Part shown: piece after piece, positions 1 through 64,000 of the stretch | How positions within the stretch are numbered: the stretch's first letter is position 1 | Layout of the letters: each line of letters begins with the position of its first letter | Assembly: GCF_029870955.1 (NCBI RefSeq) | Contig: NZ_PGFQ01000001.1 | Location: forward strand, 806,001 to 870,000 | Direction: 5' to 3' | DNA from: Sulfitobacter faviae | GTDB lineage: Bacteria; Pseudomonadota; Alphaproteobacteria; Rhodobacterales; Rhodobacteraceae | Length of the DNA: 64,000 nucleotides | The notes under the pieces: model-generated | The model's input: only the letters and a program-made list of their open reading frames with translations | Told to the model about the DNA's origin: nothing | Databases searched by the model: none | Position numbers and translations under genes: made by a program

Positions 1-117
1 TCGAAAGCCTTCTGCCCCCACGTCCAAGGAAAGGGCTGAACCCACCGATATATGACGTCAAGGTGGCAAAAGACACCAATACTGGGAAATTGGCCATTTA
101 TACGCGCCAAATGGCCA

Positions 118-125
118 AAACTTTT
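118..125. repeat. 8-bp target-site duplication, left copy
   Basis: AAACTTTT lies directly outside the left inverted end of the IS1595-type element and is repeated exactly at 4257-4264 outside the right end. Eight-base duplications are the known product of IS1595-family transposition. The exact match fixes the element ends and suggests a fairly recent insertion. Confidence 0.88.
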
Positions 126-149
126 GGGGTGTCCGCAAACTGTGTTGGT
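126..149 (+). repeat. Left terminal inverted repeat of the IS1595-type element
   Basis: The 24-bp end matches the reverse complement of 4232-4255 at all but the central bases (AAACTG here, AAAACG on the right). It begins with a G run, as IS1595-family ends usually do, and abuts the 8-bp duplication. Confidence 0.82.
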
Positions 150-202
150 GCGCTTCGTTATTTTGAAGAAAGGCCTATATTATTCCGCTTTTCCCGCGGA
201 GG

Positions 203-1201
203 ATGCCCTTGCTACACCACGACTTTCGCCGTTTTCTCGATGCCCTCGAAGACCTGAACCCGGCCCAGATCGAGGACGCACAAACGAAAATCCAGGATCT
301 CCGACGAAAGACGGAAGCGATCTCGGAGATCGAAGCACGGACAAACCAAGATCACAAGTGCCCCTTCTGCGGCGACGAGCGCCGCCAGAAGTTGGGCCGC
401 ACGCGGACCAAAATCCAGCGCTACCGCTGCACCGGTTGCCAGAAGGCTTATTCGGGACGAACGGGCAGCGCCATCGGCCGCATCCATCGCCCAGACCTGT
501 TCATGGTGGCGCTGCGGGATATGTTGGGCACCTCTGCACCGCAGTCGGTGCGCAAGCTCGCGAGACGGCTCGGGCTCAACAAATACACGGTCTGGCGCTG
601 GCGGATTCTGGTGTTTTCGATCATCGGGAGCAGCATCTCATCGGCGAGCTTTTCTGGGATCATCGAGGCGGACGAGACCTACCAGCGAGAGTCTCGAAAG
701 GGGTCTCGAGAATGGGTCCGCCACTTCGCCGATCCGCAGAACGTCCCGCGGCCGCCGCGCCCTCGTTGGGAAGACTTCACGACACAAGGGCTGAAGATGA
801 TGCGTGGTCTCTCAAGCTGGCAACTCCCCATCCTCACGGTCGCCGACCGTGGCGGTTCTCGCCTTTTTCGGCGGCTACCGAACCGCAAGAGTGCCACCGT
901 GGAGCGCGCCATGAAGCCTCTGGTTCCGGATGATGCCGTGCTCTGCTCGGACGGAGGAACTGGCTACAGGAACCTCGCGGCGGCACGCCAACTGGAGCAT
1001 TTTGTGGTCGGCAGCAAGCCCGGCAAACGCGTGGCCTCAGGCTGCTATCACATCCAGAATGTGAACTCACTCCACGCCTGCTACAAGAGGTTCATCAAGC
1101 CCTTCTGTGGTCCGGCCAGCAAGAACCTCAGCGGCTACATCCGTTGGCTCGAGGTGAGACTGGAGGGGATACGACCCGCGGAACTTGTCCGCGCATCGTA
1201 A
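203..1201 (+). CDS. IS1595-family (ISXO2-like) transposase
   Basis: This 332-residue enzyme should cut and join the ends of the surrounding element. A zinc ribbon with C53, C56, C76 and C79 precedes the catalytic core. The core carries D157 (in EADETY), D250 (in CSDGGTGY) and, in place of the usual glutamate, N288 with K295 seven residues later. This DDNK pattern is characteristic of the family. A GGAGG sequence just upstream supports the ATG at 203. The length is normal, no frame break is visible, and the ends and target duplication are intact, so it could be active. It converges on the RsgA-like cargo gene, leaving 63 bp between the stop codons. Confidence 0.9.
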   Translation: MPLLHHDFRRFLDALEDLNPAQIEDAQTKIQDLRRKTEAISEIEARTNQDHKCPFCGDERRQKLGRTRTKIQRYRCTGCQKAYSGRTGSAIGRIHRPDLFMVALRDMLGTSAPQSVRKLARRLGLNKYTVWRWRILVFSIIGSSISSASFSGIIEADETYQRESRKGSREWVRHFADPQNVPRPPRPRWEDFTTQGLKMMRGLSSWQLPILTVADRGGSRLFRRLPNRKSATVERAMKPLVPDDAVLCSDGGTGYRNLAAARQLEHFVVGSKPGKRVASGCYHIQNVNSLHACYKRFIKPFCGPASKNLSGYIRWLEVRLEGIRPAELVRAS

Positions 1202-1264
1202 ATCTGGTGTCATGGCAGAGGTCCGCTTCAAGCCTGAAACGGACCGGGTTTGTAGGGCTTGGAC

Positions 1265-2341
1265 CTATCGCTCTCGATCCGATTTCGCCTTCATTGCGCT
1301 GCGCACGAGCTTGCCAAAAGCACGATCCTTTTCTCGGCGTTCCGCGAGACTGGCAGAGTTGAAGGCGTCCTCGGCTTGGAGCTTGCGCCAGCGGGCGAGC
1401 CGGGCGGGGTCAAGGCTGGCGCCCTCAATCGCGGCCAGGATGGCGCAGCCGGGTTCGGTTTTGTGCTGACAGTCGGTGAAACGGCAGTTCGCGGCCAGCG
1501 CCTCGATATCTTCGAACACGTCGGCGATGCCTGCTGCGGCGTCGGTCAGCTGCAATTCGCGCATGCCCGGCGTGTCGAGAACGAGGCAACCGCTCGGCGT
1601 GGCATGCAGCTCGCGCCGGGTCGTTGTGTGCCGACCTTTGGCATCGTCATCGCGGATGTCTTGCGTGGCGATGGCCTGCGTGCTGAGGAGCGCGTTCGTC
1701 ATGGTGGATTTGCCGACACCGGAGGAGCCGAGGAAAGCAACGGTGCGGCCGGGCTTGCACCAGTCGGCCAGCGCCTCAACCGGTTCGGCGCCGCGGGCGT
1801 CCAGCGCCACAACGGGCACCCTTTCGGACACGGCCTGCGCAGCGTCGATGTAGGGCACGGTGTCCTCTGCGATGTCCGCTTTCGTCAGGACGATCATCGG
1901 CTCGATCCCGGCTTCGAAGGCCAACGCAACGTAGCGCTCCAACCGCGCCACGTTGAAATCCGCGTTGCAGGATGTGACGACGAAGATCGTGTCGATGTTC
2001 GCCGCGATCAGCTGCACCTCGCGGCCGGTGCCCGGCGCTCGGCGCTTGATCAGGCTCTTGCGATCCAGCACCCTGCTCGACCGCGGGCGCGCGCGATCGA
2101 GCAACAGCCAGTCTCCCACGGTTGCCTCTGGTCCCGGCGGGATCGTCTCGTCGATGCCGTCGCCCGCCACCTGCAACCCGCTGCGATGCACCGCGACCAC
2201 GCGAACTGGGGGCGTTTCGGTGAAGGCTTCGACGTCGATCTGGCTGGCCAAGGCTGGGCCCCAGCCGAGGCGTTCCAGCGCCGAGGGTGCGCGTCGCGCC
2301 GGTGTGGCATCCGGCAGGAAGGCGGAGTAGTCGCGGATCAT
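1265..2341 (-). CDS. RsgA-like circularly permuted GTPase (cargo of IS1595 element)
   Basis: The 358-residue product matches RsgA/YjeQ, the GTPase that checks 30S subunit maturation. The motif order is permuted as in that family: G4 (TKAD, 153-156) comes before the P-loop (GSSGVGKST, 205-213) and G3 (DTPGM, 256-260). A C-terminal zinc knuckle follows with C286, C291, H293 and C299. An OB-like N-terminal domain fits residues 40-110. I chose the ATG at 2341, four bases after the GNAT stop, because the upstream extension overlaps that gene and does not look like protein. It is the last gene of the cargo operon. An RsgA homologue carried by an IS is unusual. A ribosome-protective or drug-tolerance role is only inference. 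Confidence 0.85.
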   Translation of the reverse strand: MIRDYSAFLPDATPARRAPSALERLGWGPALASQIDVEAFTETPPVRVVAVHRSGLQVAGDGIDETIPPGPEATVGDWLLLDRARPRSSRVLDRKSLIKRRAPGTGREVQLIAANIDTIFVVTSCNADFNVARLERYVALAFEAGIEPMIVLTKADIAEDTVPYIDAAQAVSERVPVVALDARGAEPVEALADWCKPGRTVAFLGSSGVGKSTMTNALLSTQAIATQDIRDDDAKGRHTTTRRELHATPSGCLVLDTPGMRELQLTDAAAGIADVFEDIEALAANCRFTDCQHKTEPGCAILAAIEGASLDPARLARWRKLQAEDAFNSASLAERREKDRAFGKLVRSAMKAKSDRER

Positions 2342-2345
2342 CGGT

Positions 2346-2891
2346 CTACCAGAGCGCTGGATCGTCGAAAGCTGCAACGCAACGCGCAGGCCCGCGCAGG
2401 GGCGACAGCGGCACTCCCGTAAGGCTTTGGGCGATCCAGCCGTGTGGCTGCTGGAGCGGCTGTGGCGCGGGAAGGTCAGCCTCCGAAACGGGTTTGAACC
2501 CGACGCGGCCATAGAAGGCCGGGTCGCCATAGGTCACGGCGATATCCACGCCCTCCTGCCTGAGCAAGTCGAGACCGTGGGCGATCAGCCGCTGCCCTAT
2601 GCCCTTGCCCTGATGCGCAGTGGACACCGCCACAGGGGCCATCATGAAGACCGTGCGCGGATCGTTTGCGTAGGTGAGGCGGGTGAAGATGATATTACCG
2701 AGTAGCGTGCCGTCCGCCCAGGCGGTGAAGACGCGCAGATCCTTAGCGGGTGTCTCCGTGATCAGTCGGCGCGCAAGGGCGCCGACCACCGCGCCTTCCT
2801 CCGCGCCCTCCGAAGCAGCGAAAGTTGATGCGAAGAGACCCGTGATCGCGTTGGCGTGTGTCTCGTAATCCGTTGAAAAGTTCATTGTCAT
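2346..2891 (-). CDS. GNAT-family N-acetyltransferase (cargo of IS1595 element)
   Basis: This 181-residue protein belongs to the GCN5-related N-acetyltransferases, which move an acetyl group from acetyl-CoA to an amine. The acetyl-CoA pyrophosphate loop is visible as QGKGIG at 94-99, after a beta strand reading MMAPVAVS, and the helix after the loop is typical. It resembles YhbS-type predicted acetyltransferases. The substrate cannot be read from sequence. It is the middle gene of the minus-strand cargo operon, 56 bp after the MerR-methyltransferase and 4 bp before the RsgA-like gene, so the three are probably cotranscribed. Confidence 0.82.
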   Translation of the reverse strand: MTMNFSTDYETHANAITGLFASTFAASEGAEEGAVVGALARRLITETPAKDLRVFTAWADGTLLGNIIFTRLTYANDPRTVFMMAPVAVSTAHQGKGIGQRLIAHGLDLLRQEGVDIAVTYGDPAFYGRVGFKPVSEADLPAPQPLQQPHGWIAQSLTGVPLSPLRGPARCVAAFDDPALW

Positions 2892-2947
2892 GTCTCCATC
2901 GGCGGGCTGAACCCGCCAGTTGTTGGGAAATCGGTTCGCGCTGCCCG

Positions 2948-4117
2948 TCAGGACTTTTGCAGCACGAACATCTCGAAGCTCACGATCCCGTCGCAGGCAT
3001 GGTAGGCGGCCAGTTCCGCGCGCAGATCCTCCACCACCCGCGTGCCTTCCAGCCGCTGCTCCATCTCAGCGACGCGCGCCTCGAGCGGGCGGTAGTAGGT
3101 GTCCATCGCCTCTCGCCCCATGTCGAAATGCCCGAGCAAGCGGAAGCCGGCGCGTTTCGCCTGTGCGAGCAGGACGGGCACGCGGGTCATCGCCGGGTAT
3201 GCCGAGGCCCAGTAGGCGCGCAGCTCCTCGGGCGGTGTCTCGGTCCGCCAGACCATTTCGGAGAAGACGAGCGCGCCGCCGGGACGCAGGAGGGGCCGCC
3301 AGTTCCGCAGCGCACTCTCGACGCCGATGATGTAGGCGCTGCCCTCAGCCCAGATCACGTCCCACGGGGCGTCCGGCAGAGGCAGCTGCGCCATGTCCAT
3401 GTTTCGCACCGCCACCCGGTCGCCGAGGTCCGCAGTCGCCAACCGCTCGCGCAGCCGCTCGAGCGCACCCGCGTCCGTGTCGGTCGCCAGGATGCGCGCC
3501 GAGGTCGCCTCGGCCAGAACCATCGTCGCCATGCCGGGGCCGCAGCCAATCTCGAGGATCGTTCTGGGCGCGAAGGGCACCATGGCGAGCGCTTTTCGCG
3601 TCGCGACCTCGGTCGCCGGCCCCCACCAGTCGAGGCTGGAGAAGACGTCCATGAAGCAGGCCATGTAGTCGTCGTGTGCGTTCATGTCCCTCGACAGCCA
3701 CGCGACCCGCGCGGCCTCCTCACTGGAAAAACCCTGCATCATCAGCCAGGCGCGGTGCAGTTCGGGCGCCACGCGCTCGAGCTCCTCGTGCCAGTCCTTC
3801 AGGCTGCCGCGCCCGAGGAGCGCTGCGAGCAGGTCTCGCGACCGCGTCTTCTCGGTGATTTCGCGTTCCAATGTCTCAAGCCGATGGCCCAGCATCTCGC
3901 GGTCGAGCTTTCCATCGAGGCAGACCTGACACTCCTCCAAGCTGAGGCCGCCTGCCTGGAGCTGCTGCATAAGACGCAGCCGCTGCCGGTCAGCGTCGGA
4001 ATATACGCGATAGCCATTCGCCTGCCGCTTGCCCTTCAGCAGGCCGAGCTTCTCGTAATAGAGCAACGTCGTGCGCGAAAGGCCCACGCTCTCCGCCAGT
4101 TCCGAAATCCGATACAT
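2948..4117 (-). CDS. MerR-family regulator fused to a SAM-dependent methyltransferase
   Basis: This is a 389-residue two-domain protein. Residues 1-70 form a MerR winged helix-turn-helix (starting MYRISELAESVGLS, then YYEKLGLL). A coiled-coil segment follows at about 75-100. A class I methyltransferase domain occupies roughly 155-310, with the SAM-binding motif EIGCGPG at 189-195 and an acidic strand end near residues 212-216. It probably senses or modifies a small molecule and controls the downstream GNAT and RsgA genes. A 19-bp-spaced MerR-type promoter lies just upstream at 4159-4191. It is the first gene of the cargo operon. The methyl acceptor is unknown. Confidence 0.85.
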   Translation of the reverse strand: MYRISELAESVGLSRTTLLYYEKLGLLKGKRQANGYRVYSDADRQRLRLMQQLQAGGLSLEECQVCLDGKLDREMLGHRLETLEREITEKTRSRDLLAALLGRGSLKDWHEELERVAPELHRAWLMMQGFSSEEAARVAWLSRDMNAHDDYMACFMDVFSSLDWWGPATEVATRKALAMVPFAPRTILEIGCGPGMATMVLAEATSARILATDTDAGALERLRERLATADLGDRVAVRNMDMAQLPLPDAPWDVIWAEGSAYIIGVESALRNWRPLLRPGGALVFSEMVWRTETPPEELRAYWASAYPAMTRVPVLLAQAKRAGFRLLGHFDMGREAMDTYYRPLEARVAEMEQRLEGTRVVEDLRAELAAYHACDGIVSFEMFVLQKS

Positions 4118-4158
4118 CCGTCGCCCTACCCGCTAACACTGATTCTTGACCGTTGAAG

Positions 4159-4191
4159 CTGTCATAAGGTGTGAAGCTATAGACAGGTCAA
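4159..4191 (-). promoter_or_regulatory. MerR-type promoter of the cargo operon
   Basis: Reading the minus strand, -35 TTGACC (4191-4186) and -10 TATGAC (4166-4161) are separated by 19 bp. This is the overlong spacer typical of MerR-controlled promoters. The spacer is framed by an inverted repeat, CTGTC and GACAG (4159-4163 and 4182-4186). The MerR start codon lies about 44 bp downstream, so the regulator probably controls its own operon. Confidence 0.65.
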
Positions 4192-4231
4192 GCTTCGGCA
4201 AGGAAGAAAGTCGGCTCCGTCCGCATAGTTG

Positions 4232-4256
4232 ACCAACACGTTTTGCGGACACCCCC
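4232..4256 (-). repeat. Right terminal inverted repeat of the IS1595-type element
   Basis: The reverse complement begins GGGGGTGTCCGCAAAACG and matches the left end at 126-149. It abuts the second copy of the 8-bp duplication. Confidence 0.82.
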
Positions 4257-4264
4257 AAACTTTT
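4257..4264. repeat. 8-bp target-site duplication, right copy
   Basis: AAACTTTT, identical to 118-125. The 112 bp from here to the nrdJ stop holds no gene I can support. It probably joined the hairpin GGCCATTT/AAATGGCC at 92-116 before the element inserted. Confidence 0.88.
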
Positions 4265-4376
4265 TGTTTATATTACCAAAGAACTTGGAGATGGACGCGA
4301 CTTGGTCGTCAAATGGTCATCTTAACGTGTCCGTGGTCAAGTTTTGGTGGTCGCTTCAACAATTCACCCCCAGAAT

Positions 4377-6654
4377 TCACCCACACTTACTATGCCCACA
4401 GCTCCCGCAGGTCATGCAGCCCTCGACCATCCGCATGTCGAACTGACCGCAAGACGGGCAAGACTTGCCGCGCGGGGCGTCGAGGCCCACGACCTTCGCC
4501 TGCGGGTCGGTCTTCAGACCCATGCCCTCGCCCGCGATGAAGCCGGTGGCGATCATGTGGCGCTCGATCACGCCGCCGATGGCCGCGAGGATTGAGGGGA
4601 TATATTTGCCCTGCATCCAAGCCCCGCCGCGCGGGTCGAAGACGGCTTTCAGTTCTTCCACCACGAAGGACACGTCACCGCCACGGCGGAACACGGCGGA
4701 AACCATGCGGGTCAGTGCCACGGTCCAGGCGAAATGCTCCATGTTCTTGGAGTTGATGAAGACCTCGAAGGGACGGCGGTGGCCGTTTAGCACGATGTCG
4801 TTGATGGTGATGTAGAGCGCGTGCTCGCTGTCGGGCCATTTGACCTTGTAGGTGTTGCCCTCAAGCTCCGCGGGGCGGTCCAGCGGATCGGACATATAGA
4901 CGATCTCGCCGCCTTCGCTGACCTGATCGGGGCTGTCGGCGGGGGCCTTGTCGCTCTTCTCGGAAGAGACGCTCAGAACCGAACCGGTCACATCGTTGGG
5001 GCGATAGGTGGTGCAGCCTTTGCAGCCGGTGTCCCAGGCCTGCATGTAGACGTCCTTGAAGGCATCAAAGGAGATGTCCTCGGGCAGTTGATGGTCTTGG
5101 AGATCGAACTGTCGATCCATTTCTGCGCCGCGGCCTGCATCTTGACGTGGTCGGCGGGCGACAGGGTCTGGGCGTTGACGAAATAGTCGGGCAGCGGCGC
5201 GTCACCCTTCAGCTCGCGCCACATCTGCACGGCGTAATCGACGACCTCTTCCTCGGTCCGGCTGCCGTCTTTTTGCAGCACCTTGCGGGTGTAGGCATAG
5301 GCAAAGACCGGCTCAATCCCCGAGGACACGTTGCCCGCGTAGAGGCTGATCGTGCCGGTGGGGGCGATGGAGGTCAAAAGCGCGTTGCGGATACCGTGCT
5401 CGCGGATCGCTTCGCGCACGTCATCGTCCATCTGCTGCATGGTGCCGGAGGCGAGGAACTTTTCGGCATCGAAGAGCGGGAAGGCCCCTTCTCTTTCGCC
5501 AGTTCCACGCTTGCCAGATAGGAGGCGCGGGCGATGGCTTTGAGCCATGCCTCAGTCTGGGCCGCCGCCTCGTCAGAGCCATAGCGCAGGCCGACCATCA
5601 ACAGCGCATCGGCAAGGCCGGTGACGCCCAGACCGATGCGGCGCTTGTTCTGCGCCTCGGCAGCCTGTTCGGGCAGCGGGAAGTTCGACACGTCGACAAC
5701 ATTGTCCATCATGCGAACGGCGGTGGCGACCAACTCGCTCATAGCGTCTTGATTGAGATGGGCGTCGTCCTCGAAAGGCTGTGCGACCAGACGGGCAAGG
5801 TTGATCGAGCCCAGAAGGCAGGCGCCATAGGGCGGCAGGGGCTGCTCGCCACAGGGGTTGGTGGCGGCGATGGTCTCGCAATAGTTCAGGTTGTTCGCGG
5901 CGTTGATGCGGTCGATAAAGATCACGCCCGGCTCGGCGTAATCATAGGTCGCCTGCATGATCTTGTTCCACAGATCGCGCGCCTGCACGGTTTTGTAGAC
6001 CTTATCGCCAAAGACGAGGTCCCACGAGCCGTCGGCCTTCACGGCCTCCATGAAGGGGTCGGTGACCAGCACGGACATGTTGAACATGCGCAGACGCGCG
6101 GGGTCGGACTTGGCGGCGATGAAATCTTCCACATCCGGGTGGTCGCAACGCATGGTCGCCATCATCGCGCCGCGGCGGGAGCCTGCGGACATGATGGTGC
6201 GGCACATGGCGTCCCAGACATCCATGAACGACAGCGGGCCGGAGGCATCCGCAGAGACGCCCAGCACATCCGCGCCGCGCGGGCGGATGGTGGAGAAGTC
6301 ATAGCCGATTCCCCCGCCCTGCTGCATGGTCAGCGCGGCCTCTTTCAGCATGTCAAAGATGCCGGACATGCTGTCGGGCACGGTGCCCATGACGAAGCAG
6401 TTGAACAGCGTCACGCGGCGCGCGGTGCCGGCGCCTGCGGTGATGCGGCCCGCGGGGAGGTATTTGAAATCCTCCAGCGCGTTGAAAAACTTGTCTTCCC
6501 AAACATCCGCCTTCGATTCGACCTGCGCGAGGTCGCGAGCGATGCGGCGCCATGTGTCTTCGACCGTGACGTCCTTCGGGGTGCCATCGGCCCCTTTAAA
6601 ACGGTATTTCATATCCCAGATTTGTTCGGCGATCGGGGCGGTAAAGCGGGACAT
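4377..6654 (-). CDS. nrdJ: Class II (adenosylcobalamin-dependent) ribonucleotide reductase, two frame breaks
   Basis: The enzyme reduces ribonucleotides to deoxyribonucleotides using a B12 radical. The N-terminal two thirds read from ATG 6654 (MSRFTAPIAEQIWDMKY), with the active-site region NPCGEQPLPPYGACLLGSINL-like around residue 266 and the radical-site cysteines in context. The C terminus ends in a redox-active cysteine tail (CPSCGQ ... CMTCGSCGHSKCG). The frame is lost near 5485-5488 and again near 5082-5084. Adding one G or C at these runs restores a continuous protein of about 760 residues, normal for the family. An AGGAG precedes the start. I treat the breaks as probable sequence errors. 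The IS1595-type element sits 112 bp downstream. Confidence 0.88.
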
Positions 6655-6820
6655 GAGGTAACTCCTGAGGTCAATGGCAGGGGCTCTTATTAGCTAGGCT
6701 CTGCCTGAGTGAAAACCGGAAAATTGCGCTCCATCATACAAGAATTTGCATGTGATTGAAATCCAACTACCTTATATGGCGTGGATCAAAGGAATCGCTG
6801 GGGGCGATGTGACCGGTAAA

Positions 6821-7240
6821 ATGAACCTGATAAAGCTTTCGGTCGGCACCGAAGGCGTCGAAAGCCTTGCCAAATGGCAGGCGCGCAAGGACGTGCGCAC
6901 GCATGACGGCTTGCCGCGCCATGTGACCCGCATGTGGCCCAAGCGCGAGGCCGAGATTCTCAACGGCGGCTCGATCTACTGGGTCATCAAAGGCGTGATC
7001 CAAGCCCGCCAGCGCATCGTCCGGCTGGAAGAGGTCACCCGCGCCGACGGCATCCGCCGCTGCGCCATCGTGCTGGACCCCGAGATCATCCGCACCCAGA
7101 ACAGCCTGCGCCGCGCCTTCCAAGGCTGGCGCTACCTCAAGCCGGAGGACGCGCCGCCCGACCTGCCCGAGGGCCGCGAGGCCGAGGCGGAACTGCCCGT
7201 GGAATTGAACCGCGCGCTGGCCGAGATCGGCGTGCTCTGA
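6821..7240 (+). CDS. DUF1489 family protein
   Basis: This conserved alphaproteobacterial protein of about 139 residues has unknown function. The family start (MNLIKLSVGTEGVESLAKWQ) points to the ATG at 6821. The longer upstream reading adds 25 residues with no family match. A basic stretch (HVTRMWPKR) and the segment GGSIYWVIKGVIQARQRI are typical of the family. It is divergent from nrdJ and converges on fadD with only 3 bp between stop codons. No partner or pathway can be inferred. Confidence 0.8.
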   Translation: MNLIKLSVGTEGVESLAKWQARKDVRTHDGLPRHVTRMWPKREAEILNGGSIYWVIKGVIQARQRIVRLEEVTRADGIRRCAIVLDPEIIRTQNSLRRAFQGWRYLKPEDAPPDLPEGREAEAELPVELNRALAEIGVL

Positions 7241-7243
7241 GCC

Positions 7244-9064
7244 TCAGTCGGCGTAGAGCGCCTCGATCTGATCCCCATAGAGTTCGTAGACCTTGGCCCG
7301 GCGCACCTTCATCGTCGCGGTTACCTCACCGTCGTCGTGATCGAGCTCCTTGCGCATCAGCCAGACCTTCTTGACCTGTTCGACCCGCGCCAGATCGCGG
7401 TTCTGCTTGGCCACCTCCGCGTCGATCAATTCCTGCACCTTGGGGTGCTCGGCGAGCGAGCGGAAAGTGGTATAGGCGATCCCATGCCCTTCGGCCCAGA
7501 GCCGCACCGTATCCATGTCGATCTGCACCAGCGCCGTCACATAGGGCCGTTTGTCGGCCACGGCGACGACCTCCTTGATGAAGGGGCTGGCCTTGATGAC
7601 ATTCTCGATATGCGCGGGCGCGAGGTTCTTGCCCGCGGCATTGATCATGATGTCCTTCTTGCGGTCGATTAGCGTGATCGAACCGTCGGCCTCCTCGCGG
7701 CCCACGTCGCCGGTATGCAGCCAGCCGTCACGGATCGTCTCGGCGGTGGCCTTGGGGTTCTTGTAATAGCCCTTGAAGATGGTCCCACCCGAGAACAGCA
7801 CCTCGCCATCCTCGGCGATCTTGGTGCGCACCCCGCTGACCGGGAAGCCGATGCGCCCGTCGCATTGGCCCCAGGAGCGCTGGATCGTGCCCACGCCCGA
7901 GGTCTCGGACATCCCCCAAGCCTCGCGGATATTCACGCCGATCCCGCGCATGAAACCCAGAAGCTCGGCGCTGATCGGTGCGGCGGCGGAGATCGCGAAA
8001 CTGGTCCGCCCGAGGCCGAGATAGCTGCGGATATGACGGTAGATCAGCGCATCCCAGAAGGCATGGGCCAGCCGGTCCCCGGCGCTCCATTTGTCGCGTC
8101 GGATCATGCCGCGCCGCTGCGCGCCCTTCAGCGCCATCAGCGTCATCGGCCCCTTGATCCTTCCGGCGGTCTGCGCCTGCACCAGCACGCCCGCCTGCAT
8201 CTTCTCCCAGATCCGCGGCACGCCGAAGAACACCTGCGGCGCGACCTCCCGCAGGTCGAGCGTGATGGTCCGAAGGCTCTCGCCGAAGTTCATCACAAAC
8301 TGCTGCGCCAGCCCGTTGATCACCGTCACCGCCTGTTCCGCGATGTGGCACAAGGGCAGGTAGCTCAGCACATCCGTCCCGGGCGGGTAGTCGCCGAAGA
8401 CATCGTGCGCCACGCCCACGCCGGCGTGGATGTTGCCATAGGAAATCTCCGCCGCCTTGGGCAGCCCGGTGGAGCCGGAGGTGAAGACCATCATGGCGGT
8501 GTCGTCGGGCTCGATCCCCGCCTGCCGCGCGCGCAGGTCGTCTTGCAGTTCCGAAAGCCGCGCCCGGCCCCGGTCGAGCAGATCGTCGAAACTAATCAGC
8601 CCCAGCAGGTCCTCGCCCCGCGTGCCCTTGGGGTTGAAGATCACCAGCTGGCGCAGCTGCGGCACTCGGTCACCCAACTCCTTGATCTTGTCGAGCTGCT
8701 CCTGATCCTCAATGAACAGCACCGTGCTGTCCGAGGCGTTGATCAGATGCTCCAACTCCGCCGCCGGGCTGGTGGGATACATGCCCACGACCACGCCCGC
8801 TGCCGCGTTGATGCCGAACTGCGCCTGCACCCATTCGCTGCGGTTCTCGCTCAGGATGCCGACGTGATCACCCGCTTTCAGACCCAGATCGACAAGCCCT
8901 GCGGCGGCGGCCTGCATGATCTCCTGCAGGCCGGCCCAGGTGATCTCGTTCCAGATGCCAAATTCCTTTTGCCGCATCGCCACCCCATCGGGGCGGTTCT
9001 TGGCATGGTTGTGCACCATGCGCACCAGCGGCGCGAAGTCGCCCTTGAACTCGTCGAATGCCAT
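7244..9064 (-). CDS. Long-chain acyl-CoA synthetase (AMP-forming)
   Basis: The 606-residue adenylate-forming enzyme activates a fatty or aromatic acid to its CoA thioester at the expense of ATP. The AMP-binding signature reads FTSGSTGLPKAAE at about 195-207. A second core motif reads EAWGMSETSG, and the C-terminal hinge and lysine region (DGWLHTGDVG, DRKKDIMINAAGKN) is present. I chose the ATG at 9064 because GGGAGG sits at a better distance from it than from the GTG at 9067. It is the last gene of a minus-strand operon with the liv-type transporter genes livG, H, M, substrate-binding protein and livF. This arrangement suggests that the transporter imports the carboxylic acid that this enzyme activates. 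Confidence 0.88.
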   Translation of the reverse strand: MAFDEFKGDFAPLVRMVHNHAKNRPDGVAMRQKEFGIWNEITWAGLQEIMQAAAAGLVDLGLKAGDHVGILSENRSEWVQAQFGINAAAGVVVGMYPTSPAAELEHLINASDSTVLFIEDQEQLDKIKELGDRVPQLRQLVIFNPKGTRGEDLLGLISFDDLLDRGRARLSELQDDLRARQAGIEPDDTAMMVFTSGSTGLPKAAEISYGNIHAGVGVAHDVFGDYPPGTDVLSYLPLCHIAEQAVTVINGLAQQFVMNFGESLRTITLDLREVAPQVFFGVPRIWEKMQAGVLVQAQTAGRIKGPMTLMALKGAQRRGMIRRDKWSAGDRLAHAFWDALIYRHIRSYLGLGRTSFAISAAAPISAELLGFMRGIGVNIREAWGMSETSGVGTIQRSWGQCDGRIGFPVSGVRTKIAEDGEVLFSGGTIFKGYYKNPKATAETIRDGWLHTGDVGREEADGSITLIDRKKDIMINAAGKNLAPAHIENVIKASPFIKEVVAVADKRPYVTALVQIDMDTVRLWAEGHGIAYTTFRSLAEHPKVQELIDAEVAKQNRDLARVEQVKKVWLMRKELDHDDGEVTATMKVRRAKVYELYGDQIEALYAD

Positions 9065-9075
9065 CACGGGCCTCC

Positions 9076-9870
9076 CTAGCTGAGCCAGCGTTTGCGGCGC
9101 TTGTAATGTTTCACGTCGCGGAAGGACTGCCGCGCGCCGCCCTCCTCGCCCATGCCAAGGTAGAAGGACTGGATGTCCTTGTCCCCGCGCAGCTTCTCCA
9201 CATCGCCCTCCATGACGATCTGGCCGCTTTCCATGATGTAGCCGTAGTCGGCCACCGAAAACGCCACGCCCGCGTTCTGCTCCACCAGCAGGATCGCGGT
9301 GCCGTCCTCTTGGTTCAGCCGCTTGATCGTGTCGAAAATCTCAGCCACCACCTTGGGCGCGAGCCCGAGCGACGGCTCGTCCATCAGGATGAGCTCGGGC
9401 CGCGCGATCATCGCCCGGCCAAAGGCCAGCATCTGCTGCTCCCCGCCCGAGAGATAGCCCGCGATCTGCCGCCGCCGCTCCTTCAGCCGCGGGAAGAAGG
9501 CATAGACCTTGTCGTAATCCGGCTTCGCCTGCCGCCGGTCCAGCGCGTAGGAGGCGGCGATCAGATTGTCCTCCACCGTCATCTCGCTGAAGATCCGCCG
9601 CCCCTCGCGCACGTGAAACAGCCCCTGCTGCACCAGACGGTCGGGCTGGATCGACATGATCGACTGGCCCTTGAAGGAAATCCGCCCCTCGCCCACCTCG
9701 CCGTTCTCGAGGCCAAGCAGGTTGCTCGCCGCCTTCAACGTCGTGGTCTTGCCCGCGCCATTGGTGCCCAGAAGCGTGACGATCTTGCCGTCGGGCACCT
9801 CCAGCGACAGCCCGCGCAGCGCCTGCACCGTGTGGTGGTAGGTCACTTCGATGTTCTCGATGGTCAGCAC
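9076..9870 (-). CDS. livF: Branched-chain amino acid type ABC transporter, ATP-binding protein LivF
   Basis: The 264-residue ATPase is one of the two nucleotide-binding subunits of a HAAT-family importer. The Walker A reads GTNGAGKTTT, the signature LSGGEQQM, and the Walker B LILMDEPSLGLAP. I chose GTG 9870 (then LTIENIEVTYHH), which has AAAGGAG just upstream. The ATG at 9918 would add a non-homologous leader. It lies 11 bp from the acyl-CoA synthetase and 51 bp after the substrate-binding gene, in one operon. The cargo may be a fatty, dicarboxylic or aromatic acid rather than leucine, because of the linked CoA ligase. Confidence 0.88.
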   Translation of the reverse strand: MLTIENIEVTYHHTVQALRGLSLEVPDGKIVTLLGTNGAGKTTTLKAASNLLGLENGEVGEGRISFKGQSIMSIQPDRLVQQGLFHVREGRRIFSEMTVEDNLIAASYALDRRQAKPDYDKVYAFFPRLKERRRQIAGYLSGGEQQMLAFGRAMIARPELILMDEPSLGLAPKVVAEIFDTIKRLNQEDGTAILLVEQNAGVAFSVADYGYIMESGQIVMEGDVEKLRGDKDIQSFYLGMGEEGGARQSFRDVKHYKRRKRWLS

Positions 9871-9921
9871 GGGCGCTCCTTTCTCTAGGGTGTGGGGCGC
9901 CCGCCGGACGCCCCGCATTCA

Positions 9922-11130
9922 TCAAACGGTGAACCAGTCCGATTTCGGCGTGAACAGCCCATCCTCCGGGTTGTAGCCATAGACGCGGCCGGTCCCGATG
10001 GCGTTGTTCTCCATGCTCACGGGCCCGCCAAAGAAGCCGCCCGAATCCCAGTCCGAAATGCCCGAAAGCTTCTCGGCGATGTTGTCGGGGGTCAGTTCCA
10101 GCCCGGCTTCGGCGGTATCGCGGAAGGCCTTCATGGCGATCTCCAGCCCGCACATGGTCTGGATCGCCCATGTCGACATGTAGTTCTCCAGCGGCGTGCC
10201 CGCGAACATCTGCTTGCTGAGTTCGGCATACTGCTGGTAGCGCGGCGCGTCTTCGCGGTCGTAGAAATAGCGGTAGGGCATGACGCCTTCGTAGCCCGCA
10301 AGGAAGGGCCCGGCCTCGGCGGTGATCCGGTCGGCGATCAGTTTCTCCATGCCCCAGAAGGTGCCCTTGAACTTGACCGGCAGGCCAAACTGCCGCGCGC
10401 CGTCGATCAGCTGCGGCCAGACGCCGGTGACATAGCCCTGCAGGATGCAGTGATCCGCACCGGATTGCGCCAGTTTGGTGACATGGGTGGGAATGTCAGC
10501 GCCCTCGGCCTTGGTGCTTTCCTCCAGCACGACCTCGAGGCCCAGTTCCTCGGCGGTCTTGCGGCCATGCTCAATCGGATCGCGCCCGAACTCGGTGTTG
10601 GAGAAGATGAAGGCCACCTTCTGCCCGCCCTCGTTCTTGATGTTCTGCAGCAGGATATCGAACTGGCTCTGATAGGTCGGCCCCGAGAGATACTGGTAGG
10701 GGTGCGTCTCGGGGTTTGCCAGTTCCGAGGCAAAGGAGGTCGAGCCCATGATGCGGGCGTTCTCGCCCTTGAGTTCAGGCGCGATCAGCTTCATCGCGCC
10801 GGTGCTGTCGGCGAAATAGCCGATCATGTTCTTGCCTTCCGAGGCCAGCGCGCGCTGGTAGTTATTGAGCGCGTTCTGCGGCACGTAGCCCGAATCCTCG
10901 GTGACGAAGCGGATCGGCACACCGGCCACGCCGCCCTCGTCGTTGAACAGTTTCGCAGCCATGGCGAAGGCAGGCGCGACCAACTGCCCCGCCGTGGCGA
11001 AGGGCCCCGTGAGCGGCAGCGAGGCGCCGAGCACATATTCCTTGGGCTGGGCACGCAGGATCATCGGCGTGCCGATGGCCGCCGTCGCGGCAGCCGTGGT
11101 GGCGAGGAAGGATCGGCGGTTCATGGTCAT
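9922..11130 (-). CDS. ABC transporter substrate-binding protein, liv-type, Tat signal
   Basis: This 402-residue periplasmic binding protein starts at ATG 11130 behind GGGAGAAGACAG. The N terminus (MNRRSFLATTAAATAAIGTP) carries a twin-arginine signal with an alanine-rich core. The mature part opens YVLGASLPLTGPFA, the usual start of periplasmic binding protein type 1 (Peripla_BP_6) domains. It delivers ligand to the LivHM permease encoded upstream. Tat export of liv-type binding proteins is common in this group. The ligand is unknown, but the operon context with an acyl-CoA synthetase favours a carboxylic acid. Confidence 0.87.
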   Translation of the reverse strand: MTMNRRSFLATTAAATAAIGTPMILRAQPKEYVLGASLPLTGPFATAGQLVAPAFAMAAKLFNDEGGVAGVPIRFVTEDSGYVPQNALNNYQRALASEGKNMIGYFADSTGAMKLIAPELKGENARIMGSTSFASELANPETHPYQYLSGPTYQSQFDILLQNIKNEGGQKVAFIFSNTEFGRDPIEHGRKTAEELGLEVVLEESTKAEGADIPTHVTKLAQSGADHCILQGYVTGVWPQLIDGARQFGLPVKFKGTFWGMEKLIADRITAEAGPFLAGYEGVMPYRYFYDREDAPRYQQYAELSKQMFAGTPLENYMSTWAIQTMCGLEIAMKAFRDTAEAGLELTPDNIAEKLSGISDWDSGGFFGGPVSMENNAIGTGRVYGYNPEDGLFTPKSDWFTV

Positions 11131-11158
11131 CTGTCTTCTCCCTGATGTGGCCTTTTGA

Positions 11159-12229
11159 TTACCCGCGCGCAAACGGCCAACGGTTTGCGGCGCGCAGGAT
11201 GCGATCGACGATCTGGTTGATGCCCAAAGGCTCCTTGAGCAGGAACAACACCAGCAGCACGCCGAAGGCGATCTGCTGGAGGGGTGCGCGCAGCTGCCCC
11301 GCCCCGGCGCTGTCCCCGGCGAGCGCGCCGAAGAGCACCTTGATCACCTCGGGCACCATGACGACGATGATGACACCGAAAACCGGCCCCATCGTGCGCC
11401 CCATGCCGCCGATGATCAGCGCCGCCACGAGGTTGAGCGAGAGCGCCAGTTCGAACTGCTCGGGCAGGATACGGGCGTAGAAATAGGCGAAGAGCGCCCC
11501 GGCAAGGCCGCAGTAGGCCGCTGAGAGAGCGAAGCTCATCAACTTGTAGCGCAGAAGCGAGATGCCAAGGATCTCGGCGGAGTAGTCACGGTCGCGGATC
11601 GCGATGAAGGCACGGCCCACCCGGGTGCGGATCAGGTTCTGCGCCGCAAGTAGCGAGACGAGGCCGACGACGGCGATCAGCCCGAACATTTCGCGCTTGG
11701 TATCCAGCTCCCAGCCCAGCAAGTTGGGCACATTGGTGTTGAGCCCCACCATGCCGCCGGTCCAGGGGGCAAAGAGGTCTTCCTCAATCAAAAAGATCAC
11801 GATGAAATTCGCCGCCAGCGTCGCCACGGCAAGGTAGAGCCCCTTGACCCGCAGGCTCGGCAGACCCACAAGCACCCCCACCGCCGCCGCCAGTGCGACG
11901 GCCAAGGGCACCGAGACGAAGGGCATCAACCCCGCCGGGATCACCCCCGCGCCGAGGTTGCCGAAGATCGTCACCGCATAGGCGCCGATGGCGACGAAAG
12001 CGCCGTGGCCCAGCGACACCAAACCGGTATAGCCGGTCAGAATGTTGATCCCCACCACGGCGATCAACAGGATGCCCATCTGGCTGGCGATCAGGATGAG
12101 GTAGTCGTTGCCGAACAGCGTGAACAGGACAAGCGCAAGGATCGACCCGTAGACAAAGGCCTGTTTGTAGCGGTTGTTCAGCACCCGCTCGTCGGCGGCA
12201 TAGCTGGACTTCAGATTGGCGTTGATCAT
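11159..12229 (-). CDS. livM: Branched-chain amino acid type ABC transporter permease LivM
   Basis: This inner-membrane permease of 356 residues has many hydrophobic segments and the family motif GYTGLVSLGHGAFVAIGAYA near residue 75. ATG 12229 overlaps the livH stop in an ATGA, which indicates translational coupling. It pairs with LivH to form the channel and is energised by LivG and LivF. The C-terminal tail (NQIVDRILRAANRWPFARG) is cytoplasmic in the family. Confidence 0.88.
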   Translation of the reverse strand: MINANLKSSYAADERVLNNRYKQAFVYGSILALVLFTLFGNDYLILIASQMGILLIAVVGINILTGYTGLVSLGHGAFVAIGAYAVTIFGNLGAGVIPAGLMPFVSVPLAVALAAAVGVLVGLPSLRVKGLYLAVATLAANFIVIFLIEEDLFAPWTGGMVGLNTNVPNLLGWELDTKREMFGLIAVVGLVSLLAAQNLIRTRVGRAFIAIRDRDYSAEILGISLLRYKLMSFALSAAYCGLAGALFAYFYARILPEQFELALSLNLVAALIIGGMGRTMGPVFGVIIVVMVPEVIKVLFGALAGDSAGAGQLRAPLQQIAFGVLLVLFLLKEPLGINQIVDRILRAANRWPFARG

Positions 12230-13230
12230 ATCCGCTCGACCTCCTTTTGTCCCATCAGCCCGTGCGGGCGCCAGATCAGCACCACCAGCACAGTGACGTA
12301 AGGCACGATCTCGGCCCAGCCGCCGCCCATCTGCCACTGGGTCATGGCCTCCAGCACGCCCACCACCATCGCGGCGATCAGCACGCCCACGTAGCTATCC
12401 AGCCCGCCCATCAGCACGATCGCTAGCACCGAAAAGCCGAAGAGCCCGAGGCTTGGCGAAATGCCGTTGCGCGTGGCGAGGATTGCGCCCGCGATGGCTC
12501 CGGTGGTGCTGGCCAGCACCCAGGCGCGGGAGAAGACCTTGGGGACCGAGATGCCCATGGAATAGGCGGTGGACTGGTCCTCGGCCGTGGCGCGGATGGC
12601 GATGCCGCCCTTGGTGAACTTCACGAAGGCGACGATGCCGCCAAACAGCAGCAGCGCCACGGCCATGTTCACCAGATCGGTGCCGAAGAGGAAGATCATC
12701 GTGCCGAAAAGCTCGAAGCGGATCGGCATGTTAGGCGCGATATAGGGCACGCTTGCGGCATCCGCCGTCCAGATCAACTGCGCCGCCCCCGACAGGATCG
12801 AGATCAACCCCACCGTCACCATGATCATGGCAAAGATCGACTGCCCCATCAGCGGGCGCATCAGCACCCGCTCGATCACCCGGCCGAGGATCGCGTTGCA
12901 GACCAGCGCCCCCGCCAGTCCCAGCAGGATGCGCGGCAGGTTCGCCACCCAGTCGAGCACCGCCGCCACGGGCGAAAACATCGGCAAATCGCCCCGCATC
13001 TCGACCATCCAGCCGGGCTGCCACGAGGCCAGCCATGCGGGCGCCCAAGGCTGGGCGGGAACGATCACGGCGAAGGTGAAATAGAAATAGGCGCCGAACA
13101 TGATCAGGTAGCCATGGGCGAAGTTCACCACCTTGGTGGCCTTGTAGACGCTCACGATGCCCACGGCGATCAGCGCGTAGATCGCCCCGGCCATCAGCCC
13201 GTTGATCGCAAATTGCACGAACTGCCCCAT
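12226..13230 (-). CDS. livH: Branched-chain amino acid type ABC transporter permease LivH
   Basis: The 334-residue membrane protein begins MGQFVQFAINGLMAGAIYAL, the standard LivH N terminus, and contains the YSMGISVP segment of the cytoplasmic coupling loop followed by further membrane spans. It forms the transmembrane channel with LivM. It lies between livG, with a 73-bp gap holding two palindromes, and livM, with an ATGA overlap. Confidence 0.88.
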   Translation of the reverse strand: MGQFVQFAINGLMAGAIYALIAVGIVSVYKATKVVNFAHGYLIMFGAYFYFTFAVIVPAQPWAPAWLASWQPGWMVEMRGDLPMFSPVAAVLDWVANLPRILLGLAGALVCNAILGRVIERVLMRPLMGQSIFAMIMVTVGLISILSGAAQLIWTADAASVPYIAPNMPIRFELFGTMIFLFGTDLVNMAVALLLFGGIVAFVKFTKGGIAIRATAEDQSTAYSMGISVPKVFSRAWVLASTTGAIAGAILATRNGISPSLGLFGFSVLAIVLMGGLDSYVGVLIAAMVVGVLEAMTQWQMGGGWAEIVPYVTVLVVLIWRPHGLMGQKEVERI

Positions 13231-13254
13231 CAGAGCGCCTCCCTTTCCATACGC

Positions 13255-13301
13255 CCGGAATTTTTCAAAAATTCCGGCCCGATTTCTTTTAAAGAAATCG
13301 G
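13255..13301. repeat. Two adjacent perfect palindromes between livG and livH
   Basis: Positions 13255-13277 form arms CCGGAATTTTT and AAAAATTCCGG around one base. After one base, 13279-13301 form arms CCGATTTCTTT and AAAGAAATCGG around one base. Both are 23 bp with 11-bp arms. In RNA each would fold into a stable hairpin inside the operon. They could be a processing or attenuation site or a small intergenic repeat. No function is proven. Confidence 0.6.
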
Positions 13302-13303
13302 CG

Positions 13304-14118
13304 TCATGCCGCGGCCCCCAAATAGGCTTCGATCACCGCCGGGTTGTTGGAGACCTCCTCAGGCGTGCCGCTGGCGATCTGCTGGCCAAAGTTCAGCACG
13401 ACGATGCGGCTACAGATGTCCATCACCATGTGCATGTCATGTTCCACCAGCAGGATCGTGGTGCCGAATTGCTCCTGCACGTCGAGGATGAAACGCGCCA
13501 TGTCGGCGGTCTCCTCGCGGTTCATGCCCGCAACCGGCTCGTCCAGCAGCAGTACACGCGGGCGCATCGCCAGCGCGCGGCCCAGTTCGACCCGTTTCTG
13601 CAAGCCGTAGGGCAGCATGGTGATCGGATATTTGCGGATATGGTCGATCTCGAGAAAATCGATCACCTGCTCCTCGATCTCGCGGCGCAGCTCCAGCTCG
13701 GCCTTCTGCGCCGCGCCGAAATAGCGCAGCGCCTGCCAGACATTGGTCTTGAGCCGCGTGTGCCCGCCGAGTTTGATATTGTCGAGCACTGTCATGCCGC
13801 GAAACAGCGCGATGTTCTGAAAGGTCCGCGCGAGGCCAAGGCCTGCGCGCTTGTCGGGGCTGAGCGTGGTGATATCCTCTCCGTCAAAGGCAACGCTGCC
13901 CCGGTCGGGCCTGTAAAACCCTGAAATCGCATTGAAAAGTGAGGTTTTGCCCGCGCCGTTGGGCCGATCACCCCGGTGATCTCTCCGGCCTTGGCTTCGA
14001 AATTCACCCCCTGCAGCGCCTTGATGCCGCCAAAGGACAGATGCAAATCCTCAACCCTCAGCAATCGCCCACTCCCATGCGGCGACGGCTGCGGCCCCCC
14101 GCAAGGGGCGCGTGACAT
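13304..14118 (-). CDS. livG: Branched-chain amino acid type ABC transporter, ATP-binding protein LivG, one frame break
   Basis: This is the second nucleotide-binding subunit of the liv-type importer. The N-terminal part reads LLRVEDLHLSFGGIKALQGV and enters the Walker A as GVIGP, where the frame is lost near 13961-13963. Adding one C gives GPNGAGKTSLFN. The downstream frame continues with LDNIKLGGHTRL, Walker B RVLLLDEPVAGMN and the liv-specific tail ending in EAYLGAA. It is the first gene of the transporter operon. ATG 14118 is the longest start; an internal start nearer LLRVEDL is possible. The break falls in a short C run inside an invariant motif, so a sequence error is likely. Confidence 0.82.
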
Positions 14119-14329
14119 CCGATCATCGACGGATCCTCCCTATGTCCCGACCCCTGCCCCTTTTGGCGGTGCTTGTGGTATCGGCCTGTTGACCCTTTCA
14201 CCCTATCCGAAGCGCGGCATCTCGCAAGTCTTTCGGTTAGGCGCGCGGGAAAGCGCCCCCGCGCCGGAGCGGCTCGGAAGGTGCAATGCTATGGAAGGGA
14301 AGGGAAAACCCCGTGGCTGTGACGCTACG

Positions 14330-15019
14330 TCAGGTCAGCTGTGCGATCAGGGTTTTCAGCGCTTTGCGGCTGTGATCCTCTAGGGGCGCCATGCGCGAGC
14401 GCCAGAGCGTCGCCTGCGATTGCAGGATCAGCCCGTCGCTGAGGATCTTCAGGTGATTGGCGCGCAGGGTTTCCCCGCTGGAGGTGATATCGGCGATGGC
14501 CTCGGCGGTCTCGTTCAGCACCGTGCCCTCGGTCGCGCCTTGGCTGTCGACCAGCGCATAGTCGGCCACGCCATGGGTGCGCAGAAATTCCCGCACCAGC
14601 CGGTGATACTTGGTGGCGATGCGCAGACGGAAGCCATGTTCGGCGCGGAAGGCGGCGGCGGCGGCGTCGAGATCATCCAGCGTGTCGACATCGACCCAAG
14701 CCTGCGGCACGGCAATGATTAGGTCGGCATGGCCGAAGTTCAACTCTTCCACCGGTTCGACCAACTGATCCCAAAGCGCCAGTTTTTCCTGCACCAGATC
14801 GGTGCCGGTGACGCCCAGATGGATCCGCCCCGCCGAGAGTTCGCGCGGGATTTCACCCGCCGAAAGCAGCACGAGCGAGACATCCTCGATCCCCTCGACC
14901 TTGCCCGCATATTCGCGGTCGGACCCTGTGCGTTGCAGGCTGACGCCGCGCGCGCCGAACCATTCAAAGGTCTTCTCCATCAGCCGCCCCTTAGACGGCA
15001 CACCCAGTTTCAGCGTCAT
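14330..15019 (-). CDS. hisG: ATP phosphoribosyltransferase, short form
   Basis: This 229-residue enzyme catalyses the first step of histidine synthesis, joining ATP and PRPP. It is the short HisG form, which lacks the C-terminal regulatory domain and needs HisZ. Visible features are the start LKLGVPSKGRL, RELSAGRIHLGVTGTD, and the PRPP-binding loop DSQGATEGTVLNETAEAIADI near 165-185. The ATG overlaps the hisZ stop in an ATGA. The operon order is hisS-hisZ-hisG. Downstream, 14119-14329 up to livG holds nothing recognisable. Confidence 0.93.
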   Translation of the reverse strand: MTLKLGVPSKGRLMEKTFEWFGARGVSLQRTGSDREYAGKVEGIEDVSLVLLSAGEIPRELSAGRIHLGVTGTDLVQEKLALWDQLVEPVEELNFGHADLIIAVPQAWVDVDTLDDLDAAAAAFRAEHGFRLRIATKYHRLVREFLRTHGVADYALVDSQGATEGTVLNETAEAIADITSSGETLRANHLKILSDGLILQSQATLWRSRMAPLEDHSRKALKTLIAQLT

Positions 15020-16098
15020 TGCCCGGCCTCCAGTTCCAGCATCAGGCCGGGGCGCATCACACCGCCCACCGCCGGGATTTCGTCGCCCTGCCCCAGCCGC
15101 CGGGTCAGCGCGTCATAGCGCCCGCCAGAGGCGATGCTGGGCAGATCGGGCCGCGAGGCGGCACGGAAGGCAAAGACGAAACCGTCGTAATATTCCATCG
15201 AAGACCGGCCATGGCTGGCCTCAAAGAGCAGCGCGTCGGTGTCGATGCCGCGGGCGCGCATTGCATCGGCGCGGGCCGCGACACGGGCCACGGCATCGCC
15301 GATGGCGGGCATGTCGACGGCCAGATCGCGCAGGCGGCTCAGCGCGTTGGGCAGGGTTTCCCGCACCTCCAACAGCGCCTCGAAAAGGTCGACCTGCTGT
15401 GCAGAGATCGGCGGCGTCTGCGCATCCTCGCGCAGGGCCGCGACGCGGGCTTCGATCTCGGCACGGGAGCGCAGCCCCACCATCGGCGCGTCGCATGTCA
15501 CCTCGGCCTCGGCCAGCAACGCCTTGCGCCCCGCGGGCACAGGGCTGCGCCCGGCATAACGGTCAAGCAGCGCACGAAAGCGGCGTGGGCGCCAGATGTG
15601 GCGCATCAACGCCTGTTTGCGCGCAGGCGATGTGCCCAAGCCCTGCACCGCCGCCATCAGCACGCCGATGTCGCCGGTCACCGGGCGCACCGGCAGCCCC
15701 TGCATCGCCTCGGCGATCAGGGCGAAAACCTCGGCATCCGCCGCCGCCGGATCGGCACGGTCGAAGACCTCGAAACCCACCTGAATATACTCATTGGCGC
15801 GGTTCGGGTCGTGTTCCTGACGGCGGAAAACCTCGCCTGAATAGGTGTAGCGCGCGGGCTCGGCCCCATGGGCCATATGCATCTGCACTACGGGCACGGT
15901 GAAATCGGGGCGCAGCATCTGCTCACCGCGCAGCGCGTCCGAGGTGACATAGGCCCGGGCGCGGATATCCTCGCCATAGAGGTCCAGCAGCGTGTCCGCC
16001 GGTTGCAAGATCGGCGGCTCGACCAGAACGGCGCCCTGCCCCTCGAAAATCGCGCGCAGGGAGGCCGCGCGCGCCAGCGTTTCGGAACGTGTGGGCAT
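15016..16098 (-). CDS. hisZ: ATP phosphoribosyltransferase regulatory subunit
   Basis: The 360-residue protein is a class II aminoacyl-tRNA synthetase paralogue without aminoacylation activity. It forms the hetero-octamer with short HisG and confers histidine feedback control. Evidence includes the motif 2-like region LRPDFTVPVVQMHM, the context RYTYSGEVFRRQE, and the late ASGGRYDALTRRLG. It starts at the hisS stop (TGATG) and ends in an ATGA overlap with hisG, so the three genes are coupled. Its presence together with short HisG is the expected pairing. Confidence 0.92.
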   Translation of the reverse strand: MPTRSETLARAASLRAIFEGQGAVLVEPPILQPADTLLDLYGEDIRARAYVTSDALRGEQMLRPDFTVPVVQMHMAHGAEPARYTYSGEVFRRQEHDPNRANEYIQVGFEVFDRADPAAADAEVFALIAEAMQGLPVRPVTGDIGVLMAAVQGLGTSPARKQALMRHIWRPRRFRALLDRYAGRSPVPAGRKALLAEAEVTCDAPMVGLRSRAEIEARVAALREDAQTPPISAQQVDLFEALLEVRETLPNALSRLRDLAVDMPAIGDAVARVAARADAMRARGIDTDALLFEASHGRSSMEYYDGFVFAFRAASRPDLPSIASGGRYDALTRRLGQGDEIPAVGGVMRPGLMLELEAGQ

Positions 16099-17737
16099 CA
16101 GCTTGTCCGATCCAGAATATCGCGCACCGCTTTGATCAGATCGCCGCGCGGCATCTCATATTGGTTGGGGCGCTCTTTCCACTCGTCATGGCTGGCCTCT
16201 TGCGCCAGTTGCGCACCCAGCACCATGTCCTTGATCTGCACCACGCCGCGGTCCTTTTCGTCACCGCCCTCGATGACCACCACGGGGCTTTGCCGCTTGT
16301 CGGCGTATTTCATCTGGTTGCCGAAGTTCTTCGGATTGCCGAGGTAGACCTCGGCCCGAATGCCCGCCTGCCGCAGCTCGGCCACCATGGCTTGATAATC
16401 AGCCATGCGGTCGCGGTCCATCACGGTGACGACGACGGGGCCTGTCGCTTCGGCCTCAAGCCGCCCTTTGGCGGCCAGCGCGGCGAGAAGACGGTCAACA
16501 CCGATGGAGACGCCGGTCGCTGGCACTTCCTGCCCGGTGAAACGCTTCACCAGATCGTCGTAGCGCCCCCGCCCGCGACCGAGCCGAAGTTCCGCGCGCG
16601 GCCCTTTTCGTCTTTGATCTCGAAGGTCAGTTCGGCCTCAAAGACCGGGCCGGTGTAATAGCCAAGGCCGCGCACGACCGAGGGGTCGACGACAATTCGA
16701 TCGGAATGATAGCCCTGAGCATTTAAGAGATCAGCAATCTCTCCAAGCTCGTTGGCTCCTTCCAACCCCACTGCAGAACCCTCGACAATCTCTCGTAGGT
16801 AAGAAATTGTTAGCTTATTTCTTAATTCACTCGGCGCAACACCCTCGTTACTACTGTTCATAGCAACTTCTTGAGCATGATCGCGGAACTTGCGTAGGAA
16901 CGGTCGCCCTTCTGCATCATTGCCCGTCATATCGTAGGAACCCAAAAGGCGGATGCGACTTTCGATTGTTTCATTTGCCCCGACAAATCTCATCACTGTG
17001 TCGACTTGCGCCTCGCCCAGCCCCGCACCTTTGGTGAAATCGCCACTGTCGTCCTTGCGGCCCTCACCCAAAAGCGCGCGCACGCCGTCGGGCCCCAGCC
17101 GGTCGAGCTTGTCGATGGCGCGCAGCACGATGCCGCGCTCAGCCTCTTTGTCGTCGCCCGAAAGCCCGGCCACTTCGAGCACGCCGTTCAGCACCTTGCG
17201 GTTGTTCACCCGCACCACATAGTCGCCACGTGCGATGCCGACTTCCTCAAGGCAGTCGGCCAGCATGGCGCAGATCTCCGCATCCGCCGCCACCGAAGGC
17301 GCGCCCACGGTATCGGCGTCGCATTGGTAGAACTGCCGGAACCGCCCCGGCCCGGGCTTCTCATTGCGCCAGACCGGGCCCATGGCGTAGCGCCGGTAGG
17401 GCATCGGCAGGTCGTTGCGGTGCTGGGCATAGACCCGCGCCAAGGGCGCGGTCAGGTCATAGCGCAGTGCGAGCCAATCGCCGGGCTTGTCGCCCTCGGC
17501 ATCCTCCTGCCAAGCAAAGACGCCTTCGTTCGGGCGGTCAACGTCGGGCAGGAACTTGCCAAGCGCCTCAACCGTCTCCACGCCCGAGCTTTCCAGCGCG
17601 TCGAACCCGTAGCGGTGATAGACGGCGGCGATCTTGTTCAGCATCTCGGCCCGATGGGTCACCTCGGTCCCGAAATAATCGCGGAACCCTTTCGGGGTTT
17701 GCGCCTTGGGACGGGGGGTTTTCTTGGGCTTTGCCAT
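16098..17737 (-). CDS. hisS: Histidine-tRNA ligase, one frame break and an AT-rich internal patch
   Basis: This class II synthetase charges tRNA-His. It starts at ATG 17737 ([20 protein letters not shown]). Motif 2 is visible ([22 protein letters not shown]). The frame is lost at the C run 16566-16570, within the family motif that should read [12 protein letters not shown]. One added G joins the C-terminal part ([10 protein letters not shown], then the anticodon-binding domain) to give about 546 residues. Between about 16690 and 16990 (residues 250-350) the DNA becomes visibly AT-richer than the rest; line 16801-16860 is 23 of 60 G+C. That segment encodes the stretch leading to [13 protein letters not shown]. 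The patch may reflect recombination with a diverged allele. Confidence 0.88.
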
Positions 17738-17866
17738 GGCAAGGATCCTCGGTGCATCAATTGGCCTCGCGTCTAGCCCAAGCCCCCGCAAGAGCAAGCA
17801 ACGCGGCATCCCGCCCCTGTCCCGCGCCGCCGGTCCGTGCTAGATCGCGCAAAAAGGATGCGCGCC

Positions 17867-18108
17867 ATGACTGACCAAAGCCCTGATCACACCCCAGACC
17901 AAACAGCCGAGCATATCAGCCGCCTCGAAGAGCAGATCGCCCATCTGACCCGCGCGGTCGACGATATGTCAGAGATCGTCACCCGTCAGGAGGCCGAGAT
18001 CGTCACCCTGAACCGCCGCGTCCATATGCTGATGCAGCGCGAAGGAGAGCGGGACGCTTCGGGCGGCGGCGCGGTGCTTTTGGGCGATGAGCGCCCCCGC
18101 ATTACTGA
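17867..18108 (+). CDS. slyX: SlyX family protein, frame break at the C terminus
   Basis: This is a small coiled-coil protein of about 80 residues and unknown role. The central helix reads ISRLEEQIAHLTRAVDDMSEIVTRQ, with the family pattern of hydrophobic repeats. SlyX proteins end in PPHY. Here the C run at 18094-18098 is one base short, so the raw frame runs on to 18226. Adding one C gives DERPPHY and a stop at 18106-18108. It is divergent from hisS and convergent with the lipoprotein gene. Confidence 0.78.
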
Positions 18109-18128
18109 GCGGCAGCGCCGCGCACCCG

Positions 18129-18694
18129 TCAATTGGCTGATTTCATTGCCACGGCGGCGACGGCCCCGTCGTGCACCAGCACTTCGGACCAGCGCGCGGT
18201 CTGGCCCAAACGCTCATAGGCGCTGACGAAAAAGGTGGTCTTGTCGAGTTTGCCGATCTGCCGCCCGCAGGGTTTCCCGCGCCCCGCACCGCAGAGACGG
18301 GCCTTGATCGCCTCATAGGCCGCGTCGGTCTCGGCGGTGGGCAGGTTCTCTCCCCCGGGCCGTAGTGTAGTTGCTCATAGACCGAAGGTGTGCCGAACAG
18401 CACATTGGCCGCCGTCAACTGACGCGCGCAATCATCCGCAAAGCCGGTGATGTAGAAACTGCGCGCCCCGGCGCTGCCGGGCTGCGAATCGAACAACCGA
18501 TAGCCCCGCGCCGCGGGCTCCTCGACCAGTTGCCCCAATTCGCTCAGATCCAGATCGCAGACACGGGCCACCTCACCGAACGGCAGGACGGTGCCGAATG
18601 AAACCTCGGAGACCTGCGGGTTCGGCGCCGTGGGGGCCATGGCGCAGGCAGACAGCAACGCCCCCATAATCAAAAGGCCGATGCGTCGTTTCAT
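18129..18694 (-). CDS. Predicted lipoprotein of unknown function, one frame break
   Basis: The N terminus MKRRIGLLIMGALLSACAMAP is a lipoprotein signal with lipobox LLSAC, cleaved before the cysteine. The mature domain contains a likely disulfide-forming cysteine pair (ARVCDLD and DDCARQL). The reading frame breaks in the C run 18352-18356. With one base added it continues with NLPTAETDAAYEAIKARLCG and then a tail ending VAAVAMKSAN at 18129. I recognise it only as a conserved Rhodobacteraceae lipoprotein. It lies convergent to slyX and upstream of dnaE on the same strand. Confidence 0.65.
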
Positions 18695-18789
18695 GCTCTG
18701 CTCCCCATTGCTTGGCAGGCAGGTAGCGCAGCCACCCGCCGCCGTCCACTGGACGCGTAAATGACGCGGCGGCCGGGGCGGCGGGAAGG

Positions 18790-21700
18790 TCAGATTTCCT
18801 CGACCTCCATCACCCCGTCGAGCGAGCGGATCGCGCCCTTGATCTGCGGTGTCACCGGGAATTCGCGCCCCAGATCGACCTCGACCTCACCGGGCAGGCT
18901 TGGGTCCATCAGGCAGAACTGCACCGGCCCTTTGCCCGCCGCCTTCACTGCCTGACGCGCGCCGTCGAGCACATCGGCCACCGATTGAATGGCCCCCGGC
19001 CCGTCGATGAAGACGCGCAACCCCATGCTGCTCGCATCCGCCACCGCCGCGTCGATCGGCCCGATGCCGCGTGCCAGCAGCTTAAGCTGGTCGCTTTCCA
19101 TCGTCGCCTCGACAGTGATGATGACCTTGGAGCCGACCTCAAGATGATCGCGCGAGGCTTCGAGCACGTCGGAGAAGATCGTCACCTCGTAGCCGCCCGT
19201 GGGGTCCGAGAGTTGCGCAAAGGCAAAGCGGTTGCCCCGCGCCGACTTGCGCTCTTGCCGCCCCGCCACCACGCCCGCGAGCCGCGCGTTCATCGCGCCG
19301 CGGGTCGAGACCTTTTCGTTGAGTTCGTCGAGCGTGAGGAAGGGCAGACCGGTCTCGCGCGCCCATTTGCGCTTCAGAGGCGGCATGTAATCGTCCAGCG
19401 GATGGCCCGAGAGGTAGAAGCCCACGGCCTTGAACTCCTCGGCCAGACGCTCCGCCGACTGCCAGTCGTCGCAGGGCAGCATCCGCGGCTCGGGCAGGTC
19501 GTCCCCCGCCTCGCCAAACAGCGAGACCTGGTTGCTGGCCTTCTGCTCGTGAATCGCCGCCGAATAGCTTACCAACCCGTCGAGCGATTGGAACACCCGC
19601 CGCCGGTTGCTGTCGAGCTGATCGAAGGCGCCCGAGCGCACCAGCATCTCCAAGGGGCGTTTGCCCACTCGTTTCAGGTCCACCCGCCGCGCGAGGTCAA
19701 AGAGCGTGGCGAAGGGCTTGTCGACGCCATCCACCTTGCGCCCCTCGGTTACCAGCCGCATCGCCTCCAGCCCGACGTTCTTCAACGCGCCCAGCGCATA
19801 GACCAGCGCGCCGTCGACCACCTTGAAGGTCGCATCCGAGCGGTTCACGCAGGGCGGCACCCACGGCAGTTCGAGATGTTTGCGCACCTCCTCGAAATAG
19901 ATCGCCAGCTTGTCGGTGAGATGGATATCGCAGTTCATCACCCCGGCCATGAACTCCACGGGGTGGTTCGCCTTCAGCCATGCGGTCTGGTAGCTGACCA
20001 CCGCATAGGCCGCGGCGTGGGACTTGTTGAAGCCGTAGTTGGCAAATTTCTCCAGAAGGTCGAAGACCTCCGCCGCCTTCTTCTTGTCGACGCCATTGGC
20101 CATCGCGCCCTTTTCGAACTTAGGGCGTTCCTTGGCCATCTCCTCGGCGATCTTCTTACCCATGGCGCGGCGCAATAGGTCCGCGCCGCCGAGCGAATAG
20201 CCCGCCATGACCTGCGCGATCTGCATCACCTGTTCCTGGTAAACGATGATGCCCTGGGTCTCTTCGAGGATGTAGTCGATGCTGGGGTGCACCGATTCCA
20301 ACTCGCGCTTGCCGTTCTTGACCTCGCAATAGACCGGGATGTTCTCCATCGGGCCGGGACGGTAGAGCGCCACGAGGGCGACGATGTCCTCGATGCAGGT
20401 GGGCTTCATGCGCTTAAGGGCATCCATCATGCCGCTCGATTCCACCTGAAAGACCGCGACAGTCTTGGCGCTGGAATAAAGGTCGTAGGTCGCCTTGTCG
20501 TCGAGCGGGATGGTGGCCACGTCGTCGACATGGCCCTCAGGCGGCTCATAGATCTGGCGCCCGTCCGCGGCGATATGCAGATGCCGCCCGCCCGCCTTGA
20601 TCTGGTCGAGCGCGTTCTGGATCACGGTCAGGGTCTTCAGACCCAGAAAGTCGAACTTCACCAGCCCGGCCTGTTCGACCCATTTCATGTTGAACTGCGT
20701 CGCCGGCATGTCCGAGCGCGGGTCCTGGTAGAGCGGTACCAGATGATCGAGCGGCCGGTCCCCGATCACCACGCCCGCCGCGTGGGTAGAGGCGTTGCGC
20801 AAAAGCCCCTCGACCTGCTGGCCGTAGGTCAGCAGCCGGTCGACGACCTCCTCGTTCTTGGCCTCCTCGCGCAGTCGCGGCTCATCCGCCAGCGCCTTCT
20901 CGATGGAGACGGGTTTCACCCCCTCCACCGGGATCATCTTCGAGAGGCGATCGACCTGCCCATAGGGCATCTGCAAGACGCGCCCGATGTCGCGCACCGC
21001 CGCCTTGGACAAAAGCGCACCGAAGGTGATGATCTGCCCCACTTTGTCGCGGCCGTATTTCTCCTGCACGTAGCGGATCACCTCCTCGCGGCGGTCCATG
21101 CAGAAGTCGATGTCGAAGTCGGGCATGGAGACCCGCTCGGGGTTGAGGAAGCGCTCGAAGAGCAGCGAGTAGCGCAGCGGGTCGAGGTCGGTGATGGTGA
21201 GTGCATAGGCCACCAGCGAGCCCGCCCCGGAGCCCCGCCCCGGCCCGACCGGGATGTCGTTGTCCTTGGCCCATTGGATGAAGTCGGCAACGATCAGGAA
21301 GTAGCCCGGGAACCCCATGCCTTCGATAATGCCCAGTTCGAAATCGAGGCGCTTCTGGTATTCCTCCACGCTCACCGCATGGGGGATCACCGCCAGACGC
21401 GCCTGAAGCCCCTCGTTGGCCATGCGGCGCAGCTCGGCGACCTCGTCGTCGGCGAACTTGGGCAGGATCGGATCGCGGCGGTAGGCCATGAAGGCGCAGC
21501 GCTTGGCGATCTCGACGGTGTTGCTCAGCGCCTCGGGCAGATCGGCAAAGAGCGTCGCCATCTCGGCTTGGGACTTGAAGTAATGCTGCGCGGTCAGACG
21601 GCGGCGTGGTTGGCTCTGGTCGACATAGGCGCCCTCGGCGATGCAGATCAGCGCGTCATGGGCCTCGTACATGTCGGGCTTAGGGAAATAGACGTCGTTG

Positions 21701-22326
21701 GTCGCCACCAGCGGGATGTCCATGGCATAGGCCATCTCGACAAAGCCACGCTCCGTCAGGCGCTCGGCCTCGGGCTGGCCGCCGTCTTCCGGGTGGCGCT
21801 GCAGCTCGACATAGAGCCGGTCGCCGAAGGCCTTGTGCAGCCGCCCCATCAGCGCTTCCGCCGCCGGGCGCTGGCCACCCTGCAAAAGCATCCCCACCGG
21901 CCCCGAAGGGCCGCCGGTGAGGCAAATGAGATCGGCGCTCAGCGCCTCGAGTTCCGCCAGCGTGACCTCCGCCGCCGCCCCGCCCTTGTCGAGGTAGAGG
22001 CAGGAATTGAGCTTCATCAGGTTCTCGTAGCCCAATTCACTCTGCGCCAGCAGCACCACAGGCGCGGGCGGGCGCGGTTTCTCGCCCGGCTGCACCTCGA
22101 CATAGGCCACGTCGACCTGACAGCCGATGATCGGCTGCACGCCTGCGCCCGCCATAGCGACCGAGAATTCCAGCGCGGCGAACATGTTGTTGGTGTCGGT
22201 CAGCGCCAGCGCGGGCATTTCCGCGTCACGGCACATGCCGGGCAGCTTTTTCAGCCGCAGCGCGCCTTCCAGCAGGGAGTACTCGGAATGGCTGCGCAGG
22301 TGAATGAATCGGGGAGCATCTGACAT
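18790..22326 (-). CDS. dnaE: DNA polymerase III subunit alpha
   Basis: This 1178-residue polymerase is the catalytic subunit of the replicase. The N-terminal PHP domain opens FIHLRSHSEYSLLEGA. The palm carries the catalytic aspartates in PDFDIDF near residue 400. The middle region includes GRGSGAGSLVAYAL and the fingers motif FGALLSKAAVRDIGRV. An OB-fold segment is present near the C terminus (LAGVVAGRQERKSARGNRFAF). The length is normal for DnaE1. A long open frame on the opposite strand (20287-22323) is a GC-codon shadow. Confidence 0.95.
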   Translation of the reverse strand: MSDAPRFIHLRSHSEYSLLEGALRLKKLPGMCRDAEMPALALTDTNNMFAALEFSVAMAGAGVQPIIGCQVDVAYVEVQPGEKPRPPAPVVLLAQSELGYENLMKLNSCLYLDKGGAAAEVTLAELEALSADLICLTGGPSGPVGMLLQGGQRPAAEALMGRLHKAFGDRLYVELQRHPEDGGQPEAERLTERGFVEMAYAMDIPLVATNDVYFPKPDMYEAHDALICIAEGAYVDQSQPRRRLTAQHYFKSQAEMATLFADLPEALSNTVEIAKRCAFMAYRRDPILPKFADDEVAELRRMANEGLQARLAVIPHAVSVEEYQKRLDFELGIIEGMGFPGYFLIVADFIQWAKDNDIPVGPGRGSGAGSLVAYALTITDLDPLRYSLLFERFLNPERVSMPDFDIDFCMDRREEVIRYVQEKYGRDKVGQIITFGALLSKAAVRDIGRVLQMPYGQVDRLSKMIPVEGVKPVSIEKALADEPRLREEAKNEEVVDRLLTYGQQVEGLLRNASTHAAGVVIGDRPLDHLVPLYQDPRSDMPATQFNMKWVEQAGLVKFDFLGLKTLTVIQNALDQIKAGGRHLHIAADGRQIYEPPEGHVDDVATIPLDDKATYDLYSSAKTVAVFQVESSGMMDALKRMKPTCIEDIVALVALYRPGPMENIPVYCEVKNGKRELESVHPSIDYILEETQGIIVYQEQVMQIAQVMAGYSLGGADLLRRAMGKKIAEEMAKERPKFEKGAMANGVDKKKAAEVFDLLEKFANYGFNKSHAAAYAVVSYQTAWLKANHPVEFMAGVMNCDIHLTDKLAIYFEEVRKHLELPWVPPCVNRSDATFKVVDGALVYALGALKNVGLEAMRLVTEGRKVDGVDKPFATLFDLARRVDLKRVGKRPLEMLVRSGAFDQLDSNRRRVFQSLDGLVSYSAAIHEQKASNQVSLFGEAGDDLPEPRMLPCDDWQSAERLAEEFKAVGFYLSGHPLDDYMPPLKRKWARETGLPFLTLDELNEKVSTRGAMNARLAGVVAGRQERKSARGNRFAFAQLSDPTGGYEVTIFSDVLEASRDHLEVGSKVIITVEATMESDQLKLLARGIGPIDAAVADASSMGLRVFIDGPGAIQSVADVLDGARQAVKAAGKGPVQFCLMDPSLPGEVEVDLGREFPVTPQIKGAIRSLDGVMEVEEI

Positions 22327-22526
22327 GGGCGCAAACTATGCCAGCCGCCTGCCCGGCACCAGCGCCGGATGCGGCAGTGCTGCATTTTTCGCCCAAGGTA
22401 TTTTTTCTTGCCAAAACGCCCCCCGCCCCGCTAGCCTGACCTCTACCTCGCCCGCGCCCGGTTCTACGCCGCATCGAACCCCGCGCATGTTTAAGGGCCA
22501 CTTTGTACCGCGGCGGATGAGAACCA

Positions 22527-23918
22527 ATGGACATCACTTTTCTTCTCAATGGAGAAGTCGTGTCACTCTCCAACGTGTCCCCGACCACCACCCTCCTTGA
22601 CTGGCTGCGCGAAGAGCGTGGCCTGACGGGGACGAAAGAGGGCTGTAACGAGGGCGATTGCGGGGCCTGTTCGGTCATGATCAGCGACGAGAGCGGGCAC
22701 CGCGCGCTGAACGGCTGTATCCTGTTCCTGCCGCAGATCAACGGCAAGGCGGTCACCACGGTCGAAGGCATGGCGGGCGCCGACGGCACCCTGCACCCGG
22801 TGCAGGAGACCATGGTCGAACATCACGGCAGCCAGTGTGGTTTCTGCACCCCGGGCTTCGTCGTCTCGATGGCCACGGCGCACCTCAACGGCTTGCGCGA
22901 CCATGACTTGCAGCTTGCCGGCAACCTCTGCCGCTGCACCGGCTACGCGCCGATCATCCGCGCGGCCGAAGCCGCGGCGGACAAGCCCGTGCCAGACCAT
23001 CTCTTGGGCCTCAAATCGAAGCTCAAGCAGGACATCCCCGCTCCCGCCAAGGCCGAGGGCGCGCCCCATGTGCAGCCCGAGAGCAGCGATGAGCTGGCCG
23101 CGTGGTACCTCGACCACCCCGAGGCGACGCTGATCGCCGGAGCGACCGACGTGGGCCTTTGGGTCACCAAGGGCTTCCGCGATCTGGGCGCCGTGGCATT
23201 CCTCAACCGCTGCGCCGATCTGCGCGGCATCACCGAGGACGAGACCGGCCTGCGCATCGGCGCCATGACGACCCTGACCGAGGTCGAGGCGAAGCTCTCC
23301 CCGCTGTTCCCCAGCTTGGGCGTGATGCTGCGCCGCTACGGCTCGACGCAGGTGCGCAACGCGGCGACTCTGGGCGGCAATATCGCCAATGGCTCGCCCA
23401 TCGGTGACGGCCCGCCCGCGCTGATTGCGCTTGGTGCCACGCTGCACCTGCGCCGCGGCGACGACCGTCGCGAACTACCGCTCGAGGATTTCTTCCTCGA
23501 CTACGGCAAGCAGGACCGCGCGCCGGGCGAATTTGTGGAGGCGATCACCGTGCCGCGCCAGCACGACACGCTGCGCTGCTACAAGCTGTCGAAGCGTTTC
23601 GATCAGGACATCTCTGCGGTCTGCGGCTGCATCTCGATCACCGGCAACGGTTCTGAAATCCTCACCGCCCGCGTGGCCTTCGGCGGCATGGCCGCCACCC
23701 CGAAACGCGCCGCTGCGGCTGAAGCGGCGCTCGTCGGCGAACCGTGGAGCGAAGACACCATCCGCAAGGCGATGGAGGCGATGCGCGACGACTTCACCCC
23801 GCTGTCGGACATGCGCGCCTCGGCCGCCTACCGGATGCAGGCCGCGCAGAACATGCTGCTGCGCTATTTCCACGACGCCAATGGCACCCCCACCAACCTG
23901 ATGGAGGTCTCGGCATGA
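22527..23918 (+). CDS. xdhA: Xanthine dehydrogenase small subunit (FeS/FAD)
   Basis: The 463-residue subunit passes electrons from the molybdenum centre to NAD. The N-terminal 2Fe-2S domain has CNEGDCGAC and the second cluster domain has CGFCTPGF and CRCTGY. An FAD-binding domain follows, with [14 protein letters not shown] near residues 287-300. The gene overlaps xdhB in an ATGA and starts a plus-strand operon that continues through xdhC and an ABC transporter. The 200 bp upstream (22327-22526) hold the promoter region but no site I can name. Confidence 0.93.
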
Positions 23919-26329
23919 GCGTTGCAAAGCCCCTTCCCCATGACGCCGCGAAGCTGCATGTCACCGGCGCCGCGCGCTATGTCGACGACATCCCCACCCC
24001 GCGCGGCACGCTGCATCTGGCCTTTGGCCTCAGCCCCGTCGCGGCGGGCGATCTGACCGGTCTGGACCTTCAGGCGGTGCGCGAGGCTCCCGGCGTCGTC
24101 GCGGTGCTGTCCGCCGATGACCTCGCGCATGATTGTGACACCTCGCCCTCGAACCATGACGAGCCGCTTCTGGCGACCGATCAGGTGCACTACGCGGGCC
24201 AGCCGCTCTATCTGGTGGTGGCCACCAGCCACCTCGCCGCGCGCCGCGCCGCCCAGCTGGGCAAGCCGCAGATCACCCCGCGCGACCCGATCCTGACGGT
24301 GGAACAGGCGCTCGAAGCGAACAGCCGTTTCGAGGATGGTCCCCGCATCTACCAGAAGGGCGATGCCGAAGCCGCGCTGGCGAAGGCCAGCCGCCGCCTC
24401 TCGGGCCAGATCGAGATGGGCGGGCAGGAGCATTTCTACCTCGAGGGTCAGGCCGCCATGGCGCTGCCGCAGGACAACGGCGACATGCTGGTGCATTCCT
24501 CGACCCAGCACCCGACCGAGATTCAGCATAAAGTGGCCCATGCCATCGGTCGCCCCATGCATGCCGTGCGGGTCGAGACCCGGCGCATGGGCGGCGGTTT
24601 CGGCGGCAAGGAAAGCCAGGGCAACGCGCTCGCCATCGCCTGTTCCGTGGCCGCATCGCTGACCGGCAAGCCCTGCAAGATGCGCTATGACCGCGACGAC
24701 GACATGATTGTCACCGGCAAGCGGCACGACTTCCGCATCAGCTATGACGTGGGCTTCGACGAGACGGGCCGCATCACCGCGCTGGACGTGACCCATTACA
24801 CCCGCTGCGGCTGGTCGATGGACCTTTCGCTGCCCGTGGCCGACCGCGCCATGCTGCATGCCGACAACGCCTATCATCTGCGCGATATCCGCATCACCTC
24901 GCACCGTTTGCGGACCAATACCGCCAGCGCCACCGCCTTCCGCGGCTTCGGCGGGCCGCAGGGGATCGTCGGCATCGAACGGGTGATGGACCATATCGCG
25001 CATGAGCTGGGCCTCGATCCGCTCGCCGTGCGCCGGGCGAATTACTACAGCGACAACGCCCATCGTCCGACCGAGGTGGAGAACACCGGCACCGCAATCG
25101 ACAACCGCACCCCGCCGGATGCCGAGGCCGATCTGTCATCACGCGGCGCGCCCCCTGCGCCCGGCGCGCAACCGTCGATCCCGGCCACCCCCTCGGACGT
25201 GCAGACCACGCCCTACCAGCAGCCGGTGACCGATTGCATTATCAACGCCGTGACCGACCGGCTGGTCGAGAGCTGCGATTACGAGGCGCGCCGCGCCGCC
25301 ATCGCCGAGTGGAACGCGAAAAGCCAGCTGATGAAGCGCGGCATCGCGATCACGCCGGTGAAATTCGGCATCTCCTTCACGCTCACCCACCTCAATCAGG
25401 CGGGCGCGCTGGTGCATGTCTATCAAGACGGCTCAATCCACCTGAACCACGGCGGCACCGAGATGGGGCAAGGGCTGTTCCAGAAGGTCGCGCAGGTCGC
25501 GGCCTCGCGCTTTGGCGTCTCGCCCGAAATGGTCAAAATCACCGCCACGGATACCGCGAAAGTGCCCAATACCTCGGCCACCGCGGCCTCCTCCGGCTCG
25601 GACCTCAACGGCATGGCGGCGCAGAACGCCTGCGACACCATCCGCGACCGCATGGCCGCGCATCTGGCCGAACGCTACCAGACCACCCCCGATCAGGTGG
25701 TATTCGCCGACGGCATGGTGCGCATCGGCGGGGAGGAAATCACCTTCGCCGCCGCCGCCGCCTCGGCCTATGAGAACCGCGTGAGCCTTTCCGCCACCGG
25801 CTACTACAAGACGCCCGAGATCGAATGGGACCGGATCGCCGGACGCGGGCGGCCGTTCTACTATTTCGCCTATGGCGCGGCCTGCACCGAGGTGGTGATC
25901 GACACGCTGACCGGCGAGAACCGGATCCTGCGCACCGACATCCTGCATGACGCCGGCGCCTCGCTGAACCCGGCGCTCGACATAGGCCAGATCGAAGGCG
26001 GCTATGTGCAGGGCGCGGGCTGGCTGACGACCGAGGAACTCGTCTGGGACGAGACCGGCACCCTGCGCACCCATGCGCCCTCGACCTACAAGATCCCCGC
26101 CTGTTCGGACCGCCCGCCGGTCTTCAACGTGGCGCTTTGGGACCAGCCGAACCCGGCGCAGACCGTCTACCGCTCCAAGGCCGTGGGCGAGCCGCCCTTC
26201 ATGCTGGGCATCTCGGCCTTCATGGCGCTGTCGGATGCGGTTGCGGCCTGCGGCCCGCATTATGGCGACCTGCAAGCCCCGGCCACCGCCGAGGCCGTGC
26301 TCGCCGCCGTTGGACGGGCGCGGAAATGA
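23915..26329 (+). CDS. xdhB: Xanthine dehydrogenase large subunit (molybdopterin)
   Basis: The 804-residue catalytic subunit hydroxylates hypoxanthine and xanthine to urate at a molybdenum cofactor. Motifs include [21 protein letters not shown] and the C-terminal [11 protein letters not shown]. The latter is the GEPP loop with the conserved catalytic glutamate farther on in the family. The start ATG 23915 overlaps the xdhA stop. A proline/alanine-rich stretch of about 35 residues (from [12 protein letters not shown] to PATPSDVQ, around 390-430) looks like an insertion between domains compared with typical XdhB. It overlaps xdhC by an ATGA. Confidence 0.93.
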
Positions 26330-27081
26330 CCGCGATCTTCGTCGAGGTCACCGCCACGCGCGGCTCGGCCCCGCGGGATGCGGGCACGGCGATGAAAGTC
26401 ACGGCCGACAGTATCGACGGCACCATCGGCGGCGGGGCGCTGGAACATCAGGCCATCGCCCACGCCCGCCAGATGCTGGCCGAGGGCCGGTGCGAAGACA
26501 GCCAGACCCTGCCGCTCGGCCCCGGTCTGGGCCAGTGCTGCGGCGGCGCGGTCAGCCTGCGCTACACCACCACGCCGCGCCCGCTGGACGCGGCCACCCC
26601 CCAGCCCCTGCCGGATGTACAAGGCGACGCGCCGCTCTGGCTCTGGGGCGCGGGGCATGTGGGCCGGGCTGTGGTGGCCGCCTGCCCGCCCCGGGCCTTT
26701 GAGATCACATGGATCGACAGCGCCCGCGACCGTTTCCCCGACCAAATCCCGCCCCATGTCACCGTCACCCCCGCCGCCGACATGCCCCGGCTGGCCGCCC
26801 ATGCGCCGCGCGACGCGCATCACCTGATCTTCACCTATTCCCATGACATCGACCTCGCGCTCTGTGCCGCCTTGCTCAAACGCGGGGCTGCGAGCGTCGG
26901 GTTAATCGGCTCTGACACAAAAAAGTCACGGTTTTCCCGCCGCTTGCGTGACATGGGGTTGGATCCCTCTGGCATCACCTGTCCAATTGGCGATAAATCG
27001 CTGGGCAAGCTGCCTGCGCAAATTGCCCATGGCGCGCTGATCGCCCTCATCGCCCGGACCCAGACAAAGGTTTCCGCATGA
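26326..27081 (+). CDS. xdhC: Xanthine dehydrogenase accessory protein XdhC
   Basis: XdhC binds molybdenum cofactor, promotes its sulfuration and inserts it into XdhB. The 251-residue protein shows the family N terminus (VTATRGSAPRDAGTAM, then GTIGGGALEH), a cysteine motif GQCCGG, and a Rossmann-like C-terminal domain (LWLWGAGHVGRAVV, VGLIGSDTKKSRF). ATGA overlaps on both sides tie it to xdhB and to the ABC transporter ATPase, so purine oxidation and transport are one transcription unit. Confidence 0.92.
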   Translation: MTAIFVEVTATRGSAPRDAGTAMKVTADSIDGTIGGGALEHQAIAHARQMLAEGRCEDSQTLPLGPGLGQCCGGAVSLRYTTTPRPLDAATPQPLPDVQGDAPLWLWGAGHVGRAVVAACPPRAFEITWIDSARDRFPDQIPPHVTVTPAADMPRLAAHAPRDAHHLIFTYSHDIDLALCAALLKRGAASVGLIGSDTKKSRFSRRLRDMGLDPSGITCPIGDKSLGKLPAQIAHGALIALIARTQTKVSA

Positions 27082-28593
27082 CTGATTCACTTCTCGACCT
27101 CACCGGGTTGACCAAGGCCTACCCCGGCGTCGTCGCGAACGATGACGTTTCCCTGCGGATCGCTCCGGGCGAGGTTCACGCCCTGCTGGGCGAGAACGGC
27201 GCGGGCAAATCCACTTTGGTTAAAATGATCTACGGGCTGGTCAAACCAGACGCGGGCCAGATGCTAATGCGGGGCGAGAGCTTTGCCCCCACCGACCCGC
27301 ACGCCGCACGGCAGGCGGGCGTGGGCATGGTGTTTCAACATTTCTCGCTTTTCGACGCGCTCAGCGTGGCGGAAAACATCGCGCTCGGCATGGAAAACCC
27401 CCGCGGATGCGCGCGCTCAGCCAACAGATTCGCGATGTGTCGGATACCTACGGCCTGCCGCTTGCGCCGGACCGCACCGTCGGTGACCTCTCAGCGGGGA
27501 GCGTCAGCGGGTTGAGATCATCCGCTGCCTGCTGCAAGAGCCGAAGCTGTTGATCATGGACGAGCCGACCTCGGTCCTGACGCCACAAGAGGTTGAAATC
27601 CTTTTCAAAACCCTGCGCAAGCTTAGCGCCGAAGGCACCGCGATCCTCTATATCTCGCACAAGCTCGAAGAAATCCGCAGCCTGTGCGACAGCGCCACGA
27701 TCCTGCGCTTGGGCAAGGTCGTCGGCCATTGCACCCCGCGGGAGACATCGGCCCGCGACATGGCCGAGATGATGGTGGGCTCTGCGCTGAAAACGCCGAC
27801 CCGCGACAGCAAGGAACCGGGCGAAGTGGCGCTGACGCTGAACAACCTCTCGGCCCGGTCGGCCCATGCTTTCGGCATGCCGCTGCGCGATATTTCTGTC
27901 GAGGTGCGGCGCGGCGAGGTGCTGGGCATCGGCGGCGTCGCGGGCAACGGGCAGGACGAATTGCTCAACGCGCTCTCGGGCGAAACACTGGTCGGCGCGG
28001 GCATGATCACCTTTGACGGGCGCGACATTGGCCTGCTCGGCCCCACCGCCCGCCGCGCGCTTGGCGTCTTGACCGCCCCCGAGGAGCGGCTGGGCCACGC
28101 CGCCGTGCCGGATATGTCGCTGACGGAAAACGCCATGCTGACCGGGGCCGCCCGTGAGGGGCTGGAGCGGGGCGGCATGCTCGACTGGGGCAAGGCGCGC
28201 AGCTTTGCCGAGAAGATCATCAAGACCTTCGACGTGCGCACCCCCGGCCCGGCCAACGCGGCGCGCTCGCTTTCAGGCGGCAACCTGCAAAAGTTCGTCA
28301 TCGGGCGCGAGGTGCTGCAACGGCCCGAGCTGCTGGTCGTGAACCAGCCCACATGGGGGGTCGATGCCTCTGCCGCCGCCGCGATCCGGCAGGCACTGCT
28401 CGATCTCGCCTCGGGCGGGACCGCGGTGATCGTCATCAGCCAAGACCTTGATGAGTTGATGGAGATTTCCGACAATTTTGCCGCCCTGAACGAAGGCCGC
28501 CTGTCGCCCTCTCGCCCCGCGCAGGGGCTGACCGTCGAAGAGATCGGCCTTATGATGGGCGGCGCACATGGTATGGAGGTCGCGCATGTCTAA
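27078..28593 (+). CDS. BMP-type ABC transporter ATP-binding protein, two frame breaks
   Basis: This is a sugar/nucleoside-type ATPase with two ABC domains. The first has Walker A GENGAGKST and FQHFSLFDALSV. The second has EERLGHAAVPDMSL and signature LSGGNLQKFVIGRE. The frame is lost at the C run 27398-27402 and recovered after the G run 27496-27499. Adding one base at each gives NPPRMRALSQQIRD and DLSAGERQRVEI, for about 505 residues, normal for the family. It starts in an ATGA overlap with xdhC. With two permeases and a BMP binding protein it forms an importer, predicted to carry purines or nucleosides. Confidence 0.85.
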
Positions 28594-28635
28594 GCCGAAC
28601 CTCGCATCTTTCACTCTGACCATTGGGGGTGATCT

Positions 28636-29717
28636 GTGATCCGCCTTGAAAAGCGTCCGCAGCCCAGTCGGGCCCTCTCGCTGTCGACACCGATCATGGC
28701 GGTGCTGGCCACTTTCATCTTCGGCGGGCTTTTGTTCGCGGCCTTGGGCAAAGACCCGATCGAGGCGCTGCAAACGATCTTTTGGCAGCCCCTGTTTGGC
28801 GATTACGCTTTTTATTACCGCCCGCAACTGCTGATCAAAGGCGCGCCCTTGGTGCTGATCGCCATTGGCCTCAGCCTTGGGTTCAAGGCGGGCATTTGGA
28901 ACATCGGGGCCGAGGGGCAGTATATCATGGGCGCCCTCTTTGGCGCGGGCGTGGGGCTGGCATTCTACCCGCTTGAGGCGTGGTATATCTTCCCGCTGAT
29001 GGTCATCGCCGGGGCGCTCGGCGGATGGCTCTGGGCGATGATCCCGGCCCTACTCAAGGTGCGTTTCGGCACCAATGAAATCCTCGTCTCGCTGATGCTG
29101 GTCTATGTGGCGGAACAATTCCTTGCCTCCATGTCATTGGGATTGCTGAAAAATCCCGAAGGCTACGGCTTTCCCGGCTCGCGCAACCTGCAACAATACG
29201 CTTCTGCCCATAACGCCGAACTCTTCGCAGGCTCTGGCATGCACTGGGGCGTGGTCGCAGCGCTGATCGCGGTGATCTTTGCCTATGTCCTGCTCGCACG
29301 GCACCGTCTGGGCTTTGCCATCCGCGTCACCGGGGAGGCCCCCGCGCGGCGCGCTTCTCCGGCGTGAACCCGGCGCGGCTGGTGCTGTTTTGCCTCGGCA
29401 CCTCTGGCTTGCTCGCTGGTCTTGCGGGCATGTTCGAGGTCGCTGGCCCCTCGGGTCAGGTCACCATCGACTTTAACGTGGGCTATGGCTTCACCGCGAT
29501 CATCGTGGCCTTCCTTGGCCGGTTGCACCCGATTGGCATCCTGCTTGCCGGGGCGCTGATGGCGCTGACCTACATCGGCGGGGATATCGCGCAGTCCAAC
29601 CTCGGCCTGCCCGCCGCCGCCATTCAGGTCTTCCAAGGCATGCTCCTGTTCTTCCTGCTCGCGCTGGACGTTTTCACTCATTACCGGCTGCGCTTTGGCG
29701 CGGCGGAGGCTGCCTGA
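28636..29717 (+). CDS. BMP-type ABC transporter permease, first subunit, one frame break
   Basis: This inner-membrane permease has about nine hydrophobic segments and the family signature GIWNIGAEGQYIMGAL. It starts at GTG 28636, preceded by GGGGGTGATCT. The frame breaks in the C run 29339-29343 at the EAA-like coupling loop. One added C gives GEAPRAARFSGVNPARLV and a continuous product of about 361 residues. The stop overlaps the start of the second permease at 29717. It acts with the downstream permease as the channel heterodimer. Confidence 0.85.
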
Positions 29718-30637
29718 TGGATCTTTCCGCAATCAACCCGCTCTTGTTCGTCGCAGGTTTCCTCGTGGCCGCGACACCGCTGATCTTCGCCGCCATCGGC
29801 GAATTGGTGGTCGAGAAATCCGGCGTGCTGAACCTTGGCGTCGAAGGCATGATGATCACCGGCGCGATCTGCGGCTTTGCCACGGCGGTCGAGACCGGAT
29901 CGCCGCTTTTGGGCTTCGCCGCCGCCGCCGTGGGCGGTGCCGTGCTCAGCCTGCTCTTCGCCTTCCTGACCCAAGTGGCGCTGGCCAATCAGGTCGCCTC
30001 GGGCCTGTCGCTCACGCTCTTCGGCCTCGGCCTCTCGGCCCTGATCGGGCAGAGCTACGTCGGGATCAAGCCGCCGCGTCTGGGTGACATCGACTTCGGC
30101 CCGCTGGCCGATATCCCCGTGATCGGGCCGATCCTCTTCACCCATGACATCATCCTCTACCTCGGCATCGCGCTGGTTGCCGGGGTCTGGGCGGTGCTGA
30201 AATTCACCCGCGCGGGCCTGATCCTGCGCGCGGTTGGCGAAAGCCACGACGCGGCCCATGCGCTCGGCTACAAGGTCAAGCGCATCCGCACTGCGGCAAT
30301 CCTTTTTGGCGGCGCTTGCGCGGGTTTGGGCGGGGCTTACATCAGCCTCATTCGCGTGCCGCAATGGACCGAAGGCATGACCGCTGGCATCGGCTGGATC
30401 GCCCTTGCCCTTGTCGTCTTCGCCTCCTGGAAGCCATGGCGCGCGCTTTTGGGTGCCTATCTTTTCGGCGGCATCACCCAGTTGCAGTTGAACTTGCAAG
30501 GCGCGGGCGTTGCCATTCCGGTAGAGTATCTGGCAATGTCGCCGTATATCATCACCATCATCGTTTTGGTGGTGCTGTCGGCGGACAAAAGCGCCGCGCC
30601 GGCCTCGCTGGGCCGTACCTTCCACGCCTCGAACTAG
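29717..30637 (+). CDS. BMP-type ABC transporter permease, second subunit
   Basis: The 306-residue membrane protein begins MDLSAINPLLFVAGFLVAATPLIFAA and carries the family signature EKSGVLNLGVEGMM, followed by further spans and the coupling-loop segment AVGESHDAAHALGYKV. This is the YufQ/NupQ type of subunit known from nucleoside importers. It overlaps the first permease by one base and is 71 bp from the binding-protein gene. Confidence 0.9.
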   Translation: MDLSAINPLLFVAGFLVAATPLIFAAIGELVVEKSGVLNLGVEGMMITGAICGFATAVETGSPLLGFAAAAVGGAVLSLLFAFLTQVALANQVASGLSLTLFGLGLSALIGQSYVGIKPPRLGDIDFGPLADIPVIGPILFTHDIILYLGIALVAGVWAVLKFTRAGLILRAVGESHDAAHALGYKVKRIRTAAILFGGACAGLGGAYISLIRVPQWTEGMTAGIGWIALALVVFASWKPWRALLGAYLFGGITQLQLNLQGAGVAIPVEYLAMSPYIITIIVLVVLSADKSAAPASLGRTFHASN

Positions 30638-30708
30638 GGGCATAACGTCACGCGGCATCGCCCGCACATCAAGCCCCGGCAAAGGGGCACGCAAACAGGG
30701 GAAACCTC

Positions 30709-31782
30709 ATGAAACTAACCACCCTTATGACCAGCGCGGCCCTTGCGCTCGGCCTTGCTTCGGGCGCTGTGGCCCAAGACAAGACCAAGGTCGGCTTTGT
30801 CTTTGTCGGCCCCGTGGGCGACGGCGGCTGGACCTATGAGCATAACGAAGGCCGTTTGGCCGTCGAAGAAGAGTTCGGCGACAAGGTCGAAACCGTCTTC
30901 GTCGAAAGCGTGGCCGAGGGCCCCGATTCCGAACGTGTGATGACGCAGATGGCGCTCGATGGTGCCGACCTGATCTTCACCACCTCCTTTGGCTACATGG
31001 ACCCCACCATCAATGTCGCCAAGAAATTCCCCGATGTGAAATTCGAGCACGCCACCGGCTACAAACGCGCCGACAACGTCTCGACCTATTCCGCGCGTTT
31101 CTACGAAGGCCGCGCCATTCAGGGCCACATCGCGGGTTCCATGACCGAGAGCAACATCATCGGCTACATCGGCTCCTTCCCGATCCCGGAAGTGATCCGC
31201 GGCATCAACTCTGCCTATATCCACGCCAAGAAGGTAAACCCCGACGTTCAGTTCAAAATCGTCTGGGCCTACACGTGGTTTGACCCAGCCAAAGAAGCCG
31301 ACGCCGCCAAGGTTCTGATCGAACAGGGCGCCGACGTGGTGCTGCAACACACCGATTCCACAGCACCCCAAGCGGCTGCCCAAGAAGCGGGCAACGTGAT
31401 CACCTTTGGCCAAGCCTCCGACATGGCGCAATATGCCCCCAAGCCGCGCGTGTCTTCGATCATCGACAACTGGGCGCCCTATTACATCGACCGCGTTAAA
31501 GCGGTGATGGACGGCACATGGGAAAGCCAAGACACATGGGACGGCATCGGGCCGGGCATGGTCGGCATTGGTGAAATCTCCGACGCCGTGCCCGCGGAGG
31601 TGAAAGCCGAAGCGCTGGAACTGAAAGACAAGATCGCATCGGGCGAATACCACCCCTTCACCGGTCCGATCAACAAACAGGACGGCTCCGCATGGCTGGC
31701 CGAAGGCGAGACCGCAGATGACGGTACGCTGGCGGGCATGAACTTCTATGTCGAAGGCATCGAAGGCACCATTCCTGAGTAA
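30709..31782 (+). CDS. BMP-family periplasmic substrate-binding protein
   Basis: The 357-residue protein has a cleavable signal peptide (MKLTTLMTSAALALGLASGAVAQ) without a lipobox, so it is periplasmic rather than a lipoprotein. The mature start KVGFVFVGPVGDGGWTYEHNEG matches the BMP family, whose known ligands are nucleosides and related compounds. The location at the end of xdhABC and transporter genes points to purine bases or nucleosides as ligand. A strong terminator follows at 31806-31836. Confidence 0.9.
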   Translation: MKLTTLMTSAALALGLASGAVAQDKTKVGFVFVGPVGDGGWTYEHNEGRLAVEEEFGDKVETVFVESVAEGPDSERVMTQMALDGADLIFTTSFGYMDPTINVAKKFPDVKFEHATGYKRADNVSTYSARFYEGRAIQGHIAGSMTESNIIGYIGSFPIPEVIRGINSAYIHAKKVNPDVQFKIVWAYTWFDPAKEADAAKVLIEQGADVVLQHTDSTAPQAAAQEAGNVITFGQASDMAQYAPKPRVSSIIDNWAPYYIDRVKAVMDGTWESQDTWDGIGPGMVGIGEISDAVPAEVKAEALELKDKIASGEYHPFTGPINKQDGSAWLAEGETADDGTLAGMNFYVEGIEGTIPE

Positions 31783-31805
31783 ACCGAACCGGCTCACCGA
31801 CGACA

Positions 31806-31836
31806 GGGGCGCACGGGCAACCGCGCGCCCCTTTTT
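31806..31836 (+). terminator. Rho-independent terminator after the BMP transporter gene
   Basis: A GGGGCGC / GCGCCCC stem (31806-31812 and 31825-31831) with a 12-base loop is followed by five T residues. It lies 24 bp after the binding-protein stop and likely ends the xdh-transporter transcript. Confidence 0.75.
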
Positions 31837-31941
31837 CGTCGCCGCCCCGAACGGGGCTCATGCGCGCAGTCCCGAGCGCCCCGCCGCCTGCCCCTGCGTA
31901 AACCCATTGCGCGCGAGCAGCGCACATGCCACCAATCTTGC

Positions 31942-32880
31942 ATGACACAGATGCTCACCAGCCTTGATGGCACCCCCGCCAGCCGCCTCGCCTTCGGCAC
32001 CATGCAGTTCGGCGGGCGCGCCGATGCGGCAGCCTCCCGCGCCATGTTCGACGCCTGTATCGAGGCCGGGATCACCCATTTCGACACGGCCCATGTCTAT
32101 ACCGACGGGGCGTCAGAGCGGCTGTTGGGCCAGTTCGTCCAAGACCGCCGCGAAAGCCTGATCATCGCCACCAAAGCCGCCTATACCGGCGGCGCGGGCC
32201 GGGCCAATATCCTCGCCTCTGCCGAGACATCCCGCCAGCGGATGCAGCTTGATACGCTTGATGTGCTCTACCTCCACCGCTTCGATCCCGACACCCCGCT
32301 GACCGAAAGCTTCGCCGCGCTGGCCGACCTGCAACAACAGGGCCATATCCGCCAAGTGGGCCTGTCGAACTTCGCCGCATGGCAGGTCGTCAAAGCCGCC
32401 CATATCGCCGCCGACTTCGGGCTTGAGATCGCGGTGATCCAACCGATGTACAACCTCGTCAAACGTCAGGCCGAGGTCGAGATCCTGCCGATGGCGCATG
32501 ACCTCGACATAATGGTCGCCCCCTACTCCCCACTGGGTGGCGGGCTGTTGACCGGAAAATACGCCAAGGGCGGCACTGGCCGCCTGAGCGAGGATGACCG
32601 CTATGCCGCCCGCTACGGGCAAGAGAGGATGCACGGCGCCGCTGCCGGTCTTGCCGCCCTCGCGCGGGATCTCGGCACCCCTCCCGCAACCCTCGCCGTG
32701 GCCTGGGCGGCGGCCCATCCGACGAAGCCGACGCCGATCATCTCGGCCCGCTCCTTGGCCCAACTAGAGCCGTCGCTCGCCGCGCTGACCTACCTAATAA
32801 CGCCGCAGACCTACGCCGCCATCTCGGCCCTGTCGCCCACACCGCCCCCGGCCACCGACCGGCTGGAAGAGCAGGCATGA
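31942..32880 (+). CDS. Aldo/keto reductase
   Basis: This 312-residue NADPH-dependent oxidoreductase has a TIM-barrel fold. Typical features are HFDTAHVYTDGASERLLGQF (catalytic D and Y), KAAY in place of the usual lysine-containing strand, LYLHRFDPDTPLTE, GLSNFAAWQV and YSPLGGGLLTGKY. The physiological substrate cannot be deduced. It overlaps the DUF938 gene by an ATGA and may be cotranscribed with it and the GH25 lysozyme gene. Confidence 0.87.
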   Translation: MTQMLTSLDGTPASRLAFGTMQFGGRADAAASRAMFDACIEAGITHFDTAHVYTDGASERLLGQFVQDRRESLIIATKAAYTGGAGRANILASAETSRQRMQLDTLDVLYLHRFDPDTPLTESFAALADLQQQGHIRQVGLSNFAAWQVVKAAHIAADFGLEIAVIQPMYNLVKRQAEVEILPMAHDLDIMVAPYSPLGGGLLTGKYAKGGTGRLSEDDRYAARYGQERMHGAAAGLAALARDLGTPPATLAVAWAAAHPTKPTPIISARSLAQLEPSLAALTYLITPQTYAAISALSPTPPPATDRLEEQA

Positions 32881-33530
32881 GCCGCCTGCCCCCCAACGCC
32901 AGCGTCGCCGAAGAGGCAGGCGGCGACCGCCTCTTCGCCCCCGCCGCCGCGCGCAATCTCGACGCGCTTTGCGACCTGCTGGCCACCCACGCCCCGCCCC
33001 GGGGCCGTGCGCTGGAAATCGCCAGCGGGACCGGCCAGCATGTCGTGGGCTTCGCCAAACGCCTGCCGGGCCTTAGATGGCAACCCAGCGACATCGACAC
33101 CGCCCGCCGCGCCAGCATCAACGCCTATGCAGCCGAGGCCGCTTTGCGCAATATCGCCCCCGCCCTGCCGCTCGACGCGACCGCGCCCGGCTGGGCGGGC
33201 GAACATGGCCCCTTCGACCTGATCATGCTGGCCAATCTGCTGCATCTGATCTCGACCTCCGCCACCCGGTGCCTGATCGAAGAGGCCGCCGCAGCCCTCG
33301 CCCCCGGCGGCACGCTGATCCTCTACGGCCCGTTCAAACGCGACGGCCAAACCACCTCCCCCGGCGATACCCGCTTTGACGCACAACTGCGCGCCGCCGA
33401 CCCCGCGATCGGCTATAAAGACAATACCGAGATGGCCCGCTGGCTCAGCGATGCAGCCCTCAGCCCGATCGACGAAGTGGACATGCCCGCCAACAACCTC
33501 GCCTTCATCGCCAGAAAGCCCAGCCCATGA
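32877..33530 (+). CDS. DUF938 family predicted SAM-dependent methyltransferase
   Basis: The 217-residue protein shows a class I methyltransferase motif (ALEIASGTGQHVVGFAKRLP, about 45-64), an acidic strand end (WQPSDID) and the family-specific LLHLIS and LYGPFKRDGQTTSPGD. DUF938 members are widespread in proteobacteria with no defined substrate. ATGA overlaps on both sides link it to the aldo/keto reductase and the lysozyme gene. Confidence 0.85.
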   Translation: MSRLPPNASVAEEAGGDRLFAPAAARNLDALCDLLATHAPPRGRALEIASGTGQHVVGFAKRLPGLRWQPSDIDTARRASINAYAAEAALRNIAPALPLDATAPGWAGEHGPFDLIMLANLLHLISTSATRCLIEEAAAALAPGGTLILYGPFKRDGQTTSPGDTRFDAQLRAADPAIGYKDNTEMARWLSDAALSPIDEVDMPANNLAFIARKPSP

Positions 33531-34315
33531 TCCTCCGCCGCGCCTTGATCCTGTCGCTCCTCGCCCTCGCCGCCTGCGGCTCCCCCGGCAGCCCGCCCCC
33601 GGCCCCGCCCGGCGTGCTCTTCCCCGCTGCCTTCGGCGACAGCGATCCGGTGAGTTTCAAAGGCCGCACCCCCGCCGCCTACCCCGTGCACGGCATCGAC
33701 GTGGCCCGTTTCCAAAACGATATCGACTGGAACACCGCCCGACGCGCGGGCGTGAACTTCGCCTTCATCAAAGCCACCGAAGGCGGCGACCTCAAAGACA
33801 TTAACTTCGACAGCCACTGGCAAGGCGCGGGCCACGCCGCCGTGAAACGCGGCGCCTATCATTTCTACTATTTCTGCACCCCGCCCGAGGATCAGGCCCG
33901 CTGGTTCATCCGCAACGTGCCCAAGACAGGCGGCATGCTGCCTCCAGTGCTCGATATGGAATGGAACCCCTTCTCCCCCACCTGCGCCCATGTCCGCCCG
34001 CCCGCCGCCGACGTCCGCGATCAAATGCGCCGCTGGCTGCGCGTGGTCGAGGCCCATTACGGCCAACGCCCCATCATCTACACCACACCCAAATTCTACC
34101 GTGAGAACAACCTTAGCCGCTTCCGGGGGTACGACTTCTGGCTGCGCACCACCGCCAAAACCCCAGCCGAAACCTACCCCGGCCAAACATGGCGCTTCTG
34201 GCAATACAGCGCCACGGGCATCGTCCCCGGCATCGACGGCGACGTGGACCTCAACGCCTTCTCAGGCAGCCGCGCCGACTGGCAAAACTGGCTCGCCACC
34301 CGCGCCCTGCGCTAA
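33527..34315 (+). CDS. Glycoside hydrolase family 25 lysozyme, lipoprotein
   Basis: The 262-residue enzyme is predicted to cut the N-acetylmuramic acid bond of peptidoglycan. The N terminus MILRRALILSLLALAACGS is a lipoprotein signal with lipobox LAAC. The GH25 domain starts GIDVARFQNDIDW (catalytic-face aspartate), continues FAFIKATEGGD and PVLDMEWNP (catalytic D and E), and ends FWQYSATGIVPGIDGDVDLN. Such proteins occur in many Rhodobacteraceae as periplasmic, cell-wall-remodelling enzymes. It is the last gene of a three-gene coupled set. Confidence 0.9.
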   Translation: MILRRALILSLLALAACGSPGSPPPAPPGVLFPAAFGDSDPVSFKGRTPAAYPVHGIDVARFQNDIDWNTARRAGVNFAFIKATEGGDLKDINFDSHWQGAGHAAVKRGAYHFYYFCTPPEDQARWFIRNVPKTGGMLPPVLDMEWNPFSPTCAHVRPPAADVRDQMRRWLRVVEAHYGQRPIIYTTPKFYRENNLSRFRGYDFWLRTTAKTPAETYPGQTWRFWQYSATGIVPGIDGDVDLNAFSGSRADWQNWLATRALR

Positions 34316-34343
34316 AACCAACGGGAGGGCACCCCTCCCCCTC

Positions 34344-34471
34344 CTTCATCCTTTCTCAAATACCTCTGCGCCACCCCGCCGCAAAGGCGACGCGATCGGT
34401 TACCCCCCAAACCAAACCCCTCCAACAAAAACGCCACCCCGCCCGCTTCATCCTTTCGCAAATACCTCTGC
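34344..34471. repeat. Two dispersed copies of a short repeat related to the 73-bp tandem array
   Basis: CTTCATCCTTTCTCAAATAC followed by CTCTGC occurs at 34344-34369, and with G for one T/C at 34446-34471. The same core begins each unit of the tandem array at 37883-38163. The 187-bp intergenic region holds nothing else recognisable. Confidence 0.7.
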
Positions 34472-34502
34472 ACAACGCCCACCCCAGACGCCACGCCAGC
34501 CT

Positions 34503-35249
34503 TCACCCCCGCGCATAATACCGCGCCACAACGAACAGTCCGCCCACCAACAAAAACGGCAACAAGAATATCCGAAACACATGCACCCCCAGCACCGCCA
34601 AAAGCGCGCCGATCAACTCATCCGCGCGGCTCCAAAGGTTGCTGGCAAGCTGCCGATACTCCGTCAAACCCGGTTCTTCCTCACCCAAAGCCTCGCTGCC
34701 GCCGACATGCGCGGTGATCTCCTCGATCACCTCCATGTTCCGCAGATAGACCCCTTCGGTAAGCTGTCCCGCCAGCGGCTCAGACACCACCAAGGCAAGC
34801 GGAAGCGCCAACCCCAGAAACCCGCCATACCATGCCAACCGCCGGGGCAGCCCGGCATGACCGCGCTTGCTCAAAGCCCAAACCGCCAGCGCCACGGACA
34901 ACAGCCCCAACCCAATCGCACTGACCGGCCCAAGCGCCACAGCGATCACCCCCGTGGCTACCATGACACCGAAAACCAGCCCCGCGATCCGCTCCACCGT
35001 GTCGTCAATCGGCTCCAACACCTTCAGTGGCCGCGCCGAGCTGGAGGCGATGAAGGACAGCCCCACCTCGATCTCCTGCGCGGTCGAAAGAAAAGCATTC
35101 AACGTGCGCAGCGTGACATAAGAGGCCGCCGCCGTGGTCGCCACATCCGCGGCATAGCCCTGCGCCGCGCCGACCACGGGATTGTCGCGCAGCAGCGCCG
35201 CCGTCAGCGCCAATACGCAGAAAAGTGCAAGCAGCCCCCGCCGGATCAA
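34503..35249 (-). CDS. Hypothetical multi-pass membrane protein
   Basis: This 248-residue protein has hydrophobic segments near residues 4-22, 90-135, 145-165 and 215-245. Between the last two lies an acidic soluble loop (VIEEITAHVGGSEALGEEEPGL). I recognise no family. The likely start is TTG 35249, overlapping the stop of the upstream FAD/GcvT gene (TTGA), which suggests translational coupling and perhaps a shared role. Confidence 0.6.
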   Translation of the reverse strand: MIRRGLLALFCVLALTAALLRDNPVVGAAQGYAADVATTAAASYVTLRTLNAFLSTAQEIEVGLSFIASSSARPLKVLEPIDDTVERIAGLVFGVMVATGVIAVALGPVSAIGLGLLSVALAVWALSKRGHAGLPRRLAWYGGFLGLALPLALVVSEPLAGQLTEGVYLRNMEVIEEITAHVGGSEALGEEEPGLTEYRQLASNLWSRADELIGALLAVLGVHVFRIFLLPFLLVGGLFVVARYYARG

Positions 35250-37735
35250 CCGTCCGCCCGGATGCGCTGGTTCTTCGGATCATAGGGGCTGTCTTCGACC
35301 ACCTCGGCCTCCCACAGTTGATCAAGCATCTTTACCTTCAGCCTCGTGCCTACCACCGCATCCTCGGGTTTGACATAGCCCATGCCGATGCTCTTGCCGA
35401 AGGCCACGGAATAGCCCCCGAGGTCAGACGCCCGGTCCGGGTCTCACCATTGTAAAGCACCTCACGGCCCCAAGGATCGGCATCCTCCGGCCCGTCGATC
35501 AGCACGGTCACGCATTTCGCGCGGATCCCGTGATCGACCATCGCCTGCTTCCCGTGAAACTCTTTGTTCAGGTCCACGAAGCGCGGCAAATCCGCTTCCA
35601 AAGGCGTCGCATCCCGGCCCAGCTCATGCCCAAAGGCGCGATAGCTCTTCTCCTGCCTCAGCCAGTTCTGCGCCCGCGCGCCGACCAGCTTCATCCCATG
35701 CGGCTTGCCGGCCTTCTCCAACTGGTCGAACAGATGGTTCTGCATCTCAATCGGATGATGCAATTCCCAGCCAAGCTCCCCGGTATAGGCCACCCGGATC
35801 GCGCGGACCGGCACCATGCCCAACTCGATGTCGCGCATGGTTAGCCATGGGAACCGCTTGTTGCCCAACACCGTCTCCGGCGCCGCATCCCGCACCAAGG
35901 CACCCAACACATCCCGCGACTTCGGCCCGGCAATCGCGAAGACACCCCACTGCGTGGTCACGTCATGGCACTCAATATAGCCGACCTCAGGCATTTTATC
36001 GGCAATCGCCTTGCGCAGGTAATCGCTGTCATAGGCCGTCCATGCCCCCGCCGAGACGAGGTAATATTCGTCCTGCGCCAAACGCACGATGGTATATTCC
36101 GTCCGCGTCGTTCCCGCCCCGGTCAAGGCATAGGTCAGGTTGATACGCCCCACCGAAGGCAGCTTGTTGCAGGTGAACCAATCCAGAAACGCCGTTGCCC
36201 CCGGGCCGCGGACCAGATGTTTGGTAAAGGCCGTGGCATCGATCAGCCCGACCCCCTCACGGATCGCCCGCGCTTCCTCTACGGCATATTGCCACCAGCC
36301 CCGCGCCGGAACGAGCGGCTGTCATGATCGCTAAACCCCTCCGGCGCAAAATAATTCGGCCGCTCCCAGCCATTCACCTGCCCGAATTGCGCCCCCCGCG
36401 CCGCCTGCCGGTCATAGGCGGGCGAGGTGCGCAGCGGACGGCACGCGGGCCGCTCCTCATCAGGATGGTGCAAGATATAAACGTGGTCGTAGGCTTCCTC
36501 GTTCTTGCGCGCGGCATATTCCGTGGTCATCCAATCGCCGTAGCGTTTGGGATCGAGGCTCGCCATATCGATCTCGGCCTCGCCCTCCACCATCATCTGC
36601 GCCAGATAATAGCCGGTGCCGCCCGCCGCGGTGATCCCGAAGGAAAACCCTTCCGCCAGCCACATATTGCGCAGTCCCGGCGCTGGCCCCACCAAGGGGT
36701 TGCCATCGGGCGTATAGCAAATCGGTCCGTTGAAATCATCCTTCAGCCCGCAATCCTCGGCCGAGGGGATGCGGTGGTTCATCGCCATATATTGCTCTTC
36801 GATCCGCTCAAGATCGAGCTGAAACAGATCGGCCCGGAAACTGTCCGGCACCCCATATTCAAACCGCGCCGGCGCGCCCTTCTCATAAACCCCAAGGATC
36901 CAGCCACCACGCTCTTCGCGCACATAGCTCTGCGCATCGGCATCGCGGATCACCGGATGCTCCCCGTTGCCCGCCGCCCGGTAATCGACCAAGACCGGAT
37001 CGCGGTCCATGACGATGAACTGATGTTCCACGGGAATCGCTGGCATCTTGATGCCCAGCATCCGCGCCGTGCGCTGTGCATGGTTGCCGCTCGCAGTCAC
37101 CACATGTTCCGCCGTGATGACGATCTGCTCCTCCGACGGCACAAGGTTGCCGCCCTTCTCGACCATCTTGGTGCAGGTCACTTCCCAATGCGTCCCATTC
37201 CAATGGAACCCATCCGCCTGCCACTTGCGCTCGATCGCCACACCACGCTGCCGCGCCCCTTGGCCATCGCCATGGTCACATCGGCGGGGTTAATATAGCC
37301 ATCGGTCTGGTGATAAAGCGCCCCCTTTAAGTCCGATGTCTCGATCAGCGGCCACTTCGCCTTGATCTCATCGGGGGTAAGCCATTGATAGGGCACACCA
37401 CAGGTCTCGGCGGTGGAAGCATAGAGCATATACTCATCCATCCGCGCCTCCGTCTGGGCCATGCGCAGATTGCCCACCACGGCAAAGCCTGCGTTCAACC
37501 CCGTCTCCGCCTCCAGCGTCTTATAAAACTCGACCGAATACTGATGAATATGGGTCGTCGCATAAGACATGTTGAACAAGGGCAAAAGCCCCGCCGCATG
37601 CCATGTCGAGCCAGAGGTCAACTCGTCCCGCTCCAAGAGCATCACATCATCCCAACCGGCCTTCGCCAGATGATAGGCGATCGACGTGCCAACCGCGCCG
37701 CCCCCGACAACCAATGCTTTGACTTGCGTTTTCAT
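35246..37735 (-). CDS. FAD-dependent dehydrogenase with GcvT domain (dimethylglycine/sarcosine dehydrogenase-like), three frame breaks
   Basis: The protein joins an N-terminal FAD oxidoreductase (VVGGGAVGTSIAYHLAKAGWDDVMLLERDELTSGSTWHAAG) to a C-terminal GcvT-like folate domain (MRDIELGMVPVRAIRVAYTGELGWELHHP). This is the layout of dimethylglycine and sarcosine dehydrogenases, which oxidise N-methyl groups and pass them to tetrahydrofolate. Three single-base losses break the frame: 37256-37259, 36299-36302 and 35415-35419. Repair gives GARQRGVAIERKW, RRGGWWQYAVEEARA and TSGGYSVAFGKS, and about 829 residues in total. The start ATG 37735 opens MKTQVKALVVGGG. The precise substrate is uncertain. 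Confidence 0.82.
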
Positions 37736-37882
37736 CTGCCAATCCCCCTGCGCTAGGCCCACTCCCGTTGTACGCAGCAGCACCACGCCCCGCAGGCAGC
37801 AGCCGACCCAACATCGCCAAAAACCGACCTTACCCGCTCCCCCAAAGCGCCACCTCAGCCCCAGCGCGCGCGCCCCCCCCAG

Positions 37883-38163
37883 CTTCATCCTTTCTCAAAT
37901 ACCCTGCACAACCTCTCCCACCGCACAACATCAAGGCAGACCACACCGCCCCCATCTTCATCCTTTCCCAAATACCCTGCACGCCCCCTCCCACCGCACA
38001 ACATCAAGGCAGACCACAACGCCCCCACCTTCATCCTTTCCCAAATACCCTGCACAACCTCTCCCACCGTACAACATCAAGGCAGACCACACCGCCCCCA
38101 TCTTCATCCTTTCCCAAATACCCTGCACGACCCACCCCGCCGCACAACATCAGGGCAAAACAC
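37883..38163. repeat. Tandem repeat with exact 73-bp period
   Basis: Units start at 37883, 37956, 38029 and 38102, each 73 bp apart, and the fourth is incomplete. The unit opens CTTCATCCTTTCCCAAATAC, has CTCCCACCG in the middle and ends with CATCAAGGCAGACCAC. Units differ at only a few bases. It fills most of the 433-bp space between the FAD/GcvT gene (start 37735) and the D-lactate dehydrogenase stop. No protein-coding content is credible because 73 is not a multiple of three. Confidence 0.9.
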
Positions 38164-38168
38164 CCAAC

Positions 38169-39572
38169 TCACCCCGGCAAAATCTTCCCCGGGTTCAAAA
38201 TATTCTGCGGGTCCAGCGCCGCCTTTAGGGTCGCCATCACATCCACCGCGGCCCCCAATTCCTTGCGCAGATAGGGCCGCTTGCCCTGCCCGATCCCATG
38301 TTCGCCGGTGCAGGTCCCATCCATCGAAATCGCCAGTTCCGCCAACCTGCTGACGAATGCCTCGCCGCGCGCGACTTCTTCGGGGTCGTCCATGTCGATC
38401 AACAAGGACGCATGGAAATTCCCGTCCCCCGCGTGGCCCACGATGGGGGCGATCAACTGCAACTCTTCCGCCCGCGCTTGGGCCGCCACCACGGCATCGG
38501 CGAGGCGCGAGATCGGCACGCAGACATCCGTGGCCACCGCCTTGCAGCCCGGTCTCAGCGCCAGCACCGCCCAATAGCCGTCATGGCGGGCCTGCCATAG
38601 CTTGCTGCGCTCTTCGGGGGTCGTCGTCGCGGCATAGCCGCTGCCGCCGAACTCTTCTGAGAGCATGCCAAAGGTCTCGGCCTGTTCCACCACGCCCGCC
38701 TCGGAGCCGTGGAATTCCAGCAGCAAAAGCGGCGTTTCGGGCAGGGTCAGCTTGGAATAGGTGTTCACGGCCTTGACTACATCGGCGTCCAAAAGCTCAA
38801 TCCGCGCCACGGGCAGGCCGTATTGGATGACCGCCATCACGGTCTCGCAGGCCGCCTGTACCGTCGGGAAGGAACAGCGGGCCGAGGACATCGCCTCGGG
38901 GATGCCTTGCAGGCGCAGGGTGATCTCGGTGATGATCCCAAGCGTCCCTTCAGAGCCCACAAAAAGCCGCGTCAAATCATAGCCCGCCGAAGATTTCCGC
39001 GCCCGCCCGCCGGTGCGGATCACTCGGCCATCGGCCAGTACCACCTCAAGGCTCAGGACGTTGTCCTTCATCGTGCCATAGCGCACCGCATTGGTGCCGC
39101 TGGCCCGCGTCGCGGTCATCCCCCCGAGCGACGCATTGGCGCCGGGATCGATCGGAAAGAACAGCCCCTGATCGCGCAGATGGGTGTTGAGCGCCTCGCG
39201 GGTCACGCCGGGCTGTACCCGGCAATCCAGATCGCCCGCGTTGACCTCAAGCACGCGGTCCATCTGCATGACATCGATGCAAATCCCGCCCGCGGGGGCG
39301 TTCACATGCCCTTCGAGAGAGGTGCCCGTGCCGAAGGGGATCACCGGCACCCGATGGGCGGCGCAGATACGCACCGCCTGCGCCACCTCTTCGGTCGAGC
39401 GCGCCATGACGACCGCATCAGGCGCCTGCGTGTCGATCCATGTGGTGGTGTGGCCGTGCTGTTCGCGAATGGCTTGGCCGGTCAGCAGATTGTCCCCGAA
39501 GGCTTGTTGCAACTCGTCCAGCGCGGCGGCGATCCCCACCTCATTTCGCGGCAAATCTGCGATCTTGGTCAC
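38169..39572 (-). CDS. FAD-binding D-lactate dehydrogenase (cytochrome type)
   Basis: This 467-residue enzyme of the GlcD/Dld family oxidises a D-2-hydroxy acid. The FAD-binding PCMH domain includes VPVIPFGTGTSLEGHV and PIDPGANASLGGM, and the C-terminal cap has HAGDGNFHASLL and GEHGIGQGKR. The best match from memory is D-lactate dehydrogenase (cytochrome); a glycolate or 2-hydroxyglutarate preference is possible. It lies between the 73-bp tandem array and a 2-hydroxyacid dehydrogenase gene on the same strand. It could feed glyoxylate or pyruvate metabolism. Confidence 0.87.
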   Translation of the reverse strand: MTKIADLPRNEVGIAAALDELQQAFGDNLLTGQAIREQHGHTTTWIDTQAPDAVVMARSTEEVAQAVRICAAHRVPVIPFGTGTSLEGHVNAPAGGICIDVMQMDRVLEVNAGDLDCRVQPGVTREALNTHLRDQGLFFPIDPGANASLGGMTATRASGTNAVRYGTMKDNVLSLEVVLADGRVIRTGGRARKSSAGYDLTRLFVGSEGTLGIITEITLRLQGIPEAMSSARCSFPTVQAACETVMAVIQYGLPVARIELLDADVVKAVNTYSKLTLPETPLLLLEFHGSEAGVVEQAETFGMLSEEFGGSGYAATTTPEERSKLWQARHDGYWAVLALRPGCKAVATDVCVPISRLADAVVAAQARAEELQLIAPIVGHAGDGNFHASLLIDMDDPEEVARGEAFVSRLAELAISMDGTCTGEHGIGQGKRPYLRKELGAAVDVMATLKAALDPQNILNPGKILPG

Positions 39573-39672
39573 GTCTTATCTCCCAATAGTATCCTCACGC
39601 CGCAAAATCTTGCGGCGGTATCTTTGTAAATTAATCACACGAAAGGCCCGCGTTGCCGCAGCCGTCCGTGGG

Positions 39673-40657
39673 TCAGAGCATGGAGGGCACAACCTGATCC
39701 GGCGGGCGGTGGCCGTCATCGAAGGTCTTGATGTTGATCAGGACTTTCTCGCCCATCTCGATCCGCCCTTCCAGCGTGGCAGAGCCCATATGCGGCAGCA
39801 GCACGACGTTCTTTAGCTCGCGCAGGCGCGGATTGATCTCGCGACCATGTTCATAGACGTCCAACCCCGCGCCCTTGATATCGCCCGAGCGCAGCATCCG
39901 CGTCAGCGCGTTCTCGTCGATCACCTCCCCGCGGGAGGTGTTCACGATCACCGCGTCGGGCTTCATCAGACCCAAACGGCGGGCGTTCATCAGATGGAAG
40001 GTGCTGGGGTATGGGGGCAGTTGATGCTGATCACGTCCATCCGGCTGACCATCTGATCAAGGCTTTCCCAATAGGTGGCCTCTAGCTCGCCCTCGATCTC
40101 TTCGCGCAGGCGTTTGCGGTTGTGGTAATGCACCTGCATGCCAAAGGCCCGCGCCCGGCGCGCCACGGCCTGACCGATCCGGCCCATGCCCAGAATGCCC
40201 AGACGGCGCCCGCCAACGCGGCCCCCAAGAGTGCCGTGGGCGCCCAGCCGTCCCAATTGCCCGATTGCATCACCGCCATGCCCTCGGGCATGCGGCGGGT
40301 CACGGCAAGGATCAGCGCCATGGTCATATCGGCGGTATCGTCGGTCAGCACGCCGGGGGTGTTCGACACCAGCACGCCGCGCTGGCGCGCGGTGGCCACA
40401 TCAATGTGATCGACCCCTGCCCCGTAGTTGGCGATCAGCTTGAGCCGCTCGCCCGCTTGGGTGATCAGCGGCGCGTCGATCTCATCGGTGATGGTGGGCA
40501 CCAGCACATCGGCCTGACGCATCGCCGCGCCCAATTCCTCGCGGGTCATCGGCCTATCATCTTCGCGCAGGGTCACGTCAAACAGCTCTGACAGCCGTGT
40601 TTCCACGGCCTCTGGCAACCGTCGCGTCACTACAACACTCAACCGCTTCTTTGACAT
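39673..40657 (-). CDS. D-isomer-specific 2-hydroxyacid dehydrogenase (glyoxylate reductase-like), two frame breaks
   Basis: This NAD(P)-dependent reductase is related to glyoxylate/hydroxypyruvate reductase. It starts at ATG 40657 (MSKKRLSVVVTRRLP). The Rossmann motif GILGMGRIGQAVARRA and the substrate-domain segment ANYGAGVDHID are clear, and catalytic residues lie in NTSRGEVID, ENALTRML and LLPHMGSATLEGR. The frame is lost at runs 40222-40226 and 40006-40009. One added base at each restores LLGGRVGGRR and PHTPSTFHLMNARR and a product of about 328 residues. The neighbouring D-lactate dehydrogenase gene suggests a shared hydroxy-acid role. Confidence 0.83.
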
Positions 40658-40812
40658 GCCTGCTCTCCCGGTCTTGGCGTCGCCTCGTTTCGCGGGCATG
40701 GTGTCTCATGCAGCGACGAGGCACAAGAACTCGCGCCGGAAAAAGAGCAACAATAACCCGCAGATTTGCACAGCACCGACCCACAGCAGTGAACCGCATA
40801 GCAGGCAATTCA

Positions 40813-41322
40813 ATGATAACCGCTTTCTTTCGCAGCGCCCTGATGGTGGGCGCGCTGCTTTTGGCACAGCCGACCTCCGGCCTTGCAGAAGAGGCGCGTG
40901 GTCAGGTCACGAACCTGCCCCTGCCCCGTTTCGTTTCGATGAAAGCCTCCGAAGGCAATGTGCGCCGCGGCCCGTCCCTGTCACACCGGATCGACTGGGT
41001 TTACAAACGCCGCGACCTGCCGCTGAGGATCACCGCCGAACATGGCCATTGGCGCCGGGTCGAAGACCGCGACGGTATGGGCGGCTGGGTCCACTACTCG
41101 CTTTTGTCGGGCACCCGCACGGTGCTGGTCGAACAGGACATGCTGCAACTGCGCATCAATCCCGACCCCAAAGCCGCCGTGGTGGCGCGGCTCGAGCTGG
41201 GCGTCGTGGCCCGTCTGGGCGAATGCACGCTGGAATGGTGTGAGCTGCGCTCGGGCGGTTTTACAGGCTGGGCGCCCAAGGTGCGGCTCTGGGGTGTTGG
41301 CCCCAAGGAACTGCGCGAGTAG
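40813..41322 (+). CDS. SH3-domain protein with signal peptide
   Basis: The 169-residue protein is exported through an N-terminal signal (MITAFFRSALMVGALLLAQP, cleaved near GLAEEA). It then contains two SH3-like beta-barrel segments: FVSMKASEGNVRRGPSLSHRIDWVYKRRDLPL with GGWVHYSLLSG, and a second repeat ending WCELRSGGFTGWAPKVRLWG. These domains usually bind cell-wall peptides. It is divergent from the 2-hydroxyacid dehydrogenase gene. The partner is unknown. Confidence 0.8.
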   Translation: MITAFFRSALMVGALLLAQPTSGLAEEARGQVTNLPLPRFVSMKASEGNVRRGPSLSHRIDWVYKRRDLPLRITAEHGHWRRVEDRDGMGGWVHYSLLSGTRTVLVEQDMLQLRINPDPKAAVVARLELGVVARLGECTLEWCELRSGGFTGWAPKVRLWGVGPKELRE

Positions 41323-41398
41323 CGCACCCCTCGCCGCAATTGCATGATCCCGGCGCATGCGCCACTCTGCCCGCAAAACTCAAGCCGGAGAGAGCGCC

Positions 41399-42390
41399 AT
41401 GCAAGCCATCACCTATGACCAATTCGGAGCCGCCGCCGACGTGCTGCGCCTGTCGAAGGTCGACAGCCCCGCCCCGCAAGCCGGAGAGGTCTGCGTCGCG
41501 CTCAGCCATTCGGGCGTGAACCCATCGGACGTGAAGGCCCGCGCAGGCACCCGCCCCGGCGTCAGCAAACCGCCCTTCCCGCAGGTCATCCCCATAGCGA
41601 CGGCGCGGGAGAGATCGTCGCCGTGGGCGCGGGCGTCGATGCGGGCCGGGTGGGCCAGAAGGTCTGGATCTGGAACGGCCAGTGGCAACGCGGCTTTGGC
41701 ACGGCGGCTGAGCAGATCACCCTGCCCGCCCATCAAGCCGTGCCCCTGCCCGATGGCGTCTCGTCCGAGGTCGGCGCGCAGCTTGGCATTCCGGGGCTGA
41801 CCGCCTGCCACGCCGTCTTTGGCGGCGGCGGGGTGGCCGGGGAAACGGTGCTGATCCAAGGCGGCGCAGGCACGGTGGGGTATCTTGCCGTGCAACTGGC
41901 GAAATGGGGCGGGGCCAAGGTGATCGCCACCTGTAGCCCCCGCGACAACGATCTGCTGCGCGACGCAGGTGCCGATGCCGTGTTCAACTACGCCGACCCC
42001 GATCTCGCCGCCGCCGTGCTCGATGCCAATGGCGGCAAGCCGGTCGACACCATCGTCGAGACGGAGTTCGGCCTGAACATCACCACCGACACCGAGGTCA
42101 TCGCCCCCAATGGCCGCATCGCCGCCTATGGCTCGGCGGCGGAGATGTCGCCGGTGCTGCCCTTCTATCCGCTGCTGTTCAAAGCGGTCACGATCGACAT
42201 CATCCTGATCTATCTGCTGCCCGCAGGCCCGCGCGAACAGGCAATCAACCGGTTGCACCACGCGCTGGAGGACGGCGCCCTGCGCTGCCCCGTCGACACG
42301 GTCCTGCCGCTTTCTGAGGCCGCCCGCGCCCATGAGTTGGTCGAGGCCGGACAGCGCAGCGGGGCGGTGCTGCTCGATTGTCAGGGGTAA
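41399..42390 (+). CDS. NADPH:quinone reductase / zinc-independent MDR family oxidoreductase, one frame break
   Basis: This medium-chain dehydrogenase begins MQAITYDQFGAAADVLRL and has the Rossmann motif VLIQGGAGTVGYLAVQLAKW. No catalytic zinc ligands are visible, as in quinone reductases. The frame is lost in the C run 41590-41593. One added C turns the reading into FPQVIPHSDGAGEIVAVGAGV, as expected for the family, for about 330 residues. The natural acceptor is unknown. Confidence 0.83.
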
Positions 42391-42459
42391 CGCGCTAATT
42401 GGCCAAGCTGCCGCCCCGTCGCCCGGGGCGGTGGCCCATCCCGCTGACGGAGTTCCCCC

Positions 42460-43803
42460 ATGCGCCTCACCGCCGCCCTGCCCCGCCTGTTTCTCTGCCT
42501 GCTGCTGAGCTGCGCGCTGCCCCTCACCCCGACCTTTGCGCAAACGAGCGACCAACCCGAAGGCACCATCGCCCTCGAAGGCGATGCCACGGCGGACGCC
42601 GCCATCGCCAAACGCATCCGCGCCATCCTGCGCGAGCTTGAGGGGTTCGAGAAGGTCCGCGTCTCTGTCGCCTCCGGCATCGTCACGTTGACCGGCACCA
42701 CGCTCGACACCGCCAGCGCCGCGCGGCTGAACGATTTGGCGGGCCGTGTCGAAGGGGTGGTGGCGATCCGCAACGAGGTGCGCGAAAGCACCGATGTGGC
42801 CGAGCGGCTCAACCCCGCCGTAGAGCGTTTCCGGGACCGGATGGCGCAGGCCGTGGCCTTCCTGCCGCTGGCCCTGGTGGCGCTTGGGGTCTTTGGCCTG
42901 ATCATCGTCGCGGGGCTGGCGCTGGCGCGGCTGCGCAACCCGTGGGATCGGCTCGCGCCTAATGCCTTTATCGCTGACATTTACCGCCAAATCATCCGGC
43001 TGGCCTTTGTCATCGCGGCATTGGTGGTGGCGCTGGATATCCTCGGCGCCACGGCGCTGCTCTCGGGCATCCTTGGCGCGGCGGGGATTGTCGGCCTCGC
43101 CATCGGTTTCGCGGTGCGCGACACGGTCGAGAATTTCATCGCCTCTATTATGCTGTCGATCCGCCAGCCCTTTCGTCCCAACGACACGGTCGAGATCGAC
43201 GGCGACACCGGCAAGGTGATCCGCCTGACGAGCCGTGCCACGATCCTGCTGACCTTTGACGGCAATCACCTGCGCATCCCCAATGCCACCGTTTTTAAAA
43301 GCCGGATCACCAACTATTCACGCAACGCCGAGCGGCGGTTCACCTTTACCCTCTCGGTCGCCAGCGACGCCGATCTGGCCCGCGCCCGTGATTTGGCGCT
43401 GGAGGTGCTGAACGACCTACCCTTTGTCCTATCCAGCCCCGAAGCCGCCGCTTGGGTAGACGAGGTCGCCGATCACTGGATCAACATGCAATTCGCCGGT
43501 TGGATCAATCAAGAAAGCACCGATCTGCTCGCCGCCCGCAGCGAAGCGATTCGCCTGACCCTTTCGGCTTTCGATGCGGCGGGCCTCACCGCCGGGCCAC
43601 CGGCCTATCAATTGATCTCTCATGGCGAATCGCCTTCGGACGGACCCATCGATTCGCCCCAAACGGCAGCCGCACCCACGAATCCCGCCGCTGTTCAGCC
43701 CGTCGAGCCCCAAACCGAGCGGGAATTGACCCGCATCGTCGCGCAGGAACGTGCCGAATTGCCCAGCAAAGACCTGCTCTCTGTTGATGCAGCCGAAGAA
43801 TAG
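42460..43803 (+). CDS. MscS-family mechanosensitive channel with BON domain
   Basis: The 447-residue protein has a signal peptide (to about residue 27), then a periplasmic BON domain (about 40-110, ending EGVVAIRNEV). Two hydrophobic segments follow (QAVAFLPLALVALGVFGLIIVAGLALA and LAFVIAALVVALDI). The pore-lining helix region is ILGAAGIVGLAIGFAVRDTVENFI and the beta domain is RPNDTVEIDGDTGKVIRL. MscS channels release solutes on osmotic downshock. The C terminus is long and proline/alanine-rich. It is followed 62 bp later by tRNA-Gln. Confidence 0.9.
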   Translation: MRLTAALPRLFLCLLLSCALPLTPTFAQTSDQPEGTIALEGDATADAAIAKRIRAILRELEGFEKVRVSVASGIVTLTGTTLDTASAARLNDLAGRVEGVVAIRNEVRESTDVAERLNPAVERFRDRMAQAVAFLPLALVALGVFGLIIVAGLALARLRNPWDRLAPNAFIADIYRQIIRLAFVIAALVVALDILGATALLSGILGAAGIVGLAIGFAVRDTVENFIASIMLSIRQPFRPNDTVEIDGDTGKVIRLTSRATILLTFDGNHLRIPNATVFKSRITNYSRNAERRFTFTLSVASDADLARARDLALEVLNDLPFVLSSPEAAAWVDEVADHWINMQFAGWINQESTDLLAARSEAIRLTLSAFDAAGLTAGPPAYQLISHGESPSDGPIDSPQTAAAPTNPAAVQPVEPQTERELTRIVAQERAELPSKDLLSVDAAEE

Positions 43804-43865
43804 GCTAATTTCTTTAAAACGGGTCTTGCACCCCGGGCCAGAGAACTTTAGTTAGCGCCCTGTGT

Positions 43866-43940
43866 TGGGATGTAGCCAAGTGGTAAGGCAACTGTTTTTG
43901 GTACAGTGTACCGTAGGTTCGAATCCTACCATCCCAGCCA
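43866..43940 (+). tRNA. tRNA-Gln (anticodon TTG)
   Basis: The 75-nt cloverleaf includes encoded CCA. The acceptor stem is TGGGATG with CATCCCA (43866-43872 and 43930-43936), discriminator G and CCA 43938-43940. The anticodon arm ACTGT / ACAGT encloses TTTTGGT, giving anticodon TTG. The T arm is GTAGG-TTCGAAT-CCTAC. Its last 17 bases are repeated in inverted orientation at 44742-44758. Confidence 0.93.
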
Positions 43941-44172
43941 TCACTCTCCCCGTCAGGTAGATAAGACACCCCGACCACCCGTAGGTCTCGGAGTGCCCCA
44001 GTTTAGTGCCCCACCGTTGACACACCTATAGCGGGTGCTGCGGGTGTGCCCCTCCCAGTTGACGGGAGAGGCGGGTTAGTGGGTTTTAAGTCGAGGTAGA
44101 CTGCATAGCCACGGGCTAGAAGGCTCCCCAGTCAACACCGTTAGCGCGCCGATCAAACTCATCGTACAGGTT
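43924..44172 (+). repeat. Left arm of a 249-bp inverted repeat beginning in tRNA-Gln
   Basis: These 249 bases match the reverse complement of 44510-44758 except at one base (43941). The arm starts with the last 17 bases of tRNA-Gln, contains two direct AGTGCCCCA repeats (43992-44000 and 44005-44013), and ends with a copy of the 3' end of the HNH gene. Most of the 386 bp between tRNA and HNH gene is this arm; 44173-44326 shows no gene. Confidence 0.93.
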
Positions 44173-44326
44173 TATTCTCTTCGTTCATAAATTCTCCTAA
44201 CGAAACGCCAGAAATGCCCTAAATTTGTGGGCTTCGGCAAAGTAAAATGGGAAATGTCGAGTCAGCATAAAACGAGATGCCCCCTGCCTAATGAGCAGGA
44301 ACCTTAACTGACTTCGGATAAGAAGC

Positions 44327-44566
44327 GTGGAAGATACTCAACAATATGAGCTATCTCATCATAAGCCGCTTCGTTCCAAATTCCTATATAGACAGTTCGA
44401 CGACAAATGCAACCGCCTAGCTGCCAATCGCGATCAAGTCGTTCGCCATCGGTTTCATAACCGGCGCTGCATCAACCCGGATCATCTGACTATCGGTGAC
44501 CGGAGAGATAACCTGTACGATGAGTTTGATCGGCGCGCTAACGGTGTTGACTGGGGAGCCTTCTAG
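44327..44566 (+). CDS. Small HNH endonuclease-like protein inside the inverted repeat
   Basis: The 79-residue product, starting at GTG, contains the core RHRFHNRRCINPDHLTIGDRRDN (residues 40-62). This fits the HNH_3 pattern of H, H, N, C and a final PDHL...N that binds metal and cuts DNA. The N-terminal 40 residues have no recognisable domain. The last 19 codons lie in the right arm of the inverted repeat, so a reversed copy of its 3' end sits in the left arm. It could be a solitary homing-type nuclease tied to the att site. GC content is lower than in the flanking chromosome. Confidence 0.65.
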   Translation: MEDTQQYELSHHKPLRSKFLYRQFDDKCNRLAANRDQVVRHRFHNRRCINPDHLTIGDRRDNLYDEFDRRANGVDWGAF

Positions 44567-44758
44567 CCCGTGGCTATGCAGTCTACCTCGACTTAAAACC
44601 CACTAACCCGCCTCTCCCGTCAACTGGGAGGGGCACACCCGCAGCACCCGCTATAGGTGTGTCAACGGTGGGGCACTAAACTGGGGCACTCCGAGACCTA
44701 CGGGTGGTCGGGGTGTCTTATCTACCTGACGGGGAGAGTGTTGGCTGGGATGGTAGGA
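44510..44758 (-). repeat. Right arm of the 249-bp inverted repeat, ending in an inverted tRNA-Gln 3' end
   Basis: This is the reverse complement of 43924-44172 with one mismatch. Positions 44742-44758 are the inverted last 17 bases of tRNA-Gln, a pseudo-att site. The repeated AGTGCCCCA motifs appear inverted here, and TGGGGCA / TGGGGCG copies lie just beyond (44810-44828). Between 44759 and 44879 I see no gene. Confidence 0.93.
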
Positions 44759-44879
44759 ACCCTTGCGTTTCGTTGTTTTGAATCACCTTTTCTACTCAAC
44801 CAACAAAACTGGGGCAAAAGATGGGGCGGTTTAGGCCCTAGCCTCCCCGTGACAACCAGCCCAAAGCCACCTCCCGCTC

Positions 44880-45323
44880 TCAAGTTGGTAACGGTGTCCC
44901 CGTGAGCCTCGTTACGTCCTCTCGCCCAACCTCCCTGTTCAACAGACAATAGGCATATCCCCCGACGATTAGGATTGAGATCAGACCTACGGCAATTGCC
45001 ACCTCTCGGGCTACAGGGACACCTGAGATGACGATCAACGCCCCTTTTGATACTCCTGCATTGACTGCGAGAGCCTCAATTACTGGAAGCCCGGCGATCT
45101 TACCTACAAGGGCACTATTCATCGCACCAGCCCCGGAACCGACTGCTGAGAACGCTGATACTAGCCCCGGGCTAATGGCCGCAGATGTCTCAGAAACGAT
45201 AATTAACGCCCCGCTAGCAGTCTTCATCGCGAGGAAGCTGGATGTGGTGGCGGTGCCCAGCAGAGCGCCGGTGAAGGCTCCTACCGTTGCTCCAGCAGCG
45301 CCGACTATGCCCGTAGCGATCAA
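44880..45323 (-). CDS. Hydrophobic glycine-rich membrane protein paired with an AAA ATPase
   Basis: This small protein of about 147 residues is rich in Gly, Ala, Val and Ile. It has roughly four hydrophobic helices (IVGAAGATVGAFTGALLG, ISPGLVSAFSAVGS, LPVIEALAVNAGV and VAIAVGLISILIVGGYAY) and a short polar tail (REVGREDVTR). The start is uncertain; the frame begins at TTG 45323. It follows the AAA ATPase stop by 36 bp on the same strand, so the two are probably one operon. I do not recognise the family. The composition would suit a membrane-pore or effector subunit, but this is inference. Confidence 0.5.
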   Translation of the reverse strand: MIATGIVGAAGATVGAFTGALLGTATTSSFLAMKTASGALIIVSETSAAISPGLVSAFSAVGSGAGAMNSALVGKIAGLPVIEALAVNAGVSKGALIVISGVPVAREVAIAVGLISILIVGGYAYCLLNREVGREDVTRLTGTPLPT

Positions 45324-45358
45324 GGAAGCGGTACCTGAGACAGTTGAGTATCAAGAGA

Positions 45359-46657
45359 CTATTTTCGCAATCGAACATAAGCCCGGAACACTGGATCAAG
45401 GAATTCATATGTCCCACGCTGATCATGCTTACGCACAAGCGCGGGACCATATTTTTTATCAATTAGCCTAGGAACAAGTTGATCCATATACTCAATGTCG
45501 AGCTCTTGCGCTGTTGTTCTGATGGCCTTTAGGCTAATTCCGCCTTCTACATCATCGAGCGAAACGTTTTCTTCAGCTAGCAATGTTAGAAGTAGAGCTC
45601 GACTGTTGCTGTCGCCGACAGCCCTCTGGTATTTCCTTTCAAGATGAGGGAAAGCCCGACCAGATGAAATCTCCTCGAGAACATCATTAAGGGTTCCAAT
45701 CTCAATATTGTTTGTTCCAGTTAAATTCCCTTGTTCTACGCAACGCTTTCCTATTAGCTGTGTAAAATAGGGGTAACCCATAGATATATCAAATATCTTA
45801 CTTATAACCTCATCACTAAAGACCAGCTTTCCATGATACGCAGCGCTTGCTCTTCGAAAAATTAGAGCGGTTTCATCTAAGGCCATTGGCTTAACATGTG
45901 CGTAGCCCTGTTCGATCAAGCGCTCAACCGATCCATGGTCTTCCACCAGGCTACTCAAATCGTCTGCGATACCTGATATAGCAAACTTCAGTTTTGAAGA
46001 GCTTAGCGACTTGATTAGCGACCCGATACCGGACTTATCTTCGATAACATCAAATTCATCTAGGAATATTATTAACCCATCGCGCTTTCGCCACCACCGA
46101 TTATTGTGTTCAACGACAGAGCTGCAAAAATTCCGAAATGTCTGTATGATGTCTGCCTTTAGGCTAGCGGCATATTTTTCAGCGTCGTGGCCTTTTCCGC
46201 CCCACTTCAGCACCTTTAAATCCAGAGACGCACTTTCTTCTTGCGCTCTCGAAAACTCGACCAGTTCTTTTCCTTTGTCTGGAACGAGGCGAAGCAGTCC
46301 ATCTACTGCGTCAGTGTCAGTGCATATCCGCAGCAAAAGCTCTTGGATATTACTTATCTGGGAGTCGCAAGTATAGAATACAGTGTAGTACTTTTTGGGG
46401 TCTTTTGGAACCAGGTGTGCCAACCCTGATCGTTCAGCAATCTCATAGTCACCTGTCGACATCAGCTGGATTTGCCGAAGAAGAGAAGACTTTCCTACCC
46501 CTCTTTTTCCAAAGACGGTGACAAGGCTTGAAGTCGTGTTTATGGCGCGAACAGAGTTTTCGATGAGGTCTGCCCTTCCGACAAATCTGTTTGGGTCCGT
46601 AATCACCGCAGATGTGAAACCGATCTCTGGATCAAGAAATTCGAAGTGGCTAGGCAT
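45359..46657 (-). CDS. AAA/STAND-type P-loop ATPase in the tRNA-Gln island
   Basis: The 432-residue ATPase starts at ATG 46657 with GGAGG six bases upstream. It opens DPNRFVGRADLIENSV, has Walker A GKRGVGKS (50-57), Walker B LIIFLDE (195-201), and a sensor-like strand KFAISGI. The C-terminal part folds like a winged helix and ends YEFLDPVFRAYVRLRK. This layout resembles ORC/Cdc6-like or AAA_16 ATPases often found in mobile or defence loci. It has lower GC and different codon use than its neighbours. A small membrane protein gene follows. Function unknown. Confidence 0.75.
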   Translation of the reverse strand: MPSHFEFLDPEIGFTSAVITDPNRFVGRADLIENSVRAINTTSSLVTVFGKRGVGKSSLLRQIQLMSTGDYEIAERSGLAHLVPKDPKKYYTVFYTCDSQISNIQELLLRICTDTDAVDGLLRLVPDKGKELVEFSRAQEESASLDLKVLKWGGKGHDAEKYAASLKADIIQTFRNFCSSVVEHNNRWWRKRDGLIIFLDEFDVIEDKSGIGSLIKSLSSSKLKFAISGIADDLSSLVEDHGSVERLIEQGYAHVKPMALDETALIFRRASAAYHGKLVFSDEVISKIFDISMGYPYFTQLIGKRCVEQGNLTGTNNIEIGTLNDVLEEISSGRAFPHLERKYQRAVGDSNSRALLLTLLAEENVSLDDVEGGISLKAIRTTAQELDIEYMDQLVPRLIDKKYGPALVRKHDQRGTYEFLDPVFRAYVRLRK

Positions 46658-47006
46658 TATTAACCTCCCGCCCTGCGGCATTATCTGTGCATTTTGTTAT
46701 CAATTGTGGGAAGTATTACCCGTATCTTGTGCTCTTGGAAACCCTTGCGGTCCCTAATTGATCATGGTGAGCTCAGCCCCCAAAGATCTTGCTGAGAGAC
46801 TGCAGGTATCAGCATTTAGTCCTCCGCTGAACCGAGAGAAATTGCGTATCTAAATCGATAGAAATCGATGGAGATTTGTGATGCTTTCACAATTACTTAG
46901 AAGTACCTTTACTTCGGCGAAGCTCCGTAAAAGACGGGTCGTTCTCGGTAGCTGCCAGTTAATACCGGTCTTGTTCTTGTTTTGCATTTTTGGGCTAGAC
47001 TAAAAA
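46658..47006. other. Non-coding AT-rich stretch of the island
   Basis: This 349-bp region lies between the AAA ATPase start and a truncated gene. I see no open frame with protein character and no RNA gene. It probably holds the divergent promoters of the ATPase and the truncated gene. Confidence 0.5.
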
Positions 47007-47112
47007 ATGGAGCATGAACTGAAAGAAGGCACCCTCGTCGTAATCCGTGCGCTCGACGACATCCCCGAGCACCTTGGACCTGTCGCGTTTTTGTGCCGCC
47101 CCACGTGCTCGT
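47007..47112 (+). pseudogene. 5' fragment of an unknown gene cut off by an IS3 element
   Basis: ATG 47007 opens MEHELKEGTLVVIRALDDIP and continues for about 35 residues until the IS3-family element begins near 47111. The sequence looks coding (acidic, even composition), but the rest of the gene is not found on the far side of the IS. I do not recognise the family. Confidence 0.4.
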
Positions 47113-47970
47113 TTAGGCCACTTTCCTTTCGAAAGCGACCGGGATTTTCCAACCCAGTGCTGAGTGCCGCCTTCGCGGATTGTAGAAGCCGTTGATGTAT
47201 TGGAAGATGGCCAGCTCTGCTTCTCTTCGCGTATGCCATGGTCTCCGCCAGATCAGCTCTGCCTTGATCGTCTTGAAGAAGGTCTCGACGGCAGAGTTGT
47301 CATAACAATTGCCCTTGCCGCTCATCGATACCATGAACCCATGGTGGCGCAGAAGCTTCTGGTAGTCGTGCGAACAATATTGCGACCCACGATCGGTGTG
47401 ATGGATGCAGCCCTTGGGCGGCTGCCGCAGCGCAACAGCCATTTTCAATGCCCGGATTGCCAGGTCGCGCTTCATCCGGTTGCTCACCGCCCAACCGATC
47501 ACCCGGCGTGAATGCAGATCGAGGATAACCGCGAGATACAACCACCCTTCACGGGTCCACACATAGCTGATGTCACCTGCCCACTTCTGATTGGGTCCCT
47601 CCGCCTGGAAGTCACGGTTCAGCAGGTTGGGCGCAATGTTGAAGGCGTGATTACTATCCGTTGTCACCTTGTATCTCTTCGATCTCTCGACCCGTATGCC
47701 ATTCTCACGCATCAATCTGCCAACCCGACGATGGCCGACATTCAAGCCCAGCTCTTTCAATTCTTCCGTCATCCTCGGTCGTCCATAGCTGCCCAAGCTT
47801 AGACGGGATTGCTCCTTGATGTGGGCCAGCACGACCATGTCAGTCCTCTGTCTTTGGCTGGCAGGGCGGTTGCGATAGGCGCGCAGGCCGCGTGAGCTGA
47901 CACCCAGCACGTCACACATCCGCTTGGCGCAGAAGGCGTGACGGAGTTCTTCGATGAACCGAAACCTCAT
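47113..47970 (-). CDS. IS3-family transposase OrfB (integrase core)
   Basis: The 285-residue frame has the HTH_21 region (YGRPRMTEELKELGLNVGHRRVGRLMRENGI) followed by an rve integrase core. DDE residues lie in WAGDISYVW (D), HHTDRGSQYCS (D) and YDNSAVETFFKTIK (E). The ATG overlaps the orfA stop (ATGA). The normal active product is probably OrfAB made by -1 frameshifting at 48000-48006. Sequence is intact. Confidence 0.88.
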   Translation of the reverse strand: MRFRFIEELRHAFCAKRMCDVLGVSSRGLRAYRNRPASQRQRTDMVVLAHIKEQSRLSLGSYGRPRMTEELKELGLNVGHRRVGRLMRENGIRVERSKRYKVTTDSNHAFNIAPNLLNRDFQAEGPNQKWAGDISYVWTREGWLYLAVILDLHSRRVIGWAVSNRMKRDLAIRALKMAVALRQPPKGCIHHTDRGSQYCSHDYQKLLRHHGFMVSMSGKGNCYDNSAVETFFKTIKAELIWRRPWHTRREAELAIFQYINGFYNPRRRHSALGWKIPVAFERKVA

Positions 47971-48242
47971 GGCTTTTGCCCCGCGAAGAACTGCGTTGCC
48001 TTTTTTAGAATCTCCCTCTCCTCCTTGAGAATGCGGTTCTCTCGCCGAAGCCGTTCATTCTCCCGGGCAAGTTCCAAGTCCTTGTCAGGCACCACATTGG
48101 TGTCACGATGCGCCGTCACCCACTTGTTCAGCGTCGATAAGCCAATATCCAAATCTGAGGCAACTTGCCTGCGTGTCAGCCCGCTTGTCAGCGCGATCCG
48201 CACCGCATCAGCGCGGAATTCGTCCGTGCGTTTCGTTCCCAT
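47967..48242 (-). CDS. IS3-family OrfA (DNA-binding subunit)
   Basis: This 91-residue protein starts MGTKRTDEFRADAVRIAL and contains an HTH (RRQVASDLDIGLSTLNKWV) and a leucine-zipper-like stretch (LARENERLRRENRILKEEREILKKA). It binds the IS ends and regulates transposition. A longer start at 48263 is possible. The slippery heptamer A-AAA-AAG sits at LKKA near the C terminus. Confidence 0.85.
   Translation of the reverse strand: MGTKRTDEFRADAVRIALTSGLTRRQVASDLDIGLSTLNKWVTAHRDTNVVPDKDLELARENERLRRENRILKEEREILKKATQFFAGQKP
48000..48006 (-). promoter_or_regulatory. Programmed -1 frameshift site of the IS3 element
   Basis: On the minus strand the codons CTA AAA AAG contain the slippery heptamer A-AAA-AAG. 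Slipping back one base leads into GGC AAC GCA GTT... which stays open to the orfB start. This is the usual IS3 route to OrfAB and explains one apparent frame switch that is not an error. Confidence 0.7.
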
Positions 48243-48293
48243 AGTTCGTCTCCTTTGCTGCAATAAATGCTATCAAAGGAGCGGCATCAAACC

Positions 48294-49247
48294 GTGACAC
48301 GTCCAGAACTGACGACGCTGACCAAGCGGCGAGAGGCGGCGCTCAGGGCGATGCGGGATCACGGCATCTCGCAGCGCCGGGCCTGTCGGCTTGTCGGTGT
48401 CGACCCAAAGACAGTCCGGCGCGAACGCCCGCCGGACTGCCCTGAGATCCGCAAGGAGATGCAGGAGATCGCCGGAAAGCGGCGCCGGTTCGGCTACCGC
48501 CGGATTGGCGTGTTGCTTGAGCGCAAGGGCATGAAAATGAATCACAAGAAACTGTATCGGCTCTACCGGGAAGAAGGGTTGTCAGTGAAGCGGCGGCGCG
48601 GCCGCAAGCGGGCCCGTGGAACGCGCTCCCCGATGCCGGAGGCTGCGTATCCCAATGCGCGCTGGTCTCTGGACTTCCTGGCTGACAGCTTCGGCCCATC
48701 CCGGAAATTCCGCATCCTGGCAGTGATAGACGATTGCAGCCGCGAAAACCTGTGCCTGATTGCTGACACCAGCATCTCCGGCGCGCGTGTTGCGCGTGAG
48801 CTGGATGCGCTGGTGCGGATCTACGGTAAACCCGGATGCATAGTCAGCGATCGAGCCATTGGAACGCCATTGGTCCGAGAGACAATGGCGAGGGGGACAG
48901 AGTTCACGAGCCGGGCCATTCTGAGGTGGGCCGATCAGAACGCAATTCCGTGGCACTATATCGACCCAGGGAAGCCGCAGCAGAACGCCTTCATCGAGTC
49001 ATTCAACGGCAGCCTGCGCGACGAACTGCTGAACGAGGAGATATTTGACACCCTGGACGACGCCCGCCGGAAGCTGGCGCTCTGGCGTTACGATTACAAC
49101 ACCGTCAGGCCGCACTCATCGCTCGGGAACAAAACACCGGCCGAAGCGCGCCGGACGCTTGAGCAATTTGAGGGCTCCGCGCCCGGCGCGCTTGCCAAGC
49201 CCGAAACCGACGACTATCAAAATCAAACCCGCAGACTCTCGTCATGA
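48294..49247 (+). pseudogene. IS3-family transposase (OrfB) of a second, truncated element, with an insertion in the catalytic core
   Basis: The frame contains the HTH_21 part ([44 protein letters not shown]) and an rve core ending [14 protein letters not shown]. The orfA portion is missing, cut off where the first IS3 element abuts. The usual core segment SDNGTEF is split: about 13 extra residues ([14 protein letters not shown] replacing N) stand between SD and GTEF at 48850-48897. They are built around a hairpin CGCCATTG / CAATGGCG (48865-48890). The enzyme is therefore probably inactive. Confidence 0.75.
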
Positions 49248-49273
49248 ACGAGGGACCAGTGGGGGGCAGGTCA
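48294..49273 (+). mobile_element. Remnant of a second IS3-family element
   Basis: The right end lies at 49273, where the sequence reads GTGGGGGGCAGGTCA. Inward this is TGACCTGCCCCCCAC, a typical IS3-family terminus with TG..CA ends. The left end and orfA are gone. The next 177 bp (49274-49450) up to uglY hold no gene. Confidence 0.65.
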
Positions 49274-49450
49274 CGCCGCATAAGATCGCGCTGAAAAGCT
49301 GCTGGCGTTGATGCGGCGATTAGCTTGGCAGATTAACAGATATCCCATTATCAAATCTCGCCGAACAGAGCTGTCGTCAGTTTACCGATGGTCGCCCCCT
49401 CTCCGTTTCGATTATCCTGATGGAAACAGCCCATTTCTTCTGGAGCATCC

Positions 49451-50318
49451 ATGAGCACAAAATATTTCGCGCCACACGGGGGCACCCCGGACAAGAGCAG
49501 CTTCTTACCGATCGCGCCATCTTCAAGGATGCCTATGCCGTCATTCCGAAGGGCACAATGCGGGACATCGTTACCAGCTTTCTGCCCTTCTGGGAGGAGA
49601 CGCGCCTTTGGGTCATCGCGCGGCCAATGAGTGGGTTTGCCGAGACTTTTTCTCAATACATCATGGAAGTGCAGCCCGGCGGGGGCTCTGACAAAGCCGA
49701 GCTGGACCCGGAGGCCGAAGGCATCCTTTTCGTGGTGGAAGGCACCGCGACTTTGCGGGTCGGTGGCGAGTCCTATAAGCTGAGCCCGGGCGGCTATGCG
49801 TATCTGCCCCCATCAAGCGGCTGGACCCTGCGAAACGAAGGAGACGAAGTCTTGCGGTTCCACTGGGTGCGCAAGGCCTATGAGGCCGTCGCGGGGTTGG
49901 ATATGCCCGACGTATTGGTCCTGAACGAAAACGATATCGAACCGACGCCAATGCCCGGCACGGATGGCAAATGGTCGACAACCCGCTTTGTCGATCCGTC
50001 CGACCTGCGCCACGACATGCATGTCACGATTGTTACCTTCGAACCGGGCGGCGTGATCCCTTTCCTTGAGACACATGTGATGGAGCATGGGCTCTATGTT
50101 TTGGAGGGCAAAGCGGTTTACAATCTGAACAATGACTGGGTCGAAGTCGAAGCTGGCGACTATATGTGGCTTCGCGCTTTTTGCCCTCAGGCGTGCTATG
50201 CGGGGGGCCGGGGCGGTTCCGCTACCTGCTTTACAAGGACGTAAACCGGCATATGGCGCTTCGTCCCGGAACTGCGTCATACCCTCAGCATCAGCGGCTT
50301 AAGGCTGCGGCCGAGTAA
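49451..50318 (+). CDS. uglY: (S)-ureidoglycine aminohydrolase, two frame breaks
   Basis: This cupin enzyme hydrolyses ureidoglycine to ureidoglycolate and ammonia in allantoin breakdown. The protein opens MSTKYFAPHGG, then breaks at the G run 49478-49482 (one added G gives HPGQEQLLTDRAIFKD). It runs through two cupin domains (PGGGSDKAELDPEAEGILFVVEGTATL and PGGVIPFLETHVMEHGLYVLEGKAVY), then breaks at 50202-50207. One added G leads to GGPGRFRYLLYKDVNRHMAL and a stop at 50316-50318, overlapping the bhcR stop. The total length, about 289 residues, fits the family. It is the first chromosomal gene after the island. Confidence 0.86.
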
Positions 50319-51147
50319 CGTCGCCTCCGATTGCGAGGCTCAATTCATGAGCCGCCTTGATGACGGGGCGGCTCAGTTCTTCGACCTCTGACGCGCCGAC
50401 CCTGCTTGTCGGCCCCGATATCGAGATCCCCGCGACAGCTTCGCCATTCATGTCGAATACCGGCGCTGCGATACAGCGCATGCCCTCGTTTCTCTCTTCA
50501 TTATCGACTGAAAAACCGCTTTCCCGAATGGCTTCGAGGTTCTGGCGCAGGGCTGCCGGATCAACGATCGTATGGGCGGTGAAGCGCGTCATCTGCCCCT
50601 TCGACAGAAGCTTGTCCAAACGCTCAGGCTCCATATAGGCGAGCAACGCCTTACCGATGCCGGAGGCATGCATTGGCGACAGGCTGCCGGGTGGGAAAAA
50701 GGCACGGATGTTCGCATGTGTTTCCACCTGGCTCAGAAACAAAACCGCATCTTCTTGCCCCTTGCCGATATTGGCTGTTTCACCGGTCGTTTCCATCAGC
50801 TTTCGCATGATGGGTCGCGCACGATCGACAAGGCTCGTGCGCCGAAGGAAACGCGCGCCGATCACAAAGGCGCGCGGGCCAACGTACCAAACCTGCTCTT
50901 CGTGATCGAATTCGACCAGCCCCCTGCCCTCGAGCGTTACAAGGATGCGGTAGACGGTCGCTGGCGATTGGCGCATTTCATCCGCCAGCTTGGTGAGCGG
51001 TTTGCCCTGTGCTTCGCTCAGATACTCAAAGACCTCCATGGCCCGGTCGAGCGATTTGATCGTGTTCTGCGCGGTCTTGTCCGTCCAGCCGCGCGGCCTT
51101 CCGCGTGCCCTGCGAGCCGCCCCAGAACCATTTTCTTGAGAATCCAT
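50299..51147 (-). CDS. bhcR: IclR-family regulator of the beta-hydroxyaspartate cycle
   Basis: The 282-residue regulator has an N-terminal winged HTH (LDRAMEVFEYLSEAQGKPLTKLADEMRQSPATVYRILVTLEGRGLV) and an IclR ligand-binding domain (HASGIGKALLAYMEPERLDKLL). It is divergent from bhcABCD, the position of BhcR in Paracoccus denitrificans, where glyoxylate is the effector. I chose ATG 51147 (MDSQENGSG) because the longer reading to 51231 starts with a hydrophobic stretch unlike the family. It ends 20 bp into uglY, convergent. Confidence 0.83.
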   Translation of the reverse strand: MDSQENGSGAARRARGRPRGWTDKTAQNTIKSLDRAMEVFEYLSEAQGKPLTKLADEMRQSPATVYRILVTLEGRGLVEFDHEEQVWYVGPRAFVIGARFLRRTSLVDRARPIMRKLMETTGETANIGKGQEDAVLFLSQVETHANIRAFFPPGSLSPMHASGIGKALLAYMEPERLDKLLSKGQMTRFTAHTIVDPAALRQNLEAIRESGFSVDNEERNEGMRCIAAPVFDMNGEAVAGISISGPTSRVGASEVEELSRPVIKAAHELSLAIGGDVTRPQP

Positions 51148-51316
51148 AAGAACTTTTCGCTCACATGTGAAAGATAAACTCACGATATGAAAAATATAAG
51201 CCACTGACAAAACTCGGAATAACCAGAGCATTTAAAAAATGAAAGCTCATTTCAAAAAAGTATCAGCCCGCCTCGGCCCCGTCTACTGTGAGATCAACAA
51301 CGGAAGGAGACCGTCC
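51148..51316. promoter_or_regulatory. Divergent control region between bhcR and bhcA
   Basis: The AT-rich 169-bp region contains the perfect palindrome TCACATGTGA (51161-51170) and the gapped repeat TGAAA-N5-TTTCA (51240-51254). Either could be a BhcR operator. The bhcA ribosome-binding site is GGAAGGAG (51302-51309). Confidence 0.45.
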
Positions 51317-52505
51317 ATGAGCTTTCAAAATCCCGTTTTCATCCCGGGCCCGACGAACATCCCCGAAAGCCTGCGCAAGGCCTGCGACATGCCGACGATC
51401 GACCACCGATCACCGCTGTTCGGCCAAATTCTGCATCCCGCGCGTGCAGGTGTTCGGCAGATCCTGAAAAGCGACAACGCAGAGGTCTTCATTTTCCCGT
51501 CCACTGGCACGGGGGGTGGGAAACCGCGCTGACCAATACGTTGTCGCCCGGTGACAAAGTGCTTGCGGCGCGCAATGGCATGTTCAGTCATCGTTGGATC
51601 GATATGTGCCAGCGCCATGGCCTTTCCGTGCAAGTAGTCGAAACCACATGGGGCGCGGGGCTTCCGGCGGATCGCTATGAAGAGATTCTGACCGCGGATA
51701 AGAACCACGAGATCAAGGCGGTCCTTGCCACACATAATGAAACGGCCACCGGCGTGAAATCGGACATCGCGGCGGTGCGCCGTGCGCTGGATGCATCGGG
51801 TCATCCTGCGATGCTGTTCATCGATGGGGTATCGTCGATTGCCTCGATGGATTTCCGCTTCGACGAATGGGGCGTGGACGTTGCCGTGACCGGGTCGCAA
51901 AAAGGGTTCATGCTGCCCGCAGGCCTCGCCATCGTTGGCTTCTCACCCAAGGCGATGGAGGCCACTAAGACCGCCACTCTGCCCCGCACTTTTTTCGATG
52001 TGCATGACATGGCGAAGGGCTACGCGAACAACGCCTATCCCTACACGCCTGCGGTGGGTCTGCTGAACGGGTTGAACCAGGCCTGTGATATGCTGCTGCG
52101 CGAGGGTCTGGAGAATGTGTTTGCCCGGCATCACCGAATTGCTGAGGGCGTGCGCGCGGCGGTCGGCGCTTGGGGCTTGATCTTTGCGCCACCGATCCTT
52201 CGGTCTACTCCGACACCGTCAGCGCCATTCGGACACCGGAAGGCTTTAACGCCACCGATATCGTGACACATGCCGCCAACCGGTATGGGGTCGCTTTTGG
52301 CGTGGGCCTTGGGGAGGTCGCCGGCAAGGTGTTTCGGATCGGCCACCTCGGCAGCCTTACGGATGTCATGGCCCTCTCCGGTATTGCGACGGCAGAGATG
52401 TGCATGGTCGATCTTGGACTGAACATCGAACTCGGTTCCGGGGTCGCGGCGGCCCAAGAGTATTATCGCGGCCATTCTGCGGCAGCGCAGAAGGACGCTG
52501 CGTGA
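51317..52505 (+). CDS. bhcA: Aspartate-glyoxylate aminotransferase, two frame breaks
   Basis: BhcA transfers the amino group of aspartate to glyoxylate, giving glycine and oxaloacetate, as the entry to the beta-hydroxyaspartate cycle. This class V PLP enzyme starts MSFQNPVFIPGPTNIPE and carries the PLP lysine in AVTGSQKGFMLP. The frame is lost in the G run 51511-51516 (repair: GTGGWETALTNTL) and near 52178 (repair: AWGLDLCATDPSVYS), giving about 396 residues. The stop overlaps the bhcB start (TGATG). A GGAAGGAG sequence supports ATG 51317. Confidence 0.88.
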
Positions 52506-53476
52506 TGAAGGACACTCAGATGTACATCCCCACTTACGAGGACATGCTAGAGGCTCACGCGCGGATCGGCCCTCACATCCGTCGCACGCCGGTCCGCACC
52601 TCGGACTACCTCAACGAACTGGCCGGTTGCGAGCTGTTCTTCAAATGCGAAAATTTTCAGGAGCCCGGTGCCTTCAAAGTGCGGGGCGCCTCGAACGCGG
52701 TCTTCGGGCTGAGTGACGAACAGGCGGCCAAAGGTGTCGCGACCCATTCCTCTGGCAACCATGCCTCCTGCCTGTCTTATGCCGCTTTGAAGCGCGGCAT
52801 TCCCTGCAACGTGGTGATGCCGCGCACAGCGCCGCAGGCGAAGAAGGACACGGTGCGCCGTTTTGGCGGCGTCATTACCGAATGCGAGCCGTCGACCAGT
52901 TCCCGCGAAGCGACCTTTGCCGAGGTACAGGCCGCGACGGGGGGCGATTTTGTCCATCCCTACAACGATCCGCGCGTGATCGCCGGTCAAGGCACCTGCG
53001 CGCGCGAGTTCATGGAGCAGACGGATGGTCTTGACGCGGCGGTGGCGCCCATCGGCGGCGGCGGCATGATCTCTGGCACTTGCCTCACCCTCGCGACCCT
53101 CGCACCTGAGACTCAGATCATCGCCGCCGAACCTGAACAGGCAGACGACGCTTACCGCAGCTTCAAGGCGGGCCATATCATTGCCGACGATGCGCCCAAA
53201 ACCATTGCCGATGGGCTTCTGGTCCCGCTCAAGGACCTGACTTGGCATTTCGTCTCGAACCATGTGTCCGAGATCTACACAGCGTCGGAGCAAGAGATCC
53301 TAGAGGCGATGAAGCTGACGTGGAAACATCTGCGCGTGGTGATGGAGCCATCCTCTGCTGTGCCGCTCGCGACAGTTCTCAGAAACCCGGAAGCGTTTAA
53401 GGGCAAACGCGTTGGCCTGATCATCACGGGCGGCAATGTCGACCTCGACAGGCTGCCATGGCTGAACGCCGCTTGA
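52505..53476 (+). CDS. bhcB: Beta-hydroxyaspartate dehydratase
   Basis: The 323-residue PLP enzyme of the threonine/serine dehydratase fold turns erythro-beta-hydroxyaspartate into iminosuccinate. The PLP lysine lies in EPGAFKVRGA and the substrate loop in SSGNHA. A glycine-rich phosphate-binding loop appears at PIGGGGMISG. Identity rests on its place between bhcA and bhcC; sequence alone would also fit a threonine dehydratase. It is cotranscribed with bhcA. Confidence 0.87.
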   Translation: MKDTQMYIPTYEDMLEAHARIGPHIRRTPVRTSDYLNELAGCELFFKCENFQEPGAFKVRGASNAVFGLSDEQAAKGVATHSSGNHASCLSYAALKRGIPCNVVMPRTAPQAKKDTVRRFGGVITECEPSTSSREATFAEVQAATGGDFVHPYNDPRVIAGQGTCAREFMEQTDGLDAAVAPIGGGGMISGTCLTLATLAPETQIIAAEPEQADDAYRSFKAGHIIADDAPKTIADGLLVPLKDLTWHFVSNHVSEIYTASEQEILEAMKLTWKHLRVVMEPSSAVPLATVLRNPEAFKGKRVGLIITGGNVDLDRLPWLNAA

Positions 53477-53508
53477 TCCCAAATGACTGAAAATTAAGGA
53501 GCACGGAC

Positions 53509-54672
53509 ATGAAAGATATGACCAATCTCGACGCATACGAAGTGGGCTACGATATTCCGGCAAAACCCGGCATGGACGAGGCCGACATTCAAACCCCGAG
53601 CCTTGTGCTCGATCTTGACGCGCTGGAGCGCAACATCAAGAAGATGGGGGATTACGCCAAGGCGCATGGCATGCGCCACCGGACCCATGGCAAAATGCAC
53701 AAGTCGGTCGACGTGCAAAGGCTTCAGGAAAAGCTCGGCGGTGCCTGCGGTGTCTGCTGCCAGAAAGTCTCCGAGGCCGAGGTTTTTGCCCGGGGTGGCA
53801 TCAAGGATATCCTCGTCTCGAACCAAGTGCGCGATCCTGCCAAGATCGACCGTCTTGCCCGCCTGCCCAAGCTTGGCGCCCGCACGATCTGTTGCGTGGA
53901 CGATCTTGCCAATGTGGCCGACCTGTCGTTGGCGGCGCGGACACATGGCACCGAAATCGAATGTCTTGTCGAGATAGATTGCGGCGCCGGACGCTGCGGT
54001 GTGACCTCCACCTCTGACGTTGTTGAGATTGCCAAGGCCATCGACACGGCTGAGGGTCTTAAGTTCGCTGGCCTGCAGGCCTATCAGGGCGCAATGCAGC
54101 ACCTCGACAGCTATGACGAACGCAAGGCAAAAATAGATATCGCCGTGGCGATGGTCAAAGATGCGGTCGATACGTTGAAAACCGAGGGTTTGGCGTGTGA
54201 CATCGTCGGCGGTGGCGGCACCGGCTCCTACTATTTCGAGTCCAACTCTGGTGTGTATAACGAATTGCAGTGCGGCTCCTATGCCTTCATGGACGCGGAC
54301 TATGGGCGCATCCTCGACAAAAACGGCAACCGCATCGACCAAGGTGAATGGGAAAACGCCTTTTTTATCCTCACAAGCGTCATGAGCCATGCAAAGGCAG
54401 ACAAAGCGATCGTTGACGCGGGGCTCAAGGCTCAATCCGTCGATAGCGGCCTGCCGGTGGTCTACGGACGCGACGATGTCGAGTACGTTAAATGTTCGGA
54501 CGAGCATGGGGTCGTGATGGATCCGAACGGTGCGCTCCGTGTGAACGACAAGCTGAAGCTGGTTCCGGGACACTGCGACCCAACCGCCAATGTGCATGAC
54601 TGGTATGTCGGTGTGCGCAACGGCAAGGTCGAATGCCTCTGGCCTGTCTCGGCACGCGGTCACGCCTATTGA
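53509..54672 (+). CDS. bhcC: Beta-hydroxyaspartate aldolase
   Basis: BhcC joins glycine and glyoxylate to form beta-hydroxyaspartate. The 387-residue protein belongs to the D-threonine aldolase family: an alanine racemase-like barrel (IQTPSLVLDLDALERNIKKM, with the PLP lysine region RTHGKMHKS) followed by a C-terminal domain with metal-site residues (VVPGHCDPTANVHDWYVG). It is 32 bp downstream of bhcB with AAGGAG before the ATG. The preceding and following genes make the cycle assignment firm. A 195-bp gap follows before bhcD. Confidence 0.9.
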   Translation: MKDMTNLDAYEVGYDIPAKPGMDEADIQTPSLVLDLDALERNIKKMGDYAKAHGMRHRTHGKMHKSVDVQRLQEKLGGACGVCCQKVSEAEVFARGGIKDILVSNQVRDPAKIDRLARLPKLGARTICCVDDLANVADLSLAARTHGTEIECLVEIDCGAGRCGVTSTSDVVEIAKAIDTAEGLKFAGLQAYQGAMQHLDSYDERKAKIDIAVAMVKDAVDTLKTEGLACDIVGGGGTGSYYFESNSGVYNELQCGSYAFMDADYGRILDKNGNRIDQGEWENAFFILTSVMSHAKADKAIVDAGLKAQSVDSGLPVVYGRDDVEYVKCSDEHGVVMDPNGALRVNDKLKLVPGHCDPTANVHDWYVGVRNGKVECLWPVSARGHAY

Positions 54673-54867
54673 TCAGCCGGTTCACGGCTGGGCGGCTGCG
54701 TCGTCGCCAAAGACCTGCGCCCCCCTGACCCGGTTTCTCCCGACCCGCACAGGGGGCGCTCTCATTCAAGATAGGTGTCAAACCGCGCTTATCTGCTCGG
54801 AGCCGGCGGCTCAAAGCTGCTGGCCCGCCTCCCGGACTGCTCTGACCCGAAGAATTTGGAGACTAAA

Positions 54868-55833
54868 ATGCTGATCGTACCTGAACGTGAAATTGCCGAC
54901 CTCATGACCCGCGCGGCCGCTTTTGATGCCATCGAAAAGGTGTTCGCCGCGATGGCCTCCGGCGATGCCTACAACTTTCCGGTCGTTCGCGAAGCGATTG
55001 GCCACGAAGACGCGCTTTATGGGTTCAAAGGCGGATTTGACCGCGCGGGCTTGACCTTGGGGTTGAAGGCCGGTGGCTATTGGCCAAACAATCTGGAGAA
55101 ACGCGGGTTGATCAACCACCAATCCACTGTCTTCCTGTTTGATCCCGACAGCGGCAAGGTCAAGGCCATGGTGGGTGGCAACCTGCTGACCGCCCTGCGC
55201 ACGGCGGCGGCCTCCTCTGTGTCGATCAAGCACCTCGCGCGCAAAGACGCCTCCGTGCTCGGCATGGTCGGCGCAGGTCATCAAGCCACCTTTCAACTGC
55301 GCGCCGCCCTGGAGCAGCGCAACTTCGAAAAGGTGATCGGCTGGAATTATCACCCGGAGATGCTGCCCAATATCGAAAAGGTGGCTCAGGAAGCGGGAGT
55401 TCCCTTTGAGGCCGTCGACCTGCCCGCCATGACCGAAGCGGATGTCATCATCTCGATCACCTCCGCCTTTGCGCCCTCGCTGATGGCCGATCATGTCAGC
55501 CCCGGAACCCATGTCGCCTGCATGGGCACCGACACCAAGGGCAAACAGGAGGTCGAAGCCGCCCTGCTCGGGCGCGCTGCCGTTTTCACCGATGAGGTTG
55601 CGCAATCCGTGAGTATCGGCGAGGCGCAGCATGCCATCGCGGAGGGGATCATCACTGAGACCGACGTTGCCCAGCTCGGCGCGGTGATTAACGGAGACCA
55701 TCCGGGGCGCATCTCGAAGGATCAGATCACCCTGTTCGACGGTACCGGCGTGGGGCTACAGGATCTTGCTGTCGCGGCCAAAGTCGTCGATCTGGCTGTC
55801 GAGAAGGGCATCGCGGTCGAAGTGGACTTCTAG
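54868..55833 (+). CDS. bhcD: Iminosuccinate reductase
   Basis: The 321-residue enzyme of the ornithine cyclodeaminase/mu-crystallin family reduces iminosuccinate to aspartate, closing the cycle. The N-terminal region has GLKAGGYWPNN and the Rossmann motif VLGMVGAGHQATFQL. I chose ATG 54868 (MLIVPEREIADLM) over earlier starts. The 195 bp before it contain no gene. It may be read from the bhcA promoter or its own. Confidence 0.89.
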   Translation: MLIVPEREIADLMTRAAAFDAIEKVFAAMASGDAYNFPVVREAIGHEDALYGFKGGFDRAGLTLGLKAGGYWPNNLEKRGLINHQSTVFLFDPDSGKVKAMVGGNLLTALRTAAASSVSIKHLARKDASVLGMVGAGHQATFQLRAALEQRNFEKVIGWNYHPEMLPNIEKVAQEAGVPFEAVDLPAMTEADVIISITSAFAPSLMADHVSPGTHVACMGTDTKGKQEVEAALLGRAAVFTDEVAQSVSIGEAQHAIAEGIITETDVAQLGAVINGDHPGRISKDQITLFDGTGVGLQDLAVAAKVVDLAVEKGIAVEVDF

Positions 55834-55920
55834 CCCAAGCCCATAGCCTCCCAATAACTCACGTTCCGGGTCGCGCCAGAAACGGCGCGGCCTTTCGCGC
55901 GCAACAAGACGGTAGCTTTC

Positions 55921-56433
55921 ATGTTTCTGCCTCTGTCCCTGCTTTTTGTGGGCGCGGTTCTGATCCTGAACGGGTTCTGGATGTCCGGGCGGATCGCGAA
56001 TCGGGAGATCGTTGTCATCAACCTGGCGACGGCAGCGATCACGGCTGCCGTGGCTGCCTTATCGCTGACCCGCGCAATGACCCCAGAAGATGTCCGGACC
56101 GTGGCCCTGACCCTGCTCTTCAGCGTGACCTACCTTTGGGTGGCGGTTAACCGGCTGACCGGCGCAGACGGTCGGGGACTTGGCTGGTTCAGCCTCTTCG
56201 TCGCTCTCTCGGTCCTGCCCCAAGCCTATCAAGCGATCGTGACAGCGGCAGGCTTCGTCGCTCTATGGCTCGGGTTGTGTTGGCTGGCTTGGTCAGGTCT
56301 GTGGTTCTTGTATTTCGTCACATTGGCGTTGCAGAAACAGATACAAGGTCCGACAACCGTCGCGACCCTGGGCGCTGGCGTTCTGACGGCTTGGCTGCCC
56401 GCCCTTGTCTTATTGTACGGAGCGCATCCATGA
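55921..56433 (+). CDS. AmiS/UreI-family urea or amide channel
   Basis: The 170-residue inner-membrane protein has six hydrophobic segments and starts MFLPLSLLFVGAVLILNGFWM, the family N terminus. AmiS/UreI proteins let urea or short amides cross the membrane. In this setting it is likely to move urea released by ureidoglycolate lyase. It overlaps the downstream GAPDH homologue by an ATGA. Confidence 0.82.
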   Translation: MFLPLSLLFVGAVLILNGFWMSGRIANREIVVINLATAAITAAVAALSLTRAMTPEDVRTVALTLLFSVTYLWVAVNRLTGADGRGLGWFSLFVALSVLPQAYQAIVTAAGFVALWLGLCWLAWSGLWFLYFVTLALQKQIQGPTTVATLGAGVLTAWLPALVLLYGAHP

Positions 56434-57429
56434 CCGGCAAACTACGGGTTTTCATCAATGGCTTTGGCCGTATCGGCAGGACATTGCTGCGTCAGATCCT
56501 CGAAGACGACGCTCGGGCCGACGTGGAGATTGTGGGGATCAACGACATCGCCCCGCTGGAAACCTGCATCTACCTGCTTCGCTACGACAGTGTTTATGGC
56601 CCCCTTTGCGTTCCCGTGACTACAGGCGCCAATCAGGTGACGATTGGCGCAAAGACCATCCCCTTCACCCGAGCCAGATTTGCGGGCATTGGACCTGCGC
56701 GGCGTCGACGTGGTGCTGGAGTGTACCGGCAAGGTTCAGGAGCGACAGTTTGCGAAAGCTGGCATTGATGCCGGCGCGCGAAACGTGCTGATCTCGGGTC
56801 CATCGAAAGCGGCCGAACGGACCGTTGTCCTCGGCGCCAATGAGCAGGAGCTGGGCGACGCGCGGATCATTTCCAATGCCTCCTGTACGACCAACGCAAT
56901 CGCGCCACTGCTGCGTACCATCGATCTTGGGCTTGGCATATCGCGTGCGCATGTCACGACAATTCACTGTTACACCGGAAGCCAACCCACGGTGGACCAG
57001 CCCGGCGCCAGTTTGGAACGAAGTCGCGCGGCCGCCGTCTCAATGATACCGACATCCACAAGCGCTGCCGATCAGCTATTTAACATACTACCCGAGTTTT
57101 GTGACCGGCTCAGCGTGGCCGCCGTTCGCGTGCCTTGCATCTCGGTCTCGGCTATCGACGCGACGCTTCAACTTGCCGAACAGCCCGAAGGGTCATGCGT
57201 GGAATTTCTGCGCGAGGCCTTTGCAGGCTCGGCATTGGTTGGGCTTTGCGACGACCCCTGTGTTTCCACCGATTTCCGGGGCCGCCCTGAATCTTTGGTG
57301 ATCGCCCTTCCCGAAACGCAAGAGATCGAACACCGCCAACTGCGCGTCTTTGGCTGGTACGACAACGAATGGGGTTTCTCTGCAAGGATGCTGGATATGG
57401 CGTCGCGCATTGCACATAGGGGCTGCTAA
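56430..57429 (+). CDS. Glyceraldehyde-3-phosphate dehydrogenase homologue, one frame break
   Basis: The protein opens MTGKLRVFINGFGRIGRTLLRQIL (NAD-binding Rossmann fold) and contains the catalytic cysteine in SNASCTTNAIAPLL and the C-terminal GWYDNEWGFSARMLDM. The frame breaks near 56668-56673; two bases appear missing around FTR/EPDL, giving about 333 residues once repaired. It is the only break that does not fit a single G/C loss. The function may be GAPDH or a related phosphorylating dehydrogenase. The setting suggests use in gluconeogenesis from glyoxylate. Confidence 0.78.
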
Positions 57430-57474
57430 TCCCGCCCAGCAAGCTACCCGCATGATCCAAGACTGTCTTAGAGC

Positions 57475-57513
57475 AAAAAAATGCGGCGCAGGGTTTGCGC
57501 CGCATTCTTTTTT
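57475..57513. terminator. Bidirectional terminator between gap and the urate permease
   Basis: An A run (57475-57481), a perfect 10-bp stem ATGCGGCGCA / TGCGCCGCAT (57481-57490 and 57496-57505) and a T run (57508-57513) serve both convergent genes. Confidence 0.85.
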
Positions 57514-57550
57514 CATCATTCGCAACAGTACGCCTGCTGCAAAGGGTTTG

Positions 57551-58975
57551 TCAGACACTGTCAGTTTTGCTTAGCGAGCCCTTTCCATACCCGGACATCC
57601 CGCCGGAGACTTCCTCGGTGGATTCGCTTGAAAGCTCCTCGGGCAGTGCGAGGTTGAGCACGATGGCAATAACAGCCGCGGGCAGAATGCCGGAAGTCGC
57701 CAAGACCTTCAGAGTTCCCGGCAGGTACTGAAGCGCGTTCGGCTCAAGCTGCAGACCCAGGCCGAGCGACAGCGAGATGGCAAAGATCACCATGTTGCGC
57801 CGGTTCCAGTTCACATCTGACAGCATCGAAATGCCCGCCGCCACCACCATGCCGAACATGACGATGACGCCCCCGCCCAGCACTTCGATCGGGATCGAAG
57901 AAATTATGGCACCGATTTTGGGCACAAGGCCGCATACGATCAGGAAAAGTGCGCCAATGGTGACGACCATGCGGCTCATCACACCCGTCATGGCGATCAG
58001 GCCGACGTTCTGGCTGAACGATGTATTGGGCAGCGCGCCGAAAAAGCCCGAGATCGCCGTGCCGATCCCGTCGGCATAGGTCGCGCCCTGAATTTCGCGA
58101 TCCGTCGCCTCCCGACCGGCGCCGCCCATGGTGATACCGGAAACATCGCCCACCGTCTCGATGGCCGAGACAAAGGACATGGCGCAGAAACCGACGATGG
58201 CCGCAACGGTGAATTCAAGACCAAAGTGAAGTGGATTTGGCAGAGCAAAGCTCGCGGCCCGCCCGACATTACCCAGATTGACCTGTCCGAGTGCAACGGC
58301 GACCGCATAGCCGACCAAAAGGCCAATCAGCACCGCCGATACGGACAACATGCCCCGGGTAAAGAATTTCAGCCCAAGCGTCACCAGGATCACCGTTCCG
58401 GCCATGAACCAGTTGAGACCCGAACCGTATTCTTCCGTACCGATTGCCGGCACGCCGCCCGCTGCGTATTGGATGCCGACCTTGACCAGCGCCAGACCAA
58501 TCATAGTCACGACCAAGCCGGTCACCAGCGGCGGCAATGCAAATCGCAGCCTACCGATGAAAAGCCCCAGAAAGGCGTGGAACAGACCGCCCGCGACGAT
58601 CCCACCCATCAAGACCGCGATCGCGTCGACGCCTTTGCCCGCGACGAGCGGGATCATAATCGGTATGAAAGCAAAGGATGTCCCCTGCACGATGGGCAGG
58701 CGCGCGCCAACAGGGCCAAGCCCAACCGACTGGAAAAGCGTCGCAATCCCTGCAAAGAACATAGACATCTGAATCATGTAGATCATTTGCGGGAAGTCAG
58801 GGCTGTTCGAGCCAAAGCCGAAGCCTGCAGCGCCGCAAACGATGATCGCCGGTGTGACGTTCGATACGAACATCGCCAGCACGTGCTGAATTCCGAGTGG
58901 CACCGCTTTTGTTAACGGCGGGGTATAATTTGGATCGCGGAGCTGGTCCGGCGTTCCGATAGATGCATCAGACAT
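57551..58975 (-). CDS. NCS2-family uracil/xanthine/urate permease
   Basis: The 474-residue inner-membrane symporter has 12-14 hydrophobic segments and NCS2 motifs (QSVGLGPVGARLPIVQGTSFAF and the later GGVIVMFGMVVAAG). Adjacent ureide genes favour urate as substrate. GGGAGAAA precedes the ATG. It is the last gene on the minus strand before the bidirectional terminator. Confidence 0.87.
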   Translation of the reverse strand: MSDASIGTPDQLRDPNYTPPLTKAVPLGIQHVLAMFVSNVTPAIIVCGAAGFGFGSNSPDFPQMIYMIQMSMFFAGIATLFQSVGLGPVGARLPIVQGTSFAFIPIMIPLVAGKGVDAIAVLMGGIVAGGLFHAFLGLFIGRLRFALPPLVTGLVVTMIGLALVKVGIQYAAGGVPAIGTEEYGSGLNWFMAGTVILVTLGLKFFTRGMLSVSAVLIGLLVGYAVAVALGQVNLGNVGRAASFALPNPLHFGLEFTVAAIVGFCAMSFVSAIETVGDVSGITMGGAGREATDREIQGATYADGIGTAISGFFGALPNTSFSQNVGLIAMTGVMSRMVVTIGALFLIVCGLVPKIGAIISSIPIEVLGGGVIVMFGMVVAAGISMLSDVNWNRRNMVIFAISLSLGLGLQLEPNALQYLPGTLKVLATSGILPAAVIAIVLNLALPEELSSESTEEVSGGMSGYGKGSLSKTDSV

Positions 58976-59036
58976 TGTGATTGTTTCTCCCTATTGATGC
59001 GTGGGCCGGCTCCCTTATTCTTTGCCGATTTATTGA

Positions 59037-59519
59037 TTATCGCTCGATGATGAATGGCTCATCGAACCAGTGTTCCTCCAGATTTGGGCCGTCGCTGACC
59101 CGATCGACAACGATGAACAGCCCCGGATCGGACAGCGGACACAAAACCCCGTGCCAGACGTTCCGCCCGATGTTCACCGCCTGCCCTGATCCGGCAATAA
59201 ACGCGCGGGGCGCGAACGGGGCCCCGTCCTTATCTTCCGCCAGCACGACAAGATATTCGCCTTCCTGCATCGGCATGAAAGCTTGGCTTCCCAGCGGATG
59301 CCGTTCCATCATTTCCATTGTGAAAGGCATCGAGAACGACTCGGATTGAAAGACGCTGACCCCGAGCCGACCATCAACGTCTAATGTCGCACGATCGTGG
59401 AAACGTCCGCAGCGCCCTTGGTTGATCAGCTTGTCGGGCATGTCCGACGCGTCGATCAGCTCTGCCAACCCCGCGATGGCTCCAGAACTGATTTTGTTTG
59501 CCGTCAAAATGTTACTCAT
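59037..59519 (-). CDS. allA: Ureidoglycolate lyase
   Basis: AllA splits ureidoglycolate to glyoxylate and urea. The 160-residue cupin-like protein shows the family segment MERHPLGSQAFMPMQEGEYLVVLAED near the middle and VNIGRNVWHGVLCPL. The ATG overlaps the puuE-uraD stop in an ATGA, so both are coupled. The product glyoxylate could enter the beta-hydroxyaspartate cycle encoded nearby. Confidence 0.9.
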   Translation of the reverse strand: MSNILTANKISSGAIAGLAELIDASDMPDKLINQGRCGRFHDRATLDVDGRLGVSVFQSESFSMPFTMEMMERHPLGSQAFMPMQEGEYLVVLAEDKDGAPFAPRAFIAGSGQAVNIGRNVWHGVLCPLSDPGLFIVVDRVSDGPNLEEHWFDEPFIIER

Positions 59520-60927
59520 GATGCAAACTTCTCAATCAGGCGCAGTTCTGCGATGCGTTCCACCTGCCTGCAGGCTTCGGAGAACTCGGTATCGCGGTCA
59601 TTTCCGATGCGGCGGTGAAATGCTTCGAGAATGCTCGATTTCGTGTTGTCCTTCACTGCAATGATGAAGGGAAAGCCGTGCCGTTCCACATACTCTCTAT
59701 TGAGTTTCTGGAAGCTCTCCCGCTCTTCATCGGTCAGCAGATCCAGCCCTGCCCCCTTCTGTTCAAGGGTGCTCTCCTTAGTAAGGCGGCCGGCAGCTGC
59801 CAGTTTTCCTGCCAAATCGGGGTGTGCGGTCAGAACCCCCAAACGCTGTTCTTCGGAAGCATTGCGGAATACCCGCGCTAGTGCGTTGTGAATACCTGCT
59901 GCATTGTCATGGGTCGCGCCAAGCTCAAGATCGAATGCGCCCTCTGCGATCCACGGGCTGTGTTCGAACACGCCGCCGAATTCGGCGACAAAGGTTTCCC
60001 GGTCCATATCAGATGGCACGATACCTTTGGCTGGCGGATGCAGGCTGGCCCAGTGATCGGCGATCTGTTCGCGCGTGGCGAACCAGACCCCCTCATGTGT
60101 CGCAAAATGCTCCAGAACCCGCTTCAGAGCCATGGCACGGCCCGGCCGTCCAATAAGACGGCAGTGCAACCCGATCGACAGCATCTTCGGCGCGCCCGCG
60201 ACCCCTTCGGCATAGAGCATGTCGAAACTGTCCTTGAGATAGCTCTCGAACTGGTCACCATTCGTGTAGCCCGCTTGGATCGCGAACCGCATGTCATTGC
60301 AGTCCATCGTGTAGGGCACGATCAACTGGTCTTTGCCCCCGGCCCTGACCCAATAGGGCAGATCATCGGCATAACTGTCAGCGATATAGGCGAAGTTACC
60401 TTCCTCGGCGGCAAGGTCTACAGTATTCATGGAGCAGCGCCCGGTGTACCAACCGCGCGGGGCCTCCCCACCACTTCGGTATGCAGGCGGATTGCCTCGC
60501 GGATCTGGGCGCGTTCTTCGTCCGGCTCCATGTCCTTGTGTTCAATCCACTTCAGACCATGGCTGGCAATTTCCCAGCCCGCATCCTTCATCGCCTTGAG
60601 TTGTTGCGGCGCCCGCATCAGGGCAGTCGTCACGCCATAGACGGTGGTCGGCGTATCTTTTAGCAGATCGTGAACCCGCCAGAAGCCTGCGCGGCTGCCG
60701 TACTCATAGATCGATTCCATGTTCCAGTGGCGTTGACCCGGCCAAGGAGCGGCGCCGGTAATTTCCGAAAGAAAGGCTTCGGACGCGGCATCACCGTGCA
60801 GGATATTGTTCTCGCCGCCCTCTTCATAGTTCAGTACGATCTGTACGGCAATTTTTGCACCGTTTGGCCATTGCGCGGCCGGGATGCTACGACCATAGCC
60901 GGTCATATCTCTTGGGTAACGGTTCAC
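59516..60927 (-). CDS. puuE: Allantoinase PuuE fused to OHCU decarboxylase UraD, one frame break
   Basis: The N-terminal part is a polysaccharide-deacetylase-type allantoinase (YGRSIPAAQWPNGAKIAVQIVLNYEEGGE; SRAGFWRVHDLL; ASHGLKWIEH). The C-terminal part (from about residue 310) is 2-oxo-4-hydroxy-4-carboxy-5-ureidoimidazoline decarboxylase (FVAEFGGVFEHSPWIAE and GFPFIIAVKDNTKSSIL). The frame breaks in the run 60459-60462. One added base joins GRPPRGWYTGRCSMNT and gives 471 residues. GTG 60927 is the start. The fusion handles two steps: OHCU to allantoin, and allantoin to allantoate. Confidence 0.88.
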
Positions 60928-61074
60928 TTGGATATTCCTTCTTGCTTTCTACATCCTAAACTCAAAAACCCAGACGCTTTTTCAAAAAATAATTAAAGGA
61001 GCCTTCTGCCCGTCGACATTTGTCACGGAAACCAATTCTGCGTAAACACGATTAACCTCGGAGGAGAAGTTTGA

Positions 61075-61428
61075 ATGGCCGGCTACCTTACCACCCATGT
61101 GCTCGACACTGCGCGGGGCTGCCCCGCCAAGGGCTTAAAAATCGAATTGTTTCGCCTCACTGGTTCCGATCGGCATTTGTTGAAAACATTGACGACAAAC
61201 GACGACGGGCGCACGGATGAGCAGATCTTGCCCGAGACAGCGTTCGAGCTGGGCGAATATGAACTGCTGTTCCATGCAGGTGCCTATCTGGATGCAAGCG
61301 ACACGCCGCCTGAAGACCCACGCTTCCTAAACGTGATCCCCATCCGGTTTGGCATGTCCGAACAGTCTCACTACCATGTGCCCCTCCTGCTCTCTCCTTT
61401 CGGCTACTCTACATATCGCGGCAGCTGA
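61075..61428 (+). CDS. uraH: 5-Hydroxyisourate hydrolase
   Basis: The 117-residue transthyretin-like protein hydrolyses 5-hydroxyisourate to OHCU. It begins AGYLTTHVLDTARGCPAKGLKIEL and ends with the family tetrapeptide YRGS, after HYHVPLLLSPFGYSTY. GGAGGAG lies upstream of ATG 61075. The gene is divergent from puuE-uraD and convergent with the LysR gene, leaving 21 bp. Confidence 0.93.
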   Translation: MAGYLTTHVLDTARGCPAKGLKIELFRLTGSDRHLLKTLTTNDDGRTDEQILPETAFELGEYELLFHAGAYLDASDTPPEDPRFLNVIPIRFGMSEQSHYHVPLLLSPFGYSTYRGS

Positions 61429-61449
61429 AGCATCGCGGGCGCATCTCGG

Positions 61450-62349
61450 CTAGATCGTCGCGGCGATCCGGTCGACCATGAATTCCATGAACAGGCGCGT
61501 TTTCGGGTCTTGGCGGCGGCGGTGGGTGAACAGGCAGGCCATCTGGATCGGCTCGGGCGGCGTCTTTTCCGCGACCGGGACCAAAGCGCCGGTCCGGAGA
61601 TGGTCCGCAATCTCGAAAACCGGTTTCATCGCGACACCATGCCCCGCAAGGGCCCAATCGGTGAGCACGTCACCGTCGTCAGATTCGTAGCGCCCCGAGA
61701 CCCGAAAACGTTTGGGGCCGTCCTTTGTCTTGAGCAACCACCGAAATTCGGTCGCCCCCGGGAAGCGTAGGTTAAGGCATTCATGCCCTTCCGAAACCAA
61801 AGCATCTCCACCGACGGGCATGCCCCGCCGCACGATATACTCTGGCGAGGCACAGAGCACCCGTTCGACATCCGCAATCTTCCGAATGCGTAGATTGCTG
61901 TCTTCGGGCTGACCTAGGAAAAACGCGAGGTCCAGTCCTTCGGTCGTCAGATCCACCTTGCGGTCCGTCAAACGCAAGCGCACGCTGACCTCGGGATAAC
62001 TCTTCAAGAAGTCGGGAACCTGCGGCGCGATCAATCGACGCCCGACACCCAAGGGCGCCGCCACATAAAGCGAGCCTTTAAGATTTTCGGTGATGTTGAC
62101 GATCTGCGCCTCGGCGCTTTCGACGGCTTCGAGGATCTCAGTCGCGCCCCGGTAGAAAGCCTTTCCCTGCTCGGTCGGGGAAAGACTGCGCGTTGTCCGT
62201 TGGAAAAGCCTGACACCAAGCCGTTCTTCCAACTGGGAAATCCGAGATGACGTCACAGCAGGAGATATCCGCAGATCTCGTCCCGCGGCAGACATGCTGC
62301 CAAGTTCATAGACGCGCACGAAGGTGCGGATGTTATCGAAGTAGGACAT
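61450..62349 (-). CDS. LysR-family regulator divergent from puuD
   Basis: The 299-residue regulator has an N-terminal winged HTH (MSYFDNIRTFVRVYELGSMSAAGRDLRISPAVTSSRISQLEERLGVRL) and a substrate-binding domain. I chose ATG 62349 because the longer reading has a poor N terminus. It is divergent from puuD with a 100-bp control region and likely controls the urate genes in response to a purine intermediate, as in other LysR pairs. Confidence 0.86.
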   Translation of the reverse strand: MSYFDNIRTFVRVYELGSMSAAGRDLRISPAVTSSRISQLEERLGVRLFQRTTRSLSPTEQGKAFYRGATEILEAVESAEAQIVNITENLKGSLYVAAPLGVGRRLIAPQVPDFLKSYPEVSVRLRLTDRKVDLTTEGLDLAFFLGQPEDSNLRIRKIADVERVLCASPEYIVRRGMPVGGDALVSEGHECLNLRFPGATEFRWLLKTKDGPKRFRVSGRYESDDGDVLTDWALAGHGVAMKPVFEIADHLRTGALVPVAEKTPPEPIQMACLFTHRRRQDPKTRLFMEFMVDRIAATI

Positions 62350-62449
62350 TATTCTGTCTTTTTTGATGCTGCTTGGTCCCTCATCGCGATACCAGAACAA
62401 AGCAGTCTCGCCTAGTGTGCTGGAAAATTCGAATCTTAGGAGGCAAGCC
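62350..62449. promoter_or_regulatory. Divergent control region between LysR gene and puuD
   Basis: The 100-bp region holds the palindrome ATTCGAAT (62427-62434) just before the puuD ribosome-binding site AGGAGG (62438-62443). It is a possible regulator site, but no clear T-N11-A LysR box can be singled out. Confidence 0.35.
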
Positions 62450-63682
62450 ATGTACGATTTGGCAATTCTGTGGGACTGGATCGCGTTCAGCGTGCGCTGG
62501 CTGCATGTGATCACTGCAATGGCATGGATCGGTGCATCGTTCTACTTTATCGCGCTCGACCTCATGCTGAAGCCAAACGACGCCCTGCCCGAAGGCGCCT
62601 ATGGCGAAGAGTGGGAAGTGCATGGCGGGGGCTTTTATCACACCGTCAAATATCTGGTGGCGCCCGCCCGGATGCCTGAACACCTGACTTGGCACAAATG
62701 GCAAAGCTACAGCACTTGGCTGTCCGGCGCGGCGCTTTTGATGATCATCTACTGGGTGGGCGGTGAACTATTTCTGCTCGATCCCACCAAGGCCGATCTC
62801 TCGCTTTGGCAGGGCATCCTGATCTCCGGCGGCTCCTTGACGATCGGTTGGCTGCTATACGACGCGATGTGCAAATCGAAACTTGCCGATCACCCCACGG
62901 TTTTGATGCTGCTCTTGTTCGTGATCCTTGTGTTCATGTCCTGGGGATACAACCAGATCTTTACCGGCCGGGCGGCACTGCTGCATCTCGGCGCGTTCAC
63001 AGCGACGATCATGACTGCCAACGTGTTTTTCCAGATCATGCCCAACCAGCGGGTCGTCGTCGAAGACCTCAAGGCGGGACGGACGCCTGATGCGAAATAC
63101 GGCAAGATCGCCAAGGTGCGCTCGACACATAACAACTACCTGACGCTGCCGGTGGTGTTCTTGATGTTGTCGAACCACTATCCGTTGGCTTTTGGAACTG
63201 AGTTCAGCTGGATTATCGCCAGCCTGATCTTTCTGACCGGGGTCACCATTCGCCACTACTTTAACACGATGCACAAAACCGGAACCGGCCCACATTGGAC
63301 TTGGGCAGTGACCGTGTTGCTGATGATTTTGATCGCTTGGCTCTCTACCATTCGGACAGGCGAGACTTGGGAGGACGCAGAGGCCCGTGCGTTGACGGCA
63401 TACGAACAGACCTATGCCGCCGCCGAGGGGTTCGAAAATGCCTACGACACCGTCATCAGCAACTGTTCGATGTGCCATGCCCGAGAACCGGTCTGGGGCA
63501 ATATGCAGTGGGCGCCGAAAGGCGTCTACCTTGAGACACCGGGCGACGTGGCGCGTCATGCTGAGCAGATTTATCTCCAAGCGGGCGTGAGCCATGCCAT
63601 GCCGCCGCCGAACGCCGTACAGATGGATGAAGAAGCGCGGCGCAGCATTGTCGCGTGGGTGCGCGAAGTACGTCGTCAGTAG
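62450..63682 (+). CDS. puuD: Urate hydroxylase PuuD (membrane protein with c-type cytochrome)
   Basis: PuuD oxidises urate to 5-hydroxyisourate and passes electrons to the respiratory chain. It replaces soluble urate oxidase in many bacteria. The 410-residue protein has about eight membrane segments (first at 12-35, family start MYDLAILWDWIAFSVRWLHV) and a C-terminal cytochrome c domain with heme-binding CSMCH at 339-343. AGGAGG precedes ATG 62450. It lies beside uraH, puuE-uraD and allA. Confidence 0.93.
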   Translation: MYDLAILWDWIAFSVRWLHVITAMAWIGASFYFIALDLMLKPNDALPEGAYGEEWEVHGGGFYHTVKYLVAPARMPEHLTWHKWQSYSTWLSGAALLMIIYWVGGELFLLDPTKADLSLWQGILISGGSLTIGWLLYDAMCKSKLADHPTVLMLLLFVILVFMSWGYNQIFTGRAALLHLGAFTATIMTANVFFQIMPNQRVVVEDLKAGRTPDAKYGKIAKVRSTHNNYLTLPVVFLMLSNHYPLAFGTEFSWIIASLIFLTGVTIRHYFNTMHKTGTGPHWTWAVTVLLMILIAWLSTIRTGETWEDAEARALTAYEQTYAAAEGFENAYDTVISNCSMCHAREPVWGNMQWAPKGVYLETPGDVARHAEQIYLQAGVSHAMPPPNAVQMDEEARRSIVAWVREVRRQ

Positions 63683-63766
63683 CGCTGCGCATTCCGCGTT
63701 GTTTTGGCTTTCGGCATGCAGGCAGCAGGCGGCGGACCAAACCCCGAGGATGAATGTGCTCAAGCC

Positions 63767-64000
63767 TCAGGCAAAGAAGCGTTTGCTGTTTCGCGCGATG
63801 TGATCAACGAAGAGACGGACCTTCGGATCCTGAAGCTTTTTGTGGGGATAGAGACAGCCAAAAATGGTCGGTTTTGGTGGGGCGTGAGGCAATACTTCGA
63901 CCAGCCGTCCCGATTTCAGGTGTTCGCGCACGTCAAAGCGGGGTTTGTTGATGATCCCGCGCCCGGCCAGCGCCCAATCGGTCAAGACATCACCGTCATC
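63767..64000 (-). CDS. LysR-family regulator, 3' part only (runs off the window)
   Basis: The visible C-terminal 78 residues (MTDWALAGRGIINKPRFDVREHL, then HKKLQDPKVRLFVDHI) closely resemble the same region of the LysR protein at 61450-62349 (VLTDWALAGHGVAMKP). The two are likely paralogues. The frame continues past position 64000. Confidence 0.8.
   Translation of the reverse strand, partial: DDGDVLTDWALAGRGIINKPRFDVREHLKSGRLVEVLPHAPPKPTIFGCLYPHKKLQDPKVRLFVDHIARNSKRFFA

Follow-up and report, generated by a model that had tools for sequence, protein, structure and literature searches.

In E. coli, genes for ureide degradation lie beside a glyoxylate-assimilation gene, gcl, in the allantoin/glyoxylate regulon. 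The island described here resembles this regulon, as it places ureide genes beside glyoxylate-assimilation genes and carries an IclR-family regulator, the glyoxylate-sensing counterpart in E. coli being AllR (PMC11323563, available part). It differs from the E. coli regulon in that glyoxylate would be assimilated via the beta-hydroxyaspartate cycle and not via gcl, in that the pathway starts at guanine/urate with PuuD, and in that the exact operator predicted for the regulator BhcR is missing from the ureide promoters. The bhcRABCD cluster of Paracoccus denitrificans has the same five genes and a divergent bhcR/bhcA promoter, and there BhcR activates bhc with glyoxylate, two binding sites being proposed (PMC11323563). 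That cluster was studied for glycolate and, in the available part of the paper, ureide genes are not described with it; purines are already stated there to be a source of glyoxylate, without linkage of the genes. The PuuD-type genes of SAR11 share with the island xdh, puuD, the hydroxyisourate, OHCU and allantoin steps and an NCS2 permease, and glyoxylate is named as the carbon product of purine catabolism (PMC11698098). Unlike the island, the SAR11 set is described without bhc genes in the available part of that source, and the word 'aspartate' is absent from its main text. Among the matches listed in our literature search no paper joined ureide and bhc genes, such a link being possible in the main paper on the cycle (Nature, 2019). 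Discussions of the cycle have treated it as a route for carbon that algae supply as glycolate.

The window, i.e. the whole stretch of 64,000 nucleotides that was analyzed (G000:C1:806001-870000, from a genome of 3.83 Mb), holds the island genes at 49451-63682. Profile matches to NCBIfam and Pfam confirmed the gene set named in the preliminary description, i.e. uglY, bhcRABCD, a urea channel, a GAPDH homologue, a permease, allA, puuE-uraD, uraH and puuD. On the plus strand, uglY (49451..50318) encodes (S)-ureidoglycine aminohydrolase (UGlyAH), which reached 472 bits against an NCBIfam cut-off of 338 and was also above the cut-off of the NCBIfam model 'bifunctional allantoicase/(S)-ureidoglycine aminohydrolase'. 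The IclR-family regulator gene bhcR (50299..51147, minus strand, start set by alignment to S. faviae; NF045644, 389 bits, cut-off 350) is divergent from bhcA (L-aspartate--glyoxylate aminotransferase, 51317..52505), bhcB (beta-hydroxyaspartate dehydratase, 52505..53476), bhcC (3-hydroxy-D-aspartate aldolase, 53509..54672) and bhcD (iminosuccinate reductase, 54868..55833), all on the plus strand. BhcB, BhcC and BhcD scored 570, 760 and 590 bits (NCBIfam cut-offs 550, 690 and 500), and BhcA was matched in pieces, one ORF giving 422 bits (cut-off 650). The cycle had been called full; its gene set is indeed complete, but the bhcA frame is broken in the assembly. An AmiS/UreI family urea/amide channel gene (55921..56433, plus; PF02293, 159 bits, cut-off 25) starts 87 bases after bhcD and is followed by gap (56430..57429, plus), with the N and C domains of the GAPDH homologue split over two ORFs (Pfam).

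The next three genes are on the minus strand and encode an NCS2 xanthine/urate-type permease (57551..58975; TIGR03173, pbuX model, 423 bits, cut-off 414), the ureidoglycolate lyase AllA, which releases glyoxylate and urea (59037..59519), and PuuE-UraD, an allantoinase fused to OHCU decarboxylase (59516..60927). What had been named a urate permease was matched as an NCS2 permease of the xanthine type and is at most a putative urate permease. AllA scored above the Pfam cut-off (170 bits vs 23) and below all eight NCBIfam ureidoglycolate lyase models compared (best 218 bits vs a cut-off of 260), and its counterpart on an S. faviae plasmid is annotated as ureidoglycolate lyase. PuuE was found in pieces (two ORFs, 248 and 203 bits, cut-off 425), and UraD gave 205 bits (cut-off 96). 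The plus strand then carries uraH for hydroxyisourate hydrolase (61075..61428; family match, 126 bits, cut-off 87) and puuD for the membrane urate hydroxylase (62450..63682; Pfam Urate_ox_N, 432 bits, cut-off 27). Between these two, and divergent from puuD, lies a gene for a LysR-family regulator (61450..62349, minus) that the preliminary gene list had omitted.

Past the window the locus (L003) continues with lysR, xdhA, xdhB, xdhC, a permease ORF and guaD; Sulfitobacter W027 has a counterpart of the permease ORF under the name xanthine/uracil/vitamin C permease. Thus Xdh, urate oxidase, UraH, UraD, allantoinase and ureidoglycolate lyase were all found, PuuE and XdhB in pieces, and a predicted route from guanine to oxaloacetate is encoded in about 23 kb, a longer set than first reported. 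For the allantoate step the island holds no dedicated gene apart from uglY. Two M20 proteins fell below the AllC cut-off, one of them exceeding the cut-off of an 'allantoate amidohydrolase' subfamily, and a search for allantoicase gave zero matches, but the control genomes also gave none.

Several reading frames are broken as sequenced, uglY at 49483 and 50208, bhcA at 51517 and 52176, gap at 56672 and puuE at 60466; in addition, an in-frame stop interrupts xdhB, and the frame of the second permease breaks close to its end. If the locus were decaying in the window strain these breaks and the stop would be real, and such a reading draws on the six losses that change the frame, spread over four genes of the 14 kb aligned to the S. 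faviae plasmid, on the xdhB stop and permease break, and on an automatic homologue scan that flagged 9/17 genes of the locus vs 3/19 in 20 chunks elsewhere in the genome (400 kb). We nevertheless find decay unlikely. All but one of the six losses remove a single base (the sixth removes two), four of these five are in runs of 5-7 G, and both losses in uglY are single bases missing from G runs when the gene is aligned with that of S. faviae. Values of pN/pS were 0.05-0.38 over the 14 genes compared. For the four broken genes they were 0.09-0.22; these genes are annotated as single frames, in the same order, on the 98% identical plasmid, and breaks are also found elsewhere in the genome. In G055, a genome of the same genus, the scan flagged 1/21 genes in chunks and 3/15 in loci; we judge all four of these flags, and three of the nine in the locus, to be false (antisense ORF queries or gene ends), leaving 6/17. 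Tiling with ORFs gave 1.01 ORFs per kb with a mean of 295 aa over the 20 chunks of the strain's own genome, and 0.96 per kb and 317 aa in G055. Assembly errors are the probable cause of the frame breaks, and a likelier one than decay.

To place the island in its family, 295 genomes were sampled, and bhcC was above cut-off in 126; linkage was scored in the first 80 of these by handle, representing 79 genera. The presence of allA in 76/80 bhcC genomes was set aside as uninformative, since nearly all genomes of the family carry allA (273/295) and co-occurrence alone therefore says nothing. When neighbourhoods were compared in these bhc genomes, as the preliminary description had proposed, allA lay within 10 kb of bhcC in 29/76 and within 20 kb in 31/76, where simple arithmetic for genomes of about 4 Mb predicts fewer than 1/76 within 10 kb by chance. 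The two genes were more than 10 kb apart in 47/76 genomes, in some perhaps through short contigs. A glcD-like gene, standing for the textbook source of glyoxylate, was present in 79/80 bhcC genomes and within 10 kb or within 20 kb of bhcC in 0/78; 'glcD-like' here denotes the best-scoring group (393-467 bits), none of which reached the curated cut-off of the family. These distance counts exclude bhcC matches below cut-off, 15 partial allA matches below 104 bits and a second group of FAD-oxidases (<372 bits), including one that lies 14 kb from bhcC in the strain's own genome, and one genome with a match only in this second group was dropped, giving 78 of 79. As nearly every bhcC genome has a glcD-like gene, the same cycle probably serves glycolate too.

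A second sample, the best 80 loci by BhcC likeness, had AllA in 34/80 named loci (22 of the 52 with full flanks) and at least one purine gene in 42/80, the remaining 38/80 having none of the purine genes sought. No match to gcl was found at E <= 1e-200 in the 80 bhcC genomes, the strain's own included, with a positive E. coli control. Mutual exclusion of bhc and gcl was considered as well and dropped, as gcl was also unmatched in 80 genomes without bhcC and the two sets offer no contrast.

The exact dyad TGAAA-N5-TTTCA, which we predict to be the BhcR operator, is found in the window at 51240..51254, 77 bases before the bhcA start codon. It occurred 71 times in 1.84 Mb of loci, 53 times at the bhcR-bhcA promoter by the script rule, and the remaining 18 were placed at the same promoter by their listed neighbours; each of 19 scrambled versions occurred 0 or 1 time. 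The exact dyad was not found at ureide promoters in these 1.84 Mb. A scan with a PWM built from the dyad sites gave 121 sites at the bhcR-bhcA promoter and 5 elsewhere at threshold. Four of these five represent a single degenerate word, located between puuE and uraH in related loci (L037, L048, L053 and L057), which scores 18.5 against a threshold of 17.8 and a true-site median of 33.7. Shared control of the ureide genes by BhcR is thus not supported for the dyad found, as the exact dyad is confined to the bhcR-bhcA promoter, and the strands of the ureide and bhc genes divide them into several transcription units. At 15 bits, 40/68 bhcR-bhcA promoters hold two sites, 34/40 of them spaced 71-73 bases apart (raw counts), and these paired predicted dyads fit the two-site proposal of PMC11323563. 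The island would work in the manner of the E. coli allantoin-gcl regulon but departs from it in two defining features, gcl (no match at E <= 1e-200) and an exact operator shared by both gene sets.

The arrangement of the two gene sets varies among genomes. The commonest order (15/80 loci) is uglY, bhcR and bhcABCD, followed by perm-allA-puuE/uraD on the opposite strand. In L102 and L112 bhc lies beyond puuD, in L034 and L066 the ureide block is inverted, and in L087 and L109 bhc is beside a cluster that has uglY inside it. L128, whose genome gave no bhcC match, shows the same ureide order, running from uglY to the permease without bhc between them. G055 has two bhc operons, one inside the ureide cluster and a second followed by genes for a redoxin, GAPDH, malic enzyme and UreI. 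When 'linked' was mapped as a label onto a quick BhcC tree, it required a minimum of 14 changes, of which well-supported branches force 3, vs 21.7 on average for shuffled labels; 16 loci that had short flanks and lacked allA were not labelled, and loci in which purine genes other than allA were present were scored as unlinked if allA was missing. The linkage is therefore partly inherited and partly re-made.

The island also has marks of mobility. An IS3-family transposase gene (48267-49247) ends 100 bases before position 49347, where homology to two Sulfitobacter plasmids sets in, and G+C is 0.584 in the island vs 0.644 in the chromosome (window 1-44000), with 0.625 past guaD. The S. faviae plasmid matched the 14,263-base query with 98.0% identity and the same gene order. 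Among 72,556 plasmid records, 119 encode a BhcC-like protein (E <= 1e-100), and at least 80% of the 14-kb query was covered in 3 of the 52 records matching in near mode, all from Sulfitobacter. Purine genes were beside bhc in five of the six plasmid records chosen for inspection (S. faviae SCSIO W_1866, Sulfitobacter W027, Ruegeria AD91A, Leisingera aquaemixtae R2C4, where modABC adjoins the joined set on a 108-kb plasmid, and Pseudosulfitobacter pSMR1-1), and the Ruegeria pomeroyi DSS-3 record listed no ureide gene in the 16 kb around bhcC. A left edge with IS genes, a G+C below that of the chromosome and carriage on plasmids are what would be expected if the proximity were mere hitch-hiking, i.e. 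if accessory catabolic genes gathered on plasmids and islands without functional coupling. We regard this as very improbable, as allA is near bhcC in 29/76 genomes and the glcD-like gene in 0/78, the junctions between the gene sets are of several different kinds, and the product of AllA, glyoxylate, is the substrate of both BhcA and BhcC. The best reading of the locus is a mobile purine-catabolism island in which, relative to the E. coli allantoin cluster, the bhc cycle takes the place of gcl.

Taken together, it is likely that the purine island yields glyoxylate for the beta-hydroxyaspartate cycle, the genes of which lie in the middle of the island. With steps assigned from family membership, GuaD and XdhABC would lead to urate, which PuuD, UraH and UraD would convert to allantoin and PuuE further to allantoate. 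UGlyAH would then give ureidoglycolate, perhaps as a bifunctional enzyme or aided by an M20 amidohydrolase encoded elsewhere in the genome, and AllA would release glyoxylate and urea, the latter passing through UreI. BhcA-D would join two glyoxylates to oxaloacetate without loss of CO2, and GAPDH, together with a malic enzyme in the sister operon of G055, would direct carbon into gluconeogenesis. Ureidoglycine is a conceivable amino donor for BhcA. Expression of bhc would be turned on via BhcR by glyoxylate itself, so that the ureide genes would need no shared operator. The amino group circulates through the enzyme steps of the cycle, with no net gain. The preliminary description had nitrogen shared through aspartate and glycine, a claim that is not supported, as the cycle has a net conversion of two glyoxylate into one oxaloacetate (PMC11323563, available part).

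Alternatively, purines could be mainly a nitrogen source, with bhc nearby to clear reactive glyoxylate and any carbon gain a by-product. Purines are nitrogen-rich, the genome of the window strain has a urease alpha match, and scavenging of nitrogen agrees with the presence of an NCS2 permease and UreI, which makes this a possible although rather doubtful explanation. One transaminase or malate synthase could clear glyoxylate, and a four-enzyme cycle of net assimilation with GAPDH, and in G055 malic enzyme, fits carbon use better. The proposal that purine carbon would be assimilated by the cycle is supported by evidence from genomes, namely the linkage, the gene orders, the plasmids and the lack of a gcl match.

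Our results suggest that purine carbon may feed the beta-hydroxyaspartate cycle, alongside algal glycolate. If so, bhc genes and transcripts in the sea could not be read as glycolate use alone, and turnover of nucleic acids would be an anaplerotic source of carbon without loss of CO2 at the glyoxylate step. More tentatively, it is possible that across much of the marine Rhodobacterales purine catabolism has the cycle as its terminal module, or that the cycle first arose in this role, and that plasmids have spread it as a guanine-to-oxaloacetate unit. The abundance of the cycle in the sea would then report the use of purines as well as that of glycolate.

The dyad TGAAA-N5-TTTCA, which lies at window positions 51240-51254 and is conserved at bhcR-bhcA promoters, is a predicted operator for the IclR-family regulator BhcR. 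When the 68 bhcR-bhcA promoters of the window and loci L034-L121 from relatives were surveyed, paired dyads were seen in 40, with a spacing of mostly 71-73 bases. These predicted pairs fit the two-site model for BhcR, as outlined in PMC11323563. Between puuE and uraH a degenerate variant of the dyad is present in four related loci (L037, 9157; L048, 11564; L053, 17475; L057, 6902), and this could be either a weak BhcR site or a chance occurrence.

The window AllA (59037-59519) is 75-79% identical to AllA of Shimia ponticola and Paracoccus homiensis, vs. about 50% to AllA of the other named loci where allA lies near bhcC. As judged by sequence comparison, AllA falls into two lineages, which occupy like positions.

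A congeneric genome carries a second bhc operon (L118, 11945-16366), followed by genes for a redoxin, GAPDH, a malic enzyme/PTA protein and UreI, and this gene content suggests a carbon drain away from oxaloacetate. Additional bhcBCD sets occur in L120 and L122, from two other genomes (G099 and G173), and no BhcA match at 1e-8 was found beside them in the 20 kb searched.

On a Leisingera plasmid (L175), molybdate ABC transporter genes (7287-9786) adjoin the purine/bhc set and xdhAB is also present. In the window, the stretch 44001-49247, immediately left of the island, holds two IS3-family transposase genes, and G+C content has a trough of about 0.51 at 44001-48000. Within the island, uglY (49451-50318) scores over the NCBIfam cut-off of the bifunctional allantoicase/ureidoglycine aminohydrolase model; if its product is truly bifunctional, the allantoate step would be closed within the island.
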